NCBI RefSeq assembly: GCF_000332275.1
Contig: NZ_CM001776.1
Location: 3,718,008 to 3,782,007 of the forward strand
DNA length: 64,000 bases
Direction: 5' to 3'
From: Synechococcus sp. PCC 7336
Lineage (GTDB): Bacteria; Cyanobacteriota; Cyanobacteriia; Thermostichales; PCC-7336
Under the pieces are notes generated by a model. The model did no database searches and was not told where the DNA came from. It saw only the letters and a program-made list of their open reading frames with translations. Within the stretch, counting starts at the first letter, position 1. Each line of letters opens with the position of its first letter. The translations under genes were made by a program, and so were the position numbers. This document shows, one piece after another, positions 1 through 64,000 of this stretch.

Positions 1-185
1 TGCTGGAGATAGCCTAGGGCAGAACGCCTTGCGTCGCTCGCTATCCTCGCAAGTGACAAAAGTAAATCTTCGAGCTACTGCCTGAAAAGAATCTGAGTCG
101 ATTGGAAGTTCATTCAAATGGGCTCGGGCGATCGCTTATCCTGAGAACGGCTCAGTTGGATCCACTCGCATTGGAGGGAAAATTG

Positions 186-563
186 ATGGCTCGCCTATTC
201 GTGCTCATCGGGGCTATTTTGGCCGGGTTGTCGGTGGCAGGAGGAGCTTTCGGCGCTCATGCCCTAGCGGCGCAATTGGAGGAGAACGCCCTAGCTACGT
301 TCGAGACAGCGGCCCGCTATCAGATGTATCATGCCCTGGCCTTAGTCGCTGTCGGGCTATCGATCTATACAACTGGGGGGAATGGGCCTCTGATGGCCGC
401 TGGCATTGCCTTCTCCATCGGTGTTGTCTTCTTTTGCGGCTCTTTATATGTCCTCAGTCTCTCTGGCGTCAAGATCTTGGGGGCGGTAGCACCCATGGGT
501 GGGTTGGCGTTTATGGTGGGCTGGGTCTGTCTGGCGATCGCCAGTTGGAAGCTGCTCGCGTAG
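186..563 (+). CDS. DUF423 family small membrane protein
   Basis: This gene encodes 125 residues with four predicted hydrophobic segments. The N-terminus (MARLFVLIGAILAGLSV) and the following GAFGAHAL and ARYQMYHALAL motifs are typical of the DUF423 (YgdD-like) inner-membrane family, whose function is unknown. I chose the ATG at 186 over an upstream in-frame TTG at 102 because GGAGGG sits about 7 bases before the ATG and homology begins there. The length matches the family (about 120-130 residues). A tRNA gene follows on the same strand. No biochemical role can be assigned. Confidence 0.85.
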   Translation: MARLFVLIGAILAGLSVAGGAFGAHALAAQLEENALATFETAARYQMYHALALVAVGLSIYTTGGNGPLMAAGIAFSIGVVFFCGSLYVLSLSGVKILGAVAPMGGLAFMVGWVCLAIASWKLLA

Positions 564-643
564 CTCGTCCTCGGGTCGCTCGGCTAACTCTGTACCAATT
601 GCTTGGATGAGGTATTCTGTTGTGCTAGTTTAATGAGTGCTTT

Positions 644-716
644 GCTGGTGTAGCTCAGTTGGTAGAGCAGCTGATTTGTAATCAGCAGGTCGCAAGTTCG
701 AGTCTTGTCGCCAGCT
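644..716 (+). tRNA. tRNA-Thr (anticodon TGT)
   Basis: A full cloverleaf can be drawn. The 7-bp acceptor stem is GCTGGTG with CGCCAGC, the D-stem is GCTC/GAGC, the anticodon stem is GCTGA/TCAGC around loop TTTGTAA (anticodon TGT), and the T-stem is GCAAG/CTTGT around TTCGAGT. Base 716 is the discriminator T. CCA is not encoded. The gene lies next to a decayed defence island, which fits the common use of tRNA genes as integration sites, but I found no duplicated tRNA 3' end that would mark an attachment site. Confidence 0.96.
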
Positions 717-1060
717 TTAGTTTCCAGCCCCTGACTTAAGAATGAAGCACTACCTTGGCCTAAGTTAGGCTTATTGGGCACCTGGAAACCGATAATTATT
801 GAAATATTTTTAGGCCATCTCTAGGCCAGATGCGGAATGGACATTGACACGGCCGCTACGAGGCTGAAGGAAGTGCGGGCAAGTTTAGTTTTGTAGGTGA
901 GGGGCAAAGCGGGGCGACTGGTTTTGCGGGGGACATTCCCAGCAAAATCCGACAGCGATCGCATCTCCGCAATCGAAAATCAGGATAAAATCCAAAATTG
1001 CTTTAGGAGGCGATCGCCGAACCCTCGAGCACTGCCCCCTGAGCTGTTTATAGTCGGAAT
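717..1060. other. Gene-free stretch downstream of tRNA-Thr
   Basis: No convincing gene lies here. GTTTCCAG (720-727) and CTGGAAAC (782-789) form an inverted repeat that brackets a smaller GCCTAAGTTAGGC palindrome followed by TTATT, so a processing or termination structure after the tRNA is possible. One HIP1 octamer lies near 957. Nothing else is recognisable. Confidence 0.5.
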
Positions 1061-2437
1061 ATGAATGCAGTCGAAATCGAAGAAGCCGTTTCAAAGCTCG
1101 CTGAAGCCCCCTTCGACTCAGAGGCGTTCCCCTTTGCATTCCTCGAAGCCTTCGGCAACAAGCCGACGACCCTCAAGCGGCTCAAAAGCAAACGCAGTAG
1201 CTCGAACCAATCCGATCTGCCAGACGGCGTACTCCAGCGTAACAATATCCACCTGAAGGTTTGCCCGGAAGGGGAGGTAACCGCCACCCTCACAGCTTTG
1301 CGAGAGAGTCCAGCCACCACCAAATACAAGGCCAAGTTCATCCTCGCTACGGACGGCAAAAGTTTTGAGGCGGAAAACCTGGCCGATGGCGAGACGGTAG
1401 CCTGCGACTATTCCGACTTTCCCGACCACTTCGGTTTTTTCTTGCTGCTGGCGGGCATTACGACGGTCGAGCAGATCCGCGAGAATGCCTTTGACATTAA
1501 GGCAACGGGTCGCCTCAATCGCCTCTACTGCGAGCTGCTGAAGGAGAATCCAAACTGGGACACGGAGGATCGCCGGCAGGATCTGAACCACTTTATGGCC
1601 CGACTGATCTTCTGCTTCTTCGCTGAGGATACGAATATCTTTCACAGCAATGGCCTCTTTACGGCCACCGTCGAGCAGATGAGCGCGCGCGATTCCTCGA
1701 ATACCCACGAGGTGCTATCCGAGCTATTTCGGGCGATGAGTACCCCGATCGAGGCGCGGGAGGCTGCCCAGGTCCGCAATTGGGCCAATGGGTTTCCCTA
1801 TGTAAATGGGGGGCTCTTTTCTGGCGGTGTGGATGTGCCCCGCTTTAGCAAGATTGCTCGCTCTTACCTGCTGCATGTGGGCAATCTCGACTGGACGAAA
1901 ATCAACCCGGATATTTTCGGGTCGATGATTCAGGCGGTGGCGGATGAGAAGGAGCGCGGTGCTCTGGGGATGCACTACACCAGCGTGCCTAATATTCTGA
2001 AGGTGCTGAACCCACTTTTTTTGGATGACCTGCGTGCCCAGCTAGAGGCAGCAGGGGACAACTCGCGCAAGCTGCTGAATCTGCGGAAACGCATGGCCCG
2101 CATTCGGGTGTTTGACCCGGCCTGTGGGTCGGGGAATTTTTTGGTGATTGCCTACAAGGAGATGCGGGCGATCGCAGCGGAAATCGACCAGCGCCAGGGA
2201 GAACTCAATCGCAGATCCGAGATTCCCCTGACCAACTTTCGCGGCATCGAAATTCGCCATTTTTCCTGTGCTGACATGTACGATCCAAAACGCATGGACA
2301 CCGAGTTCCCGTTGGTCCGCGAAGCCCACGATCGCAACGACGAAGTGCTCGAACGCATCTACATCGGTCGCCGCTTCAAAAACGACACCGAGCGGCTAGA
2401 AAAACTCTTCGAGCTGTATACCAAAATGACTGCATAA
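1061..2437 (+). pseudogene. MmeI-like DNA methyltransferase with its central region deleted
   Basis: The 458-residue reading frame carries the N-terminal helical region of large single-chain adenine methyltransferases / type IIL enzymes. It continues through HYTSVPNILKVL (about 305-316) and the SAM-binding motif I DPACGSGNF (352-360) up to NFRGIEIRHFSCA. It then jumps straight to a C-terminal tail (DMYDPKRMD...LFELYTKMT) that in this family normally comes several hundred residues later. The catalytic NPPY motif IV and the target-recognition domain are absent, and full-length relatives are about 900 residues. The join, near 2265-2276, keeps the frame open. No PD-ExK nuclease motif is evident at the N-terminus. 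The product is very unlikely to methylate DNA. The family assignment is confident; the deletion is inferred from remembered family architecture, not from an alignment. Confidence 0.75.
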
Positions 2438-2457
2438 CCATACCCCTACTCAATCCC

Positions 2458-2709
2458 ATGATTCAGATTCAACTGAGCCTACCCGAAAGTGCCTTCTCCG
2501 CTCTCCGCAGCAGCCCCGACGAATTCGCCCAAGAACTACTCATTGCAGCGGTCGTCAAATGGTACGAAGTCGGGATGATTTCCCAGTCTAAAGCGGCTGA
2601 AATTGCCGGCATCAGCCGTCAAGCCTTTCTGCAAGCCCTCGATCGCTTTGAAGTTTCCCCCTTTCAGACCACCCCCGAAGACCTGAGCGAGGAAGTGCGC
2701 CGTGGGTAA
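2458..2709 (+). CDS. UPF0175 family antitoxin-like protein
   Basis: This 83-residue protein has the UPF0175 pattern: a short beta-start (IQIQLSLPESAF), then AQELLIAAVVKWYEVGMISQSKAAEI and a helix-turn-helix-like GISRQAFLQALDRF. Members usually precede a PIN-like DUF3368 gene, as here, and are predicted DNA-binding antitoxins. The stop overlaps the GTG start of the next gene by 8 bases, which suggests translational coupling. It lies 20 bp after the deleted methyltransferase. The toxin-antitoxin role is inferred from the pairing. Confidence 0.85.
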   Translation: MIQIQLSLPESAFSALRSSPDEFAQELLIAAVVKWYEVGMISQSKAAEIAGISRQAFLQALDRFEVSPFQTTPEDLSEEVRRG

Positions 2710-3187
2710 CCACTGGGTGGTGAATGCCTCCCCCATCATTAGCCTGACCGAGATTGACCGGGTTCACTTACTGCATGACCTCTCTGATGAAGTGGTGATT
2801 CCTCAAGGCGTTGCGGATGAAATCAACTTGGGCGGATACGTAGATGGTGCCGTGACGTGGCTCCAGCAAGCAGGCCAAGCCTTCATTCAGGCGGCTCCAG
2901 CAATTGACACCAGGGTTGCCAGTTGGGATCTGGGATTAGGAGAAAGCCAGGTGTTATCTTGGGTCATCAATCATACTGGATATGAAGCCATTATCGATGA
3001 CCTGGCCGCACGGAAAGCCGCCAAGATTCTCCAGATTCCCGTCCGGGGGACGTTGGCGATCGTCGTCCTTGCCAAACAGAGGGGATACATTTCATCAGCC
3101 AAGCAGGATTTAGAAAACCTTGTCCAGGTCGGTTTACGCATCAGCCCCGCCGTCCTCGCGCAAGCCTTGGCCCTAGCCGAAGAATAA
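2702..3187 (+). CDS. DUF3368 PIN-like toxin
   Basis: The protein is 161 residues with a GTG start inside the 3' end of the UPF0175 gene. The opening WVVNASPIISLTEI, the internal GLGESQVL (conserved acidic residue) and the late IIDDLAARKAA (acidic pair) are the usual acidic signatures of DUF3368/PIN-domain ribonucleases, which cleave RNA with a metal-bound acidic cluster. The length is normal and I see no damage, unlike several neighbouring genes. With the upstream gene it forms a probable type II toxin-antitoxin pair. No target is predictable. Confidence 0.85.
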   Translation: MGNHWVVNASPIISLTEIDRVHLLHDLSDEVVIPQGVADEINLGGYVDGAVTWLQQAGQAFIQAAPAIDTRVASWDLGLGESQVLSWVINHTGYEAIIDDLAARKAAKILQIPVRGTLAIVVLAKQRGYISSAKQDLENLVQVGLRISPAVLAQALALAEE

Positions 3188-3234
3188 TCACACCCTATCT
3201 GAACTATCACAACAGATTCTTAGAGGAAGAAGCC

Positions 3235-3279
3235 ATGCTGACCCTAGGGGACGACCATCTGACCCAGAAATATCAGTAA
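3235..3279 (+). other. 14-codon ORF with strong ribosome-binding site, possible gene remnant
   Basis: An AGAGGAAG sequence stands a few bases before an ATG that opens a 14-residue frame ending in LTQKYQ. The ending resembles the QKYQITIP start of AbrB-like antitoxins, so this may be the 5' stub of a lost antitoxin gene. The match is too short to be sure. Confidence 0.2.
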
Positions 3280-3300
3280 TCTTCTCTAAAATAATTGACC

Positions 3301-3621
3301 ATGAATCCGATTCTTCAACCCATCCTCAACCAGCTTAAACAAGACCTGAGCGCACTCTACGGCGATCGCCTCCGCCACCTTACCCTCTTCGGTTCCCAGG
3401 CTCGTGGAGAGGAAGAACCAGAGTCAGATATTGATGTGCTCGTAGTGTTGCGATCGCCTGTCAATCCTGGCGAAGAAATCAAACGCACAGGCAAAATTGT
3501 TGCCGATCTTTCTCTTCATCACGATGTGGTGATTAGCTGCCTCTTCATGGACGAAACCCACTACCAAACCCGCAACAGTGCTCTGCTTCGCAATATCCGA
3601 AACGAAGGAGTTTTGCTATGA
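3301..3621 (+). CDS. MNT-domain nucleotidyltransferase (antitoxin of a HEPN/MNT pair)
   Basis: This minimal nucleotidyltransferase of 106 residues contains GSQARG (31-36) followed by D43 and D45 in SDIDVLVVL, the catalytic GSx(10)DxD pattern. MNT proteins of this kind neutralise HEPN RNase toxins by adding AMP to them. The ATG at 3301 is preferred to a TTG two codons earlier. The 3' end overlaps the following HEPN start by 4 bases (ATGA). The gene looks intact although its partner is broken. Confidence 0.88.
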   Translation: MNPILQPILNQLKQDLSALYGDRLRHLTLFGSQARGEEEPESDIDVLVVLRSPVNPGEEIKRTGKIVADLSLHHDVVISCLFMDETHYQTRNSALLRNIRNEGVLL

Positions 3622-3859
3622 CTGACGAGCAACGAGAACTCCTGCTCAAAGCTCAGCAAAGTCTAGAAGCGGCAAAACTCCTGCTCGCCAACTATTACCC
3701 AGACTATGCCACCTCCCGCGCCTACTACACCATGTTCTACATTGCCGAAGCCTTTCTAGAAGGCGACTGAATGCCGTCACAACCGACCAAGCCACAGAAC
3801 AAATTTACCGCGCCGAACAGTTTTTGGAACTTGCAATTCAGGAGATTGGCACAATATGA
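3618..3859 (+). pseudogene. HEPN-domain toxin, internally deleted and frameshifted
   Basis: The ATG at 3618 opens a 50-residue frame typical of the HEPN N-terminus (ELLLKAQQSLEAAKLLL, then RAYYTMFYIAEAFLEG) that stops at 3768-3770. In the next frame, directly after, come 30 residues (NAVTTDQATEQIYRAEQFLE and the tail) that read as the usual HEPN C-terminus and end at 3857-3859. About 50-60 central codons, including the Rx4-6H catalytic motif, are missing and the two halves are out of frame. The toxin should therefore be dead while its MNT partner survives. The HEPN identification rests on both halves and on the neighbouring gene. Confidence 0.75.
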
Positions 3860-4218
3860 GCAAACCCACTGCGATTCCTTCTGTTTCTGTCACCTACAGC
3901 CAAGATGGCAGTTCCACGCGGTCGAATGAACTCGGGATGCGCCCGATGCAGGAACGGGCCTACCAAAAGCGCGGCGAACAGTACCTTCTAATCAAATCGC
4001 CCCCGGCCTCCGGCAAGAGTCGGGCGCTCATGTTCATCGCCCTCGACAAACTAGAGAATCAGGGACTCAAGCAAGCCATCATTGTTGTGCCAGAGAAAGC
4101 GATCGGCTCTAGCTTCCACGACGAGCCGCTGAGCCAGTTCGGTTTTTGGGCAGATTGGTGCGTCGAACCCCTGTGGAACCTCTGCGACGCCCCTCTTTGC
4201 TGTTATTCGAACTGGTGA
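3856..4218 (+). pseudogene. DEAD/DEAH helicase, N-terminal fragment
   Basis: The 120-residue frame contains RPMQERAYQKR and a Walker A-type PPASGKSRALMF (about 49-60), followed by the AIIVVPEKAIG block of superfamily 2 helicases found in restriction-like systems. The sequence is family-like up to WNLCDAP and then ends in an unrelated tail. There is no DEAD/DEAH box and no second RecA domain, so this is a 5' stub of a much longer gene. The start overlaps the end of the HEPN remnant (ATGA). The truncation end abuts pgk, which points the other way. Confidence 0.65.
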
Positions 4219-4226
4219 GGCGATCG

Positions 4227-5444
4227 CTAGGCGTCAGTCAGTGCCGCGATACCGGGCAACACCTTGCCTTCCAAGAGCTCCAGGCTGGCACCGCCCCCCG
4301 TAGAAATGTGGCTCATCTTGTCAGCCACACCGACCTTTTCAACCGCTGCCACAGAGTCGCCACCGCCAATAATGGTGACGGTTCCCGTTTCGGTCAGGTT
4401 CGCTAGAGAAGTGGCGATCGCCTCCGTTCCCTTGGCAAACCGATCGAATTCGAATACCCCCATCGGACCATTCCAGATAACGATGCCGCAGCCTTCTAAT
4501 GCCGCTTGGAAGGTCTTCACTGCATCGGGGCCAATATCCAACCCCATCCAACCAGCGGGAATCGCATCCACACTCACGGTTTTCGCGTTAGCATCGGGGG
4601 CAAAGTTATCGGCCACCACCACATCGGTGGGCAGCAGCAGCTCGACGCCTCGCTCTTTAGCCTTAGCCTCCAGAGCCTGAGCCAACTCCAACTTGTCCTC
4701 TTCCACCAAAGACTTGCCCACACTGAGACCGCGAGCCTTGTAGAACGTAAAAATCATGCCGCCGCCGACTATTAACTTGTCCACCTTCTCCAGCAAAGTT
4801 TCAATCACACCGATTTTGCTAGAAACCTTCGATCCCCCCACGATCGCCACCAACGGACGCTTGGGAGCTTCAATCGCCCCTTGCAAAAATTGCAACTCTT
4901 TCTCCATCAAAAAGCCCGCCACAGAAGGGGAGAGATATTCCGTCACCCCTGCGGTCGAGCTGTGGGCGCGGTGGGCAGTGCCGAAGGCATCGTTAACGTA
5001 CAGATCGGCCACAGAAGCTAGCGCTTTGGCAAAGTCGGGGTCGTTCTTTTCTTCGCCCGCATGAAACCGAACGTTCTCCAGCAAAATGACTTGGCCGTTG
5101 CTCATCGAATCAACTAAGCTTTTGACCTCATCGCCAATGCAGTCGTTTGGCTTCTTCACCTCTTGCCCCAGAACCTCGGAAAGACGAGTCGCTATGGGGG
5201 TCAGACGCATGTCCTCTTTGACTTGTCCCTTAGGACGACCGAAGTGACTGGCCAAAATCACTTTGGCCCCCGCACCGCTCAAAGCTTGGATGGTGGGCAG
5301 GGCAGTGCGGATGCGGGTGTCGTCTGTAATGGTGCCGCTGCCATCGAGAGGAACGTTGAAGTCAGCCCGCACTAACACCCGTTTACCTGCTAATTCGATC
5401 GCGGCAGGACCTTCGAGAAGATTGGCAAGTGACAACTTGGACAT
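4227..5444 (-). CDS. pgk: Phosphoglycerate kinase
   Basis: This enzyme catalyses the reversible phosphoryl transfer between 1,3-bisphosphoglycerate and ADP, and serves the Calvin cycle and glycolysis in cyanobacteria. The 405-residue protein has the expected length. It carries the N-terminal substrate-binding VRADFNVPL, the conserved SHFGRPKG and LLENVRFH segments, and the C-terminal nucleotide-binding [14 protein letters not shown] chose the ATG at 5444 over a GTG four codons upstream because MSKLSLANL matches the family start. It is transcribed alone and convergently with the truncated helicase. It looks fully functional in the middle of an otherwise decayed region. Confidence 0.97.
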
Positions 5445-5808
5445 GACTGCGGGCACCCTATAAGGTTATGACTACTTAACATTTGAAAACATTCTACCGG
5501 ACTGCGGCTCGCCTGTGATGATGAATTGCGAAACCTATGCTAGGCAAAGGGTTGAGAGATCTACATAGGTGGCTCTACCAGATCTCTCTTGCAAATCGGC
5601 GCACACCCGCGCATTTCAAAAGACTTCAAGCTCAATTGCCTATCCCCCTTGCGCTGTCAAAAATTTTCACCTAATATCGGGGCCTTCAAAAATGACAGAC
5701 TACGCTCGAGCTGGCTTGCGATCCCAGTCATAGCAGGACTTCAAGCCTTTGCAGCAAGTCAAGTTTATAGTGATAGTATTCCTGTCTTCATTAGGAGCCC
5801 CGGAGTTC
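5445..5808. other. Divergent intergenic region between pgk and a MerR-like gene, with a hairpin
   Basis: No gene is supported. GAGAGATCT (5554-5562) and AGATCTCTC (5580-5588) form a 9-bp stem with an inner GGT/ACC pairing in the loop. It lies in the leader or promoter region of the divergent genes and its function is unknown. AGGAG at 5793-5797 is the ribosome-binding site for the next gene. Confidence 0.5.
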
Positions 5809-6354
5809 GTGGTTCGCAAATTTACCCGCCAGGAGGTCTCGAATCTCACGGGCATGAATTCTGTCAATCTCAGCTATTGGGAGAAGGTTGGCCTGGTTAT
5901 ACCAGAAAAAATCGGCAATCCTAGTTGCCCGATCTTGGCTTATACAGGCGAGCAGCTTCTACAACTCAAGCTCATCCAGAGTCTCGGAGAGCGGCTCCCT
6001 CTCCCAGAAATCCGACGGATCCTGAACTTCCTACGCGATGGGGACTATGAGTTTTCGATCGTGCCAACAGAGCGCGATCGAGTTCCACAACAGATAAGTA
6101 GTGACGTGCTAGATCGAGAATTGCTTCGAGATATCAGTTATGAAGAATTGGAAGCACTAGCAGAATGTAAACTAGCCCCTGAGAATCAGTTGCTTTTAGA
6201 TGAACTTCTGAAGAAGAACGAAGAATCAGATCTTTCTGAGACTGAAGTTGCCGAACTAGATCGCTTGTTAGAACAAGCCGATCGTCTCACTCTGCTTAGA
6301 GCTCGTGCCAGATATACCTTAGAGCAAATAAACTACACAGAATCGAAGCTGTGA
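5809..6354 (+). CDS. MerR-type HTH protein fused to an HNH-partner domain
   Basis: I chose the GTG at 5809 because AGGAG lies 11 bases upstream and the HTH begins directly after it. The protein has 181 residues. Residues 1 to about 75 look like a MerR winged helix (TRQEVSNLTGMNSVNLSYWE, then VGLVIP). The C-terminal part (SYEELEALAECKLAPE, then LDRLLEQADRLTLLRARARYTLEQ) is the acidic/leucine-rich module that in cyanobacteria often stands alone before an HNH nuclease gene. An HNH gene does follow here, overlapping by 4 bases (GTGA). The pair may be a toxin-antitoxin or selfish unit. The fusion of an HTH to this module is notable. Confidence 0.65.
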   Translation: MVRKFTRQEVSNLTGMNSVNLSYWEKVGLVIPEKIGNPSCPILAYTGEQLLQLKLIQSLGERLPLPEIRRILNFLRDGDYEFSIVPTERDRVPQQISSDVLDRELLRDISYEELEALAECKLAPENQLLLDELLKKNEESDLSETEVAELDRLLEQADRLTLLRARARYTLEQINYTESKL

Positions 6355-6617
6355 GCACCTATATTCCAGTTGACCTACAGCGTCAGATCCGTACTTATTT
6401 CTCCAATTGCTGTGCTTATTGCCGAACAGCCGAATCCCTTACAGCAGTAACTTATGAATTTGAACATATTATCCCTCGCTCGGCAGCCACAGAGATTATT
6501 GGTTTGACACCAACAGGAAGAGCCACTACTATCGCGTTGAAAATGAATCGCCCGCAACTGACTCGCGTACGTAGAATATGGGTCAAACTAGGAATGCATC
6601 CGCCAAACTTCGGATGA
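6351..6617 (+). pseudogene. HNH endonuclease with internal deletion
   Basis: The GTG start overlaps the upstream stop. The N-terminal half is a standard cyanobacterial HNH nuclease: first zinc pair C21/C24 in CCAYC and catalytic FEHIIPRSA (37-45). It passes directly to ATEIIGLTPTGRATTIALKMNR and the C-terminal RVRRIWVKLG region. The central NLCLACxxCNxxK part, with the second zinc pair and the last HNH residue, is missing. The frame stays open across the join near 6486. At 88 residues it is about half the usual length (about 160). The nuclease should be inactive. Confidence 0.72.
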
Positions 6618-6701
6618 TTTTTGACTGGGACAAACAGACAAACACAATTGACATATCGTCAAACAGGTATTGCACTTGGTAAAGTTTCGCGGCGAACGGC
6701 A

Positions 6702-7760
6702 ATGAGGCGGCGACGGTTTGTGCAGGTGGCAAGCTTGGCTTCAGTTTGGACGGCTGGGGGATTGGTGCTCCTGCAACCGCGATCGCAGGCCATTACCCAA
6801 GACGGACGCTGGCCGCTGCTCGATCTGAGGGATTTTTCGCAACCGCTGCCCGAGCATTGGGTGACCCCCACCTCAGACTTCTACATTCAATCGGCGTTTG
6901 GCACGCCAGAGCTGGATCGCGATCGCTGGAAATTAGAGCTTTCGGGACTACTCGATCGCCCTCTCTCCCTCAGCTTTACCGATCTCCTCTCTCTCCCAGC
7001 CGAAGACATTTACTGGACGCTGGAATGTATCGGCAACCCGGCGGGAGGACAGTTGGCGGGCAACGCGCTGTGGCGGGGTACCCGGTTGCGACCCCTGCTA
7101 GAACGGGCGGGAGTGCGTCCCGAGGCGAGGGCATTTGCACTGCGATCGGCCGACGAGTACGAAACGGGGCTGTTGCGGCAGGAACTGCTGCAGGAGGATG
7201 TTTTTCTGGTCTATCGCATGAATGGCGAGCCGTTACCTCCAGAGCACGGCTATCCGGTCCGCATTTTCATCCCCGGCAAGTACGGCCAAAAGCAGCCGAA
7301 ATGGCTGACGCAGATAGAGGCGATCGCAGAACCGTTCCGGGGGTATTGGGAGCGACGGGGCTGGTCCGATCGAGCCCCCATTCTCACCCACGGGCTAGCG
7401 CGGCAGGTGCAGCGGCAGCGAGTATTTACCGGCAATAAGCGGGTGCAGTCGCCGCCGGGATGGGTGGCGATCGCCGGGATGGCGCTGGCCAGTAATGTAT
7501 GGATCGATCGAGTTGAAGTGAGTCGGGATGGCGGCAGTATCTGGGAGATCGCCGAACAGACACGACCCTCCACCCCTTACGAATGGACCGTATGGCGGCA
7601 CCAGTGGTTTTTCATTGCCCCAGGCCAGCACCAGCTCTTAGCGCGGGCAGTGGCTGGAGAGGACGTGCAGCCGCTGAACGATATCATCCCGCTAGATGGC
7701 AATCAGGCAATTCTACAGGTGCAGCTAGAGGTGAGCGATCGCAGCCCAGTTCTCCGATAG
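6702..7760 (+). CDS. Sulfite-oxidase-family molybdopterin oxidoreductase, Tat-exported
   Basis: The 352-residue protein begins [13 protein letters not shown], a twin-arginine-type signal, followed by a hydrophobic stretch to about residue 24. The body matches the SUOX-type molybdopterin domain: SFTDLLSLP, then YWTLECIGN, where C109 is the likely molybdenum ligand, then [22 protein letters not shown] and QPKWLTQI. The C-terminal part has the dimerisation-domain start [12 protein letters not shown]. The substrate (sulfite or another oxo compound) cannot be told. The 3' end overlaps the ctaB 3' end by 36 bp on the opposite strand. I took the ATG at 6702, next to the RR motif, over an upstream TTG. 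Confidence 0.85.
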
Positions 7761-8693
7761 GGCACTGCTCAACTGCTGCGACAGCGGCAAGGTATCTAAA
7801 CCCATCGCCGCACACAATAGCATCATGTAATACAGCGAGTATTTGAACAGCGATCGCGCTAACTCCCGATCTTCAGGCTGCTGCAATAACTGCCAATTCT
7901 TGCGGATAAAGATCTCTCCCAAGCCCAAGGCGGCGATCGCGTAGACCCAGCCCAACTGATGCAGCGGAAATACGAGCAGCAAGGTAGCCGGTACCATCAG
8001 CAACGTGTAAACCATCATCTGCTGCGCGGTCGACTTGTCCCCCGCCACCACCGGCAACATCGGCACCTTCACCTGAGCGTATTCATCTCGCATCAGCAAT
8101 GCCAAGGCCCAGAAGTGGGGGGGGGTCCACAAAAAGATGATGAGAAACAGTGCCCAAGCTCCCCAATCCAGACCGCCCGTCACTGCCGCCCAACCCACTA
8201 ACGGGGGAATAGCACCTGCCGCACCGCCAATCACAATATTGAGGCTACTCGTGCGCTTGAGCCACAACGTGTAGATGGCCACGTAAAACCCGATCCCCGA
8301 CATGGCCAGCAGAGCAGCAGCGAGATTGGCATAGGTGGCGAGCAGACCGAAAGAGGCGATCGCCAACAGCCCCGCAAAGAGCAATGCATCTCTCGGATGC
8401 ACCCGCCCCGAGGGCAGCGGGCGGTGGCGGGTGCGCTCCATGTCGTAATCGATGTCGCGATCGTACCAGCAGTTAATGGTATTTGCTGCCGCAGAGGCCA
8501 GCGCTCCCCCCGCCAAGGTCGCCAACATTAAAAGGGGATCTACTCGACCTCCACCGGCCACCCACATGCCACCGGCAGTGGTAATCAGCAGCAGGACGAT
8601 AATGCGAGGTTTGGTGAGTTGGTAATAGCTTTCGAGGACTTGTCCCCAAGTGCGGTTGCGAGGGTTGGAGCTGTTGATAAAAGTATCGATCAT
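7725..8693 (-). CDS. ctaB: Protoheme IX farnesyltransferase (heme O synthase)
   Basis: This UbiA-family membrane prenyltransferase attaches a farnesyl group to heme B to make heme O for the respiratory oxidase. The protein is 322 residues with about nine membrane segments. It opens with [14 protein letters not shown] and has both aspartate-rich loops ([23 protein letters not shown], shown in part, and the later [12 protein letters not shown]). I preferred the ATG at 8693 to an upstream extension because homology starts near there. It lies 98 bp downstream of ctaA on the same strand, the usual heme A synthesis arrangement. The oxidase subunit genes are not in this window. Confidence 0.95.
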
Positions 8694-8791
8694 AAGATCC
8701 AAAAGAGTGCGATGGGGATGGTTCGTCTGAGTCTCGGCAGTCACTGCACCCCGAACGAAATACTGAGTCGAGCAGAGACAGACCGCTAGGG

Positions 8792-9751
8792 TTATGCGGG
8801 AGATTCGGTCGAGCGAGTAGCGGCACGCGATCGCCACGCCACCAAGGTATAAGCCAACAACGTGCCGAGTAGCGCAGCCCCTACCGCTTGGTGGGTTACG
8901 GTCAGAGGTTCCACTTGCAAGTGCAGCCGGAAGGTGGCGCTGCCCACCGCTAATTGCGTCGCGAGCAGCAGGCCCGCCAGTTGCGACAGGCGATCGAGCA
9001 GGGGGGTTTTGTCAGGGGTCAGCCAAGTGGCGATCGCCACCGTCAGAGCGGCCAAACTGGCGGGAATAATGCCGAGCAGGTGGGCGTTCATCACGCCGCA
9101 CAGTTCCGATTCGCTGAAGCAGAGATGCAGTGCCCATTGGGACGCCACTAGGGCGCCGAGCAGACTTTGCAGGTAGACCAACAGGGTTGCGGTCAGTCCC
9201 AGCCAGGGGAGATGGGCCGCTACGGTCGTTGTTTGGAGGGGAGTGAGACCGACGGCGATCGCCAACACCAGACTAAAAAACAGCAGTCCCGTGCCTAAAT
9301 GGGCGGTGACAATGTCAAACCGCAGCAGTTCGATCACCGTCAGTCCCCCCAATACCCCCTGAAACACCACGAGAGCCAAAGCCGCTAAAGCCGCCCAGGG
9401 CAACCAGTTGGGCACAGATTTCCGAAACCACCAACTGACGCCAACTAGGGCGATCGTGCAAAACCCTACGGTGGAGGCAACCAGGCGGTGAAACCACTCT
9501 AAAAACACCTGTAGATTCATCTGGGCGCTAGGGACGAATTCGCCGTAGCACAGAGGCCAATCGGGACAAGCCAAGCCAGCATTCATGACGCGAGTGGCAC
9601 TGCCCAAAGCCATCAAAAAGAGCGTCAGACCCGCCAGAGCATACAGACAGCGGCGCAAATTGGCTAGCAGCGATTCGTCGAGATTGGAGGAAAATTCTTC
9701 AGCACCAGAGCCCTGAGGGATGGGGGAGTTGGGCCGGTAAGTGTTTTGCAT
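8792..9751 (-). CDS. ctaA: Heme A synthase (Cox15/CtaA)
   Basis: This enzyme oxidises heme O to heme A in the membrane. The protein is 319 residues with eight predicted transmembrane segments. Conserved features include [19 protein letters not shown] near the start, the heme-ligand histidines in [26 protein letters not shown] and VTHQAVGA, and the [10 protein letters not shown] cysteine pair. It precedes ctaB on the same strand and the two are probably co-transcribed. The C-terminus is short after the last helix, as in other cyanobacteria. Confidence 0.95.
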
Positions 9752-10080
9752 ACAAGCAGCACAGATTCATGGCGATCGCGCAACAGACTGGCCGTTCCCC
9801 AATGCTTCGCTTATCCCGCAAACACCTAGGGTCTGACACTGGCTGCGCCTACTGCCACTCTAGAAACAGTCTTTAGAGAAGCCTCAAGCTTTAATGTTTT
9901 CTTCGAATTGTGTGGGAGTTTGACAGCTTAGTTACAATGTTTAAAAACAAGCTTAGATTTTGGACGATCGAGGCAGAATTGTTAAAATTTGGCCGCTACG
10001 GAAGCCGAAGATCGGGAGCTGAATGGAACGGCCACTGCCTCGATTCCCGAACTTGACATCCCAGATTGCGAGGATATTTG
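9752..10080. other. Divergent promoter region, ctaA versus small IF-2-like gene
   Basis: No gene is visible. This is the shared upstream region of ctaA (minus) and the small plus-strand gene. It is AT-richer around 9880-9990. AGGA at 10070-10073 is the ribosome-binding site for the ATG at 10081. Confidence 0.5.
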
Positions 10081-10314
10081 ATGGGCTTTGCCGATATCAC
10101 CATTGCCGAACTAGCGGAAGACTATCAGCTCGATGTGGATGAAGTGGTTGAGATGTGTCGGACTTTTGGCATTCCATTTGAGACGCCAGCTAGCTTCTTG
10201 GCCTTAGAAGATGCCAAGCGAATTATTCTTGCGGTACGCAGCCCGCGTACCGCAAGCATTCAACAGCCACTCGGGGAGGAGAATTCTGACAGGGTTCAAA
10301 CACCTCAGAGATAG
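10081..10314 (+). CDS. Small cyanobacterial protein resembling the IF-2 N-terminal subdomain
   Basis: This 77-residue protein, beginning MGFADITIAELAEDY, belongs to a short cyanobacterial family often labelled a translation initiation factor IF-2 domain. The conserved core runs to about residue 50 (VDEVVEMCRTFGI, then LALEDAKRIILAV). The fold resembles the small helical module at the IF-2 N-terminus, and the actual role is unknown. The last 25-30 codons cross a perfect 12-bp inverted repeat at 10228-10256, so the C-terminal tail may be a read-through of a structural or repeat element rather than conserved protein. Confidence 0.7.
   Translation: MGFADITIAELAEDYQLDVDEVVEMCRTFGIPFETPASFLALEDAKRIILAVRSPRTASIQQPLGEENSDRVQTPQR
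10228..10256. repeat. Perfect 12-bp inverted repeat inside a coding region
   Basis: CTTGCGGTACGC and GCGTACCGCAAG flank a 5-base loop (AGCCC). The predicted stem is very stable and lies about 60 bases before the stop codon. It could be an inserted palindromic repeat or a transcript-end structure. Confidence 0.8.
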
Positions 10315-10338
10315 GGTAACAGTCCGAGCCACGAGCCG

Positions 10339-12879
10339 CTAGAGACCCGCCCCCACAATTAAAGGCCAAAAGCCGCTTGTCATCGTCACAATGGCAGCAT
10401 GTTGGGGCAGCATAGCGGTCAATGGCTGGCGGGCAATTTTTTGGATCGCGATCGCACTGGCGATCGCCCCCGCGAGTAGAGTAGTGCCCTGCAAAAAGGC
10501 AATGACCGCCGGGTGAGCGACAATCGCAGGTAGCCCCGTGCCGCTCGCGCCAAACGTTGCCATCGTCACCGGCAATATTCGTCCGGCCTCCGTCAGTCCC
10601 AGCCGCCAATAATGGGCTAGAGTACCCCCCAAGACGAGGGGTAGGTAACCGTAAGCCAAGCTGGTAAACGGCTGCAGCTTGCCCTTGCTTCCGATCGCCA
10701 TTGTGGCGGCATAGGCCAGCAGGGCGATCGCTGCCGGCACCAGCAATACTGCCACAGACAGAGCTGCGTGGAGCCAGAAGCGATCGAACGAGATCGGTAT
10801 CTGCCACTGGGAGATAATTTCGGGCAGGCGATGGAGCAAAATGCCGCCGAAGAGGAGAAACAGCAGCGCCACTTCAGGCGATCGGGCGGTGTGGGTGGTC
10901 CACAGTTCGATACCGGGCGGACGCAAGTTGAACTCCACCGAGCGGTGCGGGCAAGCCTTGAGGCAGGTCATGCACAGCACGCAGTCTTTGTTCTCTTCCA
11001 TTTGAGCTGGATGGGAATAGAGGGGACACCCCTCTGTTTCCTGCCCTTCCCCCTTCTGCGGCCCGCCTTTATAACACTGGTAAGTGGTGCATTCTGCCGA
11101 GCAAATGCCCCGCTGCGCCCGCAGTTCCGTCATCGACAGTTTGGCAAATAGCCCATTCATTCCCCCAATTGGACATAAGTAGCGGCACCACAGCCGCCGC
11201 TCGAAAATCGCCGAGCAGACGATCGCCCCCCCCGTAATTAGCAGCAGCAACCAACTGGAGAGATAAGCCGTATTCTCCAAATCCCACAGTTCCTCCCAGA
11301 GGTAAATCGCGGCAAAGAGGGCAAACAAAAACCAGCCGCCATAGCGATCCATCTGCTGCCGGGGCCAACGGGCTAACGGACGGGGCCACAGCCACAGAGA
11401 CAGCTTTTGAACAATTTCTCCGTAAATCATGAAGGGGCAGATCGAGCACCACAATCGCCCCACAAACGGAAAGGCTATGAGGATGAGGGGCCACCACCAA
11501 GCCCAAAACAGGTTTAAGCCAATGTTGCGATCGCGGGTTTGCGGTCCTAGAAACAATAGCGTCACAACCAAAGCAAACAAGGGTGCAACCACCCAATAAT
11601 TAATCCGATCGGGCCACCAAGGGCTGCGCAAAAACTGGCGCAGTTGCGGATAAGCATTGAGCAAATTCCAGCGGAAGCGGTCATTGCGGTTGGTGGTCCC
11701 CCAAAACGTCTCTTCCGTCAGCACCGCTGCCCCATTCGACTGAGCGATCGCCCGCGAGATCGCACTCTCCAGCTCGGTAAAGTTGCCCGGAAAATCGTAC
11801 CCTTGTAACTGCCGCAATGCCTCTGGCGAGATCTGCGGGCGGGGCACCTTTTGCGAACGGCTGAACAAACTAATGGTGTAGTTCACCATTTGCTCGATAT
11901 CCGCTTTGCGCACGCGCACTGGCGGCAACTGGATAAAATGTTCCGCCAGCCGCTTGAAATCGAGCTGGGACAGCGTCCGCTCTGCCGTCGCCACGATGCG
12001 AGCTTGACTGGTGCGGAGGGGGGCAGGCCATTCCCCTTCGCGGCTGACGGGTTGGTAAGTGCCCGACTCTAACAAGCGCCCAATCTTGTCGTATAGAGTG
12101 GGGGGCAGCTCGTGCAGGTTGTTCAGCAGCAAGGTGCCGCGCCCCAGCCACTCGATCAGCCCCGGCTTGCCCCCCAGCTTGCCAAACAACTCCGAGCCGC
12201 TTGCCTGCAATAGATTGCAGTCAAGTTGAATCATGGGCTCCCGTCGCGAAGAGGAGCTGAAGTGAATCAGAGCCGCAACAATGTCTTTGCCCAATCCCGG
12301 CTCGCCAAAAATCACGACTGGAGCGCGATCGCCTGCCGCCGTGCGAATCGCCTGCCGAATCCGCACGGCATACCGACTCGATCCCACCACCCCTCGTCGA
12401 GCTTTGGTGACTCGATAGGGCAGCAACGCCTCTTGCCGCTTTTGCTCGTACTCCAACTGCGAAGCCACATCTTGGAGTTGGGCGGCCAACTGACGGGAGA
12501 GGGTTTGGGCAATTTCGGGATATTGCTGTGCGATCGCCGCAAAATCCGATTGCGGAACCAGCCAAAAGTGGCAATCGGAGAGGGCGATCGCCGTCCGCTC
12601 CGCAGGCTGCTCCAGCAATAGCTCCTGCAGGTATAGCACCGACCCAGGCAGACAGCTCATCGCCTGCGTCGGCCCGGTAGTGCCGCTGCGATAGGACTCC
12701 ACCCGACCCTGCCGGAGAATGTAGAGTGCTCCCGGCAGCGTTCCTTCCAAGACAATGCGGCGATTCTCTCGAATCTCTCTTTCCTGCATCGCTGAGGCGA
12801 TCGCCTCCAACACCTCTAGTGATAACGGCTTAAAAATGGTGTTCTGTTGCAGCCAAGCGGCCCGGTCCGATATTTCCAT
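10339..12879 (-). CDS. cNMP-binding / sigma54-activator-like AAA+ / membrane polyferredoxin fusion
   Basis: This 846-residue protein has three parts. Residues 1 to about 140 form a cyclic-nucleotide-binding-like beta-roll (REIRENRRIVLEG, LYILRQGRVESY). Residues about 160-400 resemble the AAA+ core of sigma54 activators: Walker A GEPGLGKD (192-199), degenerate Walker B-like LLLNNLHELP (about 250-259, lacking the DE pair), and the late FPGNFTELESAI. The GAFTGA loop that contacts sigma54 is absent. Residues 425-846 contain several membrane helices and NapH/NosR-like cysteine clusters: CxxC at 478/481, then CRYLCP, CSAECTTYQC and the ferredoxin-like CVLCMTCLKACP. Cyanobacteria are known to lack sigma54, so the AAA+ part probably serves another purpose, perhaps nucleotide- or redox-controlled gating. 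The combination suggests a membrane redox sensor or electron carrier. The function is unknown. Confidence 0.8.
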   Translation of the reverse strand: MEISDRAAWLQQNTIFKPLSLEVLEAIASAMQEREIRENRRIVLEGTLPGALYILRQGRVESYRSGTTGPTQAMSCLPGSVLYLQELLLEQPAERTAIALSDCHFWLVPQSDFAAIAQQYPEIAQTLSRQLAAQLQDVASQLEYEQKRQEALLPYRVTKARRGVVGSSRYAVRIRQAIRTAAGDRAPVVIFGEPGLGKDIVAALIHFSSSSRREPMIQLDCNLLQASGSELFGKLGGKPGLIEWLGRGTLLLNNLHELPPTLYDKIGRLLESGTYQPVSREGEWPAPLRTSQARIVATAERTLSQLDFKRLAEHFIQLPPVRVRKADIEQMVNYTISLFSRSQKVPRPQISPEALRQLQGYDFPGNFTELESAISRAIAQSNGAAVLTEETFWGTTNRNDRFRWNLLNAYPQLRQFLRSPWWPDRINYWVVAPLFALVVTLLFLGPQTRDRNIGLNLFWAWWWPLILIAFPFVGRLWCSICPFMIYGEIVQKLSLWLWPRPLARWPRQQMDRYGGWFLFALFAAIYLWEELWDLENTAYLSSWLLLLITGGAIVCSAIFERRLWCRYLCPIGGMNGLFAKLSMTELRAQRGICSAECTTYQCYKGGPQKGEGQETEGCPLYSHPAQMEENKDCVLCMTCLKACPHRSVEFNLRPPGIELWTTHTARSPEVALLFLLFGGILLHRLPEIISQWQIPISFDRFWLHAALSVAVLLVPAAIALLAYAATMAIGSKGKLQPFTSLAYGYLPLVLGGTLAHYWRLGLTEAGRILPVTMATFGASGTGLPAIVAHPAVIAFLQGTTLLAGAIASAIAIQKIARQPLTAMLPQHAAIVTMTSGFWPLIVGAGL

Positions 12880-12965
12880 TGCAGCACCCCGCTAGCACGG
12901 ATACTGCTAACCTAGCGAGGTTTTGTGGCAAACGGCGATCTCCCCAAAATCTGCAATACTCTTCT

Positions 12966-13274
12966 TTACAAAAGCCATTCAGAAGCCCGCTCCCCCAGAT
13001 CTAGCGGAATCGATACCGCCTTGCCCAAGCGGGGGCGCTGGCGGGTGGCCTGTAACTGCTGCAGGGCAAACTCCAACACCCCCCAATCGGCCAATCGCTC
13101 CAAGATGGCCTCGAGGTGCTGAGTATATTCCTCGGCGGTGAGGGGAAACGAGCGCTGCCCCAGATACTTCCACATAACCAACAACAGCACCCGACTGCCC
13201 CGCCGCTGCAGTTGAACGTCATACGCTCTGCCCCACTTTTGTTCGATCGAGCGGCGAAAGTCTTCTCCAGTCAT
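12966..13274 (-). CDS. DUF3067 family protein
   Basis: This 102-residue protein begins MTGEDFRRSIEQKWGR, followed by LLLVMWKYLGQRSFPLTAEEY and the C-terminal RPRLGKAVSIPLDLG. These match the DUF3067 family of cyanobacteria and plastids, whose function is unknown. The length is normal. It is divergent from petC with about 305 bp between them. Position next to petC-petA is compatible with a role connected to the b6f complex, but nothing in the sequence shows one. Confidence 0.85.
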   Translation of the reverse strand: MTGEDFRRSIEQKWGRAYDVQLQRRGSRVLLLVMWKYLGQRSFPLTAEEYTQHLEAILERLADWGVLEFALQQLQATRQRPRLGKAVSIPLDLGERASEWLL

Positions 13275-13579
13275 GGCCTTAGAGCATTTTTCAGCTTAGA
13301 AATATACATTCTGTCCCGAAAGAGCTTAGAGGTTCTGGGCTTGAAAATTAGAGCGTACACTGCCCACCTGAAAATTGCTCTAGAATAATGGCTTTACATT
13401 TTGTAGCGCGATCGCGATCGGAAAGGTCGCTAAGATGGAAATGTCAAGTTTTGTAAGCTTTACTCATCTCCAGTTCAAGTTTCTCAACTTAACATCCTGT
13501 CGTTTACACTATGTACCGACACTTCGTTGTCCCGGCGCTGTACCTACGTATCGCGCAGTTTTAGTCATCAGAGTAAGCC
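13275..13579. other. Divergent promoter region between DUF3067 and petC
   Basis: No gene. It contains overlapping HIP1-like GCGATCGCGATCG near 13409-13421 and AT-rich blocks that could hold the petC promoter, but no clear -35/-10 pair can be defended. Confidence 0.45.
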
Positions 13580-14095
13580 ATGACCGAAGCATCGAGCATT
13601 GAATCTCCCAGTATGGGACGCAGACAAGCCTTAACCGCCCTATTGGGCGGATCGATTGGAGTAGTCGCCCTCGGGGCACTGTATCCGTTCGTAAAATACT
13701 TTATTCCTCCGTCCTCAGGCAGTGGTTCTGCTGGGGTATTGGCTCAAGATGCCCAAGGCAATCCCATCAGCGTGGCCGCTACCTTAGCCTCCAATCCTGC
13801 CAAGGCCCGCGTGCTCGCCCAAGGGCCCAAAGGCGATCCCACCTACGTCGTGATCGACGACTCGGCAGTGGCCAACTATGGCCTCAACGCCATTTGCACC
13901 CACCTCGGTTGCGTGGTGCCCTGGAACGCCGGTCTCGACCTATTTAAGTGCCCTTGCCACGGGTCTCAATATGCCCCCAACGGCAAAGTGGTGCGCGGCC
14001 CTGCCCCCAAGTCTTTGGGATTGGTCGCAGCAGCTGTGGAAGGGGACAACGTTCGTTTCTCCACTTGGGAAGGCGAAGACTTCCGCGACACCTAA
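13580..14095 (+). CDS. petC: Cytochrome b6f Rieske iron-sulfur protein
   Basis: This is the Rieske subunit of cytochrome b6f, which passes electrons from plastoquinol to cytochrome f on the lumenal side of the thylakoid membrane. The 171-residue protein has a [12 protein letters not shown] Tat-like membrane anchor, a flexible glycine/serine hinge (SSGSGSAG), and both cluster-binding boxes: C106-T-H108-L-G-C111 and C124-P-C126-H127-G-S. The paired disulfide cysteines C111 and C126 are present. petA follows 111 bp downstream, the normal cyanobacterial petCA operon. Confidence 0.97.
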
Positions 14096-14206
14096 ACCCC
14101 GAATGTTCGCCACTCAGTTGGGCGACTCAACTCAAATGGATCGCTCCACTGGGCGAGCTTGCTGAGTTTGTCTCTATTGTTTTCTCGGCCTTTTAGATAC
14201 GCTCTC

Positions 14207-15190
14207 ATGATTAGAATTTTGCTTGCGGCGATCGCCTGCTTGGCCTTCCTGTTTACCTCTGCCGATCGGGCATCCGCCTATCCTGCCTACGCACAAGCGG
14301 CTTACGACAACCCGCGCGAAGCCACTGGAAAAATTGTCTGCGCCAACTGTCACTTGGCCGAAAAGCCCACCCGCTTAGAGCTGCCCCAAGCCGTCACCCC
14401 CGGCAAGGTGTTCCAAGCCAAAGTGGAAATTCCCTATGACACTTCCGTTCAGCAGGTGACTGGCGACGGTTCCCTAGGTGGCCTCAACGTGGGGGCCGTG
14501 GTGGTATTGCCCGAGGGCTTCCGTCTGGCCACTGAAGCGGAAATGGGTCCGAAGCTGTATGAAGAGACGGCTGACCTCTATATCCAGCCCTTCAATGAGG
14601 AGCGACCCAATATTCTAGTGGTCGGTCCTATCTCGGGCGAAGACCATCAGGAAATCGTTTTCCCGGTCATGACCCCCGACCCCGCCGAAGACGATTCTGT
14701 CGCGTTCATGAAGTACCTGGTTTCCGCAGGTGGCAACCGAGGTCGGGGCCAAATTAATCCCGACGGCAGCATCAGCAATAACAATCAGGTCAAAGCCTCT
14801 GCTGCTGGCACAATTTCAGCCATTACGGAAGTGCCCGATCCCTTCGATCCACCCGTCGCTGCTGCTGTCGATCGCGTCGACCTGAGCCCCTACTACACTC
14901 CCCTCTCTATCGTCACCATTGATACGGCTGAGGGTTTGGTTGATGAAATTATTCTTGCCGGTCCTCAGTTGCTGGTCAGTGTGGGCGATCGGGTTGAAGT
15001 GGGTACTGTACTGACCAATAACCCCAATGTTGGCGGTTTCGGTCAAGCGGATCGGGAAATCGTGCTGCAGAACCCCACCCGCGTGAAGTGGCTGATTGCC
15101 TTCTTGGCTGCTGTTGCTTTGGCCCAAATTCTGTTGGTGCTGAAGAAGAAGCAAATCGAGAAGATTCAACTGGCAGAAGGTTTGGTATAA
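14207..15190 (+). CDS. petA: Cytochrome f
   Basis: This is the large c-type heme subunit of cytochrome b6f, which reduces plastocyanin or cytochrome c6 in the lumen. I chose the ATG at 14207, giving 327 residues with a signal peptide cut after SADRASA. The mature protein starts at Y25 (YPAYAQ), whose amino group is the axial heme ligand in this family. The heme site is C45-A-N-C48-H49. A single C-terminal membrane helix (WLIAFLAAVALAQILLVL) is followed by a basic stromal tail. It is in an operon with petC and followed by a strong hairpin. Confidence 0.97.
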   Translation: MIRILLAAIACLAFLFTSADRASAYPAYAQAAYDNPREATGKIVCANCHLAEKPTRLELPQAVTPGKVFQAKVEIPYDTSVQQVTGDGSLGGLNVGAVVVLPEGFRLATEAEMGPKLYEETADLYIQPFNEERPNILVVGPISGEDHQEIVFPVMTPDPAEDDSVAFMKYLVSAGGNRGRGQINPDGSISNNNQVKASAAGTISAITEVPDPFDPPVAAAVDRVDLSPYYTPLSIVTIDTAEGLVDEIILAGPQLLVSVGDRVEVGTVLTNNPNVGGFGQADREIVLQNPTRVKWLIAFLAAVALAQILLVLKKKQIEKIQLAEGLV

Positions 15191-15237
15191 TCCGTTTCAC
15201 CTCTTCAATCCCAATTACTCGCACCAGTTAAAATCTC

Positions 15238-15272
15238 GCGAACCCCGTCGGAGCTCAGCCGACGGGGTTCGC
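15238..15272 (+). terminator. Hairpin after petA
   Basis: GCGAACCCCGTCGG (15238-15251) and CCGACGGGGTTCGC (15259-15272) pair perfectly over 14 bp around a 7-base loop, 47 bp past the petA stop. There is no U-tract, so it may act as an RNA 3'-end stabiliser or a factor-aided terminator. It also marks the left boundary of the restriction cassette. Confidence 0.7.
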
Positions 15273-15329
15273 TGTAAGCCCAACATTCGCGCTGAGTGAC
15301 CGACAACTTGCTCCAATATCGGTTGATTG

Positions 15330-15827
15330 TTATACTTCGTCTACTTCAGCAGCATATAGGAGCTCCCCATGCTGCTTCACATACTTCAATGGGATTTTAG
15401 GATTGTTGATATCCTTGCCACCTTCGCTGTGCCACTTCTCTTCCCATTTTGAATAAAAGGACTCCAGATCTAATGGTGTAAGTTTATAAATATTTAGCAA
15501 ATTGATTCCCCTATAAACAGAGAAGATCCAATCCACTTTCCTATATTTTTCAATAATGCGAGGATTGATATGGTGGTGAGTAGAAAAGCTCTTAGTGAGA
15601 GCTACGTTCAGTGACTTTAACTCAAACTCATTCCCATCTGAATCTCTGGCATCATTCCCTTCCCTTCCAGGCAAAATTTCTAGCCCTGTCAGTAGCAAGA
15701 CTTGCAAAAGCTTGCCGCCATTATCTTGAAAAATATCATTGACACCATGTTTAAGTGCTAACTCTTGATAACGCTGGATGTACGGAAATAGTTCGTCAAG
15801 AATTGCTTTGTCTGGATGAGAATTCAT
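15330..15827 (-). CDS. PvuII-like type II restriction endonuclease
   Basis: The 165-residue protein is clearly homologous to R.PvuII (157 residues), which cuts CAGCTG. It shares the long [19 protein letters not shown] stretch. The metal-binding catalytic residues correspond to D59, E69 and K71 (PvuII D58, E68, K70), and the DNA-reading STHHHINP loop (H84-H86) is kept. The C-terminal [10 protein letters not shown] is also conserved. The start overlaps the controller gene by 4 bases (ATGA). Base composition is more AT-rich than the flanks and no HIP1 site occurs in the cassette, signs of horizontal transfer. Predicted specificity is CAGCTG, by homology. Confidence 0.93.
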
Positions 15828-16045
15828 TCTGGTTCTTCCCTAAGAAGTTCAGTAATGTCAACCTCTAGGGCTTTTGCCAAGCGTTCCATATTGTCAATCG
15901 ATACATTGCGTTCACTCCGCTCGACAGAACCAACGTATGTCCGATGCAGACCTGCCATGCTGGCGAGTTCTTCTTGCGAAAGTCCTCTGATTTGGCGGAT
16001 CTGCCTCAAGCGCTTGCTAAAGATCCTTCTCGCGTTAGATGACAC
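15824..16045 (-). CDS. Restriction controller (C) protein, XRE-family HTH
   Basis: This 73-residue protein has a GTG start and contains [16 protein letters not shown], then [18 protein letters not shown] and [14 protein letters not shown], the helix-turn-helix pattern of C.PvuII-like controllers. In such systems C binds C-boxes upstream of its own gene, first activating C-R transcription and then limiting it, so that the methylase acts before the nuclease appears. The gene is divergent from the methylase and overlaps the nuclease gene, the same order as in PvuII. Confidence 0.92.
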
Positions 16046-16088
16046 AGCTTATAGACGTTGACATAGCCTCTATAATTGAGAGGTTGAT

Positions 16089-16114
16089 GACTATAGGTCT
16101 ACAGACTATAAGTA
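16089..16114. promoter_or_regulatory. Candidate C-box operator pair
   Basis: Two related motifs, GACTATAGGTC (16089-16099) and GACTATAAGTA (16104-16114), are spaced 15 bp start to start between the divergent controller and methylase genes. They resemble the GACT-N3-AGTC C-boxes recognised by PvuII-type controllers. The second lies about 16 bases before the methylase ATG, so binding could also repress the methylase. Confidence 0.65.
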
Positions 16115-16130
16115 GCGTTCAGGAGAAGCT

Positions 16131-17177
16131 ATGCCCCCAAAGCAAATGAAGTTCCCAGTGGATATTGAACAATTTAGACATGCACCAACCTATCAGACTG
16201 GTTTTGGAGCAGCCTTCTTAGGGGATTCTCTCAAGCTATTGAATCAGCTTCCCGATAATAGTATCAATCTAGTATTAACGAGTCCACCTTTTGCTCTTCA
16301 GAGAAAAAAAGAATATGGAAATAAGAATCAAAGTGAATACATTGAATGGTTGGCACAATTTGCTTCACTGGTTTACCAAAAATTAAAGGATGATGGTAGT
16401 TTTGTCTTAGATTTAGGCGGAGCTTATGAAAAAGGTAAGCCTGTTAGAAGTCTTTATAATTTTAGAATTCCGATTTACTTCTGCGATAAAATCGGATTCT
16501 TTTTGGCAGAAGATTTTTACTGGTTTAATCCTTCAAAGTTGCCGAGCCCAATCGAGTGGGTCAATAAACGAAAAATAAGAGCAAAGGATTCAGTCAATAC
16601 AGTTTGGTGGTTCAGTAAATCAGAATTTCCTAAGGCAGACGTGACAAGGGTTTTAACTGAATATAGCTCTAGAATGAAGAAGCTTCTTGAAGACCCAGAG
16701 AAGTTTTACGATCCTAAGAAGCGTCCTTCCGGTCACGATATTGGCAAAGGGTTTGGTAAAAATAACGGTGGGGCAATTCCTTCTAATCTCCTGCAAATCC
16801 CTAATTCTGATTCAAATGGTCAATATCTGAGAGGTTGCAAAGCTTTGGGTTTAAAAGCACATCCAGCACGTTTCCCGAGTAAGCTACCGGAGTTTTTTAT
16901 CCGCTTTCTCACAGACCCCTGCGATCTTGTTGTTGATATATTTGCTGGCTCAAACACGACTGGCTTTGTGGCCGAGCAAGAATGTCGTTATTGGTTAGCT
17001 TTTGAAAATGAGCGGCAATATCTTGCGGCTTCTGCTTTTCGGTTTATGCAAGAAGATGTAGGAGAGCACAATCTAAGCCATTACTATCAAAAAATCATGC
17101 TAGGTGAATCAGTTGAAGTAGGCCCAGATGCCAAGCAGTTAAGGCTCTTTGAGAAGGCAAGCAAGTACCGACCCTAA
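16131..17177 (+). CDS. PvuII-like DNA (cytosine-N4) methyltransferase
   Basis: The 348-residue protein has the beta-class order, with the catalytic TSPPFALQRKKEYGN motif IV near residue 50-64 and the SAM-binding DIFAGSNTTG near 266-275. This matches M.PvuII, which methylates the inner cytosine of CAGCTG at N4. AGGAG precedes the ATG by about 6 bases. It is divergent from the C and R genes. The AT-rich codon use differs from neighbouring petA. It should protect the host, whose own sequence has CAGCTG sites, for example inside the tRNA-Thr gene and the terminator at 22358. Confidence 0.94.
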   Translation: MPPKQMKFPVDIEQFRHAPTYQTGFGAAFLGDSLKLLNQLPDNSINLVLTSPPFALQRKKEYGNKNQSEYIEWLAQFASLVYQKLKDDGSFVLDLGGAYEKGKPVRSLYNFRIPIYFCDKIGFFLAEDFYWFNPSKLPSPIEWVNKRKIRAKDSVNTVWWFSKSEFPKADVTRVLTEYSSRMKKLLEDPEKFYDPKKRPSGHDIGKGFGKNNGGAIPSNLLQIPNSDSNGQYLRGCKALGLKAHPARFPSKLPEFFIRFLTDPCDLVVDIFAGSNTTGFVAEQECRYWLAFENERQYLAASAFRFMQEDVGEHNLSHYYQKIMLGESVEVGPDAKQLRLFEKASKYRP

Positions 17178-17250
17178 CAGCCGCTAACGAGTGACTCTTA
17201 CGATCTGGCCTGTACCGGCGCATTGCACGAGAGAGCAATAACTTCAATCC

Positions 17251-17649
17251 TCATTCCGATCGCGTTTCCGATCGCGGTTGAAAACTCGTACATCCAGCAC
17301 AAGGTCCCAGCGGATTGGGGGCACAGCGCAGCAGGGGCGATCGGGCGTTGTATTCGCAAGTGCTATCGCCAATCACCCACTGACCGTTCATCAGACTTCG
17401 CTCGCGATCGCCGTTTCCCGGCACCAGTTCCGCCGCTTCGGGAGCAGGACGCACAAAGGCCCGAATGGCATCCAGGACATAGCGACCCGCTCGCAATTGA
17501 TAGTAATGACGCTTCTCTAAAATGGTGTAGGTGTTATTGCCCAGTTGAATGGTGTGACCGGGGTAGGGCGTCCAATTCAGACGCAGCTTCTCAAATGTTT
17601 CTCCGGTGCGGGCATCGACCAGTTGGACGGGCAAGGGTGGAGCGGGCAT
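17251..17649 (-). CDS. DUF6464 family protein
   Basis: This 132-residue cyanobacterial conserved protein has an N-terminal beta-rich region (LPVQLVDARTGETFEKLRL) and a C-terminal cysteine-containing segment (STCEYNARSPLLRCA, then NPLGPCAGC). Four cysteines there could bind a metal. It fits the DUF6464 family, with no known function. It ends convergently with the methylase gene 73 bp away and follows the DUF2993 gene on the same strand at 69 bp. Confidence 0.75.
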   Translation of the reverse strand: MPAPPLPVQLVDARTGETFEKLRLNWTPYPGHTIQLGNNTYTILEKRHYYQLRAGRYVLDAIRAFVRPAPEAAELVPGNGDRERSLMNGQWVIGDSTCEYNARSPLLRCAPNPLGPCAGCTSFQPRSETRSE

Positions 17650-17718
17650 ATGTGGCGATCGCGGGAGGGGGTCAGCAGTTCTTCCCAGAATAACAGCGGC
17701 CAGTAAATCGAAGCGCAG

Positions 17719-18492
17719 CTATATGTCATCCAAAGAATCGATTTGAAGGAAGCCCACCACCTCCAATCGGTCCGCTGCGATGTCGAGTTGGAGTAAACGC
17801 AAGAAAACCCCCCGCGCTTCTAACTCCGAAACATCGAGGGCGCGATTGATGCCGTCCGTAAACGCATCGACAATTTCCTCGGGGAAAGGAACATCGTTCA
17901 AGATGACTTCGGGATCGTCGAGACGGAGGCGCTGCCCCTCTTCCAGTGCAATCTCTGTCGTAAATACAATCGCCAAGACCTCTGCAGGGTTAGCTTCGGG
18001 CACTAGCCGCACCTGCAGTTGCACGCGGTTATTGCCTAAAAAATCGACGGCGGGAGATTCCAGATCGAACACCTCTGGCCCATTGTCTGAAAAAGGCAAA
18101 TCCGCTTCAATATCCTGAAAGCGCTCCAACACTGCTGGGGACTGGAGAGCCCCATTGATATCCTCCTCGGCGATCGCCACTCGCATTGCTGCCCGTAACG
18201 GCGATCGCAGCTCGATATCCCCCCCCAAATCCAACCGCACGGGATCGGTTTCCAACTCCAACAGCTCCAATCGAGGAAACGGCTCCAACACCAAACCCCG
18301 ACCGGCCAACAACAGGCGATCGATCCGTCCGCCGACCAGCTTGAGGTTGGGGCTGGACTGAACGCGGACCTCCAGGACTTCAAAGTCATCCAATTCGTCG
18401 GCGATCGCATCGCGGGCAATGCGATCGACCAAAAATCCCCCCGTTCCCAATAGACCTGCTAGTAAAGCCAAAACACCGGCAAAAATTTCCAC
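17719..18492 (-). CDS. DUF2993 (LmeA-like) protein
   Basis: I chose the GTG at 18492 because AAGGAG lies 7 bases upstream and the following VEIFAGVLALLAGLLG is a membrane anchor or signal. The body of 257 residues has the DUF2993 pattern (alternating hydrophobic beta-strands, RIDRLLLAGRGL, SPLRAAMRVAIAEEDIN). The family includes LmeA-type periplasmic phospholipid-binding proteins. Here the role is unknown. It lies 52 bp after the antiporter gene on the same strand and may share its transcript. Confidence 0.8.
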   Translation of the reverse strand: MEIFAGVLALLAGLLGTGGFLVDRIARDAIADELDDFEVLEVRVQSSPNLKLVGGRIDRLLLAGRGLVLEPFPRLELLELETDPVRLDLGGDIELRSPLRAAMRVAIAEEDINGALQSPAVLERFQDIEADLPFSDNGPEVFDLESPAVDFLGNNRVQLQVRLVPEANPAEVLAIVFTTEIALEEGQRLRLDDPEVILNDVPFPEEIVDAFTDGINRALDVSELEARGVFLRLLQLDIAADRLEVVGFLQIDSLDDI

Positions 18493-18544
18493 GCGCAACT
18501 CCTTTAGCTCACTTGCCGATAGTGTACGAGATCCCGTGCGGGCC

Positions 18545-21073
18545 TCAAGCAGAGGCTCGCCGCCCGAACAACATCTCTTTGAGGCCCTCATACACTTCGG
18601 GCAGCTCGGCCAAGTCTCGACAGTTAAACTCGTACAGGGCGCAGTCAGTCACCGCTCGCACCGTTTTGCCACTGATGCGATCGCCTAACAACACAGCTTC
18701 TCCAAAACAGTCCCCCGCATGCAGAGAAGCCTCTCGGTCCATCTCGCTCGCCGCCTCAATGCCGAAGACAGCCACAGAACCGCGCCCAATCAAGAAAATC
18801 GAATTATTGACATCGCCGCGAGTCAGAATCGTTTCCCCCGCCAAGACTGTGCGCAACTCCAACTTGTCCGAGACTGCCTGAAACGTCTCCTTTGGCAACT
18901 CCCGAAACGCGGGCAGGCGCCGCAACAGCTCCTGCGGTTCGCGGGGCAGACTCACCACCGGCTGATGGACCAATTCGTATTGCTGTGTCTCAATATGGTG
19001 GCGAATTTCCCGAGCCACCATCGGCGGCACATCGCCTTCGGCAGTCAGTTCTGCCAGAGCCATCAGCTCGCTATCTAAGGCCAAGGCCCGAGCTGCCCGT
19101 TTCTGTAACAAGATGGCGTATTCGGGATACTGATGGGCCAGTCGATCCAGTCGCTTCATCGCGTCAATGCTCATTTGACGATAGAGGTTCCGACATTCAA
19201 TGATGTCGCGATCGCAGGCCGCGATCGCATTGCCATCGAGGTGAACTTCCCCCGCCACGGTGGAAGCCACTTCCGAAACCGCCGCTTCGCATTCGTAGCG
19301 TACAGTGAGGACCGCCAAGCGCCGCTCTTTCGCCAGATGACTGTGGGGGGCAATGCGTTCGAGCAAATTGGCGATCGCCTCAGCCGCTTTCTGGTCTGGC
19401 GGCACGACGATTTCATTCGGCGGAGGGATTTGCTGGCAGCGAACGGCATCTCGCTTCAGATCGAGGGTGAGCCGCAATTCTTTCATGACCGCATCCGCAA
19501 TACTGCCGCGCTCGTACAACCGAGTGTAGGCGGCTTGTTCGAGATTGAGGGCCTGCAGCCACAACAGTTGGCGATCGATTCCCTCTGTGCGATAGCAGGG
19601 ATCGTCTCGAAGCTGTTGTAGAGTCTGTTGTCGCTGTTCGATCTCTTGCTCGTAGCGCTGTTGGAGCGATTGGCGCAAGCGATGGGAAAAGTGGCCGACT
19701 TGGGTCGCTTTGCCCAGGCGAGCTAAGGCAGATTGCGCGATCGTCAGTTGAGTTTGAGCTTTCAAGACGCGATCGGTCAGGGACGGAATATCTAACCGCA
19801 AGCCATGAATCAGGCGTCCTATTGTAGTGCCGCTCGCAAGAGCCGTAAAAAAGACCACTGCCAAGGTCAGCCCCACAATGGTGCGGCGATCGACTAAAGC
19901 CGGGTCGAGACTCAGTGCCAGTGCCACCCCCACCGCCCCCTTGAGCCCCCCCCAAAACATCGTCAGTTGATAGCGCCAATCCACAGGCTCCATACCCGGC
20001 AGGCGATTCAGTAATAGAGGAAAGAAGGTCCAGATGACAAACGCTCTAGCCAGCAAAACTGCCACCACTGCAACTGCGGCATACGCCAATAGGTCGGTGA
20101 CTTCGCCGAAATTTCCCAATACCCCTTCATCGCTAAGCTCCAGCACAAACCCAGCCTGTGCCAATCCCACCAGCAGAAAGATCAGACTGTTGGCTAAAAA
20201 CGCCGCGAACTCCCAAAACTGTTGAATGCTTTCCCGCGCCTCGCGACTGTAGCTGACATCGCGATACCAGCCCACCACTAATCCCGCCCCAACCGTGGCC
20301 ATCACCCCCGAGACATGCAGGACGTCTTCTGCCACCAAGAAGGCGACAAAAGCCATCACGACCGAAGTGGCCACCTGCACCATTGGATTGCCGTATTCCA
20401 AGGGAATCAGTCGCACGATCGCCAATCCCAACGCCAATCCCACCAAGATGCCGCCGAAAAACACGACGGCAAAGCGTTGGAATCCGCCGAGCAGGGTGGC
20501 GAATTCCAACGCTTCTGCGCCGCTCGATCCACCGTGCTCGATTTGCAGGAGGACGAGCTCGAAAAGCACGATCGCCGTAGCATCGTTAAATAGACTTTCC
20601 CCTTCCGCCAAGATCGTCAGCCGCTTGGGGGCACCGAGTTCTTTAAACAGAGCAATCACCGCAACGGGGTCGGTGGCTGAAATTAAGGCTCCAAACAAGA
20701 TTGCCTGACTGAGGGGTAACGGCGTCAGCCAGGCGATCGCGACCCCCACAATCGCGGTAGCAATCAATAGCCCCGGCACCGCCAGTGTCAGTACCGACAA
20801 GAGGTTGCGCGCCAGTAAGCGAGCATCCAGATTGAGGGCAGACTCGAATACCAAAATAGGCAAGAAAAAAAAGAATACTGTCTCCCGCTGGACGGCCCCC
20901 AGCCAGCCCATGCCCACATTGCCAAACAGTAATAACCCCAAAACAAATCCCACCACAATCAAGCCGATGGAATAGGGCACTCGCAATCGCCGAAAGGTAA
21001 TTTCAGAGGCGATCGCCACCAGCAATAGTGACAGGATAAAGACCTGCGCCGCAAACAGAGGATCTTCAAACAT
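18545..21073 (-). CDS. Na+/H+ antiporter (CPA1) with C-terminal cNMP-binding domain
   Basis: The protein is 842 residues. About 400 N-terminal residues form 12 or more membrane helices with the CPA1 ion-binding motifs SATDPVAV and LFNDATAIVLF, and MFWGGLKGAVGVALAL. A long soluble helical region (about 430-700) follows. A cyclic-nucleotide-binding-like domain comes near 720-830 (LAGETILTRGDVNNSIFLIG, then AGDCFGEAVLLG). The layout resembles SOS1/NHE-type exchangers with a CNBD. It probably exports sodium in exchange for protons and may be gated by a nucleotide. The ATG at 21073 fits the first helix. Confidence 0.9.
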   Translation of the reverse strand: MFEDPLFAAQVFILSLLLVAIASEITFRRLRVPYSIGLIVVGFVLGLLLFGNVGMGWLGAVQRETVFFFFLPILVFESALNLDARLLARNLLSVLTLAVPGLLIATAIVGVAIAWLTPLPLSQAILFGALISATDPVAVIALFKELGAPKRLTILAEGESLFNDATAIVLFELVLLQIEHGGSSGAEALEFATLLGGFQRFAVVFFGGILVGLALGLAIVRLIPLEYGNPMVQVATSVVMAFVAFLVAEDVLHVSGVMATVGAGLVVGWYRDVSYSREARESIQQFWEFAAFLANSLIFLLVGLAQAGFVLELSDEGVLGNFGEVTDLLAYAAVAVVAVLLARAFVIWTFFPLLLNRLPGMEPVDWRYQLTMFWGGLKGAVGVALALSLDPALVDRRTIVGLTLAVVFFTALASGTTIGRLIHGLRLDIPSLTDRVLKAQTQLTIAQSALARLGKATQVGHFSHRLRQSLQQRYEQEIEQRQQTLQQLRDDPCYRTEGIDRQLLWLQALNLEQAAYTRLYERGSIADAVMKELRLTLDLKRDAVRCQQIPPPNEIVVPPDQKAAEAIANLLERIAPHSHLAKERRLAVLTVRYECEAAVSEVASTVAGEVHLDGNAIAACDRDIIECRNLYRQMSIDAMKRLDRLAHQYPEYAILLQKRAARALALDSELMALAELTAEGDVPPMVAREIRHHIETQQYELVHQPVVSLPREPQELLRRLPAFRELPKETFQAVSDKLELRTVLAGETILTRGDVNNSIFLIGRGSVAVFGIEAASEMDREASLHAGDCFGEAVLLGDRISGKTVRAVTDCALYEFNCRDLAELPEVYEGLKEMLFGRRASA

Positions 21074-21712
21074 GACTGGAGTTAAAACCTGCCGAACTGC
21101 CGCAAAGGGTATCCGCAGCCATCGGAGTTGACCGGAGCGCGACGGATCTCAGTATCAAGTCTGCCTGCAACTGCGGCTTCTGGGCATTAATTCCAGACGG
21201 TTTTACAGACTCGACAGAAATCTCGAACGGTCACTTAATGTGCGGCAGCTGGGCAGACTCATTTTGTGCGGGAAATCAGCTCTGCAATTTGTGGCCTGCC
21301 AGTTCGAGGCCGCGATGGCGATCGCCGTTTGTCTGGCGAGGTTCTTAGCTTTCCCCGAGAGGCGCTATTAATCCCGGACCCTTACCACACAGTCGTTCTC
21401 TCTTTGTCTATACGTAATATTACTAATTTTTGTATACTGATTTGCTTTAAACTAAAAAGCACAGTAAAATTTCATTATAGAATCAGCCAACTTTCAGGCT
21501 GAAATCCGAAAATCTTTAGTTGAAGCAGAGAATATTCTGTGCAAGATGCGACTTCATGTTCTTTCGGATAGAGTACTCCTCCGAACAGCTAGCCTATCGA
21601 GAGGAATGCAGTTTCTGGTTCGCTGAGTAATTCACACTGTTCTCTAGGACGTTTGGCTGGTTACCAAAGTCGGAGAAGCAATCGTTTCGTTTATCCCTGT
21701 CGCAAACCGATT
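21074..21712. other. Long divergent intergenic region without a recognisable gene
   Basis: This is 639 bp between the antiporter and the FHA gene. It becomes AT-rich from about 21400 to 21560 and could hold promoters for both. Short open frames here lack family resemblance. No RNA gene could be recognised by eye. A small RNA is possible but unsupported. Confidence 0.4.
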
Positions 21713-22249
21713 ATGAAGGCTATAGGCTCATCCGATCTCAGGACATCCTCCAGCACGTGGGTGCTGGTGGTTAATGATGGCTGGGGGCCGCAGATCGTTC
21801 CCCTCAAACAACAGCGATATATCGTCGGTCGTTTGGTTGCCAGCGATATTCAACTGCGCGGTCAATATATTTCGCGGGTGCAGGCCCAGCTGATTCCGAA
21901 TACCGATCTATCCTCGCAACCTGGATTTCTACTCTGTGACGGCAGCCCCAAGCAACCCAGCACCAACAGTACCTTTCTCAACGGGCGTTCTGTAAAGACT
22001 CAGCGGTTGAAACTGGGCGATCGCATTTCGTTCGGGCCGCATGCCAAAGCAGTCTTGATGACCTTCGAGCAGTTACAGCAGCAAGGTTTCCCCGAACTCG
22101 ACGTGAAGGCTCTTCCTCAGTCCGCAGAATGTCCGCAACCCTCTCCTCTCAACAGCAACGACCCCACAGAATCGGTTCACCCCAAACTCGCTCGAACTGC
22201 TGACGATTGCTCGGCAACGGCAGTCGGCTTGACTGCCGTTTCAGATTGA
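21713..22249 (+). CDS. FHA-domain protein
   Basis: The 178-residue protein begins at ATG 21713. Residues about 15-125 form a forkhead-associated domain, with YIVGRLVASDIQLRGQYISR carrying the GR, S and R phosphopeptide-binding positions, then NSTFLNGRSV and the LKLGDRISFG strand. FHA domains bind phosphothreonine peptides, so it is probably an adaptor of a Ser/Thr kinase pathway. The C-terminal 50 residues are low-complexity. No kinase gene is nearby. A good terminator follows. Confidence 0.85.
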   Translation: MKAIGSSDLRTSSSTWVLVVNDGWGPQIVPLKQQRYIVGRLVASDIQLRGQYISRVQAQLIPNTDLSSQPGFLLCDGSPKQPSTNSTFLNGRSVKTQRLKLGDRISFGPHAKAVLMTFEQLQQQGFPELDVKALPQSAECPQPSPLNSNDPTESVHPKLARTADDCSATAVGLTAVSD

Positions 22250-22634
22250 ATCGCTCGTGAGTATTAGAGGGGGTTATGGGAGATCGGTTCCAAACGTTTT
22301 GCATAATTCCCACAGTTTGAGAGGTATGGCCTAGCAGCGTATAGGCATATTGTGGTGGCAGCTGAATTGGTGTTTCAGCTGCTTTTTTTTTGTTTCTGGA
22401 GTCTGCAGTTTCGTTAACGCGAGCTCGAGAACTGAAGCATCCCCACCCCAGGAGAAGGGGGATTGCAGCGGGGAGCCAGCAACCGAACAATTGGGCAGGG
22501 GATGTCGTATCCTGAGGGTTGACTCAAAATTGACGAGTTTTTGAGTTGCTTTGCATTTAGGTTTGAGTCCGCCGAGGGACGGAGTTCAGTTCTTGGGGGC
22601 ACGACCCTGCCGATACTGTTGCTGTGCTGTCGCT
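22250..22634. other. Intergenic region between FHA gene and ilvE
   Basis: It contains the FHA terminator at 22358-22391 and otherwise no supported gene. The part from 22400 to 22634 should carry the ilvE promoter and leader. No attenuator structure was recognised. Confidence 0.5.
22358..22391 (+). terminator. Intrinsic terminator after FHA gene
   Basis: GCAGCTGAA (22358-22366) and TTCAGCTGC (22374-22382) form a 9-bp stem with a 7-base loop, followed immediately by nine Ts. It is a textbook rho-independent terminator for the upstream plus-strand gene. Confidence 0.85.
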
Positions 22635-23549
22635 ATGCCTGATTTTTTGCCGATCGCCTATTACAAACAGCAGTTTGTGCCCTTTGGCGAAGCGAATTTA
22701 TCCATTGCCACCCACGCCCTCCACTACGGCACGGGAGCATTCGGCGGCATGCGCGGCATTCCCGACCCGGCCAATCCGCGACAAATTCTGCTATTTCGCC
22801 TCGATCGCCACTGTCAGCGCCTCAGCCAAAGTGCGAAGTTCCTGCACTTCGATCTACCCGCCGATAAGATTCAAGCGGTGATTGCCGACTTTGTGAAACA
22901 GAATCAGCCCAAAACCTCTTTTTACATCCGCCCCTTTGTTTACACCTCCGACTTGGGCATTGCCCCCCGCCTGCACAACATCCAAAAAGACTTTTTTGTC
23001 TATGGCTTAGAACTGGGCGATTATCTCTCACCCGATGGCGTCAGTTGTCGGATTAGCTCTTGGTACCGCCAAGAGGATCGCAGCTTGCCGTTGCGAGGCA
23101 AGATTAGTGGCGCTTACATCACGTCTTCTCTGGCGAAGACCGAAGCGGTGGAATCGGGATTTGACGAAGCGATCTTGATGAACGCCCAAGGCAAAGTGTG
23201 CGAAGCTTCGGGGATGAATATTTTTGTGGTGCGCAACGGCAAGCTGTTCGCCCCCGGTTTCGATCAGGATATTTTGGAGGGGATTACGCGGGATAGCATA
23301 CTGACGATCGCCCGCGACTTGGGGATCGAATGTATCGAGCGCCCGGTGGATAAAACCGAGTTGCCGATCGCAGATGAGGTGTTTTTGAGCGGCACTGCGG
23401 CCAAGATTACCCCGGTCAAGCGGATTGAAAACTACGAGTTATCCCAGCAGCGACCCGTCACCGAGTTACTTCGAGACAAGCTGACTGCGATTACTGAAAA
23501 CCGCGACCCCACCTATCGAGCCTGGGTTCATACGATTACTTTGGACTAG
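22635..23549 (+). CDS. ilvE: Branched-chain amino acid aminotransferase
   Basis: This PLP class IV aminotransferase of 304 residues interconverts branched-chain amino acids and their 2-oxo acids. It has the fold-type signature: early THALHYGTGAFGGMR, KISGAYITSSLAKTEA with the probable PLP-binding lysine, EASGMNIFVV and GITRDSIL. The ATG at 22635 (MPDFLPIAYY) matches the family start. The last 14 bases overlap the 3' end of the convergent crtR gene. Confidence 0.93.
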   Translation: MPDFLPIAYYKQQFVPFGEANLSIATHALHYGTGAFGGMRGIPDPANPRQILLFRLDRHCQRLSQSAKFLHFDLPADKIQAVIADFVKQNQPKTSFYIRPFVYTSDLGIAPRLHNIQKDFFVYGLELGDYLSPDGVSCRISSWYRQEDRSLPLRGKISGAYITSSLAKTEAVESGFDEAILMNAQGKVCEASGMNIFVVRNGKLFAPGFDQDILEGITRDSILTIARDLGIECIERPVDKTELPIADEVFLSGTAAKITPVKRIENYELSQQRPVTELLRDKLTAITENRDPTYRAWVHTITLD

Positions 23550-24489
23550 TGGGGGATACAGCGTCACTCTGCACGACCTCAGTCTCTTTTGCTCCCTCGC
23601 GATGGTTGTCCCCCCAGCGAATGCCCAGGACGCAATCGTACAAGAATTTGCCAATCTCCCGGCGATCGCGCCAAATATCGAGGGAGCAATCGCAGCCCTT
23701 CTCTTCCAGCACGGGCTTAGCTTCCCGATAGGCAGCCTGGTACTTGTACCAGGGCACCGTCGGCCACAAATGGTGAATCAAGTGATAGTTCTGCCCCAAT
23801 AGGAGCAAGTTGGTAATCGCGCTGGGATAGACCCGCGCATTGTACCAGCGGGCCTTTTCTAGAAAGGGGCGATGGGGCAGATAGTCAAAGAACAGGCCCA
23901 ACAACAGACCCATGATGAACGCACCGGGGAGCCAATAGTTGAGCAGATAGTCGGTGTAGCCAAAGTGAATCGCCATCCCAAAGGTAAACACCACCAGCGA
24001 GCGACTCAGCCCCCATTCCAGCAAGTCGTACTTGCCTTTGCGCCAGAGCTGGCGCTTGAAGAAAAACACCTCGTGGTAGAAAAATCGCACCGGGATCAGC
24101 CACAGCGGGCCACCAGTGGAGACATAGTGGTCGGGATCGTTGACGGGATCGTTCACGTTGGCGTGGTGCTGCATGTGAACCCGCTTGAATACGGGATAGA
24201 CAAATCCCTGCAACAGAGCCGATCCGTGTCCTAGAGCCTCATTCAGCCAAACAATCTTGTGGGCAGACCCGTGGGAGGCGTCGTGGATGACCGTGCCCAA
24301 GACGTAAAGGGCGACAAAGTGCAGCCAAAACACCAGCCAACGGGGCCAAGCCCAAAAGGCATAGCCGCAAAAGCAGCAGACAGCCAAACACAACGAGCCC
24401 AGGAACATGAGCACATTGGGATTGAAAAACTCGTCGGGGGCTCCAATCAGCTCGTGTGGAATGGATCTCCGCTTCCCCGCCACTGTCAT
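23536..24489 (-). CDS. crtR: Beta-carotene hydroxylase (CrtR type)
   Basis: The 317-residue membrane di-iron enzyme resembles the cyanobacterial CrtR family, which hydroxylates carotenoid rings toward zeaxanthin. Histidine boxes are H69-DAS-H73, HMQHH (105-109), the YLPHRPF segment and YHLIHHLWP. NDPVNDPDHYVS after the second box is typical of CrtR. The ATG at 24489 is preceded by GAGGAG. The extra upstream frame lacks homology. Its 3' end overlaps ilvE by 14 bp, so the two transcripts converge. Confidence 0.88.
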   Translation of the reverse strand: MTVAGKRRSIPHELIGAPDEFFNPNVLMFLGSLCLAVCCFCGYAFWAWPRWLVFWLHFVALYVLGTVIHDASHGSAHKIVWLNEALGHGSALLQGFVYPVFKRVHMQHHANVNDPVNDPDHYVSTGGPLWLIPVRFFYHEVFFFKRQLWRKGKYDLLEWGLSRSLVVFTFGMAIHFGYTDYLLNYWLPGAFIMGLLLGLFFDYLPHRPFLEKARWYNARVYPSAITNLLLLGQNYHLIHHLWPTVPWYKYQAAYREAKPVLEEKGCDCSLDIWRDRREIGKFLYDCVLGIRWGDNHREGAKETEVVQSDAVSPTSPK

Positions 24490-24760
24490 AAAAATGTCAC
24501 TCCTCTGATATCTGCGATCGAATGTAAGCCCATTTTCAAACAGGAAATAAAAATGCAAAGGGACTGCCGCCCCGCGATCGCACGCCAATACCCAGGTGCT
24601 CGAACAGAGCAGCAAAGCTTGGGGCGGTTTTAGTATACGGCACTTTCCTCGTTCATGAATATTTGTAAATGAGTGGCAACATTCTCCCTAGCTCGGGCAA
24701 CTCCCCCGCTGAGAAACAAATAAGGATAGTACTCGCAATGTTTGTCCGGCGGACCTGCTC

Positions 24761-26191
24761 TTACGAGGATTGGCCGATCGTACTCTCTACGCGGTCCCGA
24801 GTAAATGCCGAACCGGTGGGGGAACAGACTTTTGCTGCCGATACGATGGCAGAACTGGCGCTGTTTTGGCGGGCAATCGCCGCATGAAAGAGGGCTAACA
24901 GTGTTTCAAAGGTGCGATCGCGATCGCGATCGCTGGCAAAGGCGATCGCGGGGGAGGGCAACTCTTCCCCGTCGAGATAAAGCTGGGGTTCGGGTCTGGG
25001 GATAGAGGAGGATTCGCTCTCAGCGAGCGGGAATGGGTCGGTTGCGGACTGTAATTCGGGGGGGGCAGCAGGGGGAGCATCGGGAGGTGTGACGGCGATC
25101 GCCTCAGTGACTGGAGGATTGCTCTGAGTGGATCTGTCTGAGTCGGCCACCTGGAGATCGGCGATTTGGGAACTGCTGCTCTGGGTGCTGTCACGATCCG
25201 GCTCCTCAGCGTCAAAGGTTTCAGCCTCAGCTCGATCCAGCCGATCCCCATTGTCCCCGGGCTGGGCTGGCCGAATCTTCCAGATCTGCGAAGCTGGTTT
25301 TGAGGCTCGCCATTCCCCTTCTGCCAGCGGCACGATACTGACGGTAAACTCCACCCGCAGGCTGGGGCTGCCATCTTGGGGGTGCATGTAAGCCACGCCA
25401 GCTAAATCGCCAGAGCAGACTTCCGGCAACTGAAGTTGCAGGCTGAAGGCCATCGTTTGTGCCCCCGGTCGCAGGGTCAGGGTGCGGCGTTCTAGCAACT
25501 GAACGCTGCCATCAGCACTGCCAGCGGTGACGTCGAGGCAACCGGAGCAGCGGGTACGGCCTGTCAGCGTCAGCACCTCCCCCGCTACGGCACTGAGCCG
25601 AGTGCGCATGAGGGAAAAGCGATCGGTCGCCACAGCAGAACTAGCATTTGTCTGTGCGTTGGAGACAATCTGTTCGACGTCGGCAACAGAGGCCCCGGTC
25701 TGTTCTTTGGCAATGAACTGTTTGACTTCGGCAACTGAAGCCCCGTTCGTCAAGCCGTTACCGTGCGAGCCATTGTCCGGGTGGAGCCAAGCCCCATCCT
25801 GCAACTGGTCTGGAGCAGTCTCGGTTGCCTGAGAGTCACTGGCGAGGTCTGCCACCTCAAAGGTGATGCTATCCGTATGGCCCTCGCCAAATAATTCAGC
25901 AATTAAATCGCCATCTTGGCAGCTAATCTCCCATATCCCTGGCAGTAGCTCCAGATGCTGGCCGATCCACCCCATCCCTTCGTTATTGGTGCGGCAGGTG
26001 TTGCTTTGTCGCCCGACTTGCACCCGAGTTCCGTCTGGCAAGTGGCAATAGTGGCGGATAGAAGATTCGAGCTTGAAGTGGGGTTGGGGAGATTGCACCG
26101 CAATGCTGTACTTCCCTGCAGAAAGAGGATTGCCCTGGGGGGGAAGCTCTTGCCAATCGGACCCATCGTCAGCTTTAAACCAAAAAATCAT
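24761..26191 (-). CDS. Conserved hypothetical protein, low-complexity C-terminal half
   Basis: I do not recognise a named family. The start at 26191 (MIFWFKADDGSDW) is chosen because AGGAG lies 7 bases upstream; an ATG at 26197 is too close to it. The first 120 residues look like a compact beta-rich domain (YCHLPDGTRVQVG, then PGIWEISCQDGDLIAELFG). A second beta-rich region around 200-310 contains TRCSGCLDV. The C-terminal 170 residues are proline-, serine- and acid-rich, then end in a short helix. It follows hisS on the same strand with a 27-bp gap, so the two are probably co-transcribed. No function is proposed. Confidence 0.65.
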   Translation of the reverse strand: MIFWFKADDGSDWQELPPQGNPLSAGKYSIAVQSPQPHFKLESSIRHYCHLPDGTRVQVGRQSNTCRTNNEGMGWIGQHLELLPGIWEISCQDGDLIAELFGEGHTDSITFEVADLASDSQATETAPDQLQDGAWLHPDNGSHGNGLTNGASVAEVKQFIAKEQTGASVADVEQIVSNAQTNASSAVATDRFSLMRTRLSAVAGEVLTLTGRTRCSGCLDVTAGSADGSVQLLERRTLTLRPGAQTMAFSLQLQLPEVCSGDLAGVAYMHPQDGSPSLRVEFTVSIVPLAEGEWRASKPASQIWKIRPAQPGDNGDRLDRAEAETFDAEEPDRDSTQSSSSQIADLQVADSDRSTQSNPPVTEAIAVTPPDAPPAAPPELQSATDPFPLAESESSSIPRPEPQLYLDGEELPSPAIAFASDRDRDRTFETLLALFHAAIARQNSASSAIVSAAKVCSPTGSAFTRDRVESTIGQSS

Positions 26192-26218
26192 CACCATTCT
26201 CCTAAACCGCTGCAAGCG

Positions 26219-27487
26219 CTATCCAGCAGGAACGAGATCGCCCCGCAAGACTGCTACCAAATCGGTGCGAGTCACCTCATATTGTTTGCCAGTCTGCAAC
26301 TGTTTTGCCTGAACCACATGGCGAGCCACCTCTTCATCCCCCAACACTAGAGCCCAAGTGGCTCCACTGCGATCGGCTCGCTTAAACTGCTTGTTGAACT
26401 TTCCCCCGCTCAGATCTAAGGCAGTGACGAGGCCCGCCTGACGCAATTGTTGGGCGATCGCTAGGGCCACATCCTCTGCCACCTGCCCCCGCGAAATGAC
26501 ATATACATCTGTTTGGGTTGGGCAGACAAATTGCTGCTGTTGCAACAAAATAGCAATGCGCTCCAGCCCCATCGCCCAGCCCACGGCGGGGGTTTCGGGG
26601 CCGCCTAATTCCGAGACTAGCCCGTCATAGCGACCGCCGCCGCAAACGGCGTTTTGGGCTCCTAAATGATTGGACTGGATTTCGAAGGCAGTATGGGTGT
26701 AATAGTCCAAACCGCGCACCAGTTTGTGGTCGATCGCATATGCAATATCGAGGTTGTCGAGCAGAGACAGAACGCGATCGAAGTGGGCTTTAGAAGTGTC
26801 GCTCAAGTATTCGACGAGCTTGGGAGCCTCCGCCACGATCTCGCGGGTGCGCTCGTCTTTGCTGTCGAGCACTCGCAGGGGGTTGCGGCTGAGGCGATCT
26901 CGGGAATCTTTGTCCAGCTCGGCTCGGTAGGGGGTGAGATAGTCGATCAGGGCTTGACGGTAGCGATCGCGATCGTCGCCGCGACCGACCGAGTTAATCG
27001 TGACGGACAGGTTGCCTAACCCCAGTGTTTTGAGAATATCGATCGCGATCGCGATTGTCTCCACATCGGCTCGCGGATCGCTGCTGCCCAGAGCCTCTAG
27101 ACCCAACTGGTGAAATTGTCGCTGGCGTCCCTTTTGGGGACGCTCGTAACGGAACATGGGGCCGCAATACCACAGCTTCTGTACGTCGCCGCTGGCATAG
27201 AGATTGTTTTGAATGAAGGCGCGCACCACCCCCGCCGTAGCTTCGGGGCGCAGGGTGATATCGTCGTTCCCCTGGGTGGTAAAGCTATACATTTCTTTGC
27301 TGACTACATCGGTAGCTGTACCGATGCTGCGTACAAACAGCTCAGTTCTTTCAAAAATAGGCGTCCGTATCTCTCGATAGCCCGCTAGAGTGAGAATGCG
27401 CTGAGCCACCACTTCCATCTGCTGCCACAACGCTACGTCGACAGGCAGAATATCCTGGGTACCTTTGATTGCGCGAATGGTGTCCAT
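26219..27487 (-). CDS. hisS: Histidyl-tRNA synthetase
   Basis: This class II aminoacyl-tRNA synthetase of 422 residues charges tRNA-His. It begins with the family-typical IRAIKGTQDILP. Motif 2 lies in FRYERPQKGRQRQFHQLG. The histidine-specific loops (LVRGLDYYTHTAFEI and GGGRYDGLVSELGG) and motif 3 (GWAMGLERI) are all present. The C-terminal anticodon-binding domain ends the protein. The length is normal. The conserved hypothetical gene follows directly. Confidence 0.97.
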   Translation of the reverse strand: MDTIRAIKGTQDILPVDVALWQQMEVVAQRILTLAGYREIRTPIFERTELFVRSIGTATDVVSKEMYSFTTQGNDDITLRPEATAGVVRAFIQNNLYASGDVQKLWYCGPMFRYERPQKGRQRQFHQLGLEALGSSDPRADVETIAIAIDILKTLGLGNLSVTINSVGRGDDRDRYRQALIDYLTPYRAELDKDSRDRLSRNPLRVLDSKDERTREIVAEAPKLVEYLSDTSKAHFDRVLSLLDNLDIAYAIDHKLVRGLDYYTHTAFEIQSNHLGAQNAVCGGGRYDGLVSELGGPETPAVGWAMGLERIAILLQQQQFVCPTQTDVYVISRGQVAEDVALAIAQQLRQAGLVTALDLSGGKFNKQFKRADRSGATWALVLGDEEVARHVVQAKQLQTGKQYEVTRTDLVAVLRGDLVPAG

Positions 27488-27705
27488 TGAGGCTTCTATC
27501 TAGCGTTAAAACGCCCTATTCGTTTTGATTACACGCTAGCCTGACATATCCCCCGGGCGATCGCTACATTTCTTAATCTTTTGTCCGTCTCCCGTAACAT
27601 TGCCCGCAATTTCCCCCCGCGATGTTCCCCAATCTGCAACTACAAGTATCTTAGATAACTCTTCAGGCCCTCCTCAATTCCGTATGCCCTCAGAGAACAG
27701 TCACT

Positions 27706-28473
27706 ATGCATTCGATCGCCATCTTGGCCCTATGGGTCCCTCTGCTCGCGCTATCTCCGCTCCCTCTCTCCCCAGCAGCGTTCGCCCAATCGGGGGTACC
27801 TTTAACCGCTGGCACCTTGAATACCGCCAAAAACTTTGCTCGCCAAGCCGCCGAGCGAGCTAACGGCGGTCTGTCCAACTATCGGGCCGAACTTTCGATG
27901 CACGGTCCTGCCCTCGAATCCCCTTATGTGGATGGAGGCGATCGCTGGATTTTCACCTTCCGAGGGGGATTTCCCGGCAGGGCTCCCACGATTGAAAGCC
28001 AGGTGAGCGTGGATAAATCGACCCTCGAAACAGTCATTCTCTACAACGGTCCCGTTCGCACAGCCGCCCCCCCTCCTGCTACCCCATCTCCTGCTGCGAC
28101 TGCTGCAACCGCGAACCTTTCCCCACCAGCCAATCGCAACGATTTCTCCGCGACTGCAGACAATCGTAGCGAGGTTCGACCCACTGAGACGAGTTTGCGC
28201 GCGCCGGGAGATCTAAATACCGCCAAAAACTTTGCCCGCCAAGCCGCCGAGCGGGCTAACGGCGGCCTCTCCAACTATCGAGCCGAACCGGCCATGCACG
28301 GTCCGGCCTTAGAATCGCCCTATGTGGATGCAGGCGATCGCTGGATTTTCACCTTTCTGGGAGCTCCCCCCGGCAGAACTACTTTTAGGACGGAAACCGA
28401 AGTGAGTGTAGATAAGAGGACGCTAGAGCCCACAGTGGTTTACAACGGTCCCCTGCGGAATCGGCGGCGCTGA
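27706..28473 (+). CDS. Secreted protein with two tandem copies of one domain
   Basis: The 255-residue protein starts with a clear signal peptide (hydrophobic core to about residue 20, AFA-Q cleavage near 27). Two nearly identical domains of about 80 residues follow: 38-118 and 170-251. Both begin LNTAKNFARQAAERANGG and carry MHGPALESPYVD, DRWIFTF and YNGP. A Pro/Ala-rich linker separates them. The copies also match closely at DNA level, so the duplication or gene conversion is recent. I do not recognise the domain. It stands alone between hisS (divergent) and the second gyrA. Confidence 0.75.
   Translation: MHSIAILALWVPLLALSPLPLSPAAFAQSGVPLTAGTLNTAKNFARQAAERANGGLSNYRAELSMHGPALESPYVDGGDRWIFTFRGGFPGRAPTIESQVSVDKSTLETVILYNGPVRTAAPPPATPSPAATAATANLSPPANRNDFSATADNRSEVRPTETSLRAPGDLNTAKNFARQAAERANGGLSNYRAEPAMHGPALESPYVDAGDRWIFTFLGAPPGRTTFRTETEVSVDKRTLEPTVVYNGPLRNRRR
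27817..28458 (+). repeat. Duplicated coding unit (two copies of about 243 bp)
   Basis: Copy 1 is about 27817-28059 and copy 2 about 28213-28458. The first 68 bases differ at only a handful of third positions. Sequence between the copies is unrelated linker. Confidence 0.8.
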
Positions 28474-28495
28474 AGCCTCTTCAATTGAACAGCGC

Positions 28496-28514
28496 TGTGG
28501 TTTGGCTAACCACA
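28496..28514 (+). terminator. Small hairpin between secreted protein and gyrA-like gene
   Basis: TGTGGTT and AACCACA form a 7-bp stem with a 5-base loop, followed by AATTT. It is a possible weak terminator for the upstream gene. Confidence 0.35.
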
Positions 28515-28595
28515 AATTTAGCGGTGGCAATTCGTGGCAGCAGTAAGGTTTGGGGTAAGTTGGTGAACAATTGACTGCTACCAGTGGCTTACCCC

Positions 28596-31058
28596 ATGAC
28601 CGACGCAACGTTTGAAGGCGTAGCCGGACAAATTTTGCCCATCTCCTTGCTCGAAGAGATGGAACGCTCCTACTTGGAATACGCCATGAGCGTAATTGTG
28701 GGGCGGGCGTTACCGGATGTGCGAGATGGACTCAAGCCGGTCCACCGGCGCATCCTCTTTGCCATGCACGAGTTGGGGCTAACCCCCGATCGCCCCTTTC
28801 GCAAGTGCGCCCGCGTGGTGGGGGACGTGCTGGGTAAATACCATCCCCACGGCGACCAAGCCGTGTACGACGCCCTCGTGCGCATGGTGCAAGATTTTTC
28901 CAGCCGCTATCCGCTGTTGCAAGGGCACGGCAACTTCGGTTCGGTGGATGCCGATCCCCCCGCTGCCATGCGCTACACGGAAACTCGCCTCTCTCCCATC
29001 AGTAGCACTGGTGTCTTAGACAACATCAATGAGGGCATCGTCCCCTTTGCTTCCAACTTCGACGGTTCCCAGCAGGAGCCGGTGGTCTTACCTGCCCAGC
29101 TTCCTATCCTGCTGCTAAATGGAGCGGATGGCATTGCGGTGGGCATGGCGACCAAGATCCCCCCCCATAATTTGGGGGAGTTGGTGGATGGCTTGCTGGC
29201 CGCGATCGATCGCCCCGACATCACCGTCGAGGGGTTGATGAACTATATTCCGGCCCCAGACTTTCCCACAGGCGGAGAGATTGTGGGGAATACCGGCTTG
29301 CTAGAGGTCTATACCAAAGGTCGGGGTTCGATTCCGTTACGAGGGATCGCCCATGTCGAAGAGATTCAACCGGGCAAGGGTCGCCACCGTCGCGATGCCA
29401 TTGTCATCACTGAGTTTCCCTATCAGGTCAACAAGGCTGCCTGGATCGAGAAAGTTGCCGATCTGACCAATCAGGGTCGGCTGGAAGGGATCTCCGATTT
29501 GCGGGACGAAAGCGATCGCACCGGTATTCGCGTGGTGGTGGAGTTGCGCAAAGATGCCCGCCCCGAGATTGTGCTCGCTCACCTGTATCGCTCCACCCAA
29601 TTGCAGATTAATTACGGGGCAATTCTACTCGCGTTAGTGAATCGCGAACCCAAGCAACTGTCGTTGAAGGAGGCCCTGCAGGAATTCCTCGACTTCCGCA
29701 TTGAAACCCTGACCAATGTCTTGCAGCAGGAGTTGGGCAAGTATCGCAAGCGTTCCGAAGAGTTGGGGGCACAACTGCTGGCCTTGCAATTTCTGGACGA
29801 GACGATCGAGCTGCTGCGCAATGCACCGGATGGACCGACGGCGAAGGTACAACTGCAGGAGTTACTCGATTGCACCGCTAACCAAGCGGACACCATTCTG
29901 GCGATGCCATTGCGCCGTCTGACGGGATTGGAGCGCAATCGCATTGCCTCGGAACAGGAGGAAGTGACCGCCAAGATTGAGGAATTGGAGACGTTGTTAG
30001 GCGATCGCAAAGCTTTTCTCAAGCACCTCAAAAAAGAATTGCGATCGCTCAAAAAACAATTTTCCAACCAGCGTCGCACCCGCATTGTCTCGGAAGCGCC
30101 CCCCCAACTGGAAGAAGCCGATCTGATTCCCAATCAAGCAGTGGTGTTACAAATCACCCAAAAGGGTTATGTGCGCCGCCTCTTACCCGCTGCCTTCGAA
30201 CGCCACGCCAAAGCTCGCAAAGGCATTCAAGAGGAGGTGGAAGATTACATCATTCAAGCGCAAGCCACCGAACTGCACCAAGACTTTTTAGCCCTCACTG
30301 CCAGCGGCCGCATGTTTTCGGTCAAGGTACACGAAATTCCAGCGACATCGGGGCGATCGCGCGGCACCGCCCTCGTGAACGTGCTGTCCACCAAAGAGGA
30401 AATCGTCGCCACCTTTGCCTTGGCGGAATATCCCGAGGACAGCAGCTTGACTCTACTGACCCAAAAGGGGCGCATGAAGCGGGTGATGCTGTCGGAGTTT
30501 GCCAATTTGACCGCTCGCGGCCTCTCTGCCCTGAAGGTCAAAGACGACGATGCCGTAGGCTGGGCCATTTTGACCGAGCTCAGCCCCGACTCGAGCGTGG
30601 CGATCGCCACCTCTGCCGGACGGGTGTTGCGGTTGCCGCTGAATGTGGAGCAGGTGCCGGTGATGGGTCGAACGGCCTTGGGCAATCAGGCGCTGCGGCT
30701 GCGGCGCAAGGAGGCGATCGTGGGGATGGCAATCGTGCAACCGAGCGATCGCCTCGTGTTCGTGTCGGCTAAGGGATATGCCAAACGCATACCGGCCCGA
30801 GCGATTCGCATGGCCAAGCGGGGCAGCGTGGGCATGCAAGCGATGCAGTTTAAATTAAAATCCGACACGTTGGTGGGGATGGTGGCAGCGGCTGAGGATG
30901 TGACGATGGGTTGGGTGACCAATAAAGCTCGCGTCTTGCGGCTCTCGGTGGGGGATGTGCCGGAAAGCGATCGCGCCAGTGTCGGAACTCGAATGCTCTC
31001 CACTGCTGCAGGAGAGTCAATCGAGCTGGTCAATCTGGTTTCACCGGAGGCTTACTAG
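28596..31058 (+). CDS. Type IIA topoisomerase subunit A (second GyrA / ParC-like)
   Basis: The 820-residue protein has the full GyrA/ParC breakage-reunion domain: [43 protein letters not shown] and the catalytic tyrosine Y127 in [10 protein letters not shown] six-bladed C-terminal region follows. Two points separate it from canonical gyrase. The position equivalent to E. coli GyrA Ser83 is Gln (Q88), and the GyrA-box (QRRGGKG) that lets gyrase wrap DNA is replaced by KARKGIQ. It is therefore more likely a topoisomerase IV-like or second GyrA subunit of the sll1941 type than the main gyrase. The ATG at 28596 was chosen over a GTG four codons upstream. Confidence 0.9.
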
Positions 31059-31401
31059 CTATTGGGCAGTCTTCTAGCCTGAACCAGATACTGCTGTAGT
31101 TCAGTGCCAGCCGTCATGGGTGGGGAGCGATCTCGATCGCAACTCCGAGTGTCCTCCGATCTGGAACACTCGGGGCTAGATTCGACACACTTACTCGCTC
31201 CAGAGTTGCTTCCACCAAAGGTCTGGAGCGACCTCTTCAACTACGGGTATCGGGAAAGCGATCGCGGGTATAGCGAACGTGCAATCGCGTGACGAAGGCA
31301 TTGGGCGATTCGCTGGGTTGTATCCAGAGGCTGTTGGGTTGTATCTGGATGGTACCACTGGTATCACTGGACCTGGCAGGAAGATCGGCTTGGCGAGCGG
31401 T
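31059..31401. other. Convergent intergenic region with a hairpin
   Basis: No gene is supported. CCGAGTGT (31145-31152) and ACACTCGG (31166-31173) form an 8-bp stem with an inner TCC/GGA pairing. It may end the gyrA-like transcript but has no U-tract. A direct near-repeat GGGTTGTATC occurs twice near 31316 and 31335. Confidence 0.45.
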
Positions 31402-32088
31402 TTAAATAATTCGCCCGGGTCGATTGAGCGGCATGCCGTCTGGATCGAAGCAAGACGATGAAGTTCCTGGAAAAAACTGAATTAATTCTTTTTTAATATC
31501 GGAATATGCCTCAAATACCGTTATCCAAACCGAGAAAAAGCTACTGCTTTGAGCCACTTCTAGTACCAGTTTTTTGGCTGCTTCGCTGCGATTGAGAGCT
31601 TCAAATAAGTCTCTACTCCTTTCGGCAGCGGCCCATACCTGCTCGCGATCTAGCCAACGTTTATCCCTCGGCGATGGGGTTTTCCAGCCAGGAGCCTGGT
31701 GACGTTGCAGGCCCACCAGATCTAATATGGCTTGTGCTCGGATTGCCTGTGCTGCAGTCAAGTTTTCATGTAACTGTACGAAGCCACCTTTCGAGTAAAC
31801 AAATGCAAGCAACGTGTTGTCGAGGTGTGGCCAGAGAAAGTTGAGGATATCAACGTCTTTATCCCCTTTCGTTGAATTACAGTTTGCACAGCCCAACAGA
31901 AAATTTGTCCACTCAGTTTCCAGGTCTGGGTATAGAATCTTGGGCTGAATATGTTCGACAGCTAGCCCCGTCGATAGTTTTCGTTCGCAATAGCTGCAAT
32001 AAGAGCCCAATCGTGCTTCGAGATCCCCGATCGCATCTTGATAGCGGCGATAGGTTCGAGGTGCTGCCCCTCGTTCTACGGGTCTCAT
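31402..32088 (-). CDS. HNH endonuclease, PtuB-like (Septu-type partner)
   Basis: The 228-residue protein has an HNH nuclease with C31xxC34, EHIQP (45-49) and C67xxC70 followed by NSTKGD, all intact. It matches the retron/Septu-associated HNH family (TIGR02646-like). The ATG overlaps the end of the upstream ATPase gene by 4 bases (ATGA), the normal PtuA-PtuB layout. In Septu systems the ATPase senses infection and the HNH protein cuts DNA. The assignment to Septu is by gene pairing and domain type. Confidence 0.82.
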   Translation of the reverse strand: MRPVERGAAPRTYRRYQDAIGDLEARLGSYCSYCERKLSTGLAVEHIQPKILYPDLETEWTNFLLGCANCNSTKGDKDVDILNFLWPHLDNTLLAFVYSKGGFVQLHENLTAAQAIRAQAILDLVGLQRHQAPGWKTPSPRDKRWLDREQVWAAAERSRDLFEALNRSEAAKKLVLEVAQSSSFFSVWITVFEAYSDIKKELIQFFPGTSSSCFDPDGMPLNRPGRII

Positions 32089-33428
32089 TCACCGTTCTCC
32101 TGCGCCTTTGCCATCGCTTCGAGCTTGAGGAGCGCAGTCAAACCAGGAGTATTAGAGAAACGCTCCGCTGCTTGACGATAGGCCACTTCTGCCTCAGCCA
32201 GTTGCTCGCTGGGAGTTGAATCCGCCTGTTGCAAGAGTTCGAAGTATCGTTCGGTTGCCTCGGCCAGTTCGCGTGCTTTAAGACTTTGTTGAGGAACTTC
32301 GACGAATTGAATGGTTTCGGCAATATCTTCAATGGAGCGATTCTCGTACTCCAGCGATTGCCTGTCCTCACTATCCAGGCCGATCAATTCTCCCGGGCCG
32401 AGCGATTGAATGATGAAGGGGGAATGGGATGTGCAGACAAATTGTATGGAGGGAAACGTGGTTTTGAGGGTATCGACAATTCGACGTTGCCATTTTGGAT
32501 GGAGGTGAACGTCAAGCTCATCAATTAGCACGAGTCCCGATGTTTCTTGCAGAAGTAGGGGTAGAGTTTCACCGTCTAATTCTAATTCTTCAGGCAAGAG
32601 AAATGCATTGAGGGTGACAGCTTTAATCGCAATATCGGCAATCAGGGCCACTATTGATTTTTGTCCTGCACTGAGATTGCTGAAGGGTTGGGGATTGTGG
32701 GCGATCTCGAGGACAATTTCGTTGAGATCGGGATCGTACCAAAAGTCATCCGCCTCGGGGATACAGCGTAAAACTGCCAGTTTTACAACCTCGTAGCCGG
32801 GACGCATCCTGCCATGACGGCTGACAGCAGCGATCGCCTCATTTTTAAACCAATTTTGCAAATCGGGTAGTCGAATTCGTTCGTCAAAACAATCATAAAA
32901 GGCATCCCAACGCCGAGATTTTGACTTCGTTGTTCTTCTTTCCCGACTGTTAGAGGGCAACCAAGCTCGACCCGCACCATAATAGGCAATTACAGGTAGC
33001 GAGATAGGAGTCTCAGAATGCTCGCTTTCGCAGAGCTGAGCGATAATCTGCAAGACTGCTTTAGCCTCGGCGTTGGAGGTTCTCGATCCACTTGCGCCAA
33101 TCTGTCGCATCCAAGACACGTCGTTGCGATCGCCAATGCTTCCCATTGCTCGAATTTGGACGGGCTTACATTCAACGAATTGGGTTCGATCCCCTGATTT
33201 GTTGGCTTCTAAGCGAATTTCTTGGGGCAGAATATTTCGACCACTGTTGGACAGAGTGGAGTCGGGAGGATTGACAAGCCAGATACCAGCAGCAATGGCT
33301 AGTGCATCCAAGAGAGAGGTTTTGCCCGAGCCGTTGTCTCCCACTAACAATGTGAATTGGGGGTGGAGGTCGAGGGTGTATTGCTCGAATTTTTTGAAGT
33401 TGACGATCTCCAGTCGGTCAATCCTCAT
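32085..33428 (-). CDS. AAA (ABC/SMC-like) ATPase, PtuA-like
   Basis: The 447-residue protein has Walker A GDNGSGKT (30-37), an ABC-type signature LSAGQKSIVALI, Walker B GLVLIDELDVHLHP and the H-loop CTSHSPFII. N-terminal RIDRLEIVNFKKFEQ is typical of RecF/Rad50-like AAA_15/AAA_21 proteins. The C-terminal 90 residues are helical. Coupled by an ATGA overlap to the HNH gene, it forms a Septu-like two-gene defence unit. No reverse transcriptase or retron RNA is seen nearby. Confidence 0.83.
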   Translation of the reverse strand: MRIDRLEIVNFKKFEQYTLDLHPQFTLLVGDNGSGKTSLLDALAIAAGIWLVNPPDSTLSNSGRNILPQEIRLEANKSGDRTQFVECKPVQIRAMGSIGDRNDVSWMRQIGASGSRTSNAEAKAVLQIIAQLCESEHSETPISLPVIAYYGAGRAWLPSNSRERRTTKSKSRRWDAFYDCFDERIRLPDLQNWFKNEAIAAVSRHGRMRPGYEVVKLAVLRCIPEADDFWYDPDLNEIVLEIAHNPQPFSNLSAGQKSIVALIADIAIKAVTLNAFLLPEELELDGETLPLLLQETSGLVLIDELDVHLHPKWQRRIVDTLKTTFPSIQFVCTSHSPFIIQSLGPGELIGLDSEDRQSLEYENRSIEDIAETIQFVEVPQQSLKARELAEATERYFELLQQADSTPSEQLAEAEVAYRQAAERFSNTPGLTALLKLEAMAKAQENGE

Positions 33429-33651
33429 GGCGATACCTCGCGGGTTGTCATATTCCCGTCATACCCTCTGGACTGATAGTTTCCATTCAGTTCGGCCGGC
33501 AATTCTAAATTCGGTACGGTTTTGCCTTGTTTCAGGGATCGACCCATTGGTTCGGAATCACCAATCTCTCTTTGTTCGAGGATTATAGAACCATTAGAGG
33601 CTCAATCGAACACGACGATTGACAGCTTTCTACATCAGTGCTGGGGTGAAA

Positions 33652-35139
33652 ATGCTCGATTGGCCAATTCGCATGGGGAGTTTCATCGCGGCGATCGCCG
33701 TCGGGGCGATCGCCGCCTGGTGGATCGATCGGCAATTGCAAGCTGAACTCCCCCGCTGGCACCAGGCGGTGGGAGTTCCTCTAATGCTGTGCCAGTGGGC
33801 CATCTGGATCTGGCTGGGCCTGTCTTTGGCCTTGCCGCGATTTTTGGGTGACGTCTATCCCTACTTGGCGATCGCGATCGGTCTATTGCTGTCGATCTTG
33901 CTCGTCCAGGCTTGCATCGAACCCCTACGCCGCACCCTGCGCCGCCCGCCCCCCCGCATCTTTTTCGACCTGGCTCAGATGTTCATCAGCGCCACGGTGG
34001 CGATCGCCCTAACCTCGCAACTGTTTGAAGGGGTCAACCTGCGCGGCATTTTTAACTGGGTCTTCACCATCTCCACTGTGGGCGCGGTGGTGATCGGTTT
34101 TGCCCTGCAAGAGACCCTGGCCAATTTCTTTGCGGGCATCGGCCTGCAATTGGATGCCCCTTTCCTGCAGGGAGATTGGATTGCCGTGGACGAATGCTAC
34201 GGCGAAGTCTTGTCTCTCAATTGGCGCGCCACAGTGCTGCGCACGATCGATCGCGAAGTCATTTCCATCCCCAACAGCACCATTGGGCGCTCGAAATTGG
34301 TCAACTACAGCCGCGAAAACGCCTTTGCCCAACAGGTGGACTTCGGCTTGAGCTACAAAGTGCCCCCCAGTAAAGTGATGCAGGTCTTGCAACAGGCAGC
34401 CCAGTCGGTGGATGGGGTGTTGGCCCAGCCCTCCGTCACCACGATTGTCAAAAACTATGCCGACTACTTCATTCTCTATCAAGTGCTCTACTGGAGCCGC
34501 CTGCCGGGGGAGCAGCGGCGCATTCAAAGCCAAATTCGCCAACGGGTTTGGTATGCCCTAGAGCGGTCCGAACTGCGGGTGCCGTTTCCCATTCGCGACA
34601 CGATCGTGCGCCGCCACCGACCGCCGGCTAAAGAGCTGCCCCCCGATGCCCTCGAATGGCTGGCGGCGGTGGACTTTTTGCAGGTGTGCGAATCTTGCCA
34701 GCTAGAGGAATTTCTCGATCTCGGCGATCGCCTGCGCTATACCGTCGGGGAAACCATCTGTCGGGTGGGGGAACCGGGCGATCGCTTCTACATCATTCTG
34801 GGCGGTCAGGTACAGGTCACGCTCAAACCCGGACGCCCCGTGTTGGCGCGACTGGGGCCTGGAGACTATTTCGGCGAAATTGCAGTTCTGACAGGACAGG
34901 TGCGAACTGCCACCGTAATGGCGGTGGAAGACACTTTGTTATTGGCCTTCGAACGCCAAGCCTTTCAACGGTTGATCGACTCCCATCCGCAAATGGCAGA
35001 GCGAATTGCACAAGTGATTGCCGAGCGGCAACAGGCTGCCCTCGCTCCCGAGGCCGATCGAGAAGTCCGACGGCAAGAGACTGCCAGTCTCTTCGAACTG
35101 GTGCGATCGGAGATTGTAAAGATTTTTGGTCGCCCGTAA
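33652..35139 (+). CDS. MscS-family channel with C-terminal cNMP-binding domain
   Basis: This membrane protein of about 495 residues has several N-terminal helices, then the MscS core (GAVVIGFALQETLANFFAGI, followed by the beta-domain DAPFLQGDWIAV and VISIPNSTI). At about 360-470 a cyclic-nucleotide-binding domain follows (YTVGETICRVGEPGDRFYII, then GPGDYFGEIAVLTGQVRTATV). Channels of this type (bCNG) are usually poorly mechanosensitive and open with cyclic nucleotides. I took the ATG at 33652; a GTG two codons upstream and a TTG at 33619 are alternatives. A Crp-type regulator follows. Confidence 0.88.
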   Translation: MLDWPIRMGSFIAAIAVGAIAAWWIDRQLQAELPRWHQAVGVPLMLCQWAIWIWLGLSLALPRFLGDVYPYLAIAIGLLLSILLVQACIEPLRRTLRRPPPRIFFDLAQMFISATVAIALTSQLFEGVNLRGIFNWVFTISTVGAVVIGFALQETLANFFAGIGLQLDAPFLQGDWIAVDECYGEVLSLNWRATVLRTIDREVISIPNSTIGRSKLVNYSRENAFAQQVDFGLSYKVPPSKVMQVLQQAAQSVDGVLAQPSVTTIVKNYADYFILYQVLYWSRLPGEQRRIQSQIRQRVWYALERSELRVPFPIRDTIVRRHRPPAKELPPDALEWLAAVDFLQVCESCQLEEFLDLGDRLRYTVGETICRVGEPGDRFYIILGGQVQVTLKPGRPVLARLGPGDYFGEIAVLTGQVRTATVMAVEDTLLLAFERQAFQRLIDSHPQMAERIAQVIAERQQAALAPEADREVRRQETASLFELVRSEIVKIFGRP

Positions 35140-35189
35140 GGGTTGCTGCAGCTACTGTCTAGAGTGAGAATCTATTGAGTGGATGGATT

Positions 35190-35876
35190 ATGTCAGGGGT
35201 TTCGATCGACGAGTTGAGGGTGATGCCACTGTTTGAGGGGTTAGCGCCCGAACTGTTGGAGCCACTGAGTCGAATCATGACAGTGCGATCGCATCCCGCC
35301 AATCAGACGATTATTTTGCAGAACGATTGGGGCAATAGCGTTTACTTTGTGATGGCTGGCTGGGTGAAGGTGCGCACCTTCAATTTAGATGGCAAGGAAG
35401 TCACCCTCAATATTCTCGGTCCCGGCGAGGTGGTGGGGGAGATGGCGGCGTTGGATGAAGCGCCGCGATCGACGGACGTGATTGCTCTCACTCCGGCCAA
35501 GGTGGCCCTAATGCCTGCCAAATCGTTTATCGAGTTTTTGGAATCGGATTCCGCTTGCGGCGTGCGCTTGGCTCAACTGATTAGCCGTCGCCTGCGGCAA
35601 ATCAACCGTCGGCTGCAATTGCGCGAGGCGGGCAGCACTGCCCGTGTGGCCGATGTTCTCCTGTTTCTGGCAGAGTTTCGGGGCCATGTCAGTCGGGCGG
35701 GGGTCGAAGTGCCCAACTTGCCCCATCGCGAGTTGGGCAGCCTGAGCGGTCTAGCCCGCGAAACCGTCACCCGCATTCTCGGCAAGCTGGAACAGAAAGG
35801 GCTGATTCAACGCGATCGCGATCGGGATATCGTCTGCATCCCCAACATGGACAGCCTTGAAGACCTATTGCTCTAA
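35190..35876 (+). CDS. Crp/Fnr-family transcriptional regulator
   Basis: The 228-residue protein has an N-terminal cNMP-binding beta-roll (ANQTIILQNDWGNSVYFVMAGWVKV, then LGPGEVVGEMAALDEAPRSTDV) and a C-terminal winged helix (LGSLSGLARETVTRILGKLEQ). It should bind DNA as a dimer. The ligand is uncertain, because the PRSTDV segment resembles cAMP receptors. It lies 50 bp after the cNMP-gated channel gene, which hints at joint control by a cyclic nucleotide. Confidence 0.88.
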   Translation: MSGVSIDELRVMPLFEGLAPELLEPLSRIMTVRSHPANQTIILQNDWGNSVYFVMAGWVKVRTFNLDGKEVTLNILGPGEVVGEMAALDEAPRSTDVIALTPAKVALMPAKSFIEFLESDSACGVRLAQLISRRLRQINRRLQLREAGSTARVADVLLFLAEFRGHVSRAGVEVPNLPHRELGSLSGLARETVTRILGKLEQKGLIQRDRDRDIVCIPNMDSLEDLLL

Positions 35877-36044
35877 TTGCTGTCTTCGCGTTCTGTCGCT
35901 ATTGTTATAACTTCGCAGCCCTCCACGCTTGTATTGCGGGATTTCCAGGGAACCAGAGAGTACCTTTACGCCTTCTCGTAGCTCGATTGAACAAATTTGA
36001 GGCTACTCTAGGAATACACAAGAGCAATCGCTTAAACTTGCGAC

Positions 36045-37151
36045 ATGCAAACCACGCTAGACTATATTTCAATTAAGGGATTTCGAAGTATACGTGAAAC
36101 TGGAAAGCTGGAACTAAGTTCCATCAATATTTTGGTGGGGGCAAATGGCTCTGGCAAATCGAATTTCGTAGGTGCTTTTGACTTTTTAAATGTAATTCGT
36201 AGTGGCAATTTACGCAGATATACAGAGGAAAGAGGTGGATCGGATAGAATTCTCCACTTTGGCTCAAAAATCACGCCAAAAATAGAGATAGAGATTTCAT
36301 TTCGAGAAGGTGTTAATGGTTATGGAATTTCTCTGAGTCCAACTTTTGAAGATTTGTTTTATGTTGAAGAAGAATCTTGTTGGTTTTGGAAAAAACAATA
36401 TCCACAACCATACACTGAGAATCTTAAATCAACTGATGGTGAAGCAGGAATTAGTCGGCATCAAACAAGAAAGATGGTTAAGTGGTTGCAGTCGAGATTT
36501 GATAGCTGGCGGATTTATCACTTCCACGATACAAGCGACAAATCACCGATGAAGCGTATTGCAGATGTAGATGACAATCGCTTCCTGCGACCAGATGGCT
36601 CTAATCTTCCAGCTTATCTACTATTCCTTAAGGAGAAACATCTGCCAGCTTATCGCTTAATTTGTAAGATGATCAGGCGAGTTACACCTTTTGTATCTGA
36701 CTTTCAATTAGCTCCATTGCGCCGCAATGAAAGCAAGATCCGCTTGGAATGGATTCATCAAAATTCAGACCAATATTTCGATGTTTCTTCTCTTTCGGAT
36801 GGAACATTACGTTTTATTTGTTTAGCAACATTGCTTCTCCAACCCCCCGATCTGCGTCCTTCAGCAATTCTTCTCGACGAACCAGAATTGGGCCTGCATC
36901 CTTACGCTATTTCAATGTTAGCTAGCATGATCAAATCTGCTGCGACTGAGACTCAGCTAATTATTTCTACGCAATCACCTCTACTCTTAGATCGCTTTGA
37001 GCCAGAAGATGTTTTGGTGACGGAGCTAGAAGAGGGCGCAACAAACATTACCCGTTTAAGTCCAGATAAGTTAGAAGACTGGCTTGAAGAGTATAGTTTA
37101 GGACAGTTATGGGAAAAGAATCAATTTGGCGGTAGACCTACGCATGGCTAG
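36045..37151 (+). CDS. AAA (RecF/OLD-like) ATPase of a DUF4276 pair
   Basis: The 368-residue protein has Walker A GANGSGKSN (32-40), an ABC-like SLSDGTLRFICLATLL, Walker B ILLDEPELGLHP and IISTQSPLLLD. It belongs to the AAA_21 group often paired with a small Toprim-like DUF4276 gene, as here with an 8-bp overlap. The arrangement looks like an OLD nuclease split in two. The region is AT-rich and has no HIP1 sites, suggesting acquisition. The likely role is phage defence, but that is inference from architecture. Confidence 0.85.
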   Translation: MQTTLDYISIKGFRSIRETGKLELSSINILVGANGSGKSNFVGAFDFLNVIRSGNLRRYTEERGGSDRILHFGSKITPKIEIEISFREGVNGYGISLSPTFEDLFYVEEESCWFWKKQYPQPYTENLKSTDGEAGISRHQTRKMVKWLQSRFDSWRIYHFHDTSDKSPMKRIADVDDNRFLRPDGSNLPAYLLFLKEKHLPAYRLICKMIRRVTPFVSDFQLAPLRRNESKIRLEWIHQNSDQYFDVSSLSDGTLRFICLATLLLQPPDLRPSAILLDEPELGLHPYAISMLASMIKSAATETQLIISTQSPLLLDRFEPEDVLVTELEEGATNITRLSPDKLEDWLEEYSLGQLWEKNQFGGRPTHG

Positions 37152-37839
37152 ATTGTTAGTGTTAGTGGAAGGCGAAACAGAAGAAACTTTTGTGAATGAA
37201 GTGTTGGCAGATTATCTTTACTCCAAAGGATTCTTTTCGGTTAAGGCTAAATTGATGGGGAATGCTCGGAATCGGAATCGGCGTGGAGGTATTCGAGGTT
37301 GGCCTCAGGTGTGTGAGGAGATTATCCGGCATCTCAAAGAAGATACTGGGGTATATGTGTCAACGATGGTAGATTACTATGCATTGCCCGAAGAGGGAAA
37401 AAGTGGAAATGGGTGGCCAGGTCGTTCTCAAGCAAGCAGCTTAAAATATTTAAGTAAAGCTAGACATATCGAGATACAATTAATCAATAATATTGCTAAT
37501 AAGCTGAAAAATTCCTCATCTGTGAGACGATTTATTCCATACATTATGATGCACGAGTTCGAAGGCTTGCTTTTTAGTGACTGTCAAAAGTTTGCGATTG
37601 GTATTTGTCGGGAAGATCTATTTGCTAACTTTCAGCAAATCCGTAATGGATATTCAACGCCAGAAGAAATCAATGATTCACCAGAAACTCACCCGTCTAA
37701 GCGCATCACAGACTTGATGCCAGAATATCAGAAACCCATCCACGGAAATTTTGCAGCTATTGAGATTGGGCTCACGACTTTCATGAAAGAATGCCCTGGA
37801 TTTTACCATTGGATAGAACGAATCGAGAGCATTATCTAG
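37144..37839 (+). CDS. DUF4276 Toprim-like protein
   Basis: The 231-residue protein begins MARLLVLVEGETEETFVNEVL, in which the glutamates match the first Toprim acidic position, followed by STMVDYYALPEEG and MMHEFEGLLFSD. These are DUF4276 hallmarks. It is predicted to be a metal-dependent nuclease or regulator acting with the upstream ATPase. I chose the ATG at 37144, giving an 8-bp overlap and translational coupling. Base composition matches its partner and differs from flanking genes. Confidence 0.85.
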   Translation: MARLLVLVEGETEETFVNEVLADYLYSKGFFSVKAKLMGNARNRNRRGGIRGWPQVCEEIIRHLKEDTGVYVSTMVDYYALPEEGKSGNGWPGRSQASSLKYLSKARHIEIQLINNIANKLKNSSSVRRFIPYIMMHEFEGLLFSDCQKFAIGICREDLFANFQQIRNGYSTPEEINDSPETHPSKRITDLMPEYQKPIHGNFAAIEIGLTTFMKECPGFYHWIERIESII

Positions 37840-38256
37840 AAGAGACGATTGTCTAAAGATGTGCAATATCTAACCCGTCATCCAGCGCTCTGTAGAAGAT
37901 GACATAGCCTTCCAAAGACAACCCTCGGACTCCGAGGCGGATTGCTGCATAAACCAAGTCTAGTCAGAAACCTGTAGTTTTAATGAGGCACCTTTTAGTC
38001 TCCCTCACTAACGCTGCTAACCACTGCATTCGCCCCCTAAATCCCCCATTCTGGGGGACTTGAATACAGTGCTAGCTGGGGTTTGGAGACGGGGAAGACG
38101 AACCGGCGAATCGCGGTCATTAAAGGTGTAAAGCGAAGCCAACAGACTCTCACAAGTCCCCCACTGGTGGGGGATTTAGGGGGCCGAGTGCAATGCCTGA
38201 AAACTCCAAGGCTCAACATGGATGAGTTTTAGCGACTCATGCCTATTCCGATCGGC
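37840..38256. other. Gene-poor region with MITE-like element
   Basis: No protein gene is supported. The right half is occupied by the inverted-repeat element at 38025-38196. The place where a ParE toxin gene would be expected, downstream of the minus-strand ParD gene, holds no toxin-like sequence. Confidence 0.6.
38025..38196. mobile_element. MITE-like inverted-repeat element
   Basis: The left arm, about 38033-38062 (CCCCCTAAATCCCCC, then GGGGGACTTG), and the right arm, about 38153-38183 (CAAGTCCCCC, then GGGGGATTTAGGGGG), are imperfect reverse complements. Each arm is itself a hairpin. GCATT occurs just outside the left arm and AATGC outside the right one. The 90-bp core has no coding capacity. 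This C/G-block pattern is a familiar type of dispersed repeat in cyanobacteria. It is probably a non-autonomous transposable element. Confidence 0.65.
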
Positions 38257-38502
38257 TTACTGGAAGCGCTCTAAAATCTTATTAACGAACATCTCACCAT
38301 CAATCGGAGGTTGGTGGGTTGAGGCTTCAACCGCCGCATCAATTTTTACTCGTACTTCCTCAACCCATTCTGCTTCGGAGCGATCGTACTCATCTAATAG
38401 CCGCAGAGCGATCTCTAAAATCTCTTCAGCAGAGCGATATTTGCCAGCTTGCAGCTTGGTTTGGATAAAGTGTTCTTGTTCAGGAGTGAGATTAATTCTC
38501 AT
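38257..38502 (-). CDS. ParD-like antitoxin, apparently without toxin
   Basis: The 81-residue protein begins MRINLTPEQEHFIQTKL, then KYRSAEEILEIALRLLDEYD and a C-terminal segment ending FVNKILERFQ. This is the cyanobacterial ParD/CopG ribbon-helix-helix antitoxin family. A ParE gene normally overlaps its 3' end, but here the sequence runs into the MITE-like element within about 60 bp. It looks like an orphan antitoxin, and the element may have replaced the toxin gene. Confidence 0.8.
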   Translation of the reverse strand: MRINLTPEQEHFIQTKLQAGKYRSAEEILEIALRLLDEYDRSEAEWVEEVRVKIDAAVEASTHQPPIDGEMFVNKILERFQ

Positions 38503-38615
38503 AGAAAATATTTATCTAAACTATCTACTATTCTAAACCGAAACCTTAACCTGATTTCCCAAAAATTGTCAGAATTGACTATTCAAATTACAGGCTAAGC
38601 ACAGCTTACTATAAG

Positions 38616-41600
38616 TTACACCTCCACTCCTTCCAATTCTGCGTCTGTCAAGTCGTAGAGATCCCTCAATTTCTGCAGCTTGTCCCCATCCACCTGCCAA
38701 AATCCACGTCCCTGAGCCTCCAACATGCGTCCGACAATATTGCGAAATGCTTCTGGATTCGCCTCTCGCAATCTCTGAGCCATTTCGGCATCGAAGGCAT
38801 AAGTCTCTGCTGTTTGGTCGTAGACCCAATTCTCCCGAAAATCAGCGGTTCCAGCCCAGCCCATCAATGCCGTCATGCGCTGCGAAATCTCGTAAGCACC
38901 GCCGGAACCCTGCTCGGCCATTGCTGAGGCCCACTTCGGGTTGAGTAGTTTAGTCCGGTACTCCATGCGCAATACATCTTCCAATTGACGCGGCGTGGAA
39001 TCCTTGGAAAAACTTTCCACAAAACTGGCCGTCACCTTTTTCCCCTGCTGCATTTCAGCCGCTTTCTTTAATCCGCCAGTGTTAGCGTAATATTCTTGAA
39101 TATCCGTCAGACCGTACTCCACCGAGTCAATCTGCTGCACCACGCGCCCCGTGCTCTGCAGCAGCGTATTCAACACCTCCGGTCGAGCCTGACCTTTATC
39201 TCCCCGGCCGTAGCTAAACCCATTGCGTCCGCGCCAGGTTTCCCCCAATTCGTCCCCCGACTCCCAATTCGAATCTGTGACGCGATCGTTGACTAACGAA
39301 CCAAAATCTCCTGCGGGATTGGAGAACAGCCGAGCAGATGTATTTTCCACCCCCCGAGCTTCCAGTTCTAAGGCATGTTTGCGGATGAAATTGCGATCGC
39401 CAGGTTCGTCCGCCGCCGCTGCCCGCACAAACAGGTCGTCCAAAAGCTCGATGATATTGACAAAACTATCCCGAAAAATCCCTGACAAATTCCCTAAAAT
39501 ATCAATCCGTGGATGCTCTAAATCCTCCAATGGCTTTAACTCGTAGCGCACGATTCTGCCCGTTCCTTCCTTGACGGGCTCGGCCCCCACCAGCTCCAGC
39601 AGAATCCCCAGCGACTCCCCTTTCGTCTTAATCGCATCCAACCCCCATAACATCACCGCCACGGTTTCGGGATATTCTCCCCGTTCGGCTAGATGTTGAG
39701 CGACGATCTTTTGCCCGATCGCCTTCCCCCGCTCGAACGCTGCCGGTGAAGGCATCCGATAGGGGTCCAAAGCATGGACGTTGCGCCCCGTCGGCAAGAC
39801 CCCCGGACCGTCCCGCAGCAAATCGCCCCCCGGTGCGGGGGGAATGTATTCGCCGTTGAGACCGCGCAAGAGGTTGGCCAGTTCGTCGGTGGTTTGGGAG
39901 AGGCGATCGCGAATCTCGAAGGCTTCGTCTAAATGTTGCGCGAATCGATTTGGGTTTGCCTCGCCATCCGGTTCTCGTCGCAATGCGTCTGCACAAAGCT
40001 GTTCTGCCTGAAGGCGATCGCCGCCGGAGGCAATGGCATCCAGTACGGTATCGGGTAAGCGATTGTCGAAATAAGCGTTTAAATAACTGGCCAACTGCTC
40101 GGAATTGGGGGCGCGACCGAGGACGTGCAAGCCGGAAGAGAACAGGCGATTTTCTAGGACTTGGAGATATTCGTAGAGATCGCGCAAATAGCGATCGAAC
40201 ACTTCGCCGCCAAACAGGTTGGCGTTCTCGTAAGAAAACTCCATCCCCATTTTTTTCAATTCTGGCAGCGGGCAATCGGCATACAGCCCCGTATCCGCAA
40301 TCTTGCTGCAAATGACTTGCTTGAGCGGGAAGTTTTTCTCGGGATCTTCGCGATACTCGGCAATCAAATCTCGCAGCGCCAGTAATTCTTTGTAGAGTCC
40401 GGCCCGACCGTAGGGGGGCACGTTGTGGGAAATCAAAACGCCGTAGCCGCGCCGTTTCGCCAAGATCGACTCGGATGGATTGTTGGCAGCATAAATATAG
40501 AGATTGGGGAGATTGCCCAACAAAATATCGGACCAAGAATAGCCGGTGTTGCCCAACGGCGATCCCGGCAGCCACTCCACCGTGCCGTGCATGCCAAAAT
40601 GCACTACAGCATCCGCACGAAAGTCCTCCTGCAACCACTTATAAAAGGCTGCATATTGCGGGTGTGGCGTCAGATCTCGCTCGAACATCAACCGCATTGG
40701 ATCGCCTGCCAGCCCGAGGGGAGGTTGAACGCCAATCCAAACATTGCCCAACTGGACACCGCCGAGCAAAAAGCGATCGCCGATTGTGCGAATGCCACTG
40801 CCCGCCAGCGACTGCCATTGCTTCTCAATCCGTCGCCGCTGAATGGTATTGAGCCAGCCATCCAGCCGCTGCACCGTTACGGTGGTGGTAGAGGTCTCGT
40901 CCAGGCTAGAATGCTCTGGCAACTGACCCACAAATGCCTCGTCTGCCTGCTGCACCTGTCGGATCAGTTCTTCGCCGTCCTCCGGCAACTCGCCGACGTC
41001 ATAGCCCTGTGCCTTCAACGCCTGCAACAATTGCAGCAACGACTCGGGCACGTTCAGCAGCGCAGCAGTACCGGTAGCTCCATAGCCGGGAGGGAAACCG
41101 TAGAGAATAATCGCAATTTTGCGATCGCCTTTTTCCTGTCGCCGCAGCTCGATCCATCGCCGCACCCGCCCCGTCAGCCGCTTCACCCGCTCGGGCACCA
41201 AATAAATTTCATCCCCCACCAATCCCCCCAAAGGCACTGGATCGATCGCCCCATCCAACTCCGGCAAGGCATACAGCACCACACTTTGCAGTCCGCCAAT
41301 TCCCTGTCGCGTCCAGGAGTGAATGTCTTGGATGAGTAGGGGGGCCGAGACGAAATAGGGCACGTTCTTCGCGCTCAAAATGCGCTTGGCCACCTCCACC
41401 TGTCGCCCAGCTTCCATCGATCCCGCCGGACCGCCGACTAAGGGAAATCCAATGGTGGAGACGATCGCATCCACTGCAATCGCGTCTTGCTTCAGCGAAG
41501 GGGTTTCCACATTGCCCCGCAGCCGCTGCTCTGTTTCGTAGGCGGTTGTCAGCCAATCCCGCACGGCGACGTGGCCTTCGACGCCATTGATGAAAATGGG

Positions 41601-42401
41601 GACGGGAATGAGATGGGCCGCTTCAAAATAGCGAATCAGTTGGGGGATGTAGGCTTGTTGGGTGATGACGTGTTTGCGGTAGAGCAAGATGCCTACGAGG
41701 GGGCGATCGCCGCTGGCGGGGACGTGCTGGCGATACCAATTGAGATAGTCTTGGGGGGACTCAAAATAGCCTTCGAACTCGGGATGCAGGAGCCCCAAGT
41801 TGGGGGTTTCGACTGGTGGCGCGATCTCCCCTGCTGCAATATCGAGATATTGCTCCCCTAAATAGGCAAACAGCGACACCACATTCTCGGTGCCGCCGGC
41901 ATTCCAGTAACCGTAGATCGTCAGCCAATTGCGCAGATCCCGCACTTTGCGACCGGGGACGTATTTGAGTAACTTGGGGCCAACCTTCAAAAAGCTAATA
42001 TATCCCGCCAGCTTGTCCTCTTCGCGACTGTTGCCAAATTTACTCAGGATAAACGCGACCGGCTTGGGCATGCCTTTGGGCTTCTCGCCAATCGCAAACT
42101 TGCCCAATTGGGTCAGCGACATCAGTTCCAGGGCCGACTCAAACACCAGACGAATGGGGATCTCCCGCAGCCGTTCCCGCAGCCACATCACTTGGTCGTA
42201 GTCAAACAAAAGGCTGCCGAAGAAGGCTCGGGCTCCTTGCAAGGCGGCTTCGACGCGGGCAGGATTGGCGGCGATATCGCGATCGCTAAACGCACAAATC
42301 TCTAACTCGGGACAGCGCTTCTCCACCGCCAGAGCCGCCTGACGATACAGATCGGCATTAAAGGATTCAAATCCGGCGATGAGGACGATGCGGTGGGTCA
42401 T
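38616..42401 (-). CDS. Chelatase large subunit, ChlH/CobN family
   Basis: The 1261-residue protein has the CobN/magnesium-chelatase H architecture: TIYGYWNAGGTENVVSLF, GLLHPEFEGYF, VGILLYRKHVITQQAYI, HFGMHGTVEWLPGSPLG and the C-terminal GGLKKAAEMQ, MTALMGWAG and GRGFWQVD. The N-terminus (MTHRIVLIAGFESFNADLY) does not look like the classical cyanobacterial ChlH start (about 1330 residues), so this is probably the second, slr1211-type protein, variously called CobN or ChlH2. It would bind a tetrapyrrole and insert Mg or Co with the I and D subunits, which are not in this window. It is transcribed alone. Confidence 0.85.
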   Translation of the reverse strand: MTHRIVLIAGFESFNADLYRQAALAVEKRCPELEICAFSDRDIAANPARVEAALQGARAFFGSLLFDYDQVMWLRERLREIPIRLVFESALELMSLTQLGKFAIGEKPKGMPKPVAFILSKFGNSREEDKLAGYISFLKVGPKLLKYVPGRKVRDLRNWLTIYGYWNAGGTENVVSLFAYLGEQYLDIAAGEIAPPVETPNLGLLHPEFEGYFESPQDYLNWYRQHVPASGDRPLVGILLYRKHVITQQAYIPQLIRYFEAAHLIPVPIFINGVEGHVAVRDWLTTAYETEQRLRGNVETPSLKQDAIAVDAIVSTIGFPLVGGPAGSMEAGRQVEVAKRILSAKNVPYFVSAPLLIQDIHSWTRQGIGGLQSVVLYALPELDGAIDPVPLGGLVGDEIYLVPERVKRLTGRVRRWIELRRQEKGDRKIAIILYGFPPGYGATGTAALLNVPESLLQLLQALKAQGYDVGELPEDGEELIRQVQQADEAFVGQLPEHSSLDETSTTTVTVQRLDGWLNTIQRRRIEKQWQSLAGSGIRTIGDRFLLGGVQLGNVWIGVQPPLGLAGDPMRLMFERDLTPHPQYAAFYKWLQEDFRADAVVHFGMHGTVEWLPGSPLGNTGYSWSDILLGNLPNLYIYAANNPSESILAKRRGYGVLISHNVPPYGRAGLYKELLALRDLIAEYREDPEKNFPLKQVICSKIADTGLYADCPLPELKKMGMEFSYENANLFGGEVFDRYLRDLYEYLQVLENRLFSSGLHVLGRAPNSEQLASYLNAYFDNRLPDTVLDAIASGGDRLQAEQLCADALRREPDGEANPNRFAQHLDEAFEIRDRLSQTTDELANLLRGLNGEYIPPAPGGDLLRDGPGVLPTGRNVHALDPYRMPSPAAFERGKAIGQKIVAQHLAERGEYPETVAVMLWGLDAIKTKGESLGILLELVGAEPVKEGTGRIVRYELKPLEDLEHPRIDILGNLSGIFRDSFVNIIELLDDLFVRAAAADEPGDRNFIRKHALELEARGVENTSARLFSNPAGDFGSLVNDRVTDSNWESGDELGETWRGRNGFSYGRGDKGQARPEVLNTLLQSTGRVVQQIDSVEYGLTDIQEYYANTGGLKKAAEMQQGKKVTASFVESFSKDSTPRQLEDVLRMEYRTKLLNPKWASAMAEQGSGGAYEISQRMTALMGWAGTADFRENWVYDQTAETYAFDAEMAQRLREANPEAFRNIVGRMLEAQGRGFWQVDGDKLQKLRDLYDLTDAELEGVEV

Positions 42402-42715
42402 GGGATCGCGTGCGAAGAGTCTGCTTCGATCCTAGTGGCTCTTTAACGAAATGTTACAAGGGCGATCGAGAAGACTGGATAACGAACGAGGATTGCACTT
42501 TTGTTCCAACATCAAAGCCTCAAACCCATACCAAGCCTCAAACCCATACCAATATAGTCTGTTGTGAGATCTGACCTTTACTCGAAGTGTTACGCTATCG
42601 CAAACCAAAATGAAGCAACCCGTAAGTTCTCCTAACATCGATAGCCTCTCTCCCTAGAAGTGCTACAACAAAGGCAATTCAGATAGATTCAGCAAGCGTC
42701 AACTGAGGAGAGGTT
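42402..42715. other. Divergent promoter region with an 18-bp tandem repeat
   Basis: The unit AAGCCTCAAACCCATACC occurs twice in tandem (42515-42532 and 42533-42550). No gene is supported. GAGGAG near 42705 is the ribosome-binding site for the TTG start at 42716. Confidence 0.6.
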
Positions 42716-45241
42716 TTGTCAAAACGTCGGGCCCGCCGCAAACCCATACCGGAGTCGGGGAGATCGGCATCTCCCGAAGTTCAGCTAAAAAAGCTGCAAA
42801 CCCTTGTCCAGCAGCAGAAGTATCGACAGGCGTTAGAGAAATATCAGCAAATCCGGCAATCCTATCCCGATGTCGAGATCGAACCGTCTGAAGCTGAGAT
42901 CTGGCTGCTGCGAGGCCAGCAGGAATTTTCCCGCGCGAATTACCGGCAAGCGGAGAGTTCTTTTCGCCAAGCACTCGATTTGGGACTAGCGGGCGAAGGG
43001 CATTACTGGCTGACGAAGTGTTTGCTGGCTTTGGAGCGATCGCAAGAGGCCCTCGATTGCCTGCAGACAGCATTTGAGAGCAAGCAATTGCCGAAGGACT
43101 ATTGCGGCTGCTACCTCAAACTGCTGCTCTTACAAGGAGGGGCAGCAACCGTTCAAACCCCGATCGAAAAGCAATCCGGTCGATTTTATGCCCCCCAGTT
43201 GCACTGGGCGCGGGGGGTACTAGCTTTGCAAGCCGGGCAGCACCGGGAAGCTCTGAGCCACTTCGGCAAAATGAAGCGACCTGCCACGCCTGAAGATAGC
43301 CCCACAGTCTGGATTGCCTATACGCAGCAGCAAATGGAGGATTGGGACGCAGCGGCGGCATCCTTACGCCTGCAGTCTTCTATGCTTTTTTTAAAGCGCT
43401 TCGGCGATCCGCTGAGCAAGAAACCTGCCATTCAGCAATTGCGGATTTTGCAGGTCGTTCAGACGAGGCGCTCGGTCTTGGAAGTGCTCGATCCGATGTC
43501 CGACCAGTCGAGTCCCGCCTTCGAGCCCGCCCTCGTCGCGGAAGTGGCCAACCTGTTGGAAGCTGGAAAAACACTGGAGGCAGCCCACGCTTGTACGGCA
43601 TTAGCTTCGCTTCCCCCTCAATTTCCCGAACTGAAGACTCTGTTTCACCCGTTCATGCTGCAGGCAGGGCAACTGGCTTTACAACAGGGCAAGTTTGAGG
43701 ATGCAGAGTTCTTCTGGGAAAAAATCATCAGCGACCCCCCCTTCGATCCGCAACTGGCTACCAATCTCTATCAGGTACAGCAAGGCAATGACTCTCACTC
43801 GAACAGCCTGCGTTTGTTGAAGCAGTTCGAGCAGTGGCTGAAGGCACAAGCAAAACAGCAGTCCCAAGATTGGCCCGAGAGTCGCCTCAACCCTACTTTG
43901 GCCAAACTGCAGTGCTGGGTTGCCGATAATTTGATGGCTACGGGCAAGTATCACAAGGCATTTCAAGCCTTGCGGCAGGCGGAGAAACTCTGTCCCGATT
44001 CCCCGGAAGTGATGGGTCGCAAAGGATTGAAGGCTAAGGCAGAAGGTAAATTTGCCGAAGCCGCGCCCCTGCTGACTCGAGCGCTGGAAGGCGGTTGCCG
44101 GTTTGAAGAAGTATACGTTGCTTTGCTGAAGTGCTGGGACGAATTGGGCGATCGCCAAGCCCGTCGCGAAGCCCAGCGTCGCTTCGGCAAGCACTTCGGC
44201 GATATCAATCCCGAATACGACCTCGACCTGCCCTTTTGGCAAGAAGCCCTCTCGACAGGTCGCCTTTCACTGTTCGAGCCGATAATATTGGGCAGCGACT
44301 CCGAAGAACCTCCCGTGCTGGCCTGCGATATCTTTTGCGAAGCGGTGGACGTCGACTACGACGGGGAGAGCGATCGCGCCCCAATCAACCAGACAGAAGC
44401 TGCCTCGGAATGGGATGCCCTGCTAAATGACCTGGAGCCTGAAGAACAGATTCCCACGCTCCAGGCCATTTATTTATGCTTGCATCTATTCGCCAAACGC
44501 CAGAAAGGAATTGCAGCCCTGCAAAATCGGTATCTCGATCGCCTTGCAGCCCTAGCAGGCGAACGTCCCGAGGCGCTGCCCGTTTATCTGGCCATGGCAG
44601 CAATGAAAGGCACTAAACTAAAGCAGTTGGAAACCCAACTGCGACAATACCTCAGCTCCAGCCCCCAACCCGATATCGCACTGGCCGAACTGCAATTGAT
44701 TGTCCGCCGGTTTGATTGCATTCAAACCCTGCGACCGTATTTGCAAGCAGCTCTCGATCGAGATGCCCACAATCCGCTACTGCTCTTAGCGCAAGCGACC
44801 ACTTGGCGGGTGGGCAGCAAACCTTACCGAAAATTGAAGGAAGAGGGCTTCGAGTTAGCTCGCCAACTTCAGGATGCTGCTGCCCTGCAGGCGTTTCGAG
44901 AAGAGGAGGCGCTGCAGGCAACGGCACTGGCAACAGACTTCATGCCCGACCTGCCGATGTTTGGCGGCAGCGGCGATCTCGATATCGAGAAAATTATTCA
45001 GCGGATGGCAGAACAAATGATGGGTCAGAAGCTCTCGCCGGAAGAGCTAGAGGCGATTCTGCCGCAGATGGCGGAGATGTTTGCCAATGGTCCGCCCGCA
45101 TTCGGCTTCGATGATGGTGGCGATCCAGATTTCCCGCCGGATGACTTCGATGCGAGACCGACAAGCTCAGATATTCCGTTCGAGCGCGGCAAGTCCAAGT
45201 CTAAAAGCTCTAAGAAGCGCAAGCGGGGGTTTTTGCCTTAA
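42716..45241 (+). CDS. Large TPR-repeat protein of the Hsp70 cluster
   Basis: The 841-residue soluble protein is rich in helix-pair repeats: RQALEKYQQIRQSYPD, ANYRQAESSFRQALDLG, GKFEDAEFFWEKI, GKYHKAFQALRQAEKLCPDSP and others. The C-terminus has IEKIIQRMAEQMMG, an acidic stretch and a basic SKSKSSKKRKRG tail. It starts with TTG, supported by GAGGAG 7-8 bases upstream; no ATG is available nearby. It is first in a same-strand run of TPR, J-like, GrpE and Hsp70 genes, with gaps of 36-50 bp. It is probably a scaffold or co-chaperone. Cyanobacterial homologs appear to have no known function. Confidence 0.75.
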   Translation: MSKRRARRKPIPESGRSASPEVQLKKLQTLVQQQKYRQALEKYQQIRQSYPDVEIEPSEAEIWLLRGQQEFSRANYRQAESSFRQALDLGLAGEGHYWLTKCLLALERSQEALDCLQTAFESKQLPKDYCGCYLKLLLLQGGAATVQTPIEKQSGRFYAPQLHWARGVLALQAGQHREALSHFGKMKRPATPEDSPTVWIAYTQQQMEDWDAAAASLRLQSSMLFLKRFGDPLSKKPAIQQLRILQVVQTRRSVLEVLDPMSDQSSPAFEPALVAEVANLLEAGKTLEAAHACTALASLPPQFPELKTLFHPFMLQAGQLALQQGKFEDAEFFWEKIISDPPFDPQLATNLYQVQQGNDSHSNSLRLLKQFEQWLKAQAKQQSQDWPESRLNPTLAKLQCWVADNLMATGKYHKAFQALRQAEKLCPDSPEVMGRKGLKAKAEGKFAEAAPLLTRALEGGCRFEEVYVALLKCWDELGDRQARREAQRRFGKHFGDINPEYDLDLPFWQEALSTGRLSLFEPIILGSDSEEPPVLACDIFCEAVDVDYDGESDRAPINQTEAASEWDALLNDLEPEEQIPTLQAIYLCLHLFAKRQKGIAALQNRYLDRLAALAGERPEALPVYLAMAAMKGTKLKQLETQLRQYLSSSPQPDIALAELQLIVRRFDCIQTLRPYLQAALDRDAHNPLLLLAQATTWRVGSKPYRKLKEEGFELARQLQDAAALQAFREEEALQATALATDFMPDLPMFGGSGDLDIEKIIQRMAEQMMGQKLSPEELEAILPQMAEMFANGPPAFGFDDGGDPDFPPDDFDARPTSSDIPFERGKSKSKSSKKRKRGFLP

Positions 45242-45277
45242 CCTCACTCCCTATAACATCATTGCCTGGAATTCTCC

Positions 45278-45571
45278 ATGAACGAATATTACGAATGCCT
45301 GGGGGTTGCCCCCAATGCGACGCCAGCCGAAATTAAGCGAGCCTATCATGCCAAACTGCGCGAGTTTCCCGCCCACACTCACCCGCAGGAATTCAAGGCC
45401 GTTCGCGCCGCTTACGAAGCACTGCGCAAAGGGCCGCAGCAGCAGTTGGATATCTTGGCACCGCGTCCCATTGAGGTCAGCATAGATACCGAACTGGTCG
45501 AGCAAATACGCCAGCGGGCGATCGCCGAGCTAGAGGTCAGTTTGGAGGACTTGATACGACTCACCTTCTAA
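45278..45571 (+). CDS. J-domain-like protein lacking the HPD motif
   Basis: This 97-residue protein reads like a J domain: NEYYECLGVAPNATPAEIKRAY at the start and FKAVRAAYEALRKG at the end of the domain. The loop that should carry the HPD tripeptide instead reads EFPAHTHPQEF. HPD is what stimulates Hsp70 ATPase activity in J-proteins, so this may be a regulator or a substrate adaptor. It lies 36 bp after the TPR gene and 48 bp before grpE. Confidence 0.8.
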   Translation: MNEYYECLGVAPNATPAEIKRAYHAKLREFPAHTHPQEFKAVRAAYEALRKGPQQQLDILAPRPIEVSIDTELVEQIRQRAIAELEVSLEDLIRLTF

Positions 45572-45619
45572 TGCAAGATTGAAACCAAATTTCAAATTTT
45601 CTTCTATCCGGTAACACCC

Positions 45620-46162
45620 TTGCCCTCCTCTATCCGAGAGATAATCGCTCAAAAGGTCCAATTGCGTCGCGAACAGGAAAGCTTGTTCGTCGATCTCCTT
45701 AAGGTTTTAGATGAGCTCGATCGCGCCTGCGAGCACTGGCAGGCTGCTGCTGTCGAGCAAGCTCCTCCTGAAACCCAACAGTCCCAATCTTTTAAGCTCC
45801 GATCGCCACTGACAGTCATGCGACACTGGCTCGATCGCCTACTCCGCTGGCCTGCACTGCAGCCGCGATCGCCATCGACGGCAACTGCGGATTTAGCTAG
45901 TATTGTCGCCAGCGGTCGCGACGGGGCAGAATTGATTCGGCAAACTCTGCTAGAGGTCTTGCAGCAACGACAGGTAACCCCGATTGAAGTGGTGGGACAG
46001 CCATTCGATCCCGAGACAATGTATGCCGTAGATCGTCAGAAGAGCGAGGCAGTTGCCGAGAATACTGTGCTACAAGAGGTGGTGCGAGGCTATCGCTGGC
46101 ACGATCGCATTTTGCGCGAGGCTCGCGTGATTGTGTCGATATCTGCTTCTGCAGACAACTAG
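45620..46162 (+). CDS. grpE: GrpE-like nucleotide exchange factor
   Basis: The 180-residue protein has a C-terminal half matching GrpE: GQPFDPETMYAV, then VAENTVLQEVVRGYRWHDRILREARV. The N-terminal coiled coil is short and interrupted by a Pro/Ser-rich stretch (50-95). GrpE opens Hsp70 for ADP release. The start is TTG with no strong ribosome-binding site and is uncertain. Sitting 48 bp before the Hsp70 gene, it is probably a dedicated exchange factor for that chaperone. Confidence 0.82.
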   Translation: MPSSIREIIAQKVQLRREQESLFVDLLKVLDELDRACEHWQAAAVEQAPPETQQSQSFKLRSPLTVMRHWLDRLLRWPALQPRSPSTATADLASIVASGRDGAELIRQTLLEVLQQRQVTPIEVVGQPFDPETMYAVDRQKSEAVAENTVLQEVVRGYRWHDRILREARVIVSISASADN

Positions 46163-46210
46163 CCTGCTTGTCTGCCCCGTCCAGAAGTCCAAATCCAGCA
46201 ATTTAACGAC

Positions 46211-47932
46211 ATGGCAAAAGCAGTTGGCATCGATCTCGGTACGACCAATTCCGCCGTTGCGGTGGTGGAGGACAGCCAGCCCTGGGTGATACCGGATGGG
46301 GATGGCGAAGAACTCTTGCCCTCTTGCGTGGGCATGAGTGCGAATGGCAAGTTGCTGGTGGGACAGACAGCTTTGCGGCAATATGCCGCTGCCCCCGAAC
46401 GCACGATCAAGTCGATCAAGCGGCAGATGGGAACTGCACAGACCTCGAAGTTGGGCGATCGCGAGTATTTGCCTCAAGAAATTGCCGCCATTATCCTCAA
46501 GTCTCTCAAACAGCGAGCTGAAGAGACCTTGGGAGAAGAGATAGCGCAAGCGGTGATTACAGTTCCCGCTTACTTTACCGATGCACAGCGCCAAGCCACC
46601 AAGGATGCCGGAGAGATTGCCGGATTGGAGGTGCTGCAGATCCTGAACGAACCGACGGCAGCGGCACTGACGTACGAGTTGAATGCGGAAGAGACCGAAC
46701 AGGTGCTGGTATACGATCTGGGGGGCGGCACCTTTGACGTGTCGATTGTGGAAATTGCGGGGGATGTTACAGAGGTTTTGGCCAGCCACGGCAATAATCG
46801 CCTGGGAGGGGATGACTTCGATCGCCGCCTGCAGGTTTACCTGGCCGACCAGTTTCGCCAGACCCACAATATGGCAGTACCGGAAGATGCAACTACGCAA
46901 GCTCGCCTGTTGCAGGCGGCAGAGCGAGTCAAGCTCGATCTGAGCAGCAATGCTTTTGTCACCGTGCGGGAAGCCTTTTTAGCCAGTAAGGGCAAGACGG
47001 CGCTTCACTTAGAAACCGAGGTCTCGCGAGAGCGGTTTGAGGAGCTGATTGCGCCGTTGCTCTCGGAAACGCTAGGGGCGATCGATCGCGCTTTAGAAGA
47101 CGCCAAGTGCAAGGCAGAAGATTTAGATCGCGTCATTTTGGTGGGGGGCTCCACCCGTATCCCCTTGGTACAGCGATTGGTGGCAGAGCATTTGGGCCAA
47201 GACCCGATTGACAGCATCCAACCGGAGTTGTGCGTTGCCTTGGGGGCTGCCCTGCAGGCAGGCGTGCTGACCGGCGAAGCGGTGGATGCCATTTTGGTGG
47301 ATGTGATTCCCCACTCGCTGGGCATTTCCGTGGTGGAGGAAACGCCCATGGGGTACTTGCCGGGGCTATTCAGCAGCATTATTCCGCGCAATAGCGTGAT
47401 CCCCGTTTCCCGTTCCGAGGTGTATTCCACTGTGGCAGACGGCCAGAAAGCGGTGGAAATCGAAATCTTTCAGGGGGAGAACGCGATCGCCAAAGAAAAT
47501 GTGCCCCTAGGCTCGTTCATGGTGGAAGATTTGCCCAACAAACCAGCGGGGGAGCTGCAAGTGGAAGTGCATTTTGACTTTGACTTAAACGGCATCCTGA
47601 CGGTGACGGCGACTGAAAAGGGTAAGGGTCAGAAAGACACTTTAGTGGTGAACAATGCCGCCACTAGCCGCATGTCCAGCCACGATCTCAAGCAATCCAA
47701 ACTCGGGATCGATGCGCTTTTCGAGCTGGATGAGGATGATGTGGCAATGGCCGAACTGCTGGATGAGGCTTACGGGACTCTGGAGGGGCTGGAATCGGAT
47801 GCTGCTGCGAAGTTGCAGGCGGCGATCGTCAAGGTTGAAAAGGCGATGGAGGCGGATGAGGACGATCGAGTGGAGCAACTGCTAGAAGAATTAAAGACCC
47901 TGCTCGCCGAGCGTGAGACCTCTCCCGAATAA
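46211..47932 (+). CDS. Hsp70 (DnaK-like) chaperone, short form
   Basis: The 573-residue protein has the full actin-like ATPase domain: VGIDLGTTNSAVAVV, PAYFTDAQRQATKDAG, VYDLGGGTFDVSIV and VILVGGSTRIPLVQ. The substrate-binding beta-domain is recognisable (VIPVSRSEVYSTVADGQ, FDFDLNGILTVTA). The alpha-helical lid is much shorter than in DnaK (about 630-640 residues), and there is no EEVD-like tail. It forms the last gene of the TPR/J/GrpE/Hsp70 run. It is a specialised Hsp70, not the main DnaK2-type, by my reading. Confidence 0.88.
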   Translation: MAKAVGIDLGTTNSAVAVVEDSQPWVIPDGDGEELLPSCVGMSANGKLLVGQTALRQYAAAPERTIKSIKRQMGTAQTSKLGDREYLPQEIAAIILKSLKQRAEETLGEEIAQAVITVPAYFTDAQRQATKDAGEIAGLEVLQILNEPTAAALTYELNAEETEQVLVYDLGGGTFDVSIVEIAGDVTEVLASHGNNRLGGDDFDRRLQVYLADQFRQTHNMAVPEDATTQARLLQAAERVKLDLSSNAFVTVREAFLASKGKTALHLETEVSRERFEELIAPLLSETLGAIDRALEDAKCKAEDLDRVILVGGSTRIPLVQRLVAEHLGQDPIDSIQPELCVALGAALQAGVLTGEAVDAILVDVIPHSLGISVVEETPMGYLPGLFSSIIPRNSVIPVSRSEVYSTVADGQKAVEIEIFQGENAIAKENVPLGSFMVEDLPNKPAGELQVEVHFDFDLNGILTVTATEKGKGQKDTLVVNNAATSRMSSHDLKQSKLGIDALFELDEDDVAMAELLDEAYGTLEGLESDAAAKLQAAIVKVEKAMEADEDDRVEQLLEELKTLLAERETSPE

Positions 47933-47948
47933 TAGTTTGGAGCCAATT

Positions 47949-48020
47949 TTGGCAACGGATACAGCATCGCTGGTCAACATTCTCGAACAGGATTATCGGC
48001 GTTTCCCGCAGGAAGCGTGA
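47949..48020 (+). pseudogene. Possible 5' remnant of a DUF2358 gene
   Basis: A 23-residue frame contains LVNILEQDYRRFPQ, which resembles the opening of cyanobacterial DUF2358 proteins, and then stops. No further part of such a protein follows in any frame, and only an unrelated 38-residue frame continues to 48137. It was called from a very short match. Confidence 0.25.
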
Positions 48021-48173
48021 ATGTTTATTATGGCACCTACCTCGACCTTCCAAAGAGTCACAGCAATGCCCGAGTTTTTGTCTATTCAGGCTGCCGCCCC
48101 TCCACCCGAGCTGTGTTTCCGAACTTACGATTGGTGATGTGCCGGTAGGGGCACTACAACGGCATCAATGCGT

Positions 48174-49190
48174 TCAGTCCCATTGGATCGTGCCCAGACT
48201 GTCCAATAGTGCCCTGCCAAAATAGGACGGCGTCTGGAATCCCGCTGCAAAATTCCCGTTGAGAATTTTCGTCGCTATCTCTCGGAGGCAAAACGCTGTA
48301 AACAAATAGGCTTCCGGTCCCCGAAGCGAAACCGACCTCGATTCTGTCTCGTTTGCGGCGATCGCCATGACATAGGTGCTGCCTTGCTGCAATTGCCGTT
48401 CTGAAGGCCCTTCAGGCAAAAACCCGAGCAACTGATTCAAGATTAAATTGCGGAGCCACAATAGCCGCCCTCGCATCATCTGCACGATGAAGCCAGGAAA
48501 GACAGTGTAGGTCTGAATGTTGTCAATGCCTGTAGACAGCCCAGCCGTAAACAAATCAGCGCGCCAGGGATTGTAGACCCCCGTAAATGTTTTGCCCGCG
48601 ACCTCAAAATCCATACTCGATTCGGCCGGATGCGCAATGACCCATTCCCCATTAACCTTCCGTACCCCTGGCTGATTGATATTCTTCAGAACGGTCTTCA
48701 GCGTGCCGCGCGAAGCTCCCCCTTCTGTGGCGTAAAGGATCGTCAGCTTGGATGCCTTCGGCAGCAGCTCTTTAGCCATATAGGCCGCGATATCGGTGGG
48801 CACCACGCCAAAACCAGCCCCCGGCATCAGCATAATGCCTGCTCTCTTCGCCTCTGGCCCGAAGGTAAATGCCGATCGCATCTCGTCGACTTCGCCCGCA
48901 ATGTCAATATAGTGACATCTGGCAGCCAGACAGGCTGCGATCAAAGGCTTCTGCGTCCGCTGAAACGGGCCTGCCAGATTGACCGCCAGAGTCACGCCTG
49001 ACAGTTGGCGCTCAATTTCACTCTCATCCTCTAAGTTGAAGACCGAGGCTGGGCAGCCCAATTCCTGCGCAACGGCCCGAACGGTATCGCGACGGCCGGC
49101 CAAGATGGGTCGGAGCCCTTGTTTTACCATCTCCCTAGCACACAGCTTCCCCATGTAACCCGTGGCACCATAAATGAGCACATCAGCCAT
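48174..49190 (-). CDS. Saccharopine-dehydrogenase-like NAD(P)-dependent oxidoreductase
   Basis: The 338-residue protein begins with a Rossmann motif (VLIYGATGYMGKLCAREM; GxxGxxG at about 8-13), then ILAGRR, VNLAGPFQRTQKPLI and GAGFGVVPTDIAA. It belongs to the saccharopine dehydrogenase / trans-acting enoyl reductase group, often involved in lipid or polyketide tailoring. It is the last gene of the minus-strand oxylipin-like operon, and its start overlaps the SRPBCC gene by 8 bp. A role in reducing an oxylipin intermediate is inference. Confidence 0.82.
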   Translation of the reverse strand: MADVLIYGATGYMGKLCAREMVKQGLRPILAGRRDTVRAVAQELGCPASVFNLEDESEIERQLSGVTLAVNLAGPFQRTQKPLIAACLAARCHYIDIAGEVDEMRSAFTFGPEAKRAGIMLMPGAGFGVVPTDIAAYMAKELLPKASKLTILYATEGGASRGTLKTVLKNINQPGVRKVNGEWVIAHPAESSMDFEVAGKTFTGVYNPWRADLFTAGLSTGIDNIQTYTVFPGFIVQMMRGRLLWLRNLILNQLLGFLPEGPSERQLQQGSTYVMAIAANETESRSVSLRGPEAYLFTAFCLREIATKILNGNFAAGFQTPSYFGRALLDSLGTIQWD

Positions 49191-49608
49191 TTTCGACCCG
49201 TTCCTTTAGCAACTGGTTGTGCTGGATGAAGGCATCCTCCATCTTTTGCAGCATCGGCTTGCGAATGAATCCGCTGCCCGCGCCTCGGAAACATTCGCCA
49301 TGCAGGAGCTGGGTTGAGTTGCTGCTCGTTATCTCCAAGCGATAATAATGCTCGCCTGACAAGAACCAAGAGGCAAACCGTACACCCACCCAGGTCATCT
49401 CTCGATTCTCCTGAAACCGCTTGAGGGTGGCATGGAAGGAACGATCCAAGGGTTTGATGAACATTTGAATCCTCCCTTCGGGGCGGAGATCTCCCTCCAA
49501 CCAGCCAACAAGAGGATTCCACTCTGGATATGCCGAGAAATCTGTCAGCACTCTCCACACCCTTTCAGCCGAAGCGTTGATGGCGATCTCGGTGCGATAC
49601 TCCTTCAT
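49183..49608 (-). CDS. SRPBCC (START-like) ligand-binding protein
   Basis: The 141-residue protein begins at ATG 49608, with GGGGAGA upstream. INASAERVWRVLTDFSAYPEWNP is the classic SRPBCC/polyketide-cyclase-like opening, and the C-terminal long helix (KPMLQKMEDAFIQHNQLLKE) closes the hydrophobic cavity. Such proteins bind lipids or act as cyclases. It is flanked by lipoxygenase (16 bp) and the oxidoreductase (overlap), so a fatty-acid-derived ligand is plausible. Confidence 0.82.
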   Translation of the reverse strand: MKEYRTEIAINASAERVWRVLTDFSAYPEWNPLVGWLEGDLRPEGRIQMFIKPLDRSFHATLKRFQENREMTWVGVRFASWFLSGEHYYRLEITSSNSTQLLHGECFRGAGSGFIRKPMLQKMEDAFIQHNQLLKERVENG

Positions 49609-49624
49609 TCTCTCCCCTAGGGTA

Positions 49625-51277
49625 TCAAGTATTAATGCTGTTAATAATTTCAGATGGCAAGAAATACTGATAGGGGACCGGACGATGTTGATTTTCAATC
49701 TCGATCTTGCGTTCGATATCCGCTAGGTTTTGCTGGAATTGAACGAGGGCATCTTGGGCTAGAGGATCGGCAAAATCATCTTCGTAAAAGCCTAGCTTGT
49801 CGTGATGGTAAGAGGTCAAGACCATCGTCCAATACACTTGATCGGCCGCTTGTTTGTAGGGGGGTAGAAACTTCAGAATGGTTTCCATATCGATCCCCTT
49901 CTGCTCTGGTACCGGATGATATGCGGCGTAAGGCATATTGGGAACGAAGATCATGTATTCGTATTGAGTGAAGTTCAAGTTAGAATGCAGGGGAGCACAG
50001 GTGAAAATCACGACAGACAGGATATCGATCAGCTGCTGCAATGACTCAATAGTTTCGGGCATTCCCTTGACTCGACCGCTATCAAATGCTGCTAATTCTT
50101 TCGCCCAATTTTGTAGTTCGTAGTCCTCCCTAATATCCTCAGGGGTTTTGTAATAGATGCTGAGGTAATTGGTAATAAATTCCTTCACAGCATCCCAAAT
50201 CAACATGCCGTCATCTCTAAAGGGATAGTGGGGCAGCACCTCTGGGTCATCCATGTTTTGGCGCTCGATAATCGATGGGAAGTCAAAGGTATCAATACTC
50301 CAACGATCGAGGGTGTCGACCACAAAAGTAAGGGTTTCTTCGAGAGTTCCAGCCAAAAAGCGATCGACTGGACCGCCGGGGTTGAGAAACTGTGCCCGCC
50401 CCAAATCGTTATCAAACAGCATGAACTGGAAGTGAGGTTCTAATAACAGCGACACGGGATGGTTTTCAGCCAATTGCCGAGCAGTAACCATGGCAAACGG
50501 CCCCATGGCGGTGTGGGTGAAGGCAAAGTGGGAGCCTAATTCTTGATGGTTGGCGTCGGCGACTTGGACGCAGAGTTTGGCAAACAGCCAATCGAGGGGG
50601 GCATCTTTGGGAGTATAGACAATCGGGGTATTCGTGGCTTCGCTTTTGAGTTCGATCGCCACTGGCAAAAGAGCACCCCCCACTGGAGAGTCGTCACTTT
50701 TCCAATAGAACAGCGATCGCGTTTTGGGCATGTATTTGCGACCGTACTCCGATTCCCCTCCTTTGATGCGATTGAGATAGGGATGTTCCAGAAAATAAAG
50801 TCTACCTTCAGCTAAGGCTGCGTCGAGAGTTCCATCGGTCTCCAACACCTGCTGAAACAGAGCATTATCCACAGCAAAATCACTGGGAAGTTTTGCCAGT
50901 CGGCGCGTTGCCATGGCGTTGGCTCCCGACAGTCGCTGCTCCCCAAAAAATTCGTCAGTGCGATAGTTCTTCAGCAGATTGGGTTTAGATAGCAGAGGAA
51001 TCAGCTCCTCGTATTCTTCCAGGCTATCGAGGGGATCGAGAAAGCGCTTAGCTTTAGCAGCTAGCATATTAGCAGGCAGGTTAGCCATACTGGCGAGCCG
51101 TTTCGCGGTATATTCGGGTGAAAAATATTCCCGTTTTGGAACCTTCTGCATGAAGGGGAGAGGGGGTAATAGGCTGCGATCGAATTGATAATCCTCTCGG
51201 TTGCGCTCTAAATAATCATTGCGCTTGTTGGAGTTAGGATCCTTTTGTGGCAATGAAGGTCTGACAGCAGTATTCAC
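49625..51277 (-). CDS. Lipoxygenase
   Basis: This 550-residue non-heme iron dioxygenase adds O2 to polyunsaturated fatty acids to give hydroperoxides. The iron site is visible: H250 and H255 (SHFAFTH), and H431/N435 (HSNLN). The usual upstream conserved histidine is H244, one residue further away than in plant enzymes (Hx5H instead of Hx4H). The C-terminal residue, whose carboxylate completes the iron site and is normally Ile, is Thr here (ends IINSINT). There is no PLAT domain and no fused catalase domain; the catalase-like gene is separate in the same operon. Confidence 0.92.
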   Translation of the reverse strand: MNTAVRPSLPQKDPNSNKRNDYLERNREDYQFDRSLLPPLPFMQKVPKREYFSPEYTAKRLASMANLPANMLAAKAKRFLDPLDSLEEYEELIPLLSKPNLLKNYRTDEFFGEQRLSGANAMATRRLAKLPSDFAVDNALFQQVLETDGTLDAALAEGRLYFLEHPYLNRIKGGESEYGRKYMPKTRSLFYWKSDDSPVGGALLPVAIELKSEATNTPIVYTPKDAPLDWLFAKLCVQVADANHQELGSHFAFTHTAMGPFAMVTARQLAENHPVSLLLEPHFQFMLFDNDLGRAQFLNPGGPVDRFLAGTLEETLTFVVDTLDRWSIDTFDFPSIIERQNMDDPEVLPHYPFRDDGMLIWDAVKEFITNYLSIYYKTPEDIREDYELQNWAKELAAFDSGRVKGMPETIESLQQLIDILSVVIFTCAPLHSNLNFTQYEYMIFVPNMPYAAYHPVPEQKGIDMETILKFLPPYKQAADQVYWTMVLTSYHHDKLGFYEDDFADPLAQDALVQFQQNLADIERKIEIENQHRPVPYQYFLPSEIINSINT

Positions 51278-51360
51278 GATAACTTCCTCGAAAGATTGAC
51301 AAGCAATAAAAGTAAAGCTAGGGAAGAGAAAGAAATAACTAAAACGATAATTCTCCTCTC

Positions 51361-51807
51361 TTAGGAACCGGCAGTTGCGATTGTTTGAGGTCGATCTTGC
51401 ATAGCCATATACAGCAAAATCCCTTCAATAATGCCAAAGAATGAATCGACGACTGCAATGCTGAGGAATCCCAATTGTTGTCCGAAGAAGAGAACTGCAA
51501 TTAGGAAGAATGACGCGCCACCGCCACGAGTCACAAAAACCGACATCCAGGCAGTAGCTTCGTAGCGGTATGGATCGAGGGCTCCCGGGATATATAGGAT
51601 GCTGATTTCTAATAGTAGCAGGCCAGAACCCCGCACCCAGATAATTGGGTCTGGAATTTGCATGTGCAGCAGCGACAGCAAAAACTCCGGAAAGAAAAAC
51701 AGTGGAATGACAAAGAACATATTGGCTATAATGCCAAGCCACACCACTCGACCAAACCAAATGGCATAGGGATTGGTAATCTTTTCCGAACTAGAACTTG
51801 CAGTCAT
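51361..51807 (-). CDS. Small four-helix membrane protein
   Basis: The 148-residue protein has four hydrophobic segments (about 20-40, 58-75, 90-112, 115-135) and a short polar tail at each end. I do not recognise the family. It lies between the di-heme cytochrome (57 bp) and lipoxygenase (83 bp) genes in the same orientation, so it probably serves the same pathway, perhaps as a membrane anchor or transporter. No catalytic motif is seen. Confidence 0.6.
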   Translation of the reverse strand: MTASSSSEKITNPYAIWFGRVVWLGIIANMFFVIPLFFFPEFLLSLLHMQIPDPIIWVRGSGLLLLEISILYIPGALDPYRYEATAWMSVFVTRGGGASFFLIAVLFFGQQLGFLSIAVVDSFFGIIEGILLYMAMQDRPQTIATAGS

Positions 51808-51864
51808 GAAGCCATACTCCTAAGTGAAACTGCTTCTCGATCGCGATCGCTGATAAGCAAACCC

Positions 51865-53307
51865 CTACAGCATTTTGAGGTATTCGATCAGCGCCGTTTT
51901 ATCCTGAGTCGATAAATCTGTCCCATAAACGTGCCCCTGATTGCTATTGGCAGGCAGACTGGTGTCGTATCGAAATCCAGCTTTTTCAGCCTCGGGTCCG
52001 GTGGAGATAAATCCCATCTTGACGGGATCGTAAACATCGTAACCGCGATAGAACTCGGTGGGACGATTCTCGGGGCTTTCAAACAAATCCACCAGCGAGG
52101 GAACGGAACCGTTGTGCAGGTAGGGAGACCGCAACCACAAGCCGTCTAACGCAACACTCACGTAGCCATTGGTCTTGCGAATTTCTGTAAACTCCCAGTC
52201 ATATCCCTCGGAATAGGCCTTGTAAGCGTCTACCGCCTCTTGCGTCCACATATCTAGTCGGTGGCGATCGGTGCCAATTTCCTCAACTGGAATCACCGTG
52301 CCGGTGCGCTCGCCGCCAAATGCATGACAACTGGCACAGGAATTCTCAAAGATTAAGCTACCTGTCTCTGCCAATTGGGTATCGATCGCATAGGGATATG
52401 CTGGGGGCGGAACCTTGCGAATATAGTCTTCCACCCGCGCTATTCCCTCCACATCGAGAGATTTTTGGGTGGCACCATCCCCGAGTGCCCCTTCTAAAGC
52501 GGTTTCCGTCAGCGACGTTTCCAATCCATCCCAATGGAGGGCAAACCCTTCGTGCTGCTGCTCGTTCCACAGCGGCATCATGTCGGAGTTACCAATGGTG
52601 TCATCTATCGGCAACCCTAAAATTCTGAATTTGACTGGGTTAAAGGGGGCAATGCGACCGGGGCCTTGATCGGGGCGAACATCCATCCAGGAGAAGGATT
52701 CGTCGAAGTTCAACAGAATAGTTTTGGTGATGGGAATAATCAGGAATCGATAGAGTTGCTTGTCCAGCCAAGACAGGCCAGCCACATAGGAAATACCGTT
52801 GCTGCTATTCAAAATGTAATCGGCATTAAAGCGGGGATCGCGCGCGGAACTCCTCAGGAAATTGATGTATCCCTGCAGGTTAAATCGGCTGGAGGGACCA
52901 GTGTAGACAAAAGTGGGATTTTCCTCGGGGCTGTTACGGTAGGTGGCGGTGTGGCAGACGGCACAGGTAATGCCCTGACGGGGAAAGCCAATCACTTTTT
53001 TGGAAAACCCAATCGGCAGTTCTTCCCCTGGCTCCCAAGAAATGCCTAAAGAGGCATAGCCCCCCGGTCCGGGCAAATATTCGGGGAACAAGCGGGGCAA
53101 CACCAACCACATCCAGTAGGGCATACCATCGCGAGCTTCTGCCCCAATCGATCCATAGTTGAAATGTTGTTCTGGAGATGCGTAAAAGGTGGGCACTTCC
53201 CGCAGAAATTTAAACCACCCAACCCCCACTAATGTGCCGAGGAATAAAACCACCACCAAACCGATCGCCGTCAAGTTTTTACCGAATTTGCCGCTAAAAA
53301 TAGCCAT
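51865..53307 (-). CDS. Di-heme c-type cytochrome, RoxA/peroxidase-like (copy 1)
   Basis: The 480-residue protein starts at ATG 53307 (AGAGGAG upstream) with an uncleaved or cleavable N-terminal hydrophobic helix. There are two heme c sites, CAVCH in the N-terminal half and CASCH in the C-terminal half, plus RSPYLHNGSVPSLVDLFE and a final YGTDLSTQDKTALIEYLK. These match the MauG/CcpA-like and RoxA-like oxidoreductases. It is a close paralog of the next gene. Likely periplasmic or lumenal; it may oxidise a hydroperoxide or donate electrons. Confidence 0.82.
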   Translation of the reverse strand: MAIFSGKFGKNLTAIGLVVVLFLGTLVGVGWFKFLREVPTFYASPEQHFNYGSIGAEARDGMPYWMWLVLPRLFPEYLPGPGGYASLGISWEPGEELPIGFSKKVIGFPRQGITCAVCHTATYRNSPEENPTFVYTGPSSRFNLQGYINFLRSSARDPRFNADYILNSSNGISYVAGLSWLDKQLYRFLIIPITKTILLNFDESFSWMDVRPDQGPGRIAPFNPVKFRILGLPIDDTIGNSDMMPLWNEQQHEGFALHWDGLETSLTETALEGALGDGATQKSLDVEGIARVEDYIRKVPPPAYPYAIDTQLAETGSLIFENSCASCHAFGGERTGTVIPVEEIGTDRHRLDMWTQEAVDAYKAYSEGYDWEFTEIRKTNGYVSVALDGLWLRSPYLHNGSVPSLVDLFESPENRPTEFYRGYDVYDPVKMGFISTGPEAEKAGFRYDTSLPANSNQGHVYGTDLSTQDKTALIEYLKML

Positions 53308-53359
53308 AACCCGATCTCCTCTCATTACCTAGCTAGGCGCGATCGCCTACAGTCCTTTG

Positions 53360-53410
53360 ATTAAAGTCCTTTCATAATTAAAGTCCTTTCATAATTAAAG
53401 TCCTTTCATA
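53360..53410. repeat. Three perfect 17-bp tandem repeats at a stop codon
   Basis: ATTAAAGTCCTTTCATA occurs at 53360-53376, 53377-53393 and 53394-53410, with a partial fourth copy (CAGTCCTTTGA) just before. On the minus strand each unit repeats the last codons and TAA stop of cytochrome copy 2 (YMKGL-stop). It looks like slippage duplication of the gene end. Confidence 0.9.
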
Positions 53411-54819
53411 TATTCCACGAGAGCATCTTTCTCCTGTGGCGACAGATCGGTGCCGTACAGGTGACCGCTGTTACTGTTACCCGGTTTTGACGTGTCGTAT
53501 TCGAAGAAAGTCTTGCCATTTGCTGCCGGTACAGTGGAGACAAACCCCAGTTTGTTGCGATCGATAACGTCGTTGCCTCGATAGTAGACAGCGGGACGAT
53601 TCTCTGGCTTCTCCAACAAATCCCGCAGCGTCGGCACAGAGCCGTTATGCAGATAGGGAGCTCGCAGCCATACCCCATCTAGCGGCATATTGGCGTAGCC
53701 GTGGGTTTTACGGAAGGACTTGAACCGATCGGGATAGCCCGCATACAGGGTGTTCTGGTTGGACATCAATTCGTAGGTGTAGGAATCGAGTCGGTGGCGA
53801 TCGGTGCCAATTTCGCCAATGTCGTTGACGGTACCCACATATTCGCCACCAAATACGTGGCACTTGGCGCAGTTTTGCTCGAACAAGGGCTTGCCCGCCG
53901 CCGCGAGTTCTGCATCGATTTCGTAGGGATATTTGGGGGGTAACAGCTCCCACAGCCAGTCTGCCACCCGTCCAATCCCCTCGCGATCGACGGTGGTGGG
54001 GGTAACGCCAGCCCCCAATGCTGCACTCAAGTTGCGCTCGTCTACTGAGGTATTGTTGCCATCCCAGTGCAACTGCAAGCCTTCGCGGGGTTTCTGGTGC
54101 CAAATGGGGGGATAGTCGGAGGTACCGATAATTTCGCGATCGTCCAGCTTATCCATTGGGAAATTGAACTGGAGCGCCTTATAAGGGCTGAAGGTATCCA
54201 CCCGACCCGGTCCCCATTCCGGTTGTCGATTCAAAAAGCTCAAACGGCTGCCCTGCAAAATCAGCGCATCCCGAGTTTGAGGAATGGCGAGATAGCGGTA
54301 GAGCAACTTCTGCACCGGATGCAGATCCGCGCCCATCGCCTCGATATAGGGCATGATTTCTCGCGCTGTGAAACGGGGGTCTAGAGCAGCTTCGGAAATA
54401 AACCGAATATAGCCCTGCAAATACAAATTATTTGCCGGCATGGTGGAGATGAGTTGGGGAGCACTCTCCGCAGAGTCTCGTACCGTGCCCACATGACAAA
54501 CGGCGCAGTTGAGACCCACCCGGTTGATGCCAGTAATCTTGCGCTCGGAAAATCCGATGGGCAGATCGTGCCCCTCTTCGTATAAAAAACCGAGGGATTC
54601 GTAGCCTTCTCCAGGGAGTTTGTCAGCAAACACAGCAGGCATCGCCTTCCAGATCCAGTAGGGAATGCCATTCGCCGCTTCGCTGCCGATGGAACCGTAT
54701 TTAAAATGTTCGTCAATGTCGGCGTATTTGACGGGGCCGTTACCCAATAAAAACGGCGAGGCGAGGTATAGGATGGCGGCGATCGCAACTGCACCGATGA
54801 TGAGTCCGATTTTGCGCAA
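53395..54819 (-). CDS. Di-heme c-type cytochrome, RoxA/peroxidase-like (copy 2)
   Basis: The 474-residue paralog of the downstream gene has the same order of motifs: an N-terminal hydrophobic segment, EHFKYGSIGSEAANGIPYWIW, CAVCH, LQLHWDGNNTS, CAKCH, RAPYLHNGSVPTLRDLLE and YGTDLSPQEKDALVEYMKGL. The tandem duplication is old, as the two differ throughout. Together with copy 1 it may form a hetero-oligomeric electron-transfer unit beside the lipoxygenase. Confidence 0.82.
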   Translation of the reverse strand: MRKIGLIIGAVAIAAILYLASPFLLGNGPVKYADIDEHFKYGSIGSEAANGIPYWIWKAMPAVFADKLPGEGYESLGFLYEEGHDLPIGFSERKITGINRVGLNCAVCHVGTVRDSAESAPQLISTMPANNLYLQGYIRFISEAALDPRFTAREIMPYIEAMGADLHPVQKLLYRYLAIPQTRDALILQGSRLSFLNRQPEWGPGRVDTFSPYKALQFNFPMDKLDDREIIGTSDYPPIWHQKPREGLQLHWDGNNTSVDERNLSAALGAGVTPTTVDREGIGRVADWLWELLPPKYPYEIDAELAAAGKPLFEQNCAKCHVFGGEYVGTVNDIGEIGTDRHRLDSYTYELMSNQNTLYAGYPDRFKSFRKTHGYANMPLDGVWLRAPYLHNGSVPTLRDLLEKPENRPAVYYRGNDVIDRNKLGFVSTVPAANGKTFFEYDTSKPGNSNSGHLYGTDLSPQEKDALVEYMKGL

Positions 54820-54891
54820 GGTGGTGTCCTCAATGGGGTCTGAATAGGCTGATGGCTAGTGAGTCCATCCGTTTTAGAGATACAAACCGGC

Positions 54892-56451
54892 TCAGTCCCC
54901 CCCATCCGCATGGCTGGGAACGAACACTTTTGCCGTGGGCTCGAACACTGACATGACCTCGTCGTTTTTGGCCTTTAATGCCTCCTGGGCGGCTTCGCAA
55001 GCATCTGCTTGGCTCAGTCCTTGCACAGAACGCTGATAGAAGCGATCGATGGTGTGGCAGCCAACCGGCAATTCCAGATAGGCCCCGAGGCATTCATTGC
55101 AGTAGGTGCAGGGGCGATCGGAAATGTCTAGACCTTTGGCGAAATAGTTGTTCACCAGATCGTTATTGGCCACCAACATGCGGGCCATGCTGACGGCATC
55201 GGTGTATCCCTCCTGAATGGCTTTGTTGATGAAGGAAGCCTGCTGGAAACCGCCCGTAGTGATGATGGGAATTTCCTGCAACACTTCTTTGACCGCTTTG
55301 GCATCTCGCAACACCGTCCCCTGGTGGCGCTGCAGCAGGGCATTGACTTCCTCTGCCGAGACATGTTCTTGGAAAAACTTATCCAGCATGTCAGATGTAA
55401 TCTCGTTGCCGCTGAAGGGCTGTTTGTATTTGCTTCCCACTTTCTTCGGCAAGCGATTCCACAGCAGTTGAAACAGGGGGCGCAGGAACCTGTAGCGGAA
55501 GAGAAGGAAGTTGCGGAAGCTGGCGAATCCCCCACTGGAAACCATGGTGTCGTAGGTGTAGCGCAGCATCTCGAACGGAAAGGGACCGGAGGGCAAGAGT
55601 GGATGGGGGAAAGTGCTGCCTCGGGAGACGTGAATGGCATCGATGCCGTCTTCTTCCAGCCATTGACAGATCTGCAGGCTGTCATCGACGGAGTTTCCAG
55701 CATGCCCCCAGGGGGGAATAATGTTGTTGTATTCGCGGATGCTGATTTTGGCTTGAAAGTGGAAGTCGGAACCCACCACATTGCGAACGGCCCCAACAAT
55801 TTCTTTGAGGAACTGATAGCGACCCTTGAGGTCGCCGCCGTATTTATCGGTGCGGCGGTTGATGCCGGCACTGAGAAACTGGTTGATCAAATAGCCGTGG
55901 GAGCTGTGTAACTCGATCCCATCCAGCCCTGCCTCTTTCGCGCGCCCTGCAGCACTGGCAAAGTCCCGCACAATGTTCTCTACCTCAGCCAAGCTCATCA
56001 GATTGGCTGGCAACCCATTAATCTGATCCGCCTGCCCGGTCGTGCTGGGGGCAGGTTTGGGCTGAATGGCTTTCGATCTGGGATCGATGGTGGTATTCTC
56101 CACACCTTCAATGTCGCGCTGGCGACCCGAGTGACTGAGTTGAATGATGTATTTGCAACCGTGTTGGCGGACGGTTTCGCCAATTGTCTTCCAGAAGGGA
56201 ATCAAGCGATCTGCGTGAATCGTAGACACCTGGGGGGTAATGCGACCTTCGATCGAAACGGGGACGTAGGAAGAGATAATCGCCCCCACGCCCCCTTTGG
56301 CAAATTTGTTTTCCCAATTGACGCGAGCTTGGTTCCCCGAGCCGTCGTAGTTATCCCATCGACCCGTTACGCTGGAGCGAAAGACACGATTTTTAACCGT
56401 AAGATGGCGAAACTCAATCGGATCCAAAACAGTCTTGCTGTTGCTCATCAT
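54892..56451 (-). CDS. Old-yellow-enzyme-like flavin oxidoreductase with Fe-S motif and insertion
   Basis: The 519-residue protein has the NADH:flavin oxidoreductase TIM barrel: LSHSGR, GIELHSSHGYLINQFLS, NRRTDKYGG, SRGST and ITTGGF. A cysteine cluster C448xxC451xxC454 and C465 resembles the 4Fe-4S site of 2,4-dienoyl-CoA reductases. Between about 285 and 390 lies a roughly 100-residue insertion with an aromatic, membrane-like stretch (FASFRNFLLFRYRFLRPLFQ). Known relatives reduce activated C=C bonds, including the plant OPDA reductases of jasmonate synthesis. Here an oxidised fatty acid is the plausible substrate. Confidence 0.88.
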   Translation of the reverse strand: MMSNSKTVLDPIEFRHLTVKNRVFRSSVTGRWDNYDGSGNQARVNWENKFAKGGVGAIISSYVPVSIEGRITPQVSTIHADRLIPFWKTIGETVRQHGCKYIIQLSHSGRQRDIEGVENTTIDPRSKAIQPKPAPSTTGQADQINGLPANLMSLAEVENIVRDFASAAGRAKEAGLDGIELHSSHGYLINQFLSAGINRRTDKYGGDLKGRYQFLKEIVGAVRNVVGSDFHFQAKISIREYNNIIPPWGHAGNSVDDSLQICQWLEEDGIDAIHVSRGSTFPHPLLPSGPFPFEMLRYTYDTMVSSGGFASFRNFLLFRYRFLRPLFQLLWNRLPKKVGSKYKQPFSGNEITSDMLDKFFQEHVSAEEVNALLQRHQGTVLRDAKAVKEVLQEIPIITTGGFQQASFINKAIQEGYTDAVSMARMLVANNDLVNNYFAKGLDISDRPCTYCNECLGAYLELPVGCHTIDRFYQRSVQGLSQADACEAAQEALKAKNDEVMSVFEPTAKVFVPSHADGGD

Positions 56452-56625
56452 TCGTTATCCTTATTCAATTAAAACGGTAAGGATTGCGGTCCGTACTGAC
56501 CTCCAGAAGTCTCTAAAATTGCGATATGGCAGGCGATCGCCGAGACCGCCTCAGCTCGCTCCAGTATAAAGAAATAGCGATCGGACCACCTCACTGACAA
56601 TAGGGTGCGATTTGGAGATTGCCGT

Positions 56626-57552
56626 TTATTCATCTTTGAAACGTTGATGGCGGAAGAATAGCCGATAGTCTCCATAAAATGAAGATACGAATTTTGAAGT
56701 CGAGAGCAACTCTCCAATGGGTTTTGCCTTGTTGCGATACTCGTCTGAGTTTCCTTCGCTGTCACCTACCTCTCGCGGATCGACAGCATGCACGGTAAAT
56801 AACAGCGTATCGGGGGCGAGGGTTGCCAAGTCGTTTCTAAAGTCTCGACCGGATTCTTTTGGAAAGGCGATCGCGGGGTTGGGCACGAGAAAGAGTTCTC
56901 TGGGATAGATCGGCTGAGCAACCGTTTGTCCAAAGCGATCGACCTCCGCCAGATCTCGGACGTATAACTTGGTAGGATAGCGGGTCACCCTTCTAAAAAT
57001 GAGGTTGATCAGTCGAGGACCAATCTCATTCACAACTGGAACAATGGTGGAGAATTCATTCGCCAAGATATTGTGGTTATCCCCTTGACCGGTCAGCGAC
57101 ACCAGCGCGGAAAAGTTTTCCGAGTGCTTGCGATCCACAAACAGCTTGAGGGCTAGGCCCGGGGCAAAGGGGCGATCGGACGGATCGCGCGTGACGGAGA
57201 GTCTGATTAAGCCGTAGTCTGCTCCTGAAAAGACACCGGTAAAAGGATTCCCACTGGCGGCCACAAACTTAACTTTAGCAACAGCACCGTGGGCGTGAAT
57301 TGCCTTTTTCCAGTTTTTGGGGGCTTCATCCGCCTGCAGGTCCATTTTCTTGCTCAACGCCGTGAAAAACAGACCGGGAATGTCAATTTTTTCCAATGGA
57401 GGCAAGGAAGAATACTGAGACGGAAGAATCCTCTCCTGCCACAAAAATTCTTGTTTCTTCTGCGCACTCCACGACTGATAGTCCGAGGGCAGAGGATCGA
57501 ATTGCACCGGATTCTGCAGATATTGCTGCATTCTTTCTAGAAGGCCGGACAT
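56626..57552 (-). CDS. Catalase-like heme protein (y4iL-like)
   Basis: The 308-residue protein is about half the size of a catalase. KKAIHAHGAVAKVKF aligns with the catalase distal-histidine segment (VHAKGAGAFG), GLALKLFVDRKHSENF with the following strand, and QGDNHNILANEFST with the distal asparagine region. The C-terminal SFYGDYRLFFRHQRF recalls the R-x3-Y proximal ligand helix. Catalase-related proteins of this size in cyanobacteria and corals convert lipoxygenase hydroperoxides to allene oxides or related products, sometimes fused to a lipoxygenase. Being first in the lipoxygenase operon makes this role likely. Confidence 0.78.
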   Translation of the reverse strand: MSGLLERMQQYLQNPVQFDPLPSDYQSWSAQKKQEFLWQERILPSQYSSLPPLEKIDIPGLFFTALSKKMDLQADEAPKNWKKAIHAHGAVAKVKFVAASGNPFTGVFSGADYGLIRLSVTRDPSDRPFAPGLALKLFVDRKHSENFSALVSLTGQGDNHNILANEFSTIVPVVNEIGPRLINLIFRRVTRYPTKLYVRDLAEVDRFGQTVAQPIYPRELFLVPNPAIAFPKESGRDFRNDLATLAPDTLLFTVHAVDPREVGDSEGNSDEYRNKAKPIGELLSTSKFVSSFYGDYRLFFRHQRFKDE

Positions 57553-57621
57553 AATTTTCTTTTATTTTAAGGTTCTTGAAATCTTACTAAAAAAGTCTTT
57601 ACAGTTGGTAAGGCCCTCCTG

Positions 57622-57669
57622 CATTGCCAAGCAATGACTAAAGCTTAATCTGCAAAAGTTTTGTAAACT
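57622..57669. promoter_or_regulatory. Candidate operator dyads in the divergent promoter
   Basis: CATTGC-CAA-GCAATG (57622-57636) and AGTTT-TGT-AAACT (57657-57669, flanked by CTGCA and TGCAG-like bases) lie between the catalase-like and alpha-dioxygenase-like genes. They could be binding sites of a regulator controlling both. No regulator gene is adjacent. Seen by eye only. Confidence 0.35.
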
Positions 57670-57835
57670 GCAGGTCAGTTTTCACAATATTTGTAGGATA
57701 TCATTGACCCACAAACCGATCAAGTCATTGAAGGTTGCCCAGATCGAGTTATTGGCATTGACTCGATCGCATCTTTGGTTGATTCGTTTTTAGATTCTGC
57801 TTCATCTCGGTTGCGCTCTAGGATGATTTTTAATT

Positions 57836-59590
57836 ATGGCTAAACGCCCCTGGCACCAACAGCCACTTTTGTTTGCTCTGCTGAAGTTACGAGAGTTTCG
57901 CAATAATTTGCGTCGAGACAACTTACACGACACCTCTCAGTTTCCCGATCGCGACAAACTCCCCAAGCCTGCGGCGACGAATGGCAAGGGGCATTTAAAG
58001 GCCCGCACGCCCGATGGCAGTTACAACGATCCAGACAGTCCAGAAATGGGCATGGCAGGAACGCGCTTCGGTCGCAACGTACCGCTGGCCGATGCGTTTC
58101 CCGATAAAGACAAGCTGCTGACCCCCAATCCGCGCGTGTTGAGCCGCAAGCTGATGACGCGAGAGGAGTTTGTGCCGGCAACCATTGTCAACTTACTGGC
58201 TGCCCCGTGGATTCAGTTTCAAAACCACGATTGGATGTCCCACGGCGACAACCAGCCCAATAATAAAGTCGAAATTCCTTTGGAGGAAGACGATCCGTGG
58301 CCGCAGGAGCATCGGCCCCTTGCAATTAAGAAAACCTTAGAAGATGAATCCCGAGATCCGAACGACACTTCGAACCCGCCCAGCTTTATCAATGAAGTGA
58401 CCCACTGGTGGGATGGTTCCCAAATCTACGGCAGCGATCGCGAGACGGTTGAAAAACTGCGCTCCCACGTGGATGGCAAGCTAACGATCGAGGACAATGG
58501 CCTGCTGCCGCTCGATCCCGAGCTGGGCATCGATTCGACCGGGTTTAATGACAACTACTGGATCGGTCTGAGCCTTTTGCACACGCTGTTTGTCAAAGAG
58601 CACAATACCATTTGCGATCGCCTCAAGCAGAAATATTCCAACATGAGCGACGACGAGCTGTTCGACAAAGCTCGCCTGATTAATGCTGCCCTGATGGCCA
58701 AGATCCACACTGTCGAATGGACTCCGGCCATTTTGCCGCATCCAGCCACTGTGGCAGCTTTGAATGCCAACTGGTATGGATTGCTCGGTCAAAAATTCAA
58801 AAACTTCATCGGCCGCATTGGCGATAGCGAGGCCCTCAGCGGCATTATCGGTTCCTCCACCGACCAATTCGGTGCCCCTTATTACTTGACTGAGGAGTTT
58901 GTCTCCGTTTATCGCCTGCACCCCTTGATTCCCGATGACTATGATTTCCGTTCTTTAGATGGCGATCGTACTGTCCTCCAAAAAAACTTTTTCGAGATCT
59001 CCGGCAATCGTGCTCGAGCTGTGGTGGAACAGGTGGGCATGGACGATCTGTTTTACTCGTTTGGTACTGCCTATCCGGGAGCCATCACTCTGCACAACTA
59101 TCCCAAGTTTTTGCAGCAGTTCGCGAAGGATAATGGCGAAGTGTTCGACCTGGCTGCAGTCGATATTTTGCGCGATCGCGAGCGCGGCGTACCGCGATAC
59201 AACCGCTTCCGCGAGTTACTGGGTCGCGGCAAAGTGAAATCCTTTGATGAAATCACCAGCAATCCCACTTGGGCCAGCGAGCTTAAGGAGTTGTACAACA
59301 ACGACATCGATAGCATCGATCTGATGGTGGGCATGTTTGCGGAAGATCTGCCGGATGGCTTTGGCTTCAGCGACACTGCCTTTCGCATCTTTATTTTGAT
59401 GGCGTCGCGCCGCTTGAAGAGCGATCGCTTCTTCACCAAAGACTACACGGCGGAGGTCTACACCCAGTTGGGATTGGAGTGGATCGATAAGACCAGTATG
59501 CTGGACGTGCTCGAGCGCCACTATCCGGCCCTCGCCCCCTGTCTTGAAGGGGTGGAGAATGCCTTCGCCCCCTGGAAGCGGGCTGCGTAA
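57836..59590 (+). CDS. Heme peroxidase of the fatty-acid alpha-dioxygenase type
   Basis: The 584-residue protein belongs to the animal-type heme peroxidase / cyclooxygenase superfamily and is closest in motifs to plant alpha-dioxygenase. Distal histidine H131 is in QFQNHDWMSH. WWDGSQIYGSD, HNTICDRLK and AKIHTVEWTPAIL are shared features. EFVSVYRLHPLIP holds the catalytic tyrosine Y359 three residues before proximal histidine H362, the spacing used by alpha-dioxygenases. These enzymes add O2 to the alpha carbon of fatty acids. There is no signal peptide. It is divergent from the lipoxygenase operon across 283 bp. Confidence 0.88.
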   Translation: MAKRPWHQQPLLFALLKLREFRNNLRRDNLHDTSQFPDRDKLPKPAATNGKGHLKARTPDGSYNDPDSPEMGMAGTRFGRNVPLADAFPDKDKLLTPNPRVLSRKLMTREEFVPATIVNLLAAPWIQFQNHDWMSHGDNQPNNKVEIPLEEDDPWPQEHRPLAIKKTLEDESRDPNDTSNPPSFINEVTHWWDGSQIYGSDRETVEKLRSHVDGKLTIEDNGLLPLDPELGIDSTGFNDNYWIGLSLLHTLFVKEHNTICDRLKQKYSNMSDDELFDKARLINAALMAKIHTVEWTPAILPHPATVAALNANWYGLLGQKFKNFIGRIGDSEALSGIIGSSTDQFGAPYYLTEEFVSVYRLHPLIPDDYDFRSLDGDRTVLQKNFFEISGNRARAVVEQVGMDDLFYSFGTAYPGAITLHNYPKFLQQFAKDNGEVFDLAAVDILRDRERGVPRYNRFRELLGRGKVKSFDEITSNPTWASELKELYNNDIDSIDLMVGMFAEDLPDGFGFSDTAFRIFILMASRRLKSDRFFTKDYTAEVYTQLGLEWIDKTSMLDVLERHYPALAPCLEGVENAFAPWKRAA

Positions 59591-59612
59591 TCTCAACAGC
59601 AAAGATTTACCA

Positions 59613-59637
59613 CCCTCTTCTTTCCTTAAGGAGAGGG
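59613..59637. terminator. Possible bidirectional terminator
   Basis: CCCTCT (59613-59618) and AGAGGG (59632-59637) pair, with CCTTAAGG within the loop. A T6 run follows at 59645-59650. It lies between convergent alpha-dioxygenase-like and methyltransferase genes. Confidence 0.4.
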
Positions 59638-59681
59638 ATATGCATTTTTTGGAGTGAACAAGGTTATTTGATGACACGGAA

Positions 59682-60806
59682 TCATTTAGGAGTCATAACG
59701 AGGTCTACTTCTCCTGGTTTCTTCGATGTGTCGCCATATAAGGCTGTCTGGGTCTGGCCTTTCACTGGGCGTTTTTCTTCTCGCAGCTCTTTATACGGAA
59801 AGGCTATCTGCAGTGCTTCGATAGTGGCAGAGAGCGTAAACTTACGGGCATCAGTACGGACTATAACCATAGAATCATCGCTCATGCGCTTGGCTGCTCC
59901 ACCGAACACGCTAGCCAGAAGTTCGCGGTAGTCTGACTGCGACTCGAATTTCCTCTGCCATCTACCCCCTCGACGTTTTGGCGAGGGGCGCTGACCAAGC
60001 ATCCATAGTCGTAGCCATTGGTCGCAATGGTAATTGGTGACACCATAATAGGGTGGCGATGTGAACAAGAGATCGAAGGGTTCTGTAATTGCTCGCCACT
60101 GGTAATTCGAACTGAGCAGACGAACACTGTCTCCAAGCAGAACATCTCCCACAAGTTCTGGTCTGCCCTTCTTGTATCGCCAAACGATCCGCTGCTCTAA
60201 AAAAGCAACTGGATCCACATCAGGTGGTCCCATTCCGCGCTCAGCCCACCACCGCACAGAATAATCAGGAGCCATCGCTTTACTATCCCGCATCTGATTC
60301 GATAGTGATGAAGAACGCCTACCGTGGAGGGAAACAAGGATAAACGCCATTAACGTGCGATCTACCTTGCTCTCACGAGCTCTCCATCGCAGACTCTCGC
60401 GAGCAGCCAGTAAGAAGCGCAACACGGCAGGGGAATAGGCCCACTCGAAGAATGTAGGTAAGTTTGCTCGCCCTATATCTATTCTCTCGAATTCGATCTC
60501 GCGCAGACGCTTAAGGACTCGTGCTTGAGTTGCTGGATGAAGCTTGACTGAGCTATATAGCCACCCCACGGGGTTGATTTCAATCCCGCATCCAGTGCGT
60601 CCCTTTGCTGCAGCGGCGAATATACTGGACCCTCGACCCACAAATGGATCGAGAATGCGGTCACCAGGCTGCGTATAAGTTTCGATTACATCATATGCGA
60701 AGTCCAGCGGAAACATCGCGTAGTAAGGACCGACTCCGGCCCAGCGGTCTATGGCTGTCTGAAATTTACGCGGTCGGCGTTTTGGAATATCAATATTGAC
60801 CTCCAT
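59682..60806 (-). CDS. DNA methyltransferase of the HerA/NurA cassette
   Basis: The 374-residue protein has the SAM-binding motif I DPFVGRGSS at about residue 53-61, preceding the catalytic motif IV TSPPYYGVTNY around 240-255, so the order is I then IV. It is an amino (N4-cytosine or N6-adenine) methyltransferase of unknown specificity. The ATG at 60806 overlaps the NurA stop (TGATG). Co-transcribed downstream of HerA and NurA, it probably marks self DNA so that the nuclease spares it. Confidence 0.88.
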   Translation of the reverse strand: MEVNIDIPKRRPRKFQTAIDRWAGVGPYYAMFPLDFAYDVIETYTQPGDRILDPFVGRGSSIFAAAAKGRTGCGIEINPVGWLYSSVKLHPATQARVLKRLREIEFERIDIGRANLPTFFEWAYSPAVLRFLLAARESLRWRARESKVDRTLMAFILVSLHGRRSSSLSNQMRDSKAMAPDYSVRWWAERGMGPPDVDPVAFLEQRIVWRYKKGRPELVGDVLLGDSVRLLSSNYQWRAITEPFDLLFTSPPYYGVTNYHCDQWLRLWMLGQRPSPKRRGGRWQRKFESQSDYRELLASVFGGAAKRMSDDSMVIVRTDARKFTLSATIEALQIAFPYKELREEKRPVKGQTQTALYGDTSKKPGEVDLVMTPK

Positions 60807-62164
60807 CAAGTTTCCTCTTCCGCCATGAGACTCTTAGCGAGTTGCTCAAGTACTTCTCTGCCTAGGTTAAGTGGAATCGCAGCCTCGGCATGAGCGGAGA
60901 TAAGTGGAGAGACCGCATTGGGAAAGCGAGCCGAGAACGTTGCGTCGAGAAGACTCATGGCATCGGCAAGGCGCGGGAAATGACTTGGATCCCTGCGTGA
61001 TAAATCCCGCGACGCATCTGTCAGGAAGGGAAGCGAGGCAACGATTCGAGCGCCTGAGGCCGTTTTGTAGAAGAGCTTGCGTCCGAAATACGTGTCCTGA
61101 CCAAACGGCTTGTCGCCGAGCGCTATATGATTTCGGATGTATTCATTTGTGAGGAGTACTGCCGTCTGAGGCTCGAAGCGCCTTTTCCCATTCACACGGC
61201 TCACAGGAGCATCCAGAACTTCGTAGTGATCTACGAATGCGCCACTTTTCTCTACACCGACAAGCAATAGATCCTTGCCAATCACTTGCCGCGCAGCCCC
61301 ATTAATCCGCTTCAATTCCTGATAGATGGCGCGACTGAGCCAAGCAGGATGCCCAAAAACCGCAAGTGGCCCATCCAGAACGATACCGAGGTTTCTGAGC
61401 AGCCGAAAGCGCCGGGGTTTACGCTCTATCCATCGAAGGAAATTAACAGCCCACACCCTCTCCCAGACCTGCATTGCCTCTGCAAACATTGCTCCGCTTG
61501 ACCCATTTGGATTCAGCCCTTCATGAATGCGTAGGGCATCGGTGGAGTACCAAATCCTTTGTTGTTCGCATTTGCAGTGGGTATCTCCTGATGAAGGAGC
61601 ATAGGTGGCATCAGTCGGACAATCATCATAGGGACACTGTTGAGGGCGCTCGCTGGGTTTATAAGCCAAAAGGGCCTCGTAGGTTTCAAGTAGCGTTTCT
61701 CCGTCTGAAAGCGGGCGCTTTTCAAGGATCGACTCAAAGAACACGCGGCGGAAAGATGCTTTGGGTGTTGGCTCACTGTCTACAACGACATTGCAACCAG
61801 GAAGCGCGCAGTCGATACTACCTGGCTCTTCCGTTCTGCGCGATGCCAGAGGGTTTACTGGACGGCTCCGGTCTAGTTCGCGCTGCTTCTTGACGTCTAA
61901 AATAACTGAAGCAACCGTAATGTAGGCTAGTTCGGCCCCTGGATATCCATTCTCAACAGGTAGTTGGTGATAGCTACCGTCTACGGCAAGGAGAAGATCG
62001 GGTAACCATCCGCTCGGCTTTACGTCGGCAATGAGTGGTTTTACATCTACCTGTTCTCCATCTGACACCCGTTTCTTACACCGTCTAACGATACTCTGAA
62101 CGCGATCGCTATTCGCAATCCGAGCTAGTGGCTTATATCCAGCAAATTCTCCTTTGTAGGGCAT
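60806..62164 (-). CDS. NurA-like nuclease with cysteine-rich insertion
   Basis: The 452-residue protein has the NurA opening motif LLAVDGSYHQ (59-68, acidic metal-binding residue) and the late LLTNEYIRNHI and SLPFLTDASR regions. NurA nucleases work with HerA in DNA end processing. Between residues 119 and 199 lies an insertion with C119/C124, C177/C182 and C197/C199 that could form zinc-binding modules. The gene starts 3 bp after HerA ends and its stop overlaps the methyltransferase start, so all three are coupled. Confidence 0.82.
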   Translation of the reverse strand: MPYKGEFAGYKPLARIANSDRVQSIVRRCKKRVSDGEQVDVKPLIADVKPSGWLPDLLLAVDGSYHQLPVENGYPGAELAYITVASVILDVKKQRELDRSRPVNPLASRRTEEPGSIDCALPGCNVVVDSEPTPKASFRRVFFESILEKRPLSDGETLLETYEALLAYKPSERPQQCPYDDCPTDATYAPSSGDTHCKCEQQRIWYSTDALRIHEGLNPNGSSGAMFAEAMQVWERVWAVNFLRWIERKPRRFRLLRNLGIVLDGPLAVFGHPAWLSRAIYQELKRINGAARQVIGKDLLLVGVEKSGAFVDHYEVLDAPVSRVNGKRRFEPQTAVLLTNEYIRNHIALGDKPFGQDTYFGRKLFYKTASGARIVASLPFLTDASRDLSRRDPSHFPRLADAMSLLDATFSARFPNAVSPLISAHAEAAIPLNLGREVLEQLAKSLMAEEET

Positions 62165-62167
62165 CGG

Positions 62168-64000
62168 CTAAGCTCCTTCTGAGTTCTGAGAGGAAGAGGT
62201 TTCCGGCTTAACAAGCTGGAGCATAAATTCTCGCACCTGTACCGGGACCACGAAAGGGTTCGAAATTGTCTTGACGCGAAGGAAGCCTTTGTCTTGGGCA
62301 CGGAGGATCGAACCTTCAAAGTCAGCAAAGTCGTAGAACTTTCGCAACTCGCGCGTTTCATCAGTGTTGTTAAGATGGCCGATGAACCAGTTCGAGGTGT
62401 TCTTCAGAATATTCTTTTGAATACTCGATACCTCCTGCGTGACATAAATCAAGCCGAGATTGTACTTTGCGCCCTCCTTTGCTGTGCGAACCCAGATGTC
62501 GCGGTAATCGGTCTCTCGATCAGATGGCAGAAGGTTGTGGGCTTCCTCTGCATAAATGAGGATATTCGGTATATCCTCATTCGGCCGCCCTTGGCGAAAA
62601 GCCTCTTTATTGCAGTCGAAAATGCGCTGTACAATTCGTCGAGCCGAAGCATCGTTTACTACTTCGTCTCCACTCGATTGATCGACGACGATAAGTTTTC
62701 CGTCAGCTAGCGCATCGTAGATATCATCCGCGTAGTCGCTTGATGTTTCTGGTGTGTGCTGTGAGCGAGCCTGTCCAATAAGTTGAGCGCCGTTTGGGCG
62801 AGCGATCATCTCCAGGATGGCTCGAAGGTCTCCATCAGCCCAAGCCTCACCTGACGAGGAGTTCTGAATATAGTCATTCTCAAAATCCTTATAGGCTTTG
62901 GTACTCATGAATTGGTAAAGCGCTGCGAATGCGATTGCCAAGCGGCTCCACCCTGGCTCGTTAGCACTGAAGGCACTCGCAGCTGCAACAAACTCAGGTT
63001 CTCCGCTATTCGTCAAAGCATTAATCAGCTCCTTGTTGAAAAGTGACCTGTTTCCTGGACCACGCGTGCTTGGACGAGTGCTCGGAGGCGCATTCAGCCC
63101 AGCTTTTTCCAACAGCGTTCGGTACGCCAACACTCGTCGGGAGTAACGAGTCCGATCCCCCCAGTCTGCTCCAGGCTCTAGCGGCTGCATACGAACTTGC
63201 TGGAAATTCTGGATGTACTTTGAATCTCTTGCCGGAAGAACGTTATCGATAATCTCTTTCCCAATGGGCAGATTTTCCTCAACATGGAAATTGAGAAGCA
63301 TGTACCGTCTGTCAGGATCGTTAGGGTGCGGGAGGATACCATAGGTAATGACATCGTCTGCAATGCCGTCTTCGTGCGCACGCCACACGTTCTTAAGAGC
63401 GTTTGGTGCTTCGCCACCTGAGTCTTGAGCATTGGCGTTTGCGTATTCTCCGTTAGGATCGAAGATAATTTGACCCACACGTCTTGGTACGTGCGTGCTG
63501 TAGCGGAGGTCAAAGACCGCCTTCGCAATAATCTTCGTCGTGTTCGACTTGCCTGTTCGAGTCATTCCGAACAGTGCGCTCTTCTGTCCCAGTAAATCTT
63601 CCGGTACAATCGTCACCCGTACATCGCGAACGCCCTGAAATGCGCGATTCGTAGAAGCATAACGAACCTCACCAATACCAACGCCAGTAGTTGCGCCACC
63701 ATCGCGGTAGTTCACGATCTGTTGGAGTGCCTCATCATTTGGCTTATACACCTTCAGGCCCCGATTAGGGTAATAGTTCGAGAGATCGGCCCCGAAGCAG
63801 AGTTTTAATCTATGTTCATTTATTTCGTTCTTGGGAGGGCGAAGGTAGAACGTCCCAATTACACGACACCGAACGCCAGCAAAGCTCAGGAGCCCTGCAG
63901 TATGATGATCCATCACGCTAGAATCATCCCAATGTTCTTCCCCTGGGCCAGCAACTTGCCGCGCAGCTTGTACACGCACCCTTGTTGCTTCGTCATCATT
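62168..64000 (-). CDS. HerA-like ATPase (5' end outside the window)
   Basis: The frame is open to the window edge, so the true start lies beyond 64000; an internal GTG at 63979 is the first start codon inside. Residue numbers here count from that GTG. Walker A is GMTRTGKS (138-145), then IIFDPNGEY, and Walker B is LIYAEEAHNLLP; the late VTQEVSSIQKNIL region is typical of HerA/FtsK-like translocases. It forms hexameric DNA pumps in relatives and partners with NurA. With the downstream methyltransferase it makes a candidate defence module. Confidence 0.85.
   Translation of the reverse strand, partial: NDDEATRVRVQAARQVAGPGEEHWDDSSVMDHHTAGLLSFAGVRCRVIGTFYLRPPKNEINEHRLKLCFGADLSNYYPNRGLKVYKPNDEALQQIVNYRDGGATTGVGIGEVRYASTNRAFQGVRDVRVTIVPEDLLGQKSALFGMTRTGKSNTTKIIAKAVFDLRYSTHVPRRVGQIIFDPNGEYANANAQDSGGEAPNALKNVWRAHEDGIADDVITYGILPHPNDPDRRYMLLNFHVEENLPIGKEIIDNVLPARDSKYIQNFQQVRMQPLEPGADWGDRTRYSRRVLAYRTLLEKAGLNAPPSTRPSTRGPGNRSLFNKELINALTNSGEPEFVAAASAFSANEPGWSRLAIAFAALYQFMSTKAYKDFENDYIQNSSSGEAWADGDLRAILEMIARPNGAQLIGQARSQHTPETSSDYADDIYDALADGKLIVVDQSSGDEVVNDASARRIVQRIFDCNKEAFRQGRPNEDIPNILIYAEEAHNLLPSDRETDYRDIWVRTAKEGAKYNLGLIYVTQEVSSIQKNILKNTSNWFIGHLNNTDETRELRKFYDFADFEGSILRAQDKGFLRVKTISNPFVVPVQVREFMLQLVKPETSSSQNSEGA

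Follow-up and report, generated by a model that had tools for sequence, protein, structure and literature searches.

What is the purpose of a bacterial gene cluster that encodes two different fatty-acid dioxygenases together with a catalase-like protein, a flavoenzyme and a pair of cytochromes? Such a combination is found in the chromosome of Synechococcus sp. PCC 7336, where nine genes, eight on the minus strand and one divergent (Table 1), occupy positions 48174–59590 of the window, i.e. of the whole stretch of 64,000 nucleotides that was analysed. To our knowledge, no more than a handful of enzyme pairs have been described for bacterial oxylipin pathways.

Layout of the locus

The open reading frames, strands and spacing reported for this region in an initial annotation match our re-reading, and its protein families (Sacchrp_dh_NADP, SRPBCC, Lipoxygenase, di-heme cytochromes, OYE and An_peroxidase) were recovered by profile searches. 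Neighbouring minus-strand genes overlap by 8 bp at one extreme (SDR/SRPBCC) and lie 174 bp apart at the other (CAT-OYE). Since convergent genes flank the cluster on both sides, the borders proposed initially are the natural ones. For the SRPBCC protein, the ATG at 49608 is a more likely start than the TTG at 49698, with which the reading frame opens.

Table 1. Genes of the cluster, its presumed control region and its neighbours (positions within the window)
Feature	Position	Strand	Evidence or remark
DnaK-like protein, left neighbour	46211–47932	+	convergent with the cluster
SDR, saccharopine-dehydrogenase-like NADP reductase, 338 aa, last gene of module A	48174–49190	-	PF03435, E 5.5e-10
SRPBCC/polyketide-cyclase-like small protein, ~141 aa	49183–49608	-	PF10604 (Polyketide_cyc2), E 1.1e-11
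LOX, mini-lipoxygenase without PLAT domain, 550 aa	49625–51277	-	PF00305, E 1.9e-56
MEM, small membrane protein, 148 aa	51361–51807	-	hydrophobicity
CYT1, RoxA-like di-heme cytochrome c	51865–53325	-	PF21419, E 8e-13; NF040606 above cut-off
CYT2, RoxA-like di-heme cytochrome c	53395–54819	-	PF21419, E 2e-16; NF040606, 180 bits
OYE-type flavoenzyme, 519 aa	54892–56451	-	PF00724, E 1e-58; NCBIfam
CAT, catalase-fold-like protein, 308 aa	56626–57552	-	fold model, short motifs, pairing with alpha-dioxygenase
Divergent CAT/alpha-dioxygenase intergenic region, 283 bp, presumed shared control region	57553–57835	.	sequence read
Fatty-acid alpha-dioxygenase (alphaDOX), 584 aa, heme peroxidase-cyclooxygenase superfamily	57836–59590	+	PF03098 (An_peroxidase), E 3.6e-117
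DNA methyltransferase, right neighbour	59682–60809	-	convergent with the cluster

The cluster consists of two joined modules: module A, comprising the OYE, the two RoxA-like di-heme cytochromes, the membrane protein, the lipoxygenase and the SDR, and module B, comprising the alpha-dioxygenase and CAT. A scan for promoters and terminators, which covered the intergenic region between CAT and the alpha-dioxygenase, yielded matches at chance level, with nothing above it. The two-module structure had been missed in the initial annotation.

The modules in other genomes

Conserved synteny had been suggested as a check of the proposed fatty-acid dioxygenase cluster, and it was found in abundance: the genes are co-inherited, and parts of the cluster recur in cyanobacteria and in unrelated bacteria. 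In a single Nostocaceae-like genus, each of the 20 complete loci that were examined groups the genes for OYE, CYT2 and CYT1. Twelve of these loci, each from a different genome, contain a lipoxygenase (type i, with the order OYE-CYT2-MEM-CYT1-LOX-(ABM)-SDR), while in the other eight genomes the lipoxygenase is replaced and a catalase-like/GMC variant is found (type ii, OYE-CYT2-CYT1-MEM-like-CAT-like-GMC; in both of the loci that were read completely, the MEM-like and CAT-like parts are fused into one ORF). An SDR orthologue (42–44%) occupies the same end of the operon in 11 of the 12 type-i loci, the twelfth being cut by a contig end, and in the related operon of genome G125 an ABM-domain protein takes the position of the SRPBCC protein. 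Rhizobium plasmids carry OYE-CYT2-MEM-CYT1-cytochrome-GMC-patatin, with the core order OYE-CYT2-MEM-CYT1 kept, and the same order is found on a plasmid of S. fredii, where the patatin position is unannotated. OYE-CYT-GMC-patatin genes are also present in R. johnstonii 3841. MEM has no family match in profile searches and, judging from hydrophobicity, probably spans the membrane four times; its relatives in module A were identified in G125 (62%), Rhizobium (44%) and Qingshengfaniella (32%). In the neighbourhoods of 20 other cyanobacterial lipoxygenase genes, the remaining families of the cluster were absent, apart from a distant DnaK gene in one case, which argues that the linkage is specific to one lipoxygenase subclade. 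The association of OYE and the cytochromes in the 20 loci, 12 of them with the lipoxygenase, and the order kept with MEM on the rhizobial plasmids are more than chance. The type-ii and rhizobial operons possess neither the lipoxygenase nor the alpha-dioxygenase, suggesting that the OYE/cytochrome core may have a chemistry of its own.

Of module B, the alpha-dioxygenase and CAT constitute one fused gene in Alcanivorax; CAT adjoins the alpha-dioxygenase in G278 and lies near it in Calothrix PCC 6303. There are also alphaDOX-CAT-GMC-patatin clusters, whose GMC protein is 41% identical to that of Rhizobium. Rhizobium phaseoli and the cyanobacterium G412 encode fusions of the alpha-dioxygenase with a true catalase domain, in the domain order opposite to that of Alcanivorax, and these fusions adjoin a RoxA-like cytochrome. 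Further links between the modules are provided by a lipase-OYE-MEM-like-alphaDOX arrangement in G080 and by Qingshengfaniella, where the alpha-dioxygenase is divergent from MEM-CYT-hydrolase. A 301-aa neighbour of the Qingshengfaniella alpha-dioxygenase was considered as a CAT candidate and rejected, as it is not CAT-like. In genus g22 the OYE-cytochrome and alpha-dioxygenase modules occur together in none of 53 genomes (about 5 expected), which indicates that neither module needs the other. Patatin or class-3 lipases encoded beside the relatives point to acyl lipids. Neither a lipase nor a GMC gene lies in the cluster of Synechococcus sp. PCC 7336 itself, and a search of the genome of this strain with the Calothrix GMC gave no match. 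In the open-licence literature we found no description of the cluster, of a catalase-like partner of alpha-dioxygenase, or of alphaDOX-catalase fusions.

Catalytic residues and relationships of the enzymes

The lipoxygenase possesses the iron ligands His, His, His and Asn (H250, H255, H431 and N435), and the solved structure closest to it is that of Cyanothece CspLOX2 (5MED, E 1e-119, a full-length mini-LOX). CspLOX2 is an 11R-bis-allylic enzyme, and its Leu258, Ile296, Ala300, Leu304 and Leu502 are replaced in the window protein by Phe251, Asp289, Gly293, Phe297 and Trp483, respectively. Members of the lipoxygenase family typically end with Ile, the carboxylate of which is an iron ligand; the protein analysed here ends with Thr550, and Thr is found in this position in 12 of 12 type-i operons, as opposed to Ile, Val or Met in 29 other lipoxygenases. 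As the terminal carboxylate is still there and the PF00305 match is far above the cut-off, we classify this protein as belonging to an atypical subclade within the family. The F/D/G/F/W clamp combined with the C-terminal Thr occurs in every operon copy and in none of the 29 others, and the operon lipoxygenases accordingly form, by sequence, a distinct subclade with a predicted remodelled active site. Plain linoleate or linolenate may therefore not be the substrate. The operon-specific enzyme represents a natural variant at the exact positions that set regio- and stereochemistry.

The alpha-dioxygenase aligns with its rice and Arabidopsis counterparts with E-values of 1e-118 to 1e-124, versus only ~1e-13 for COX. 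The catalytic Tyr, the proximal and distal His and the substrate-site residues His311, Trp315, Thr316 and Arg559 (rice numbering) are all aligned as identical, and their roles, as well as the activity of cyanobacterial enzymes of this family, have been established (PMC8720084). The initial assignment of this peroxidase to the alpha-dioxygenase type is thus supported by the full set of catalytic residues, and a fatty-acid substrate is predicted. The protein is 66% identical to the enzyme from Calothrix PCC 6303, which is probably CalDOX, given that the residue numbering agrees with the published one; with CalDOX, LepDOX and the rice and Arabidopsis enzymes it has in common the family, the size, the catalytic Tyr, the His pair and the carboxylate-binding His and Arg. 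Nostoc punctiforme possesses a linoleate 10S-dioxygenase and a catalase-related 10S-hydroperoxide lyase (Brash 2014, as related in PMC13049297). As far as that pair is described there, its dioxygenase is COX-like, in contrast to the alpha-dioxygenase of the window, and its lyase belongs to another family than CAT, which lacks the proximal tyrosine. The COX score given above led us to reject the window protein as a 10S-dioxygenase of this kind.

CAT gave no match in Pfam, NCBIfam, PDB phmmer or PDB profile searches, nor did hhalign match it to the true catalase domain present in the fusions from R. phaseoli and G412. Its structure model is of moderate confidence (mean pLDDT 62), and the 50 listed VIA matches to this model are all catalases or catalase-fold proteins, with Z-scores of 8.1–9.1, near the warning level of the tool. 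His86 sits in an IHxxG motif, like the distal His of catalases, while the C-terminal part exhibits neither a conserved Tyr nor the R-x-x-x-Y motif found on the proximal side in catalases and allene oxide synthases (AOS). In this part, no candidate other than His302 is invariant, and sequence comparison revealed no demonstrable heme ligand. The fold model and the short motifs suggest a possible kinship with catalases, and the label ‘catalase-like’ finds no counterpart in sequence or profile matches. In corals, a catalase-related AOS, i.e. a catalase-fold domain, is fused to an 8R-lipoxygenase, the dioxygenase making its substrate, and the fusions described above would resemble it in this respect. 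The partner in the relatives studied here is, however, the alpha-dioxygenase, in both domain orders, and no fusion to a lipoxygenase was seen, which argues against the initial view of CAT as a lipoxygenase partner. Remote CAT relatives in G019 and G191 are encoded near a LOX-like gene. The alphaDOX-catalase fusions offer a testable hypothesis, namely that a second enzyme governs what becomes of the unstable 2-hydroperoxide.

The OYE exhibits a C-x2-C-x2-C-x10-C motif of the Fe-S type after the barrel, conserved in all six proteins compared, and lacks the C-terminal FAD/NAD domain. Its best NCBIfam models are bilirubin reductase, NamA and the BaiCD type, not OPR. As OPR is a classical OYE without an Fe-S cluster, 12-oxophytodienoate reductase was rejected as an identity for this protein.

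Both cytochromes, confirmed as di-heme proteins and found to be RoxA-like, carry an N-terminal membrane anchor and two heme motifs (CAVCH at 121 and CASCH at 330 in CYT1; CAVCH at 105 and CAKCH at 317 in CYT2). They score 167 and 180 bits with NF040606, a di-heme cytochrome c peroxidase subfamily with a cut-off of 150 bits. The alignment with RoxA comprises both CxxCH motifs, the PYLHNGSVP MauG motif and the equivalents of Trp302 and His641. Of the distal residues of the rubber oxygenases, Phe301 is replaced by an invariant His and Phe317 is aligned either with a gap or with Ala, and the curated RoxA/RoxB models yield only 53–64 bits against cut-offs of 900–1000. The oleate diol synthase of Pseudomonas aeruginosa, PA2077/PA2078 (FadCcp), is likewise a tandem RoxA-like di-heme pair, which acts on fatty acids to make oxylipins (PMC4496055). 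The published description nevertheless sets it apart, because Phe301 of RoxA corresponds to Gln in both Pseudomonas proteins (PMC4496055), the hemes are spaced by 235–245 residues versus ~209–212 here, and the operon company differs. The AlphaFold model of CYT2 (pLDDT 45) was not used. The initial annotation had noted neither the RoxA kinship nor the link to the Pseudomonas enzymes.

A putative oxylipin pathway and its alternatives

We consider it probable that the cluster encodes a modular pathway of fatty-acyl oxidation, i.e. of oxylipin synthesis. While the families, catalytic residues, and linkage and fusions across phyla can be read from the sequences, the chemistry and its order are inferred. 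A lipase, present in the clusters of relatives and absent here, would free the acyl chain, and the alpha-dioxygenase would add O2 at C2 to give a 2-hydroperoxy acid, which would otherwise lose CO2 to become the Cn-1 aldehyde. CAT may steer or reduce the 2-hydroperoxide, and the operon-type lipoxygenase may add O2 at another site, its substrate perhaps being an unusual chain or one that already bears oxygen. CYT1 and CYT2, anchored in the membrane on its outer or lumenal side, could act on the peroxidised chain by oxygenation, isomerisation or reduction, as suggested by the action of their distant relatives PA2077/PA2078; MEM could link the two membrane faces, OYE could reduce an activated C=C bond, and the SDR and SRPBCC proteins could finish or carry the product. 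The latter is probably an oxylipin that is excreted or resides in a membrane and serves in signalling or defence, and not a cyclopentenone of the jasmonate type. Against this scheme, which rests on sequence comparisons, stand the lipoxygenase clamp, so different that one cannot be sure of a plain fatty-acid substrate, the lack of a demonstrable heme ligand in CAT, the missing lipase and GMC genes, the separability of the modules in g22, and the type-ii and rhizobial operons devoid of both dioxygenases.

More tentatively, the locus might belong to a bacterial oxylipin system not described before, built of modules and shared horizontally. In it, alphaDOX/catalase-fold pairs would work with periplasmic di-heme enzymes of the RoxA-like kind and with a membrane protein dedicated to the system, and the lipoxygenase subclade with its Asp/Phe/Trp-lined pocket and C-terminal Thr would act on a non-classical lipid to yield a new product class. 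If true, this would be a recurring oxylipin gene set common to cyanobacteria, rhizobia and marine gammaproteobacteria, and a biological pathway for bacterial alpha-dioxygenases, hitherto studied mainly as biocatalysts.

Or perhaps the cluster serves to detoxify lipid hydroperoxides, with the cytochromes acting as peroxidases that draw on those of photosynthesis, CAT and OYE clearing hydroperoxides and enones, and the dioxygenases clearing free fatty acids? The NF040606 scores, the retained Trp between the hemes and the His adjacent to it, the reduction of reactive enones by OYEs and the fold model of CAT would fit, but we regard this as unlikely, as the gene set includes two dedicated hydroperoxide-forming enzymes and would make hydroperoxides rather than only remove them, the lipoxygenase subclade is specialised, and lipases are found beside the relatives. 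Somewhat less likely still is a transformation of isoprenoids, sterols or carotenoids, with RoxA-like C=C cleavage, OYE and GMC acting on terpenoids and co-oxidation by the lipoxygenase; it agrees with the RoxA kinship, the best OYE models, the GMC of type-ii operons and the remodelled lipoxygenase pocket, and it conflicts with the loss of the distal Phe residues of RoxA and with the patatin/lipase partners and the alpha-dioxygenase, which favour acyl lipids. Finally, the jasmonate-like cascade of the initial annotation (LOX, then AOS, then OYE/OPR, giving a cyclopentenone), although prompted by the presence of a lipoxygenase, a catalase-fold-like protein and an OYE in one operon, is highly improbable, since CAT is bound by fusion and neighbourhood to the alpha-dioxygenase and lacks the proximal Tyr motif, the OYE has the conserved Fe-S-type Cys motif and is unlike OPR, and type-i operons retain the lipoxygenase and OYE without CAT.

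Gene content of the cluster

The window, which spans C1:3718008-3782007 of the complete 5.07-Mb genome of a cyanobacterium from the class that includes Calothrix PCC 6303, contains the layout proposed in the initial annotation: eight genes on the minus strand plus a divergent one on the plus strand, encoding a saccharopine-dehydrogenase-type reductase (SDR), an SRPBCC protein, a lipoxygenase (LOX), a small membrane protein (MEM), two cytochromes (CYT1 and CYT2), an OYE reductase, a catalase-fold-like protein (CAT) and a heme peroxidase (alphaDOX). The borders are clear, because the flanking genes on both sides are convergent. Pfam bore out the families suggested earlier for LOX, SRPBCC, SDR, OYE and the peroxidase, and it identifies the paired di-heme cytochromes as RoxA-like; family searches gave no meaningful match for MEM and CAT.

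Along its entire length the peroxidase aligns with the alpha-dioxygenases of rice and Arabidopsis (E 1e-118 to 1e-124); its similarity to cyclooxygenases is weak (E about 1e-13). In the alignment it keeps the catalytic Tyr, both the proximal and the distal His, and the His/Trp/Thr and Arg that position the carboxylate (residue roles from PMC8720084). Its relative on a Calothrix PCC 6303 plasmid (66% identity) is, judging from the sequence, very probably CalDOX, the published cyanobacterial alpha-dioxygenase acting on C10-C14 fatty acids, since V18, R22, H131, H290, W294, T295, F354, H361, F519, F522 and R529 sit exactly at the reported positions.

According to the alignment, CYT1 and CYT2 share with RoxA both heme sites, Trp302, the MauG motif and His641, but Phe301 of RoxA is replaced by an invariant His in cluster-type cytochromes. 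They score above the cut-off of the di-heme cytochrome c peroxidase subfamily; identity with the rubber oxygenases RoxA/RoxB was rejected (below model cut-off), as was identity with FadCcp (PA2077/PA2078), whose published Gln signature (PMC4496055) they lack. OYE exhibits a conserved C-x2-C-x2-C-x10-C motif resembling that of Fe-S flavoenzymes, but their C-terminal domain is absent from it.

The moderate-confidence fold model of CAT (mean pLDDT 62) finds catalases or catalase-fold proteins as its best structural matches (Foldseek; Z 8.1-9.1). A His is retained in the catalase-like distal motif, but the motif check found no proximal R-x-x-x-Y, and His302 is the sole invariant candidate ligand near the end of the protein, so CAT, earlier labelled a heme protein, is at most a putative one.

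Two modules in other genomes

A synteny check, of the kind proposed in the initial annotation, revealed recurrent linkage of the cluster families in the Nostocaceae-like genus g22 and on rhizobial plasmids. CYT2 has a match in 25 of 53 g22 genomes, and 20 complete loci display two architectures. Twelve read OYE-CYT2-MEM-CYT1-LOX-SDR (one reaches the contig end before SDR), and in genome G125 an ABM protein occupies the SRPBCC position; in the remaining eight, a MEM relative comes after OYE-CYT2-CYT1. In the two loci of this second type that were read completely, the MEM relative forms a fusion with a CAT relative, and a GMC oxidoreductase comes next. Rhizobium and Sinorhizobium fredii plasmids keep the order OYE-CYT2-MEM-CYT1 and continue with a large cytochrome and GMC, with a patatin phospholipase next in Rhizobium. 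The two rhizobial cytochromes group with CYT2 and CYT1, respectively (tree, moderate support), which indicates that the duplicated pair is old.

The proposal that the catalase-like protein is the partner of LOX was not borne out; CAT relatives are instead fused to or located near alphaDOX. Of ten Alcanivorax/Pseudomonadales loci, nine encode the two as a single 915-residue protein, and the open frame of the tenth is shorter. The order alphaDOX-CAT-GMC-patatin, with CAT directly after alphaDOX, is found in two genomes (G278, G399); Calothrix PCC 6303 has this order too, with alphaDOX and CAT separated by a transposase gene. As an independent case, in R. phaseoli and the cyanobacterium G412 a true catalase domain (PF00199 above cut-off, R-x-x-x-Y present on inspection) is fused to the alphaDOX N-terminus, adjoining a membrane protein, a RoxA-like cytochrome and a common protein of ~450 residues. 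The existence of two fusion types with opposite domain orders argues strongly that proteins of the catalase fold act on, or protect, the alphaDOX product.

Mixed arrangements also occur: lipase-OYE-MEM-like-alphaDOX in genome G080, and alphaDOX divergent from FAD-oxidase-MEM-CYT-hydrolase-EthD in Qingshengfaniella; the R. phaseoli and G412 loci also bring the two modules together. The GMC proteins of the Calothrix alphaDOX cluster and the Rhizobium OYE-cytochrome operon are 41% identical. Among the 53 g22 genomes, strong alphaDOX matches occur in 11, strong CYT2 matches in 24 and both in none, with about 5 expected (hypergeometric P 0.0005, uncorrected for ancestry; genus-level counts ignore phylogeny). 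The alphaDOX and OYE-cytochrome modules may be alternative routes, combined in the window organism.

Lipoxygenase pocket and proposed pathway

The closest solved structure to LOX is Cyanothece CspLOX2, whose product-determining clamp comprises Leu258, Ile296, Ala300, Leu304, Leu502 and Leu506 (PMC5437038). All operon LOX have Phe, Asp, Gly, Phe, Trp and Leu at these positions and a C-terminal Thr; Leu258, Leu304 and a terminal Ile/Val/Met are kept in 29/29 other cyanobacterial LOX, including the second LOX of the same genome. The neighbourhoods of 20 non-operon cyanobacterial LOX genes did not contain the rest of the cluster. Gly at position 300 is the R-type determinant, and the pocket Asp is the strangest change; the substrate may therefore be polar or pre-oxygenated.

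The cluster probably encodes a fatty-acyl oxidation pathway, in which alphaDOX and LOX would dioxygenate a fatty-acyl substrate, CAT and the di-heme cytochromes would handle the hydroperoxides, OYE would reduce a C=C bond, and SDR and SRPBCC would perform finishing steps. For the first steps we rely on the established chemistry of the families; we infer the step order, partners and product. That the cluster serves detoxification appears unlikely, and a role in isoprenoid chemistry very unlikely. A jasmonate-like cascade is hardly credible.

Coordinates of the cluster and of further loci
Feature	Location	Remarks
Nine-gene cluster	window 48174-59590	
DNA methyltransferase, NurA-like protein, HerA-type ATPase in a row	window 59682-63979	beside cluster; MTase_II and HerA matches; NurA-like is our reading; possibly a phage-defence island
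Second, ordinary LOX, same genome	L021:8501-10426 (C1 about 1355500-1357425)	641 aa, ends SINI; no cluster partners nearby
Fatty-acid-desaturase-like gene	L021:5507-6598	~2 kb from second LOX
Heme-peroxidase-family ORF, same genome	C1:3062839-3064299 (L040, L051)	807 aa open frame; distant alphaDOX relative
Catalase-alphaDOX fusion, membrane protein, RoxA-like cytochrome, ~450-aa protein	L180:7625-14345 and L169:4927-11443	four-gene set, G412 and R. phaseoli
alphaDOX with fused N-terminal membrane domain, G407	L181:1633-4404	neighbours: a patatin and a further member of the ~450-aa protein type of R. phaseoli and G412
Large cytochrome of the rhizobial operons and a similar cytochrome beside the cyanobacterial operon	L162:12312-15101, L067:3625-5655	rhizobial protein with two CxxCH motifs; the similar one has 676 aa and lies divergently upstream of the operon in G125 and G409; absent from window cluster
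CYT1-like gene beside CYT2, G211	L068:9392-9988	shortened to 198 aa, without CxxCH motifs; probably a decaying copy
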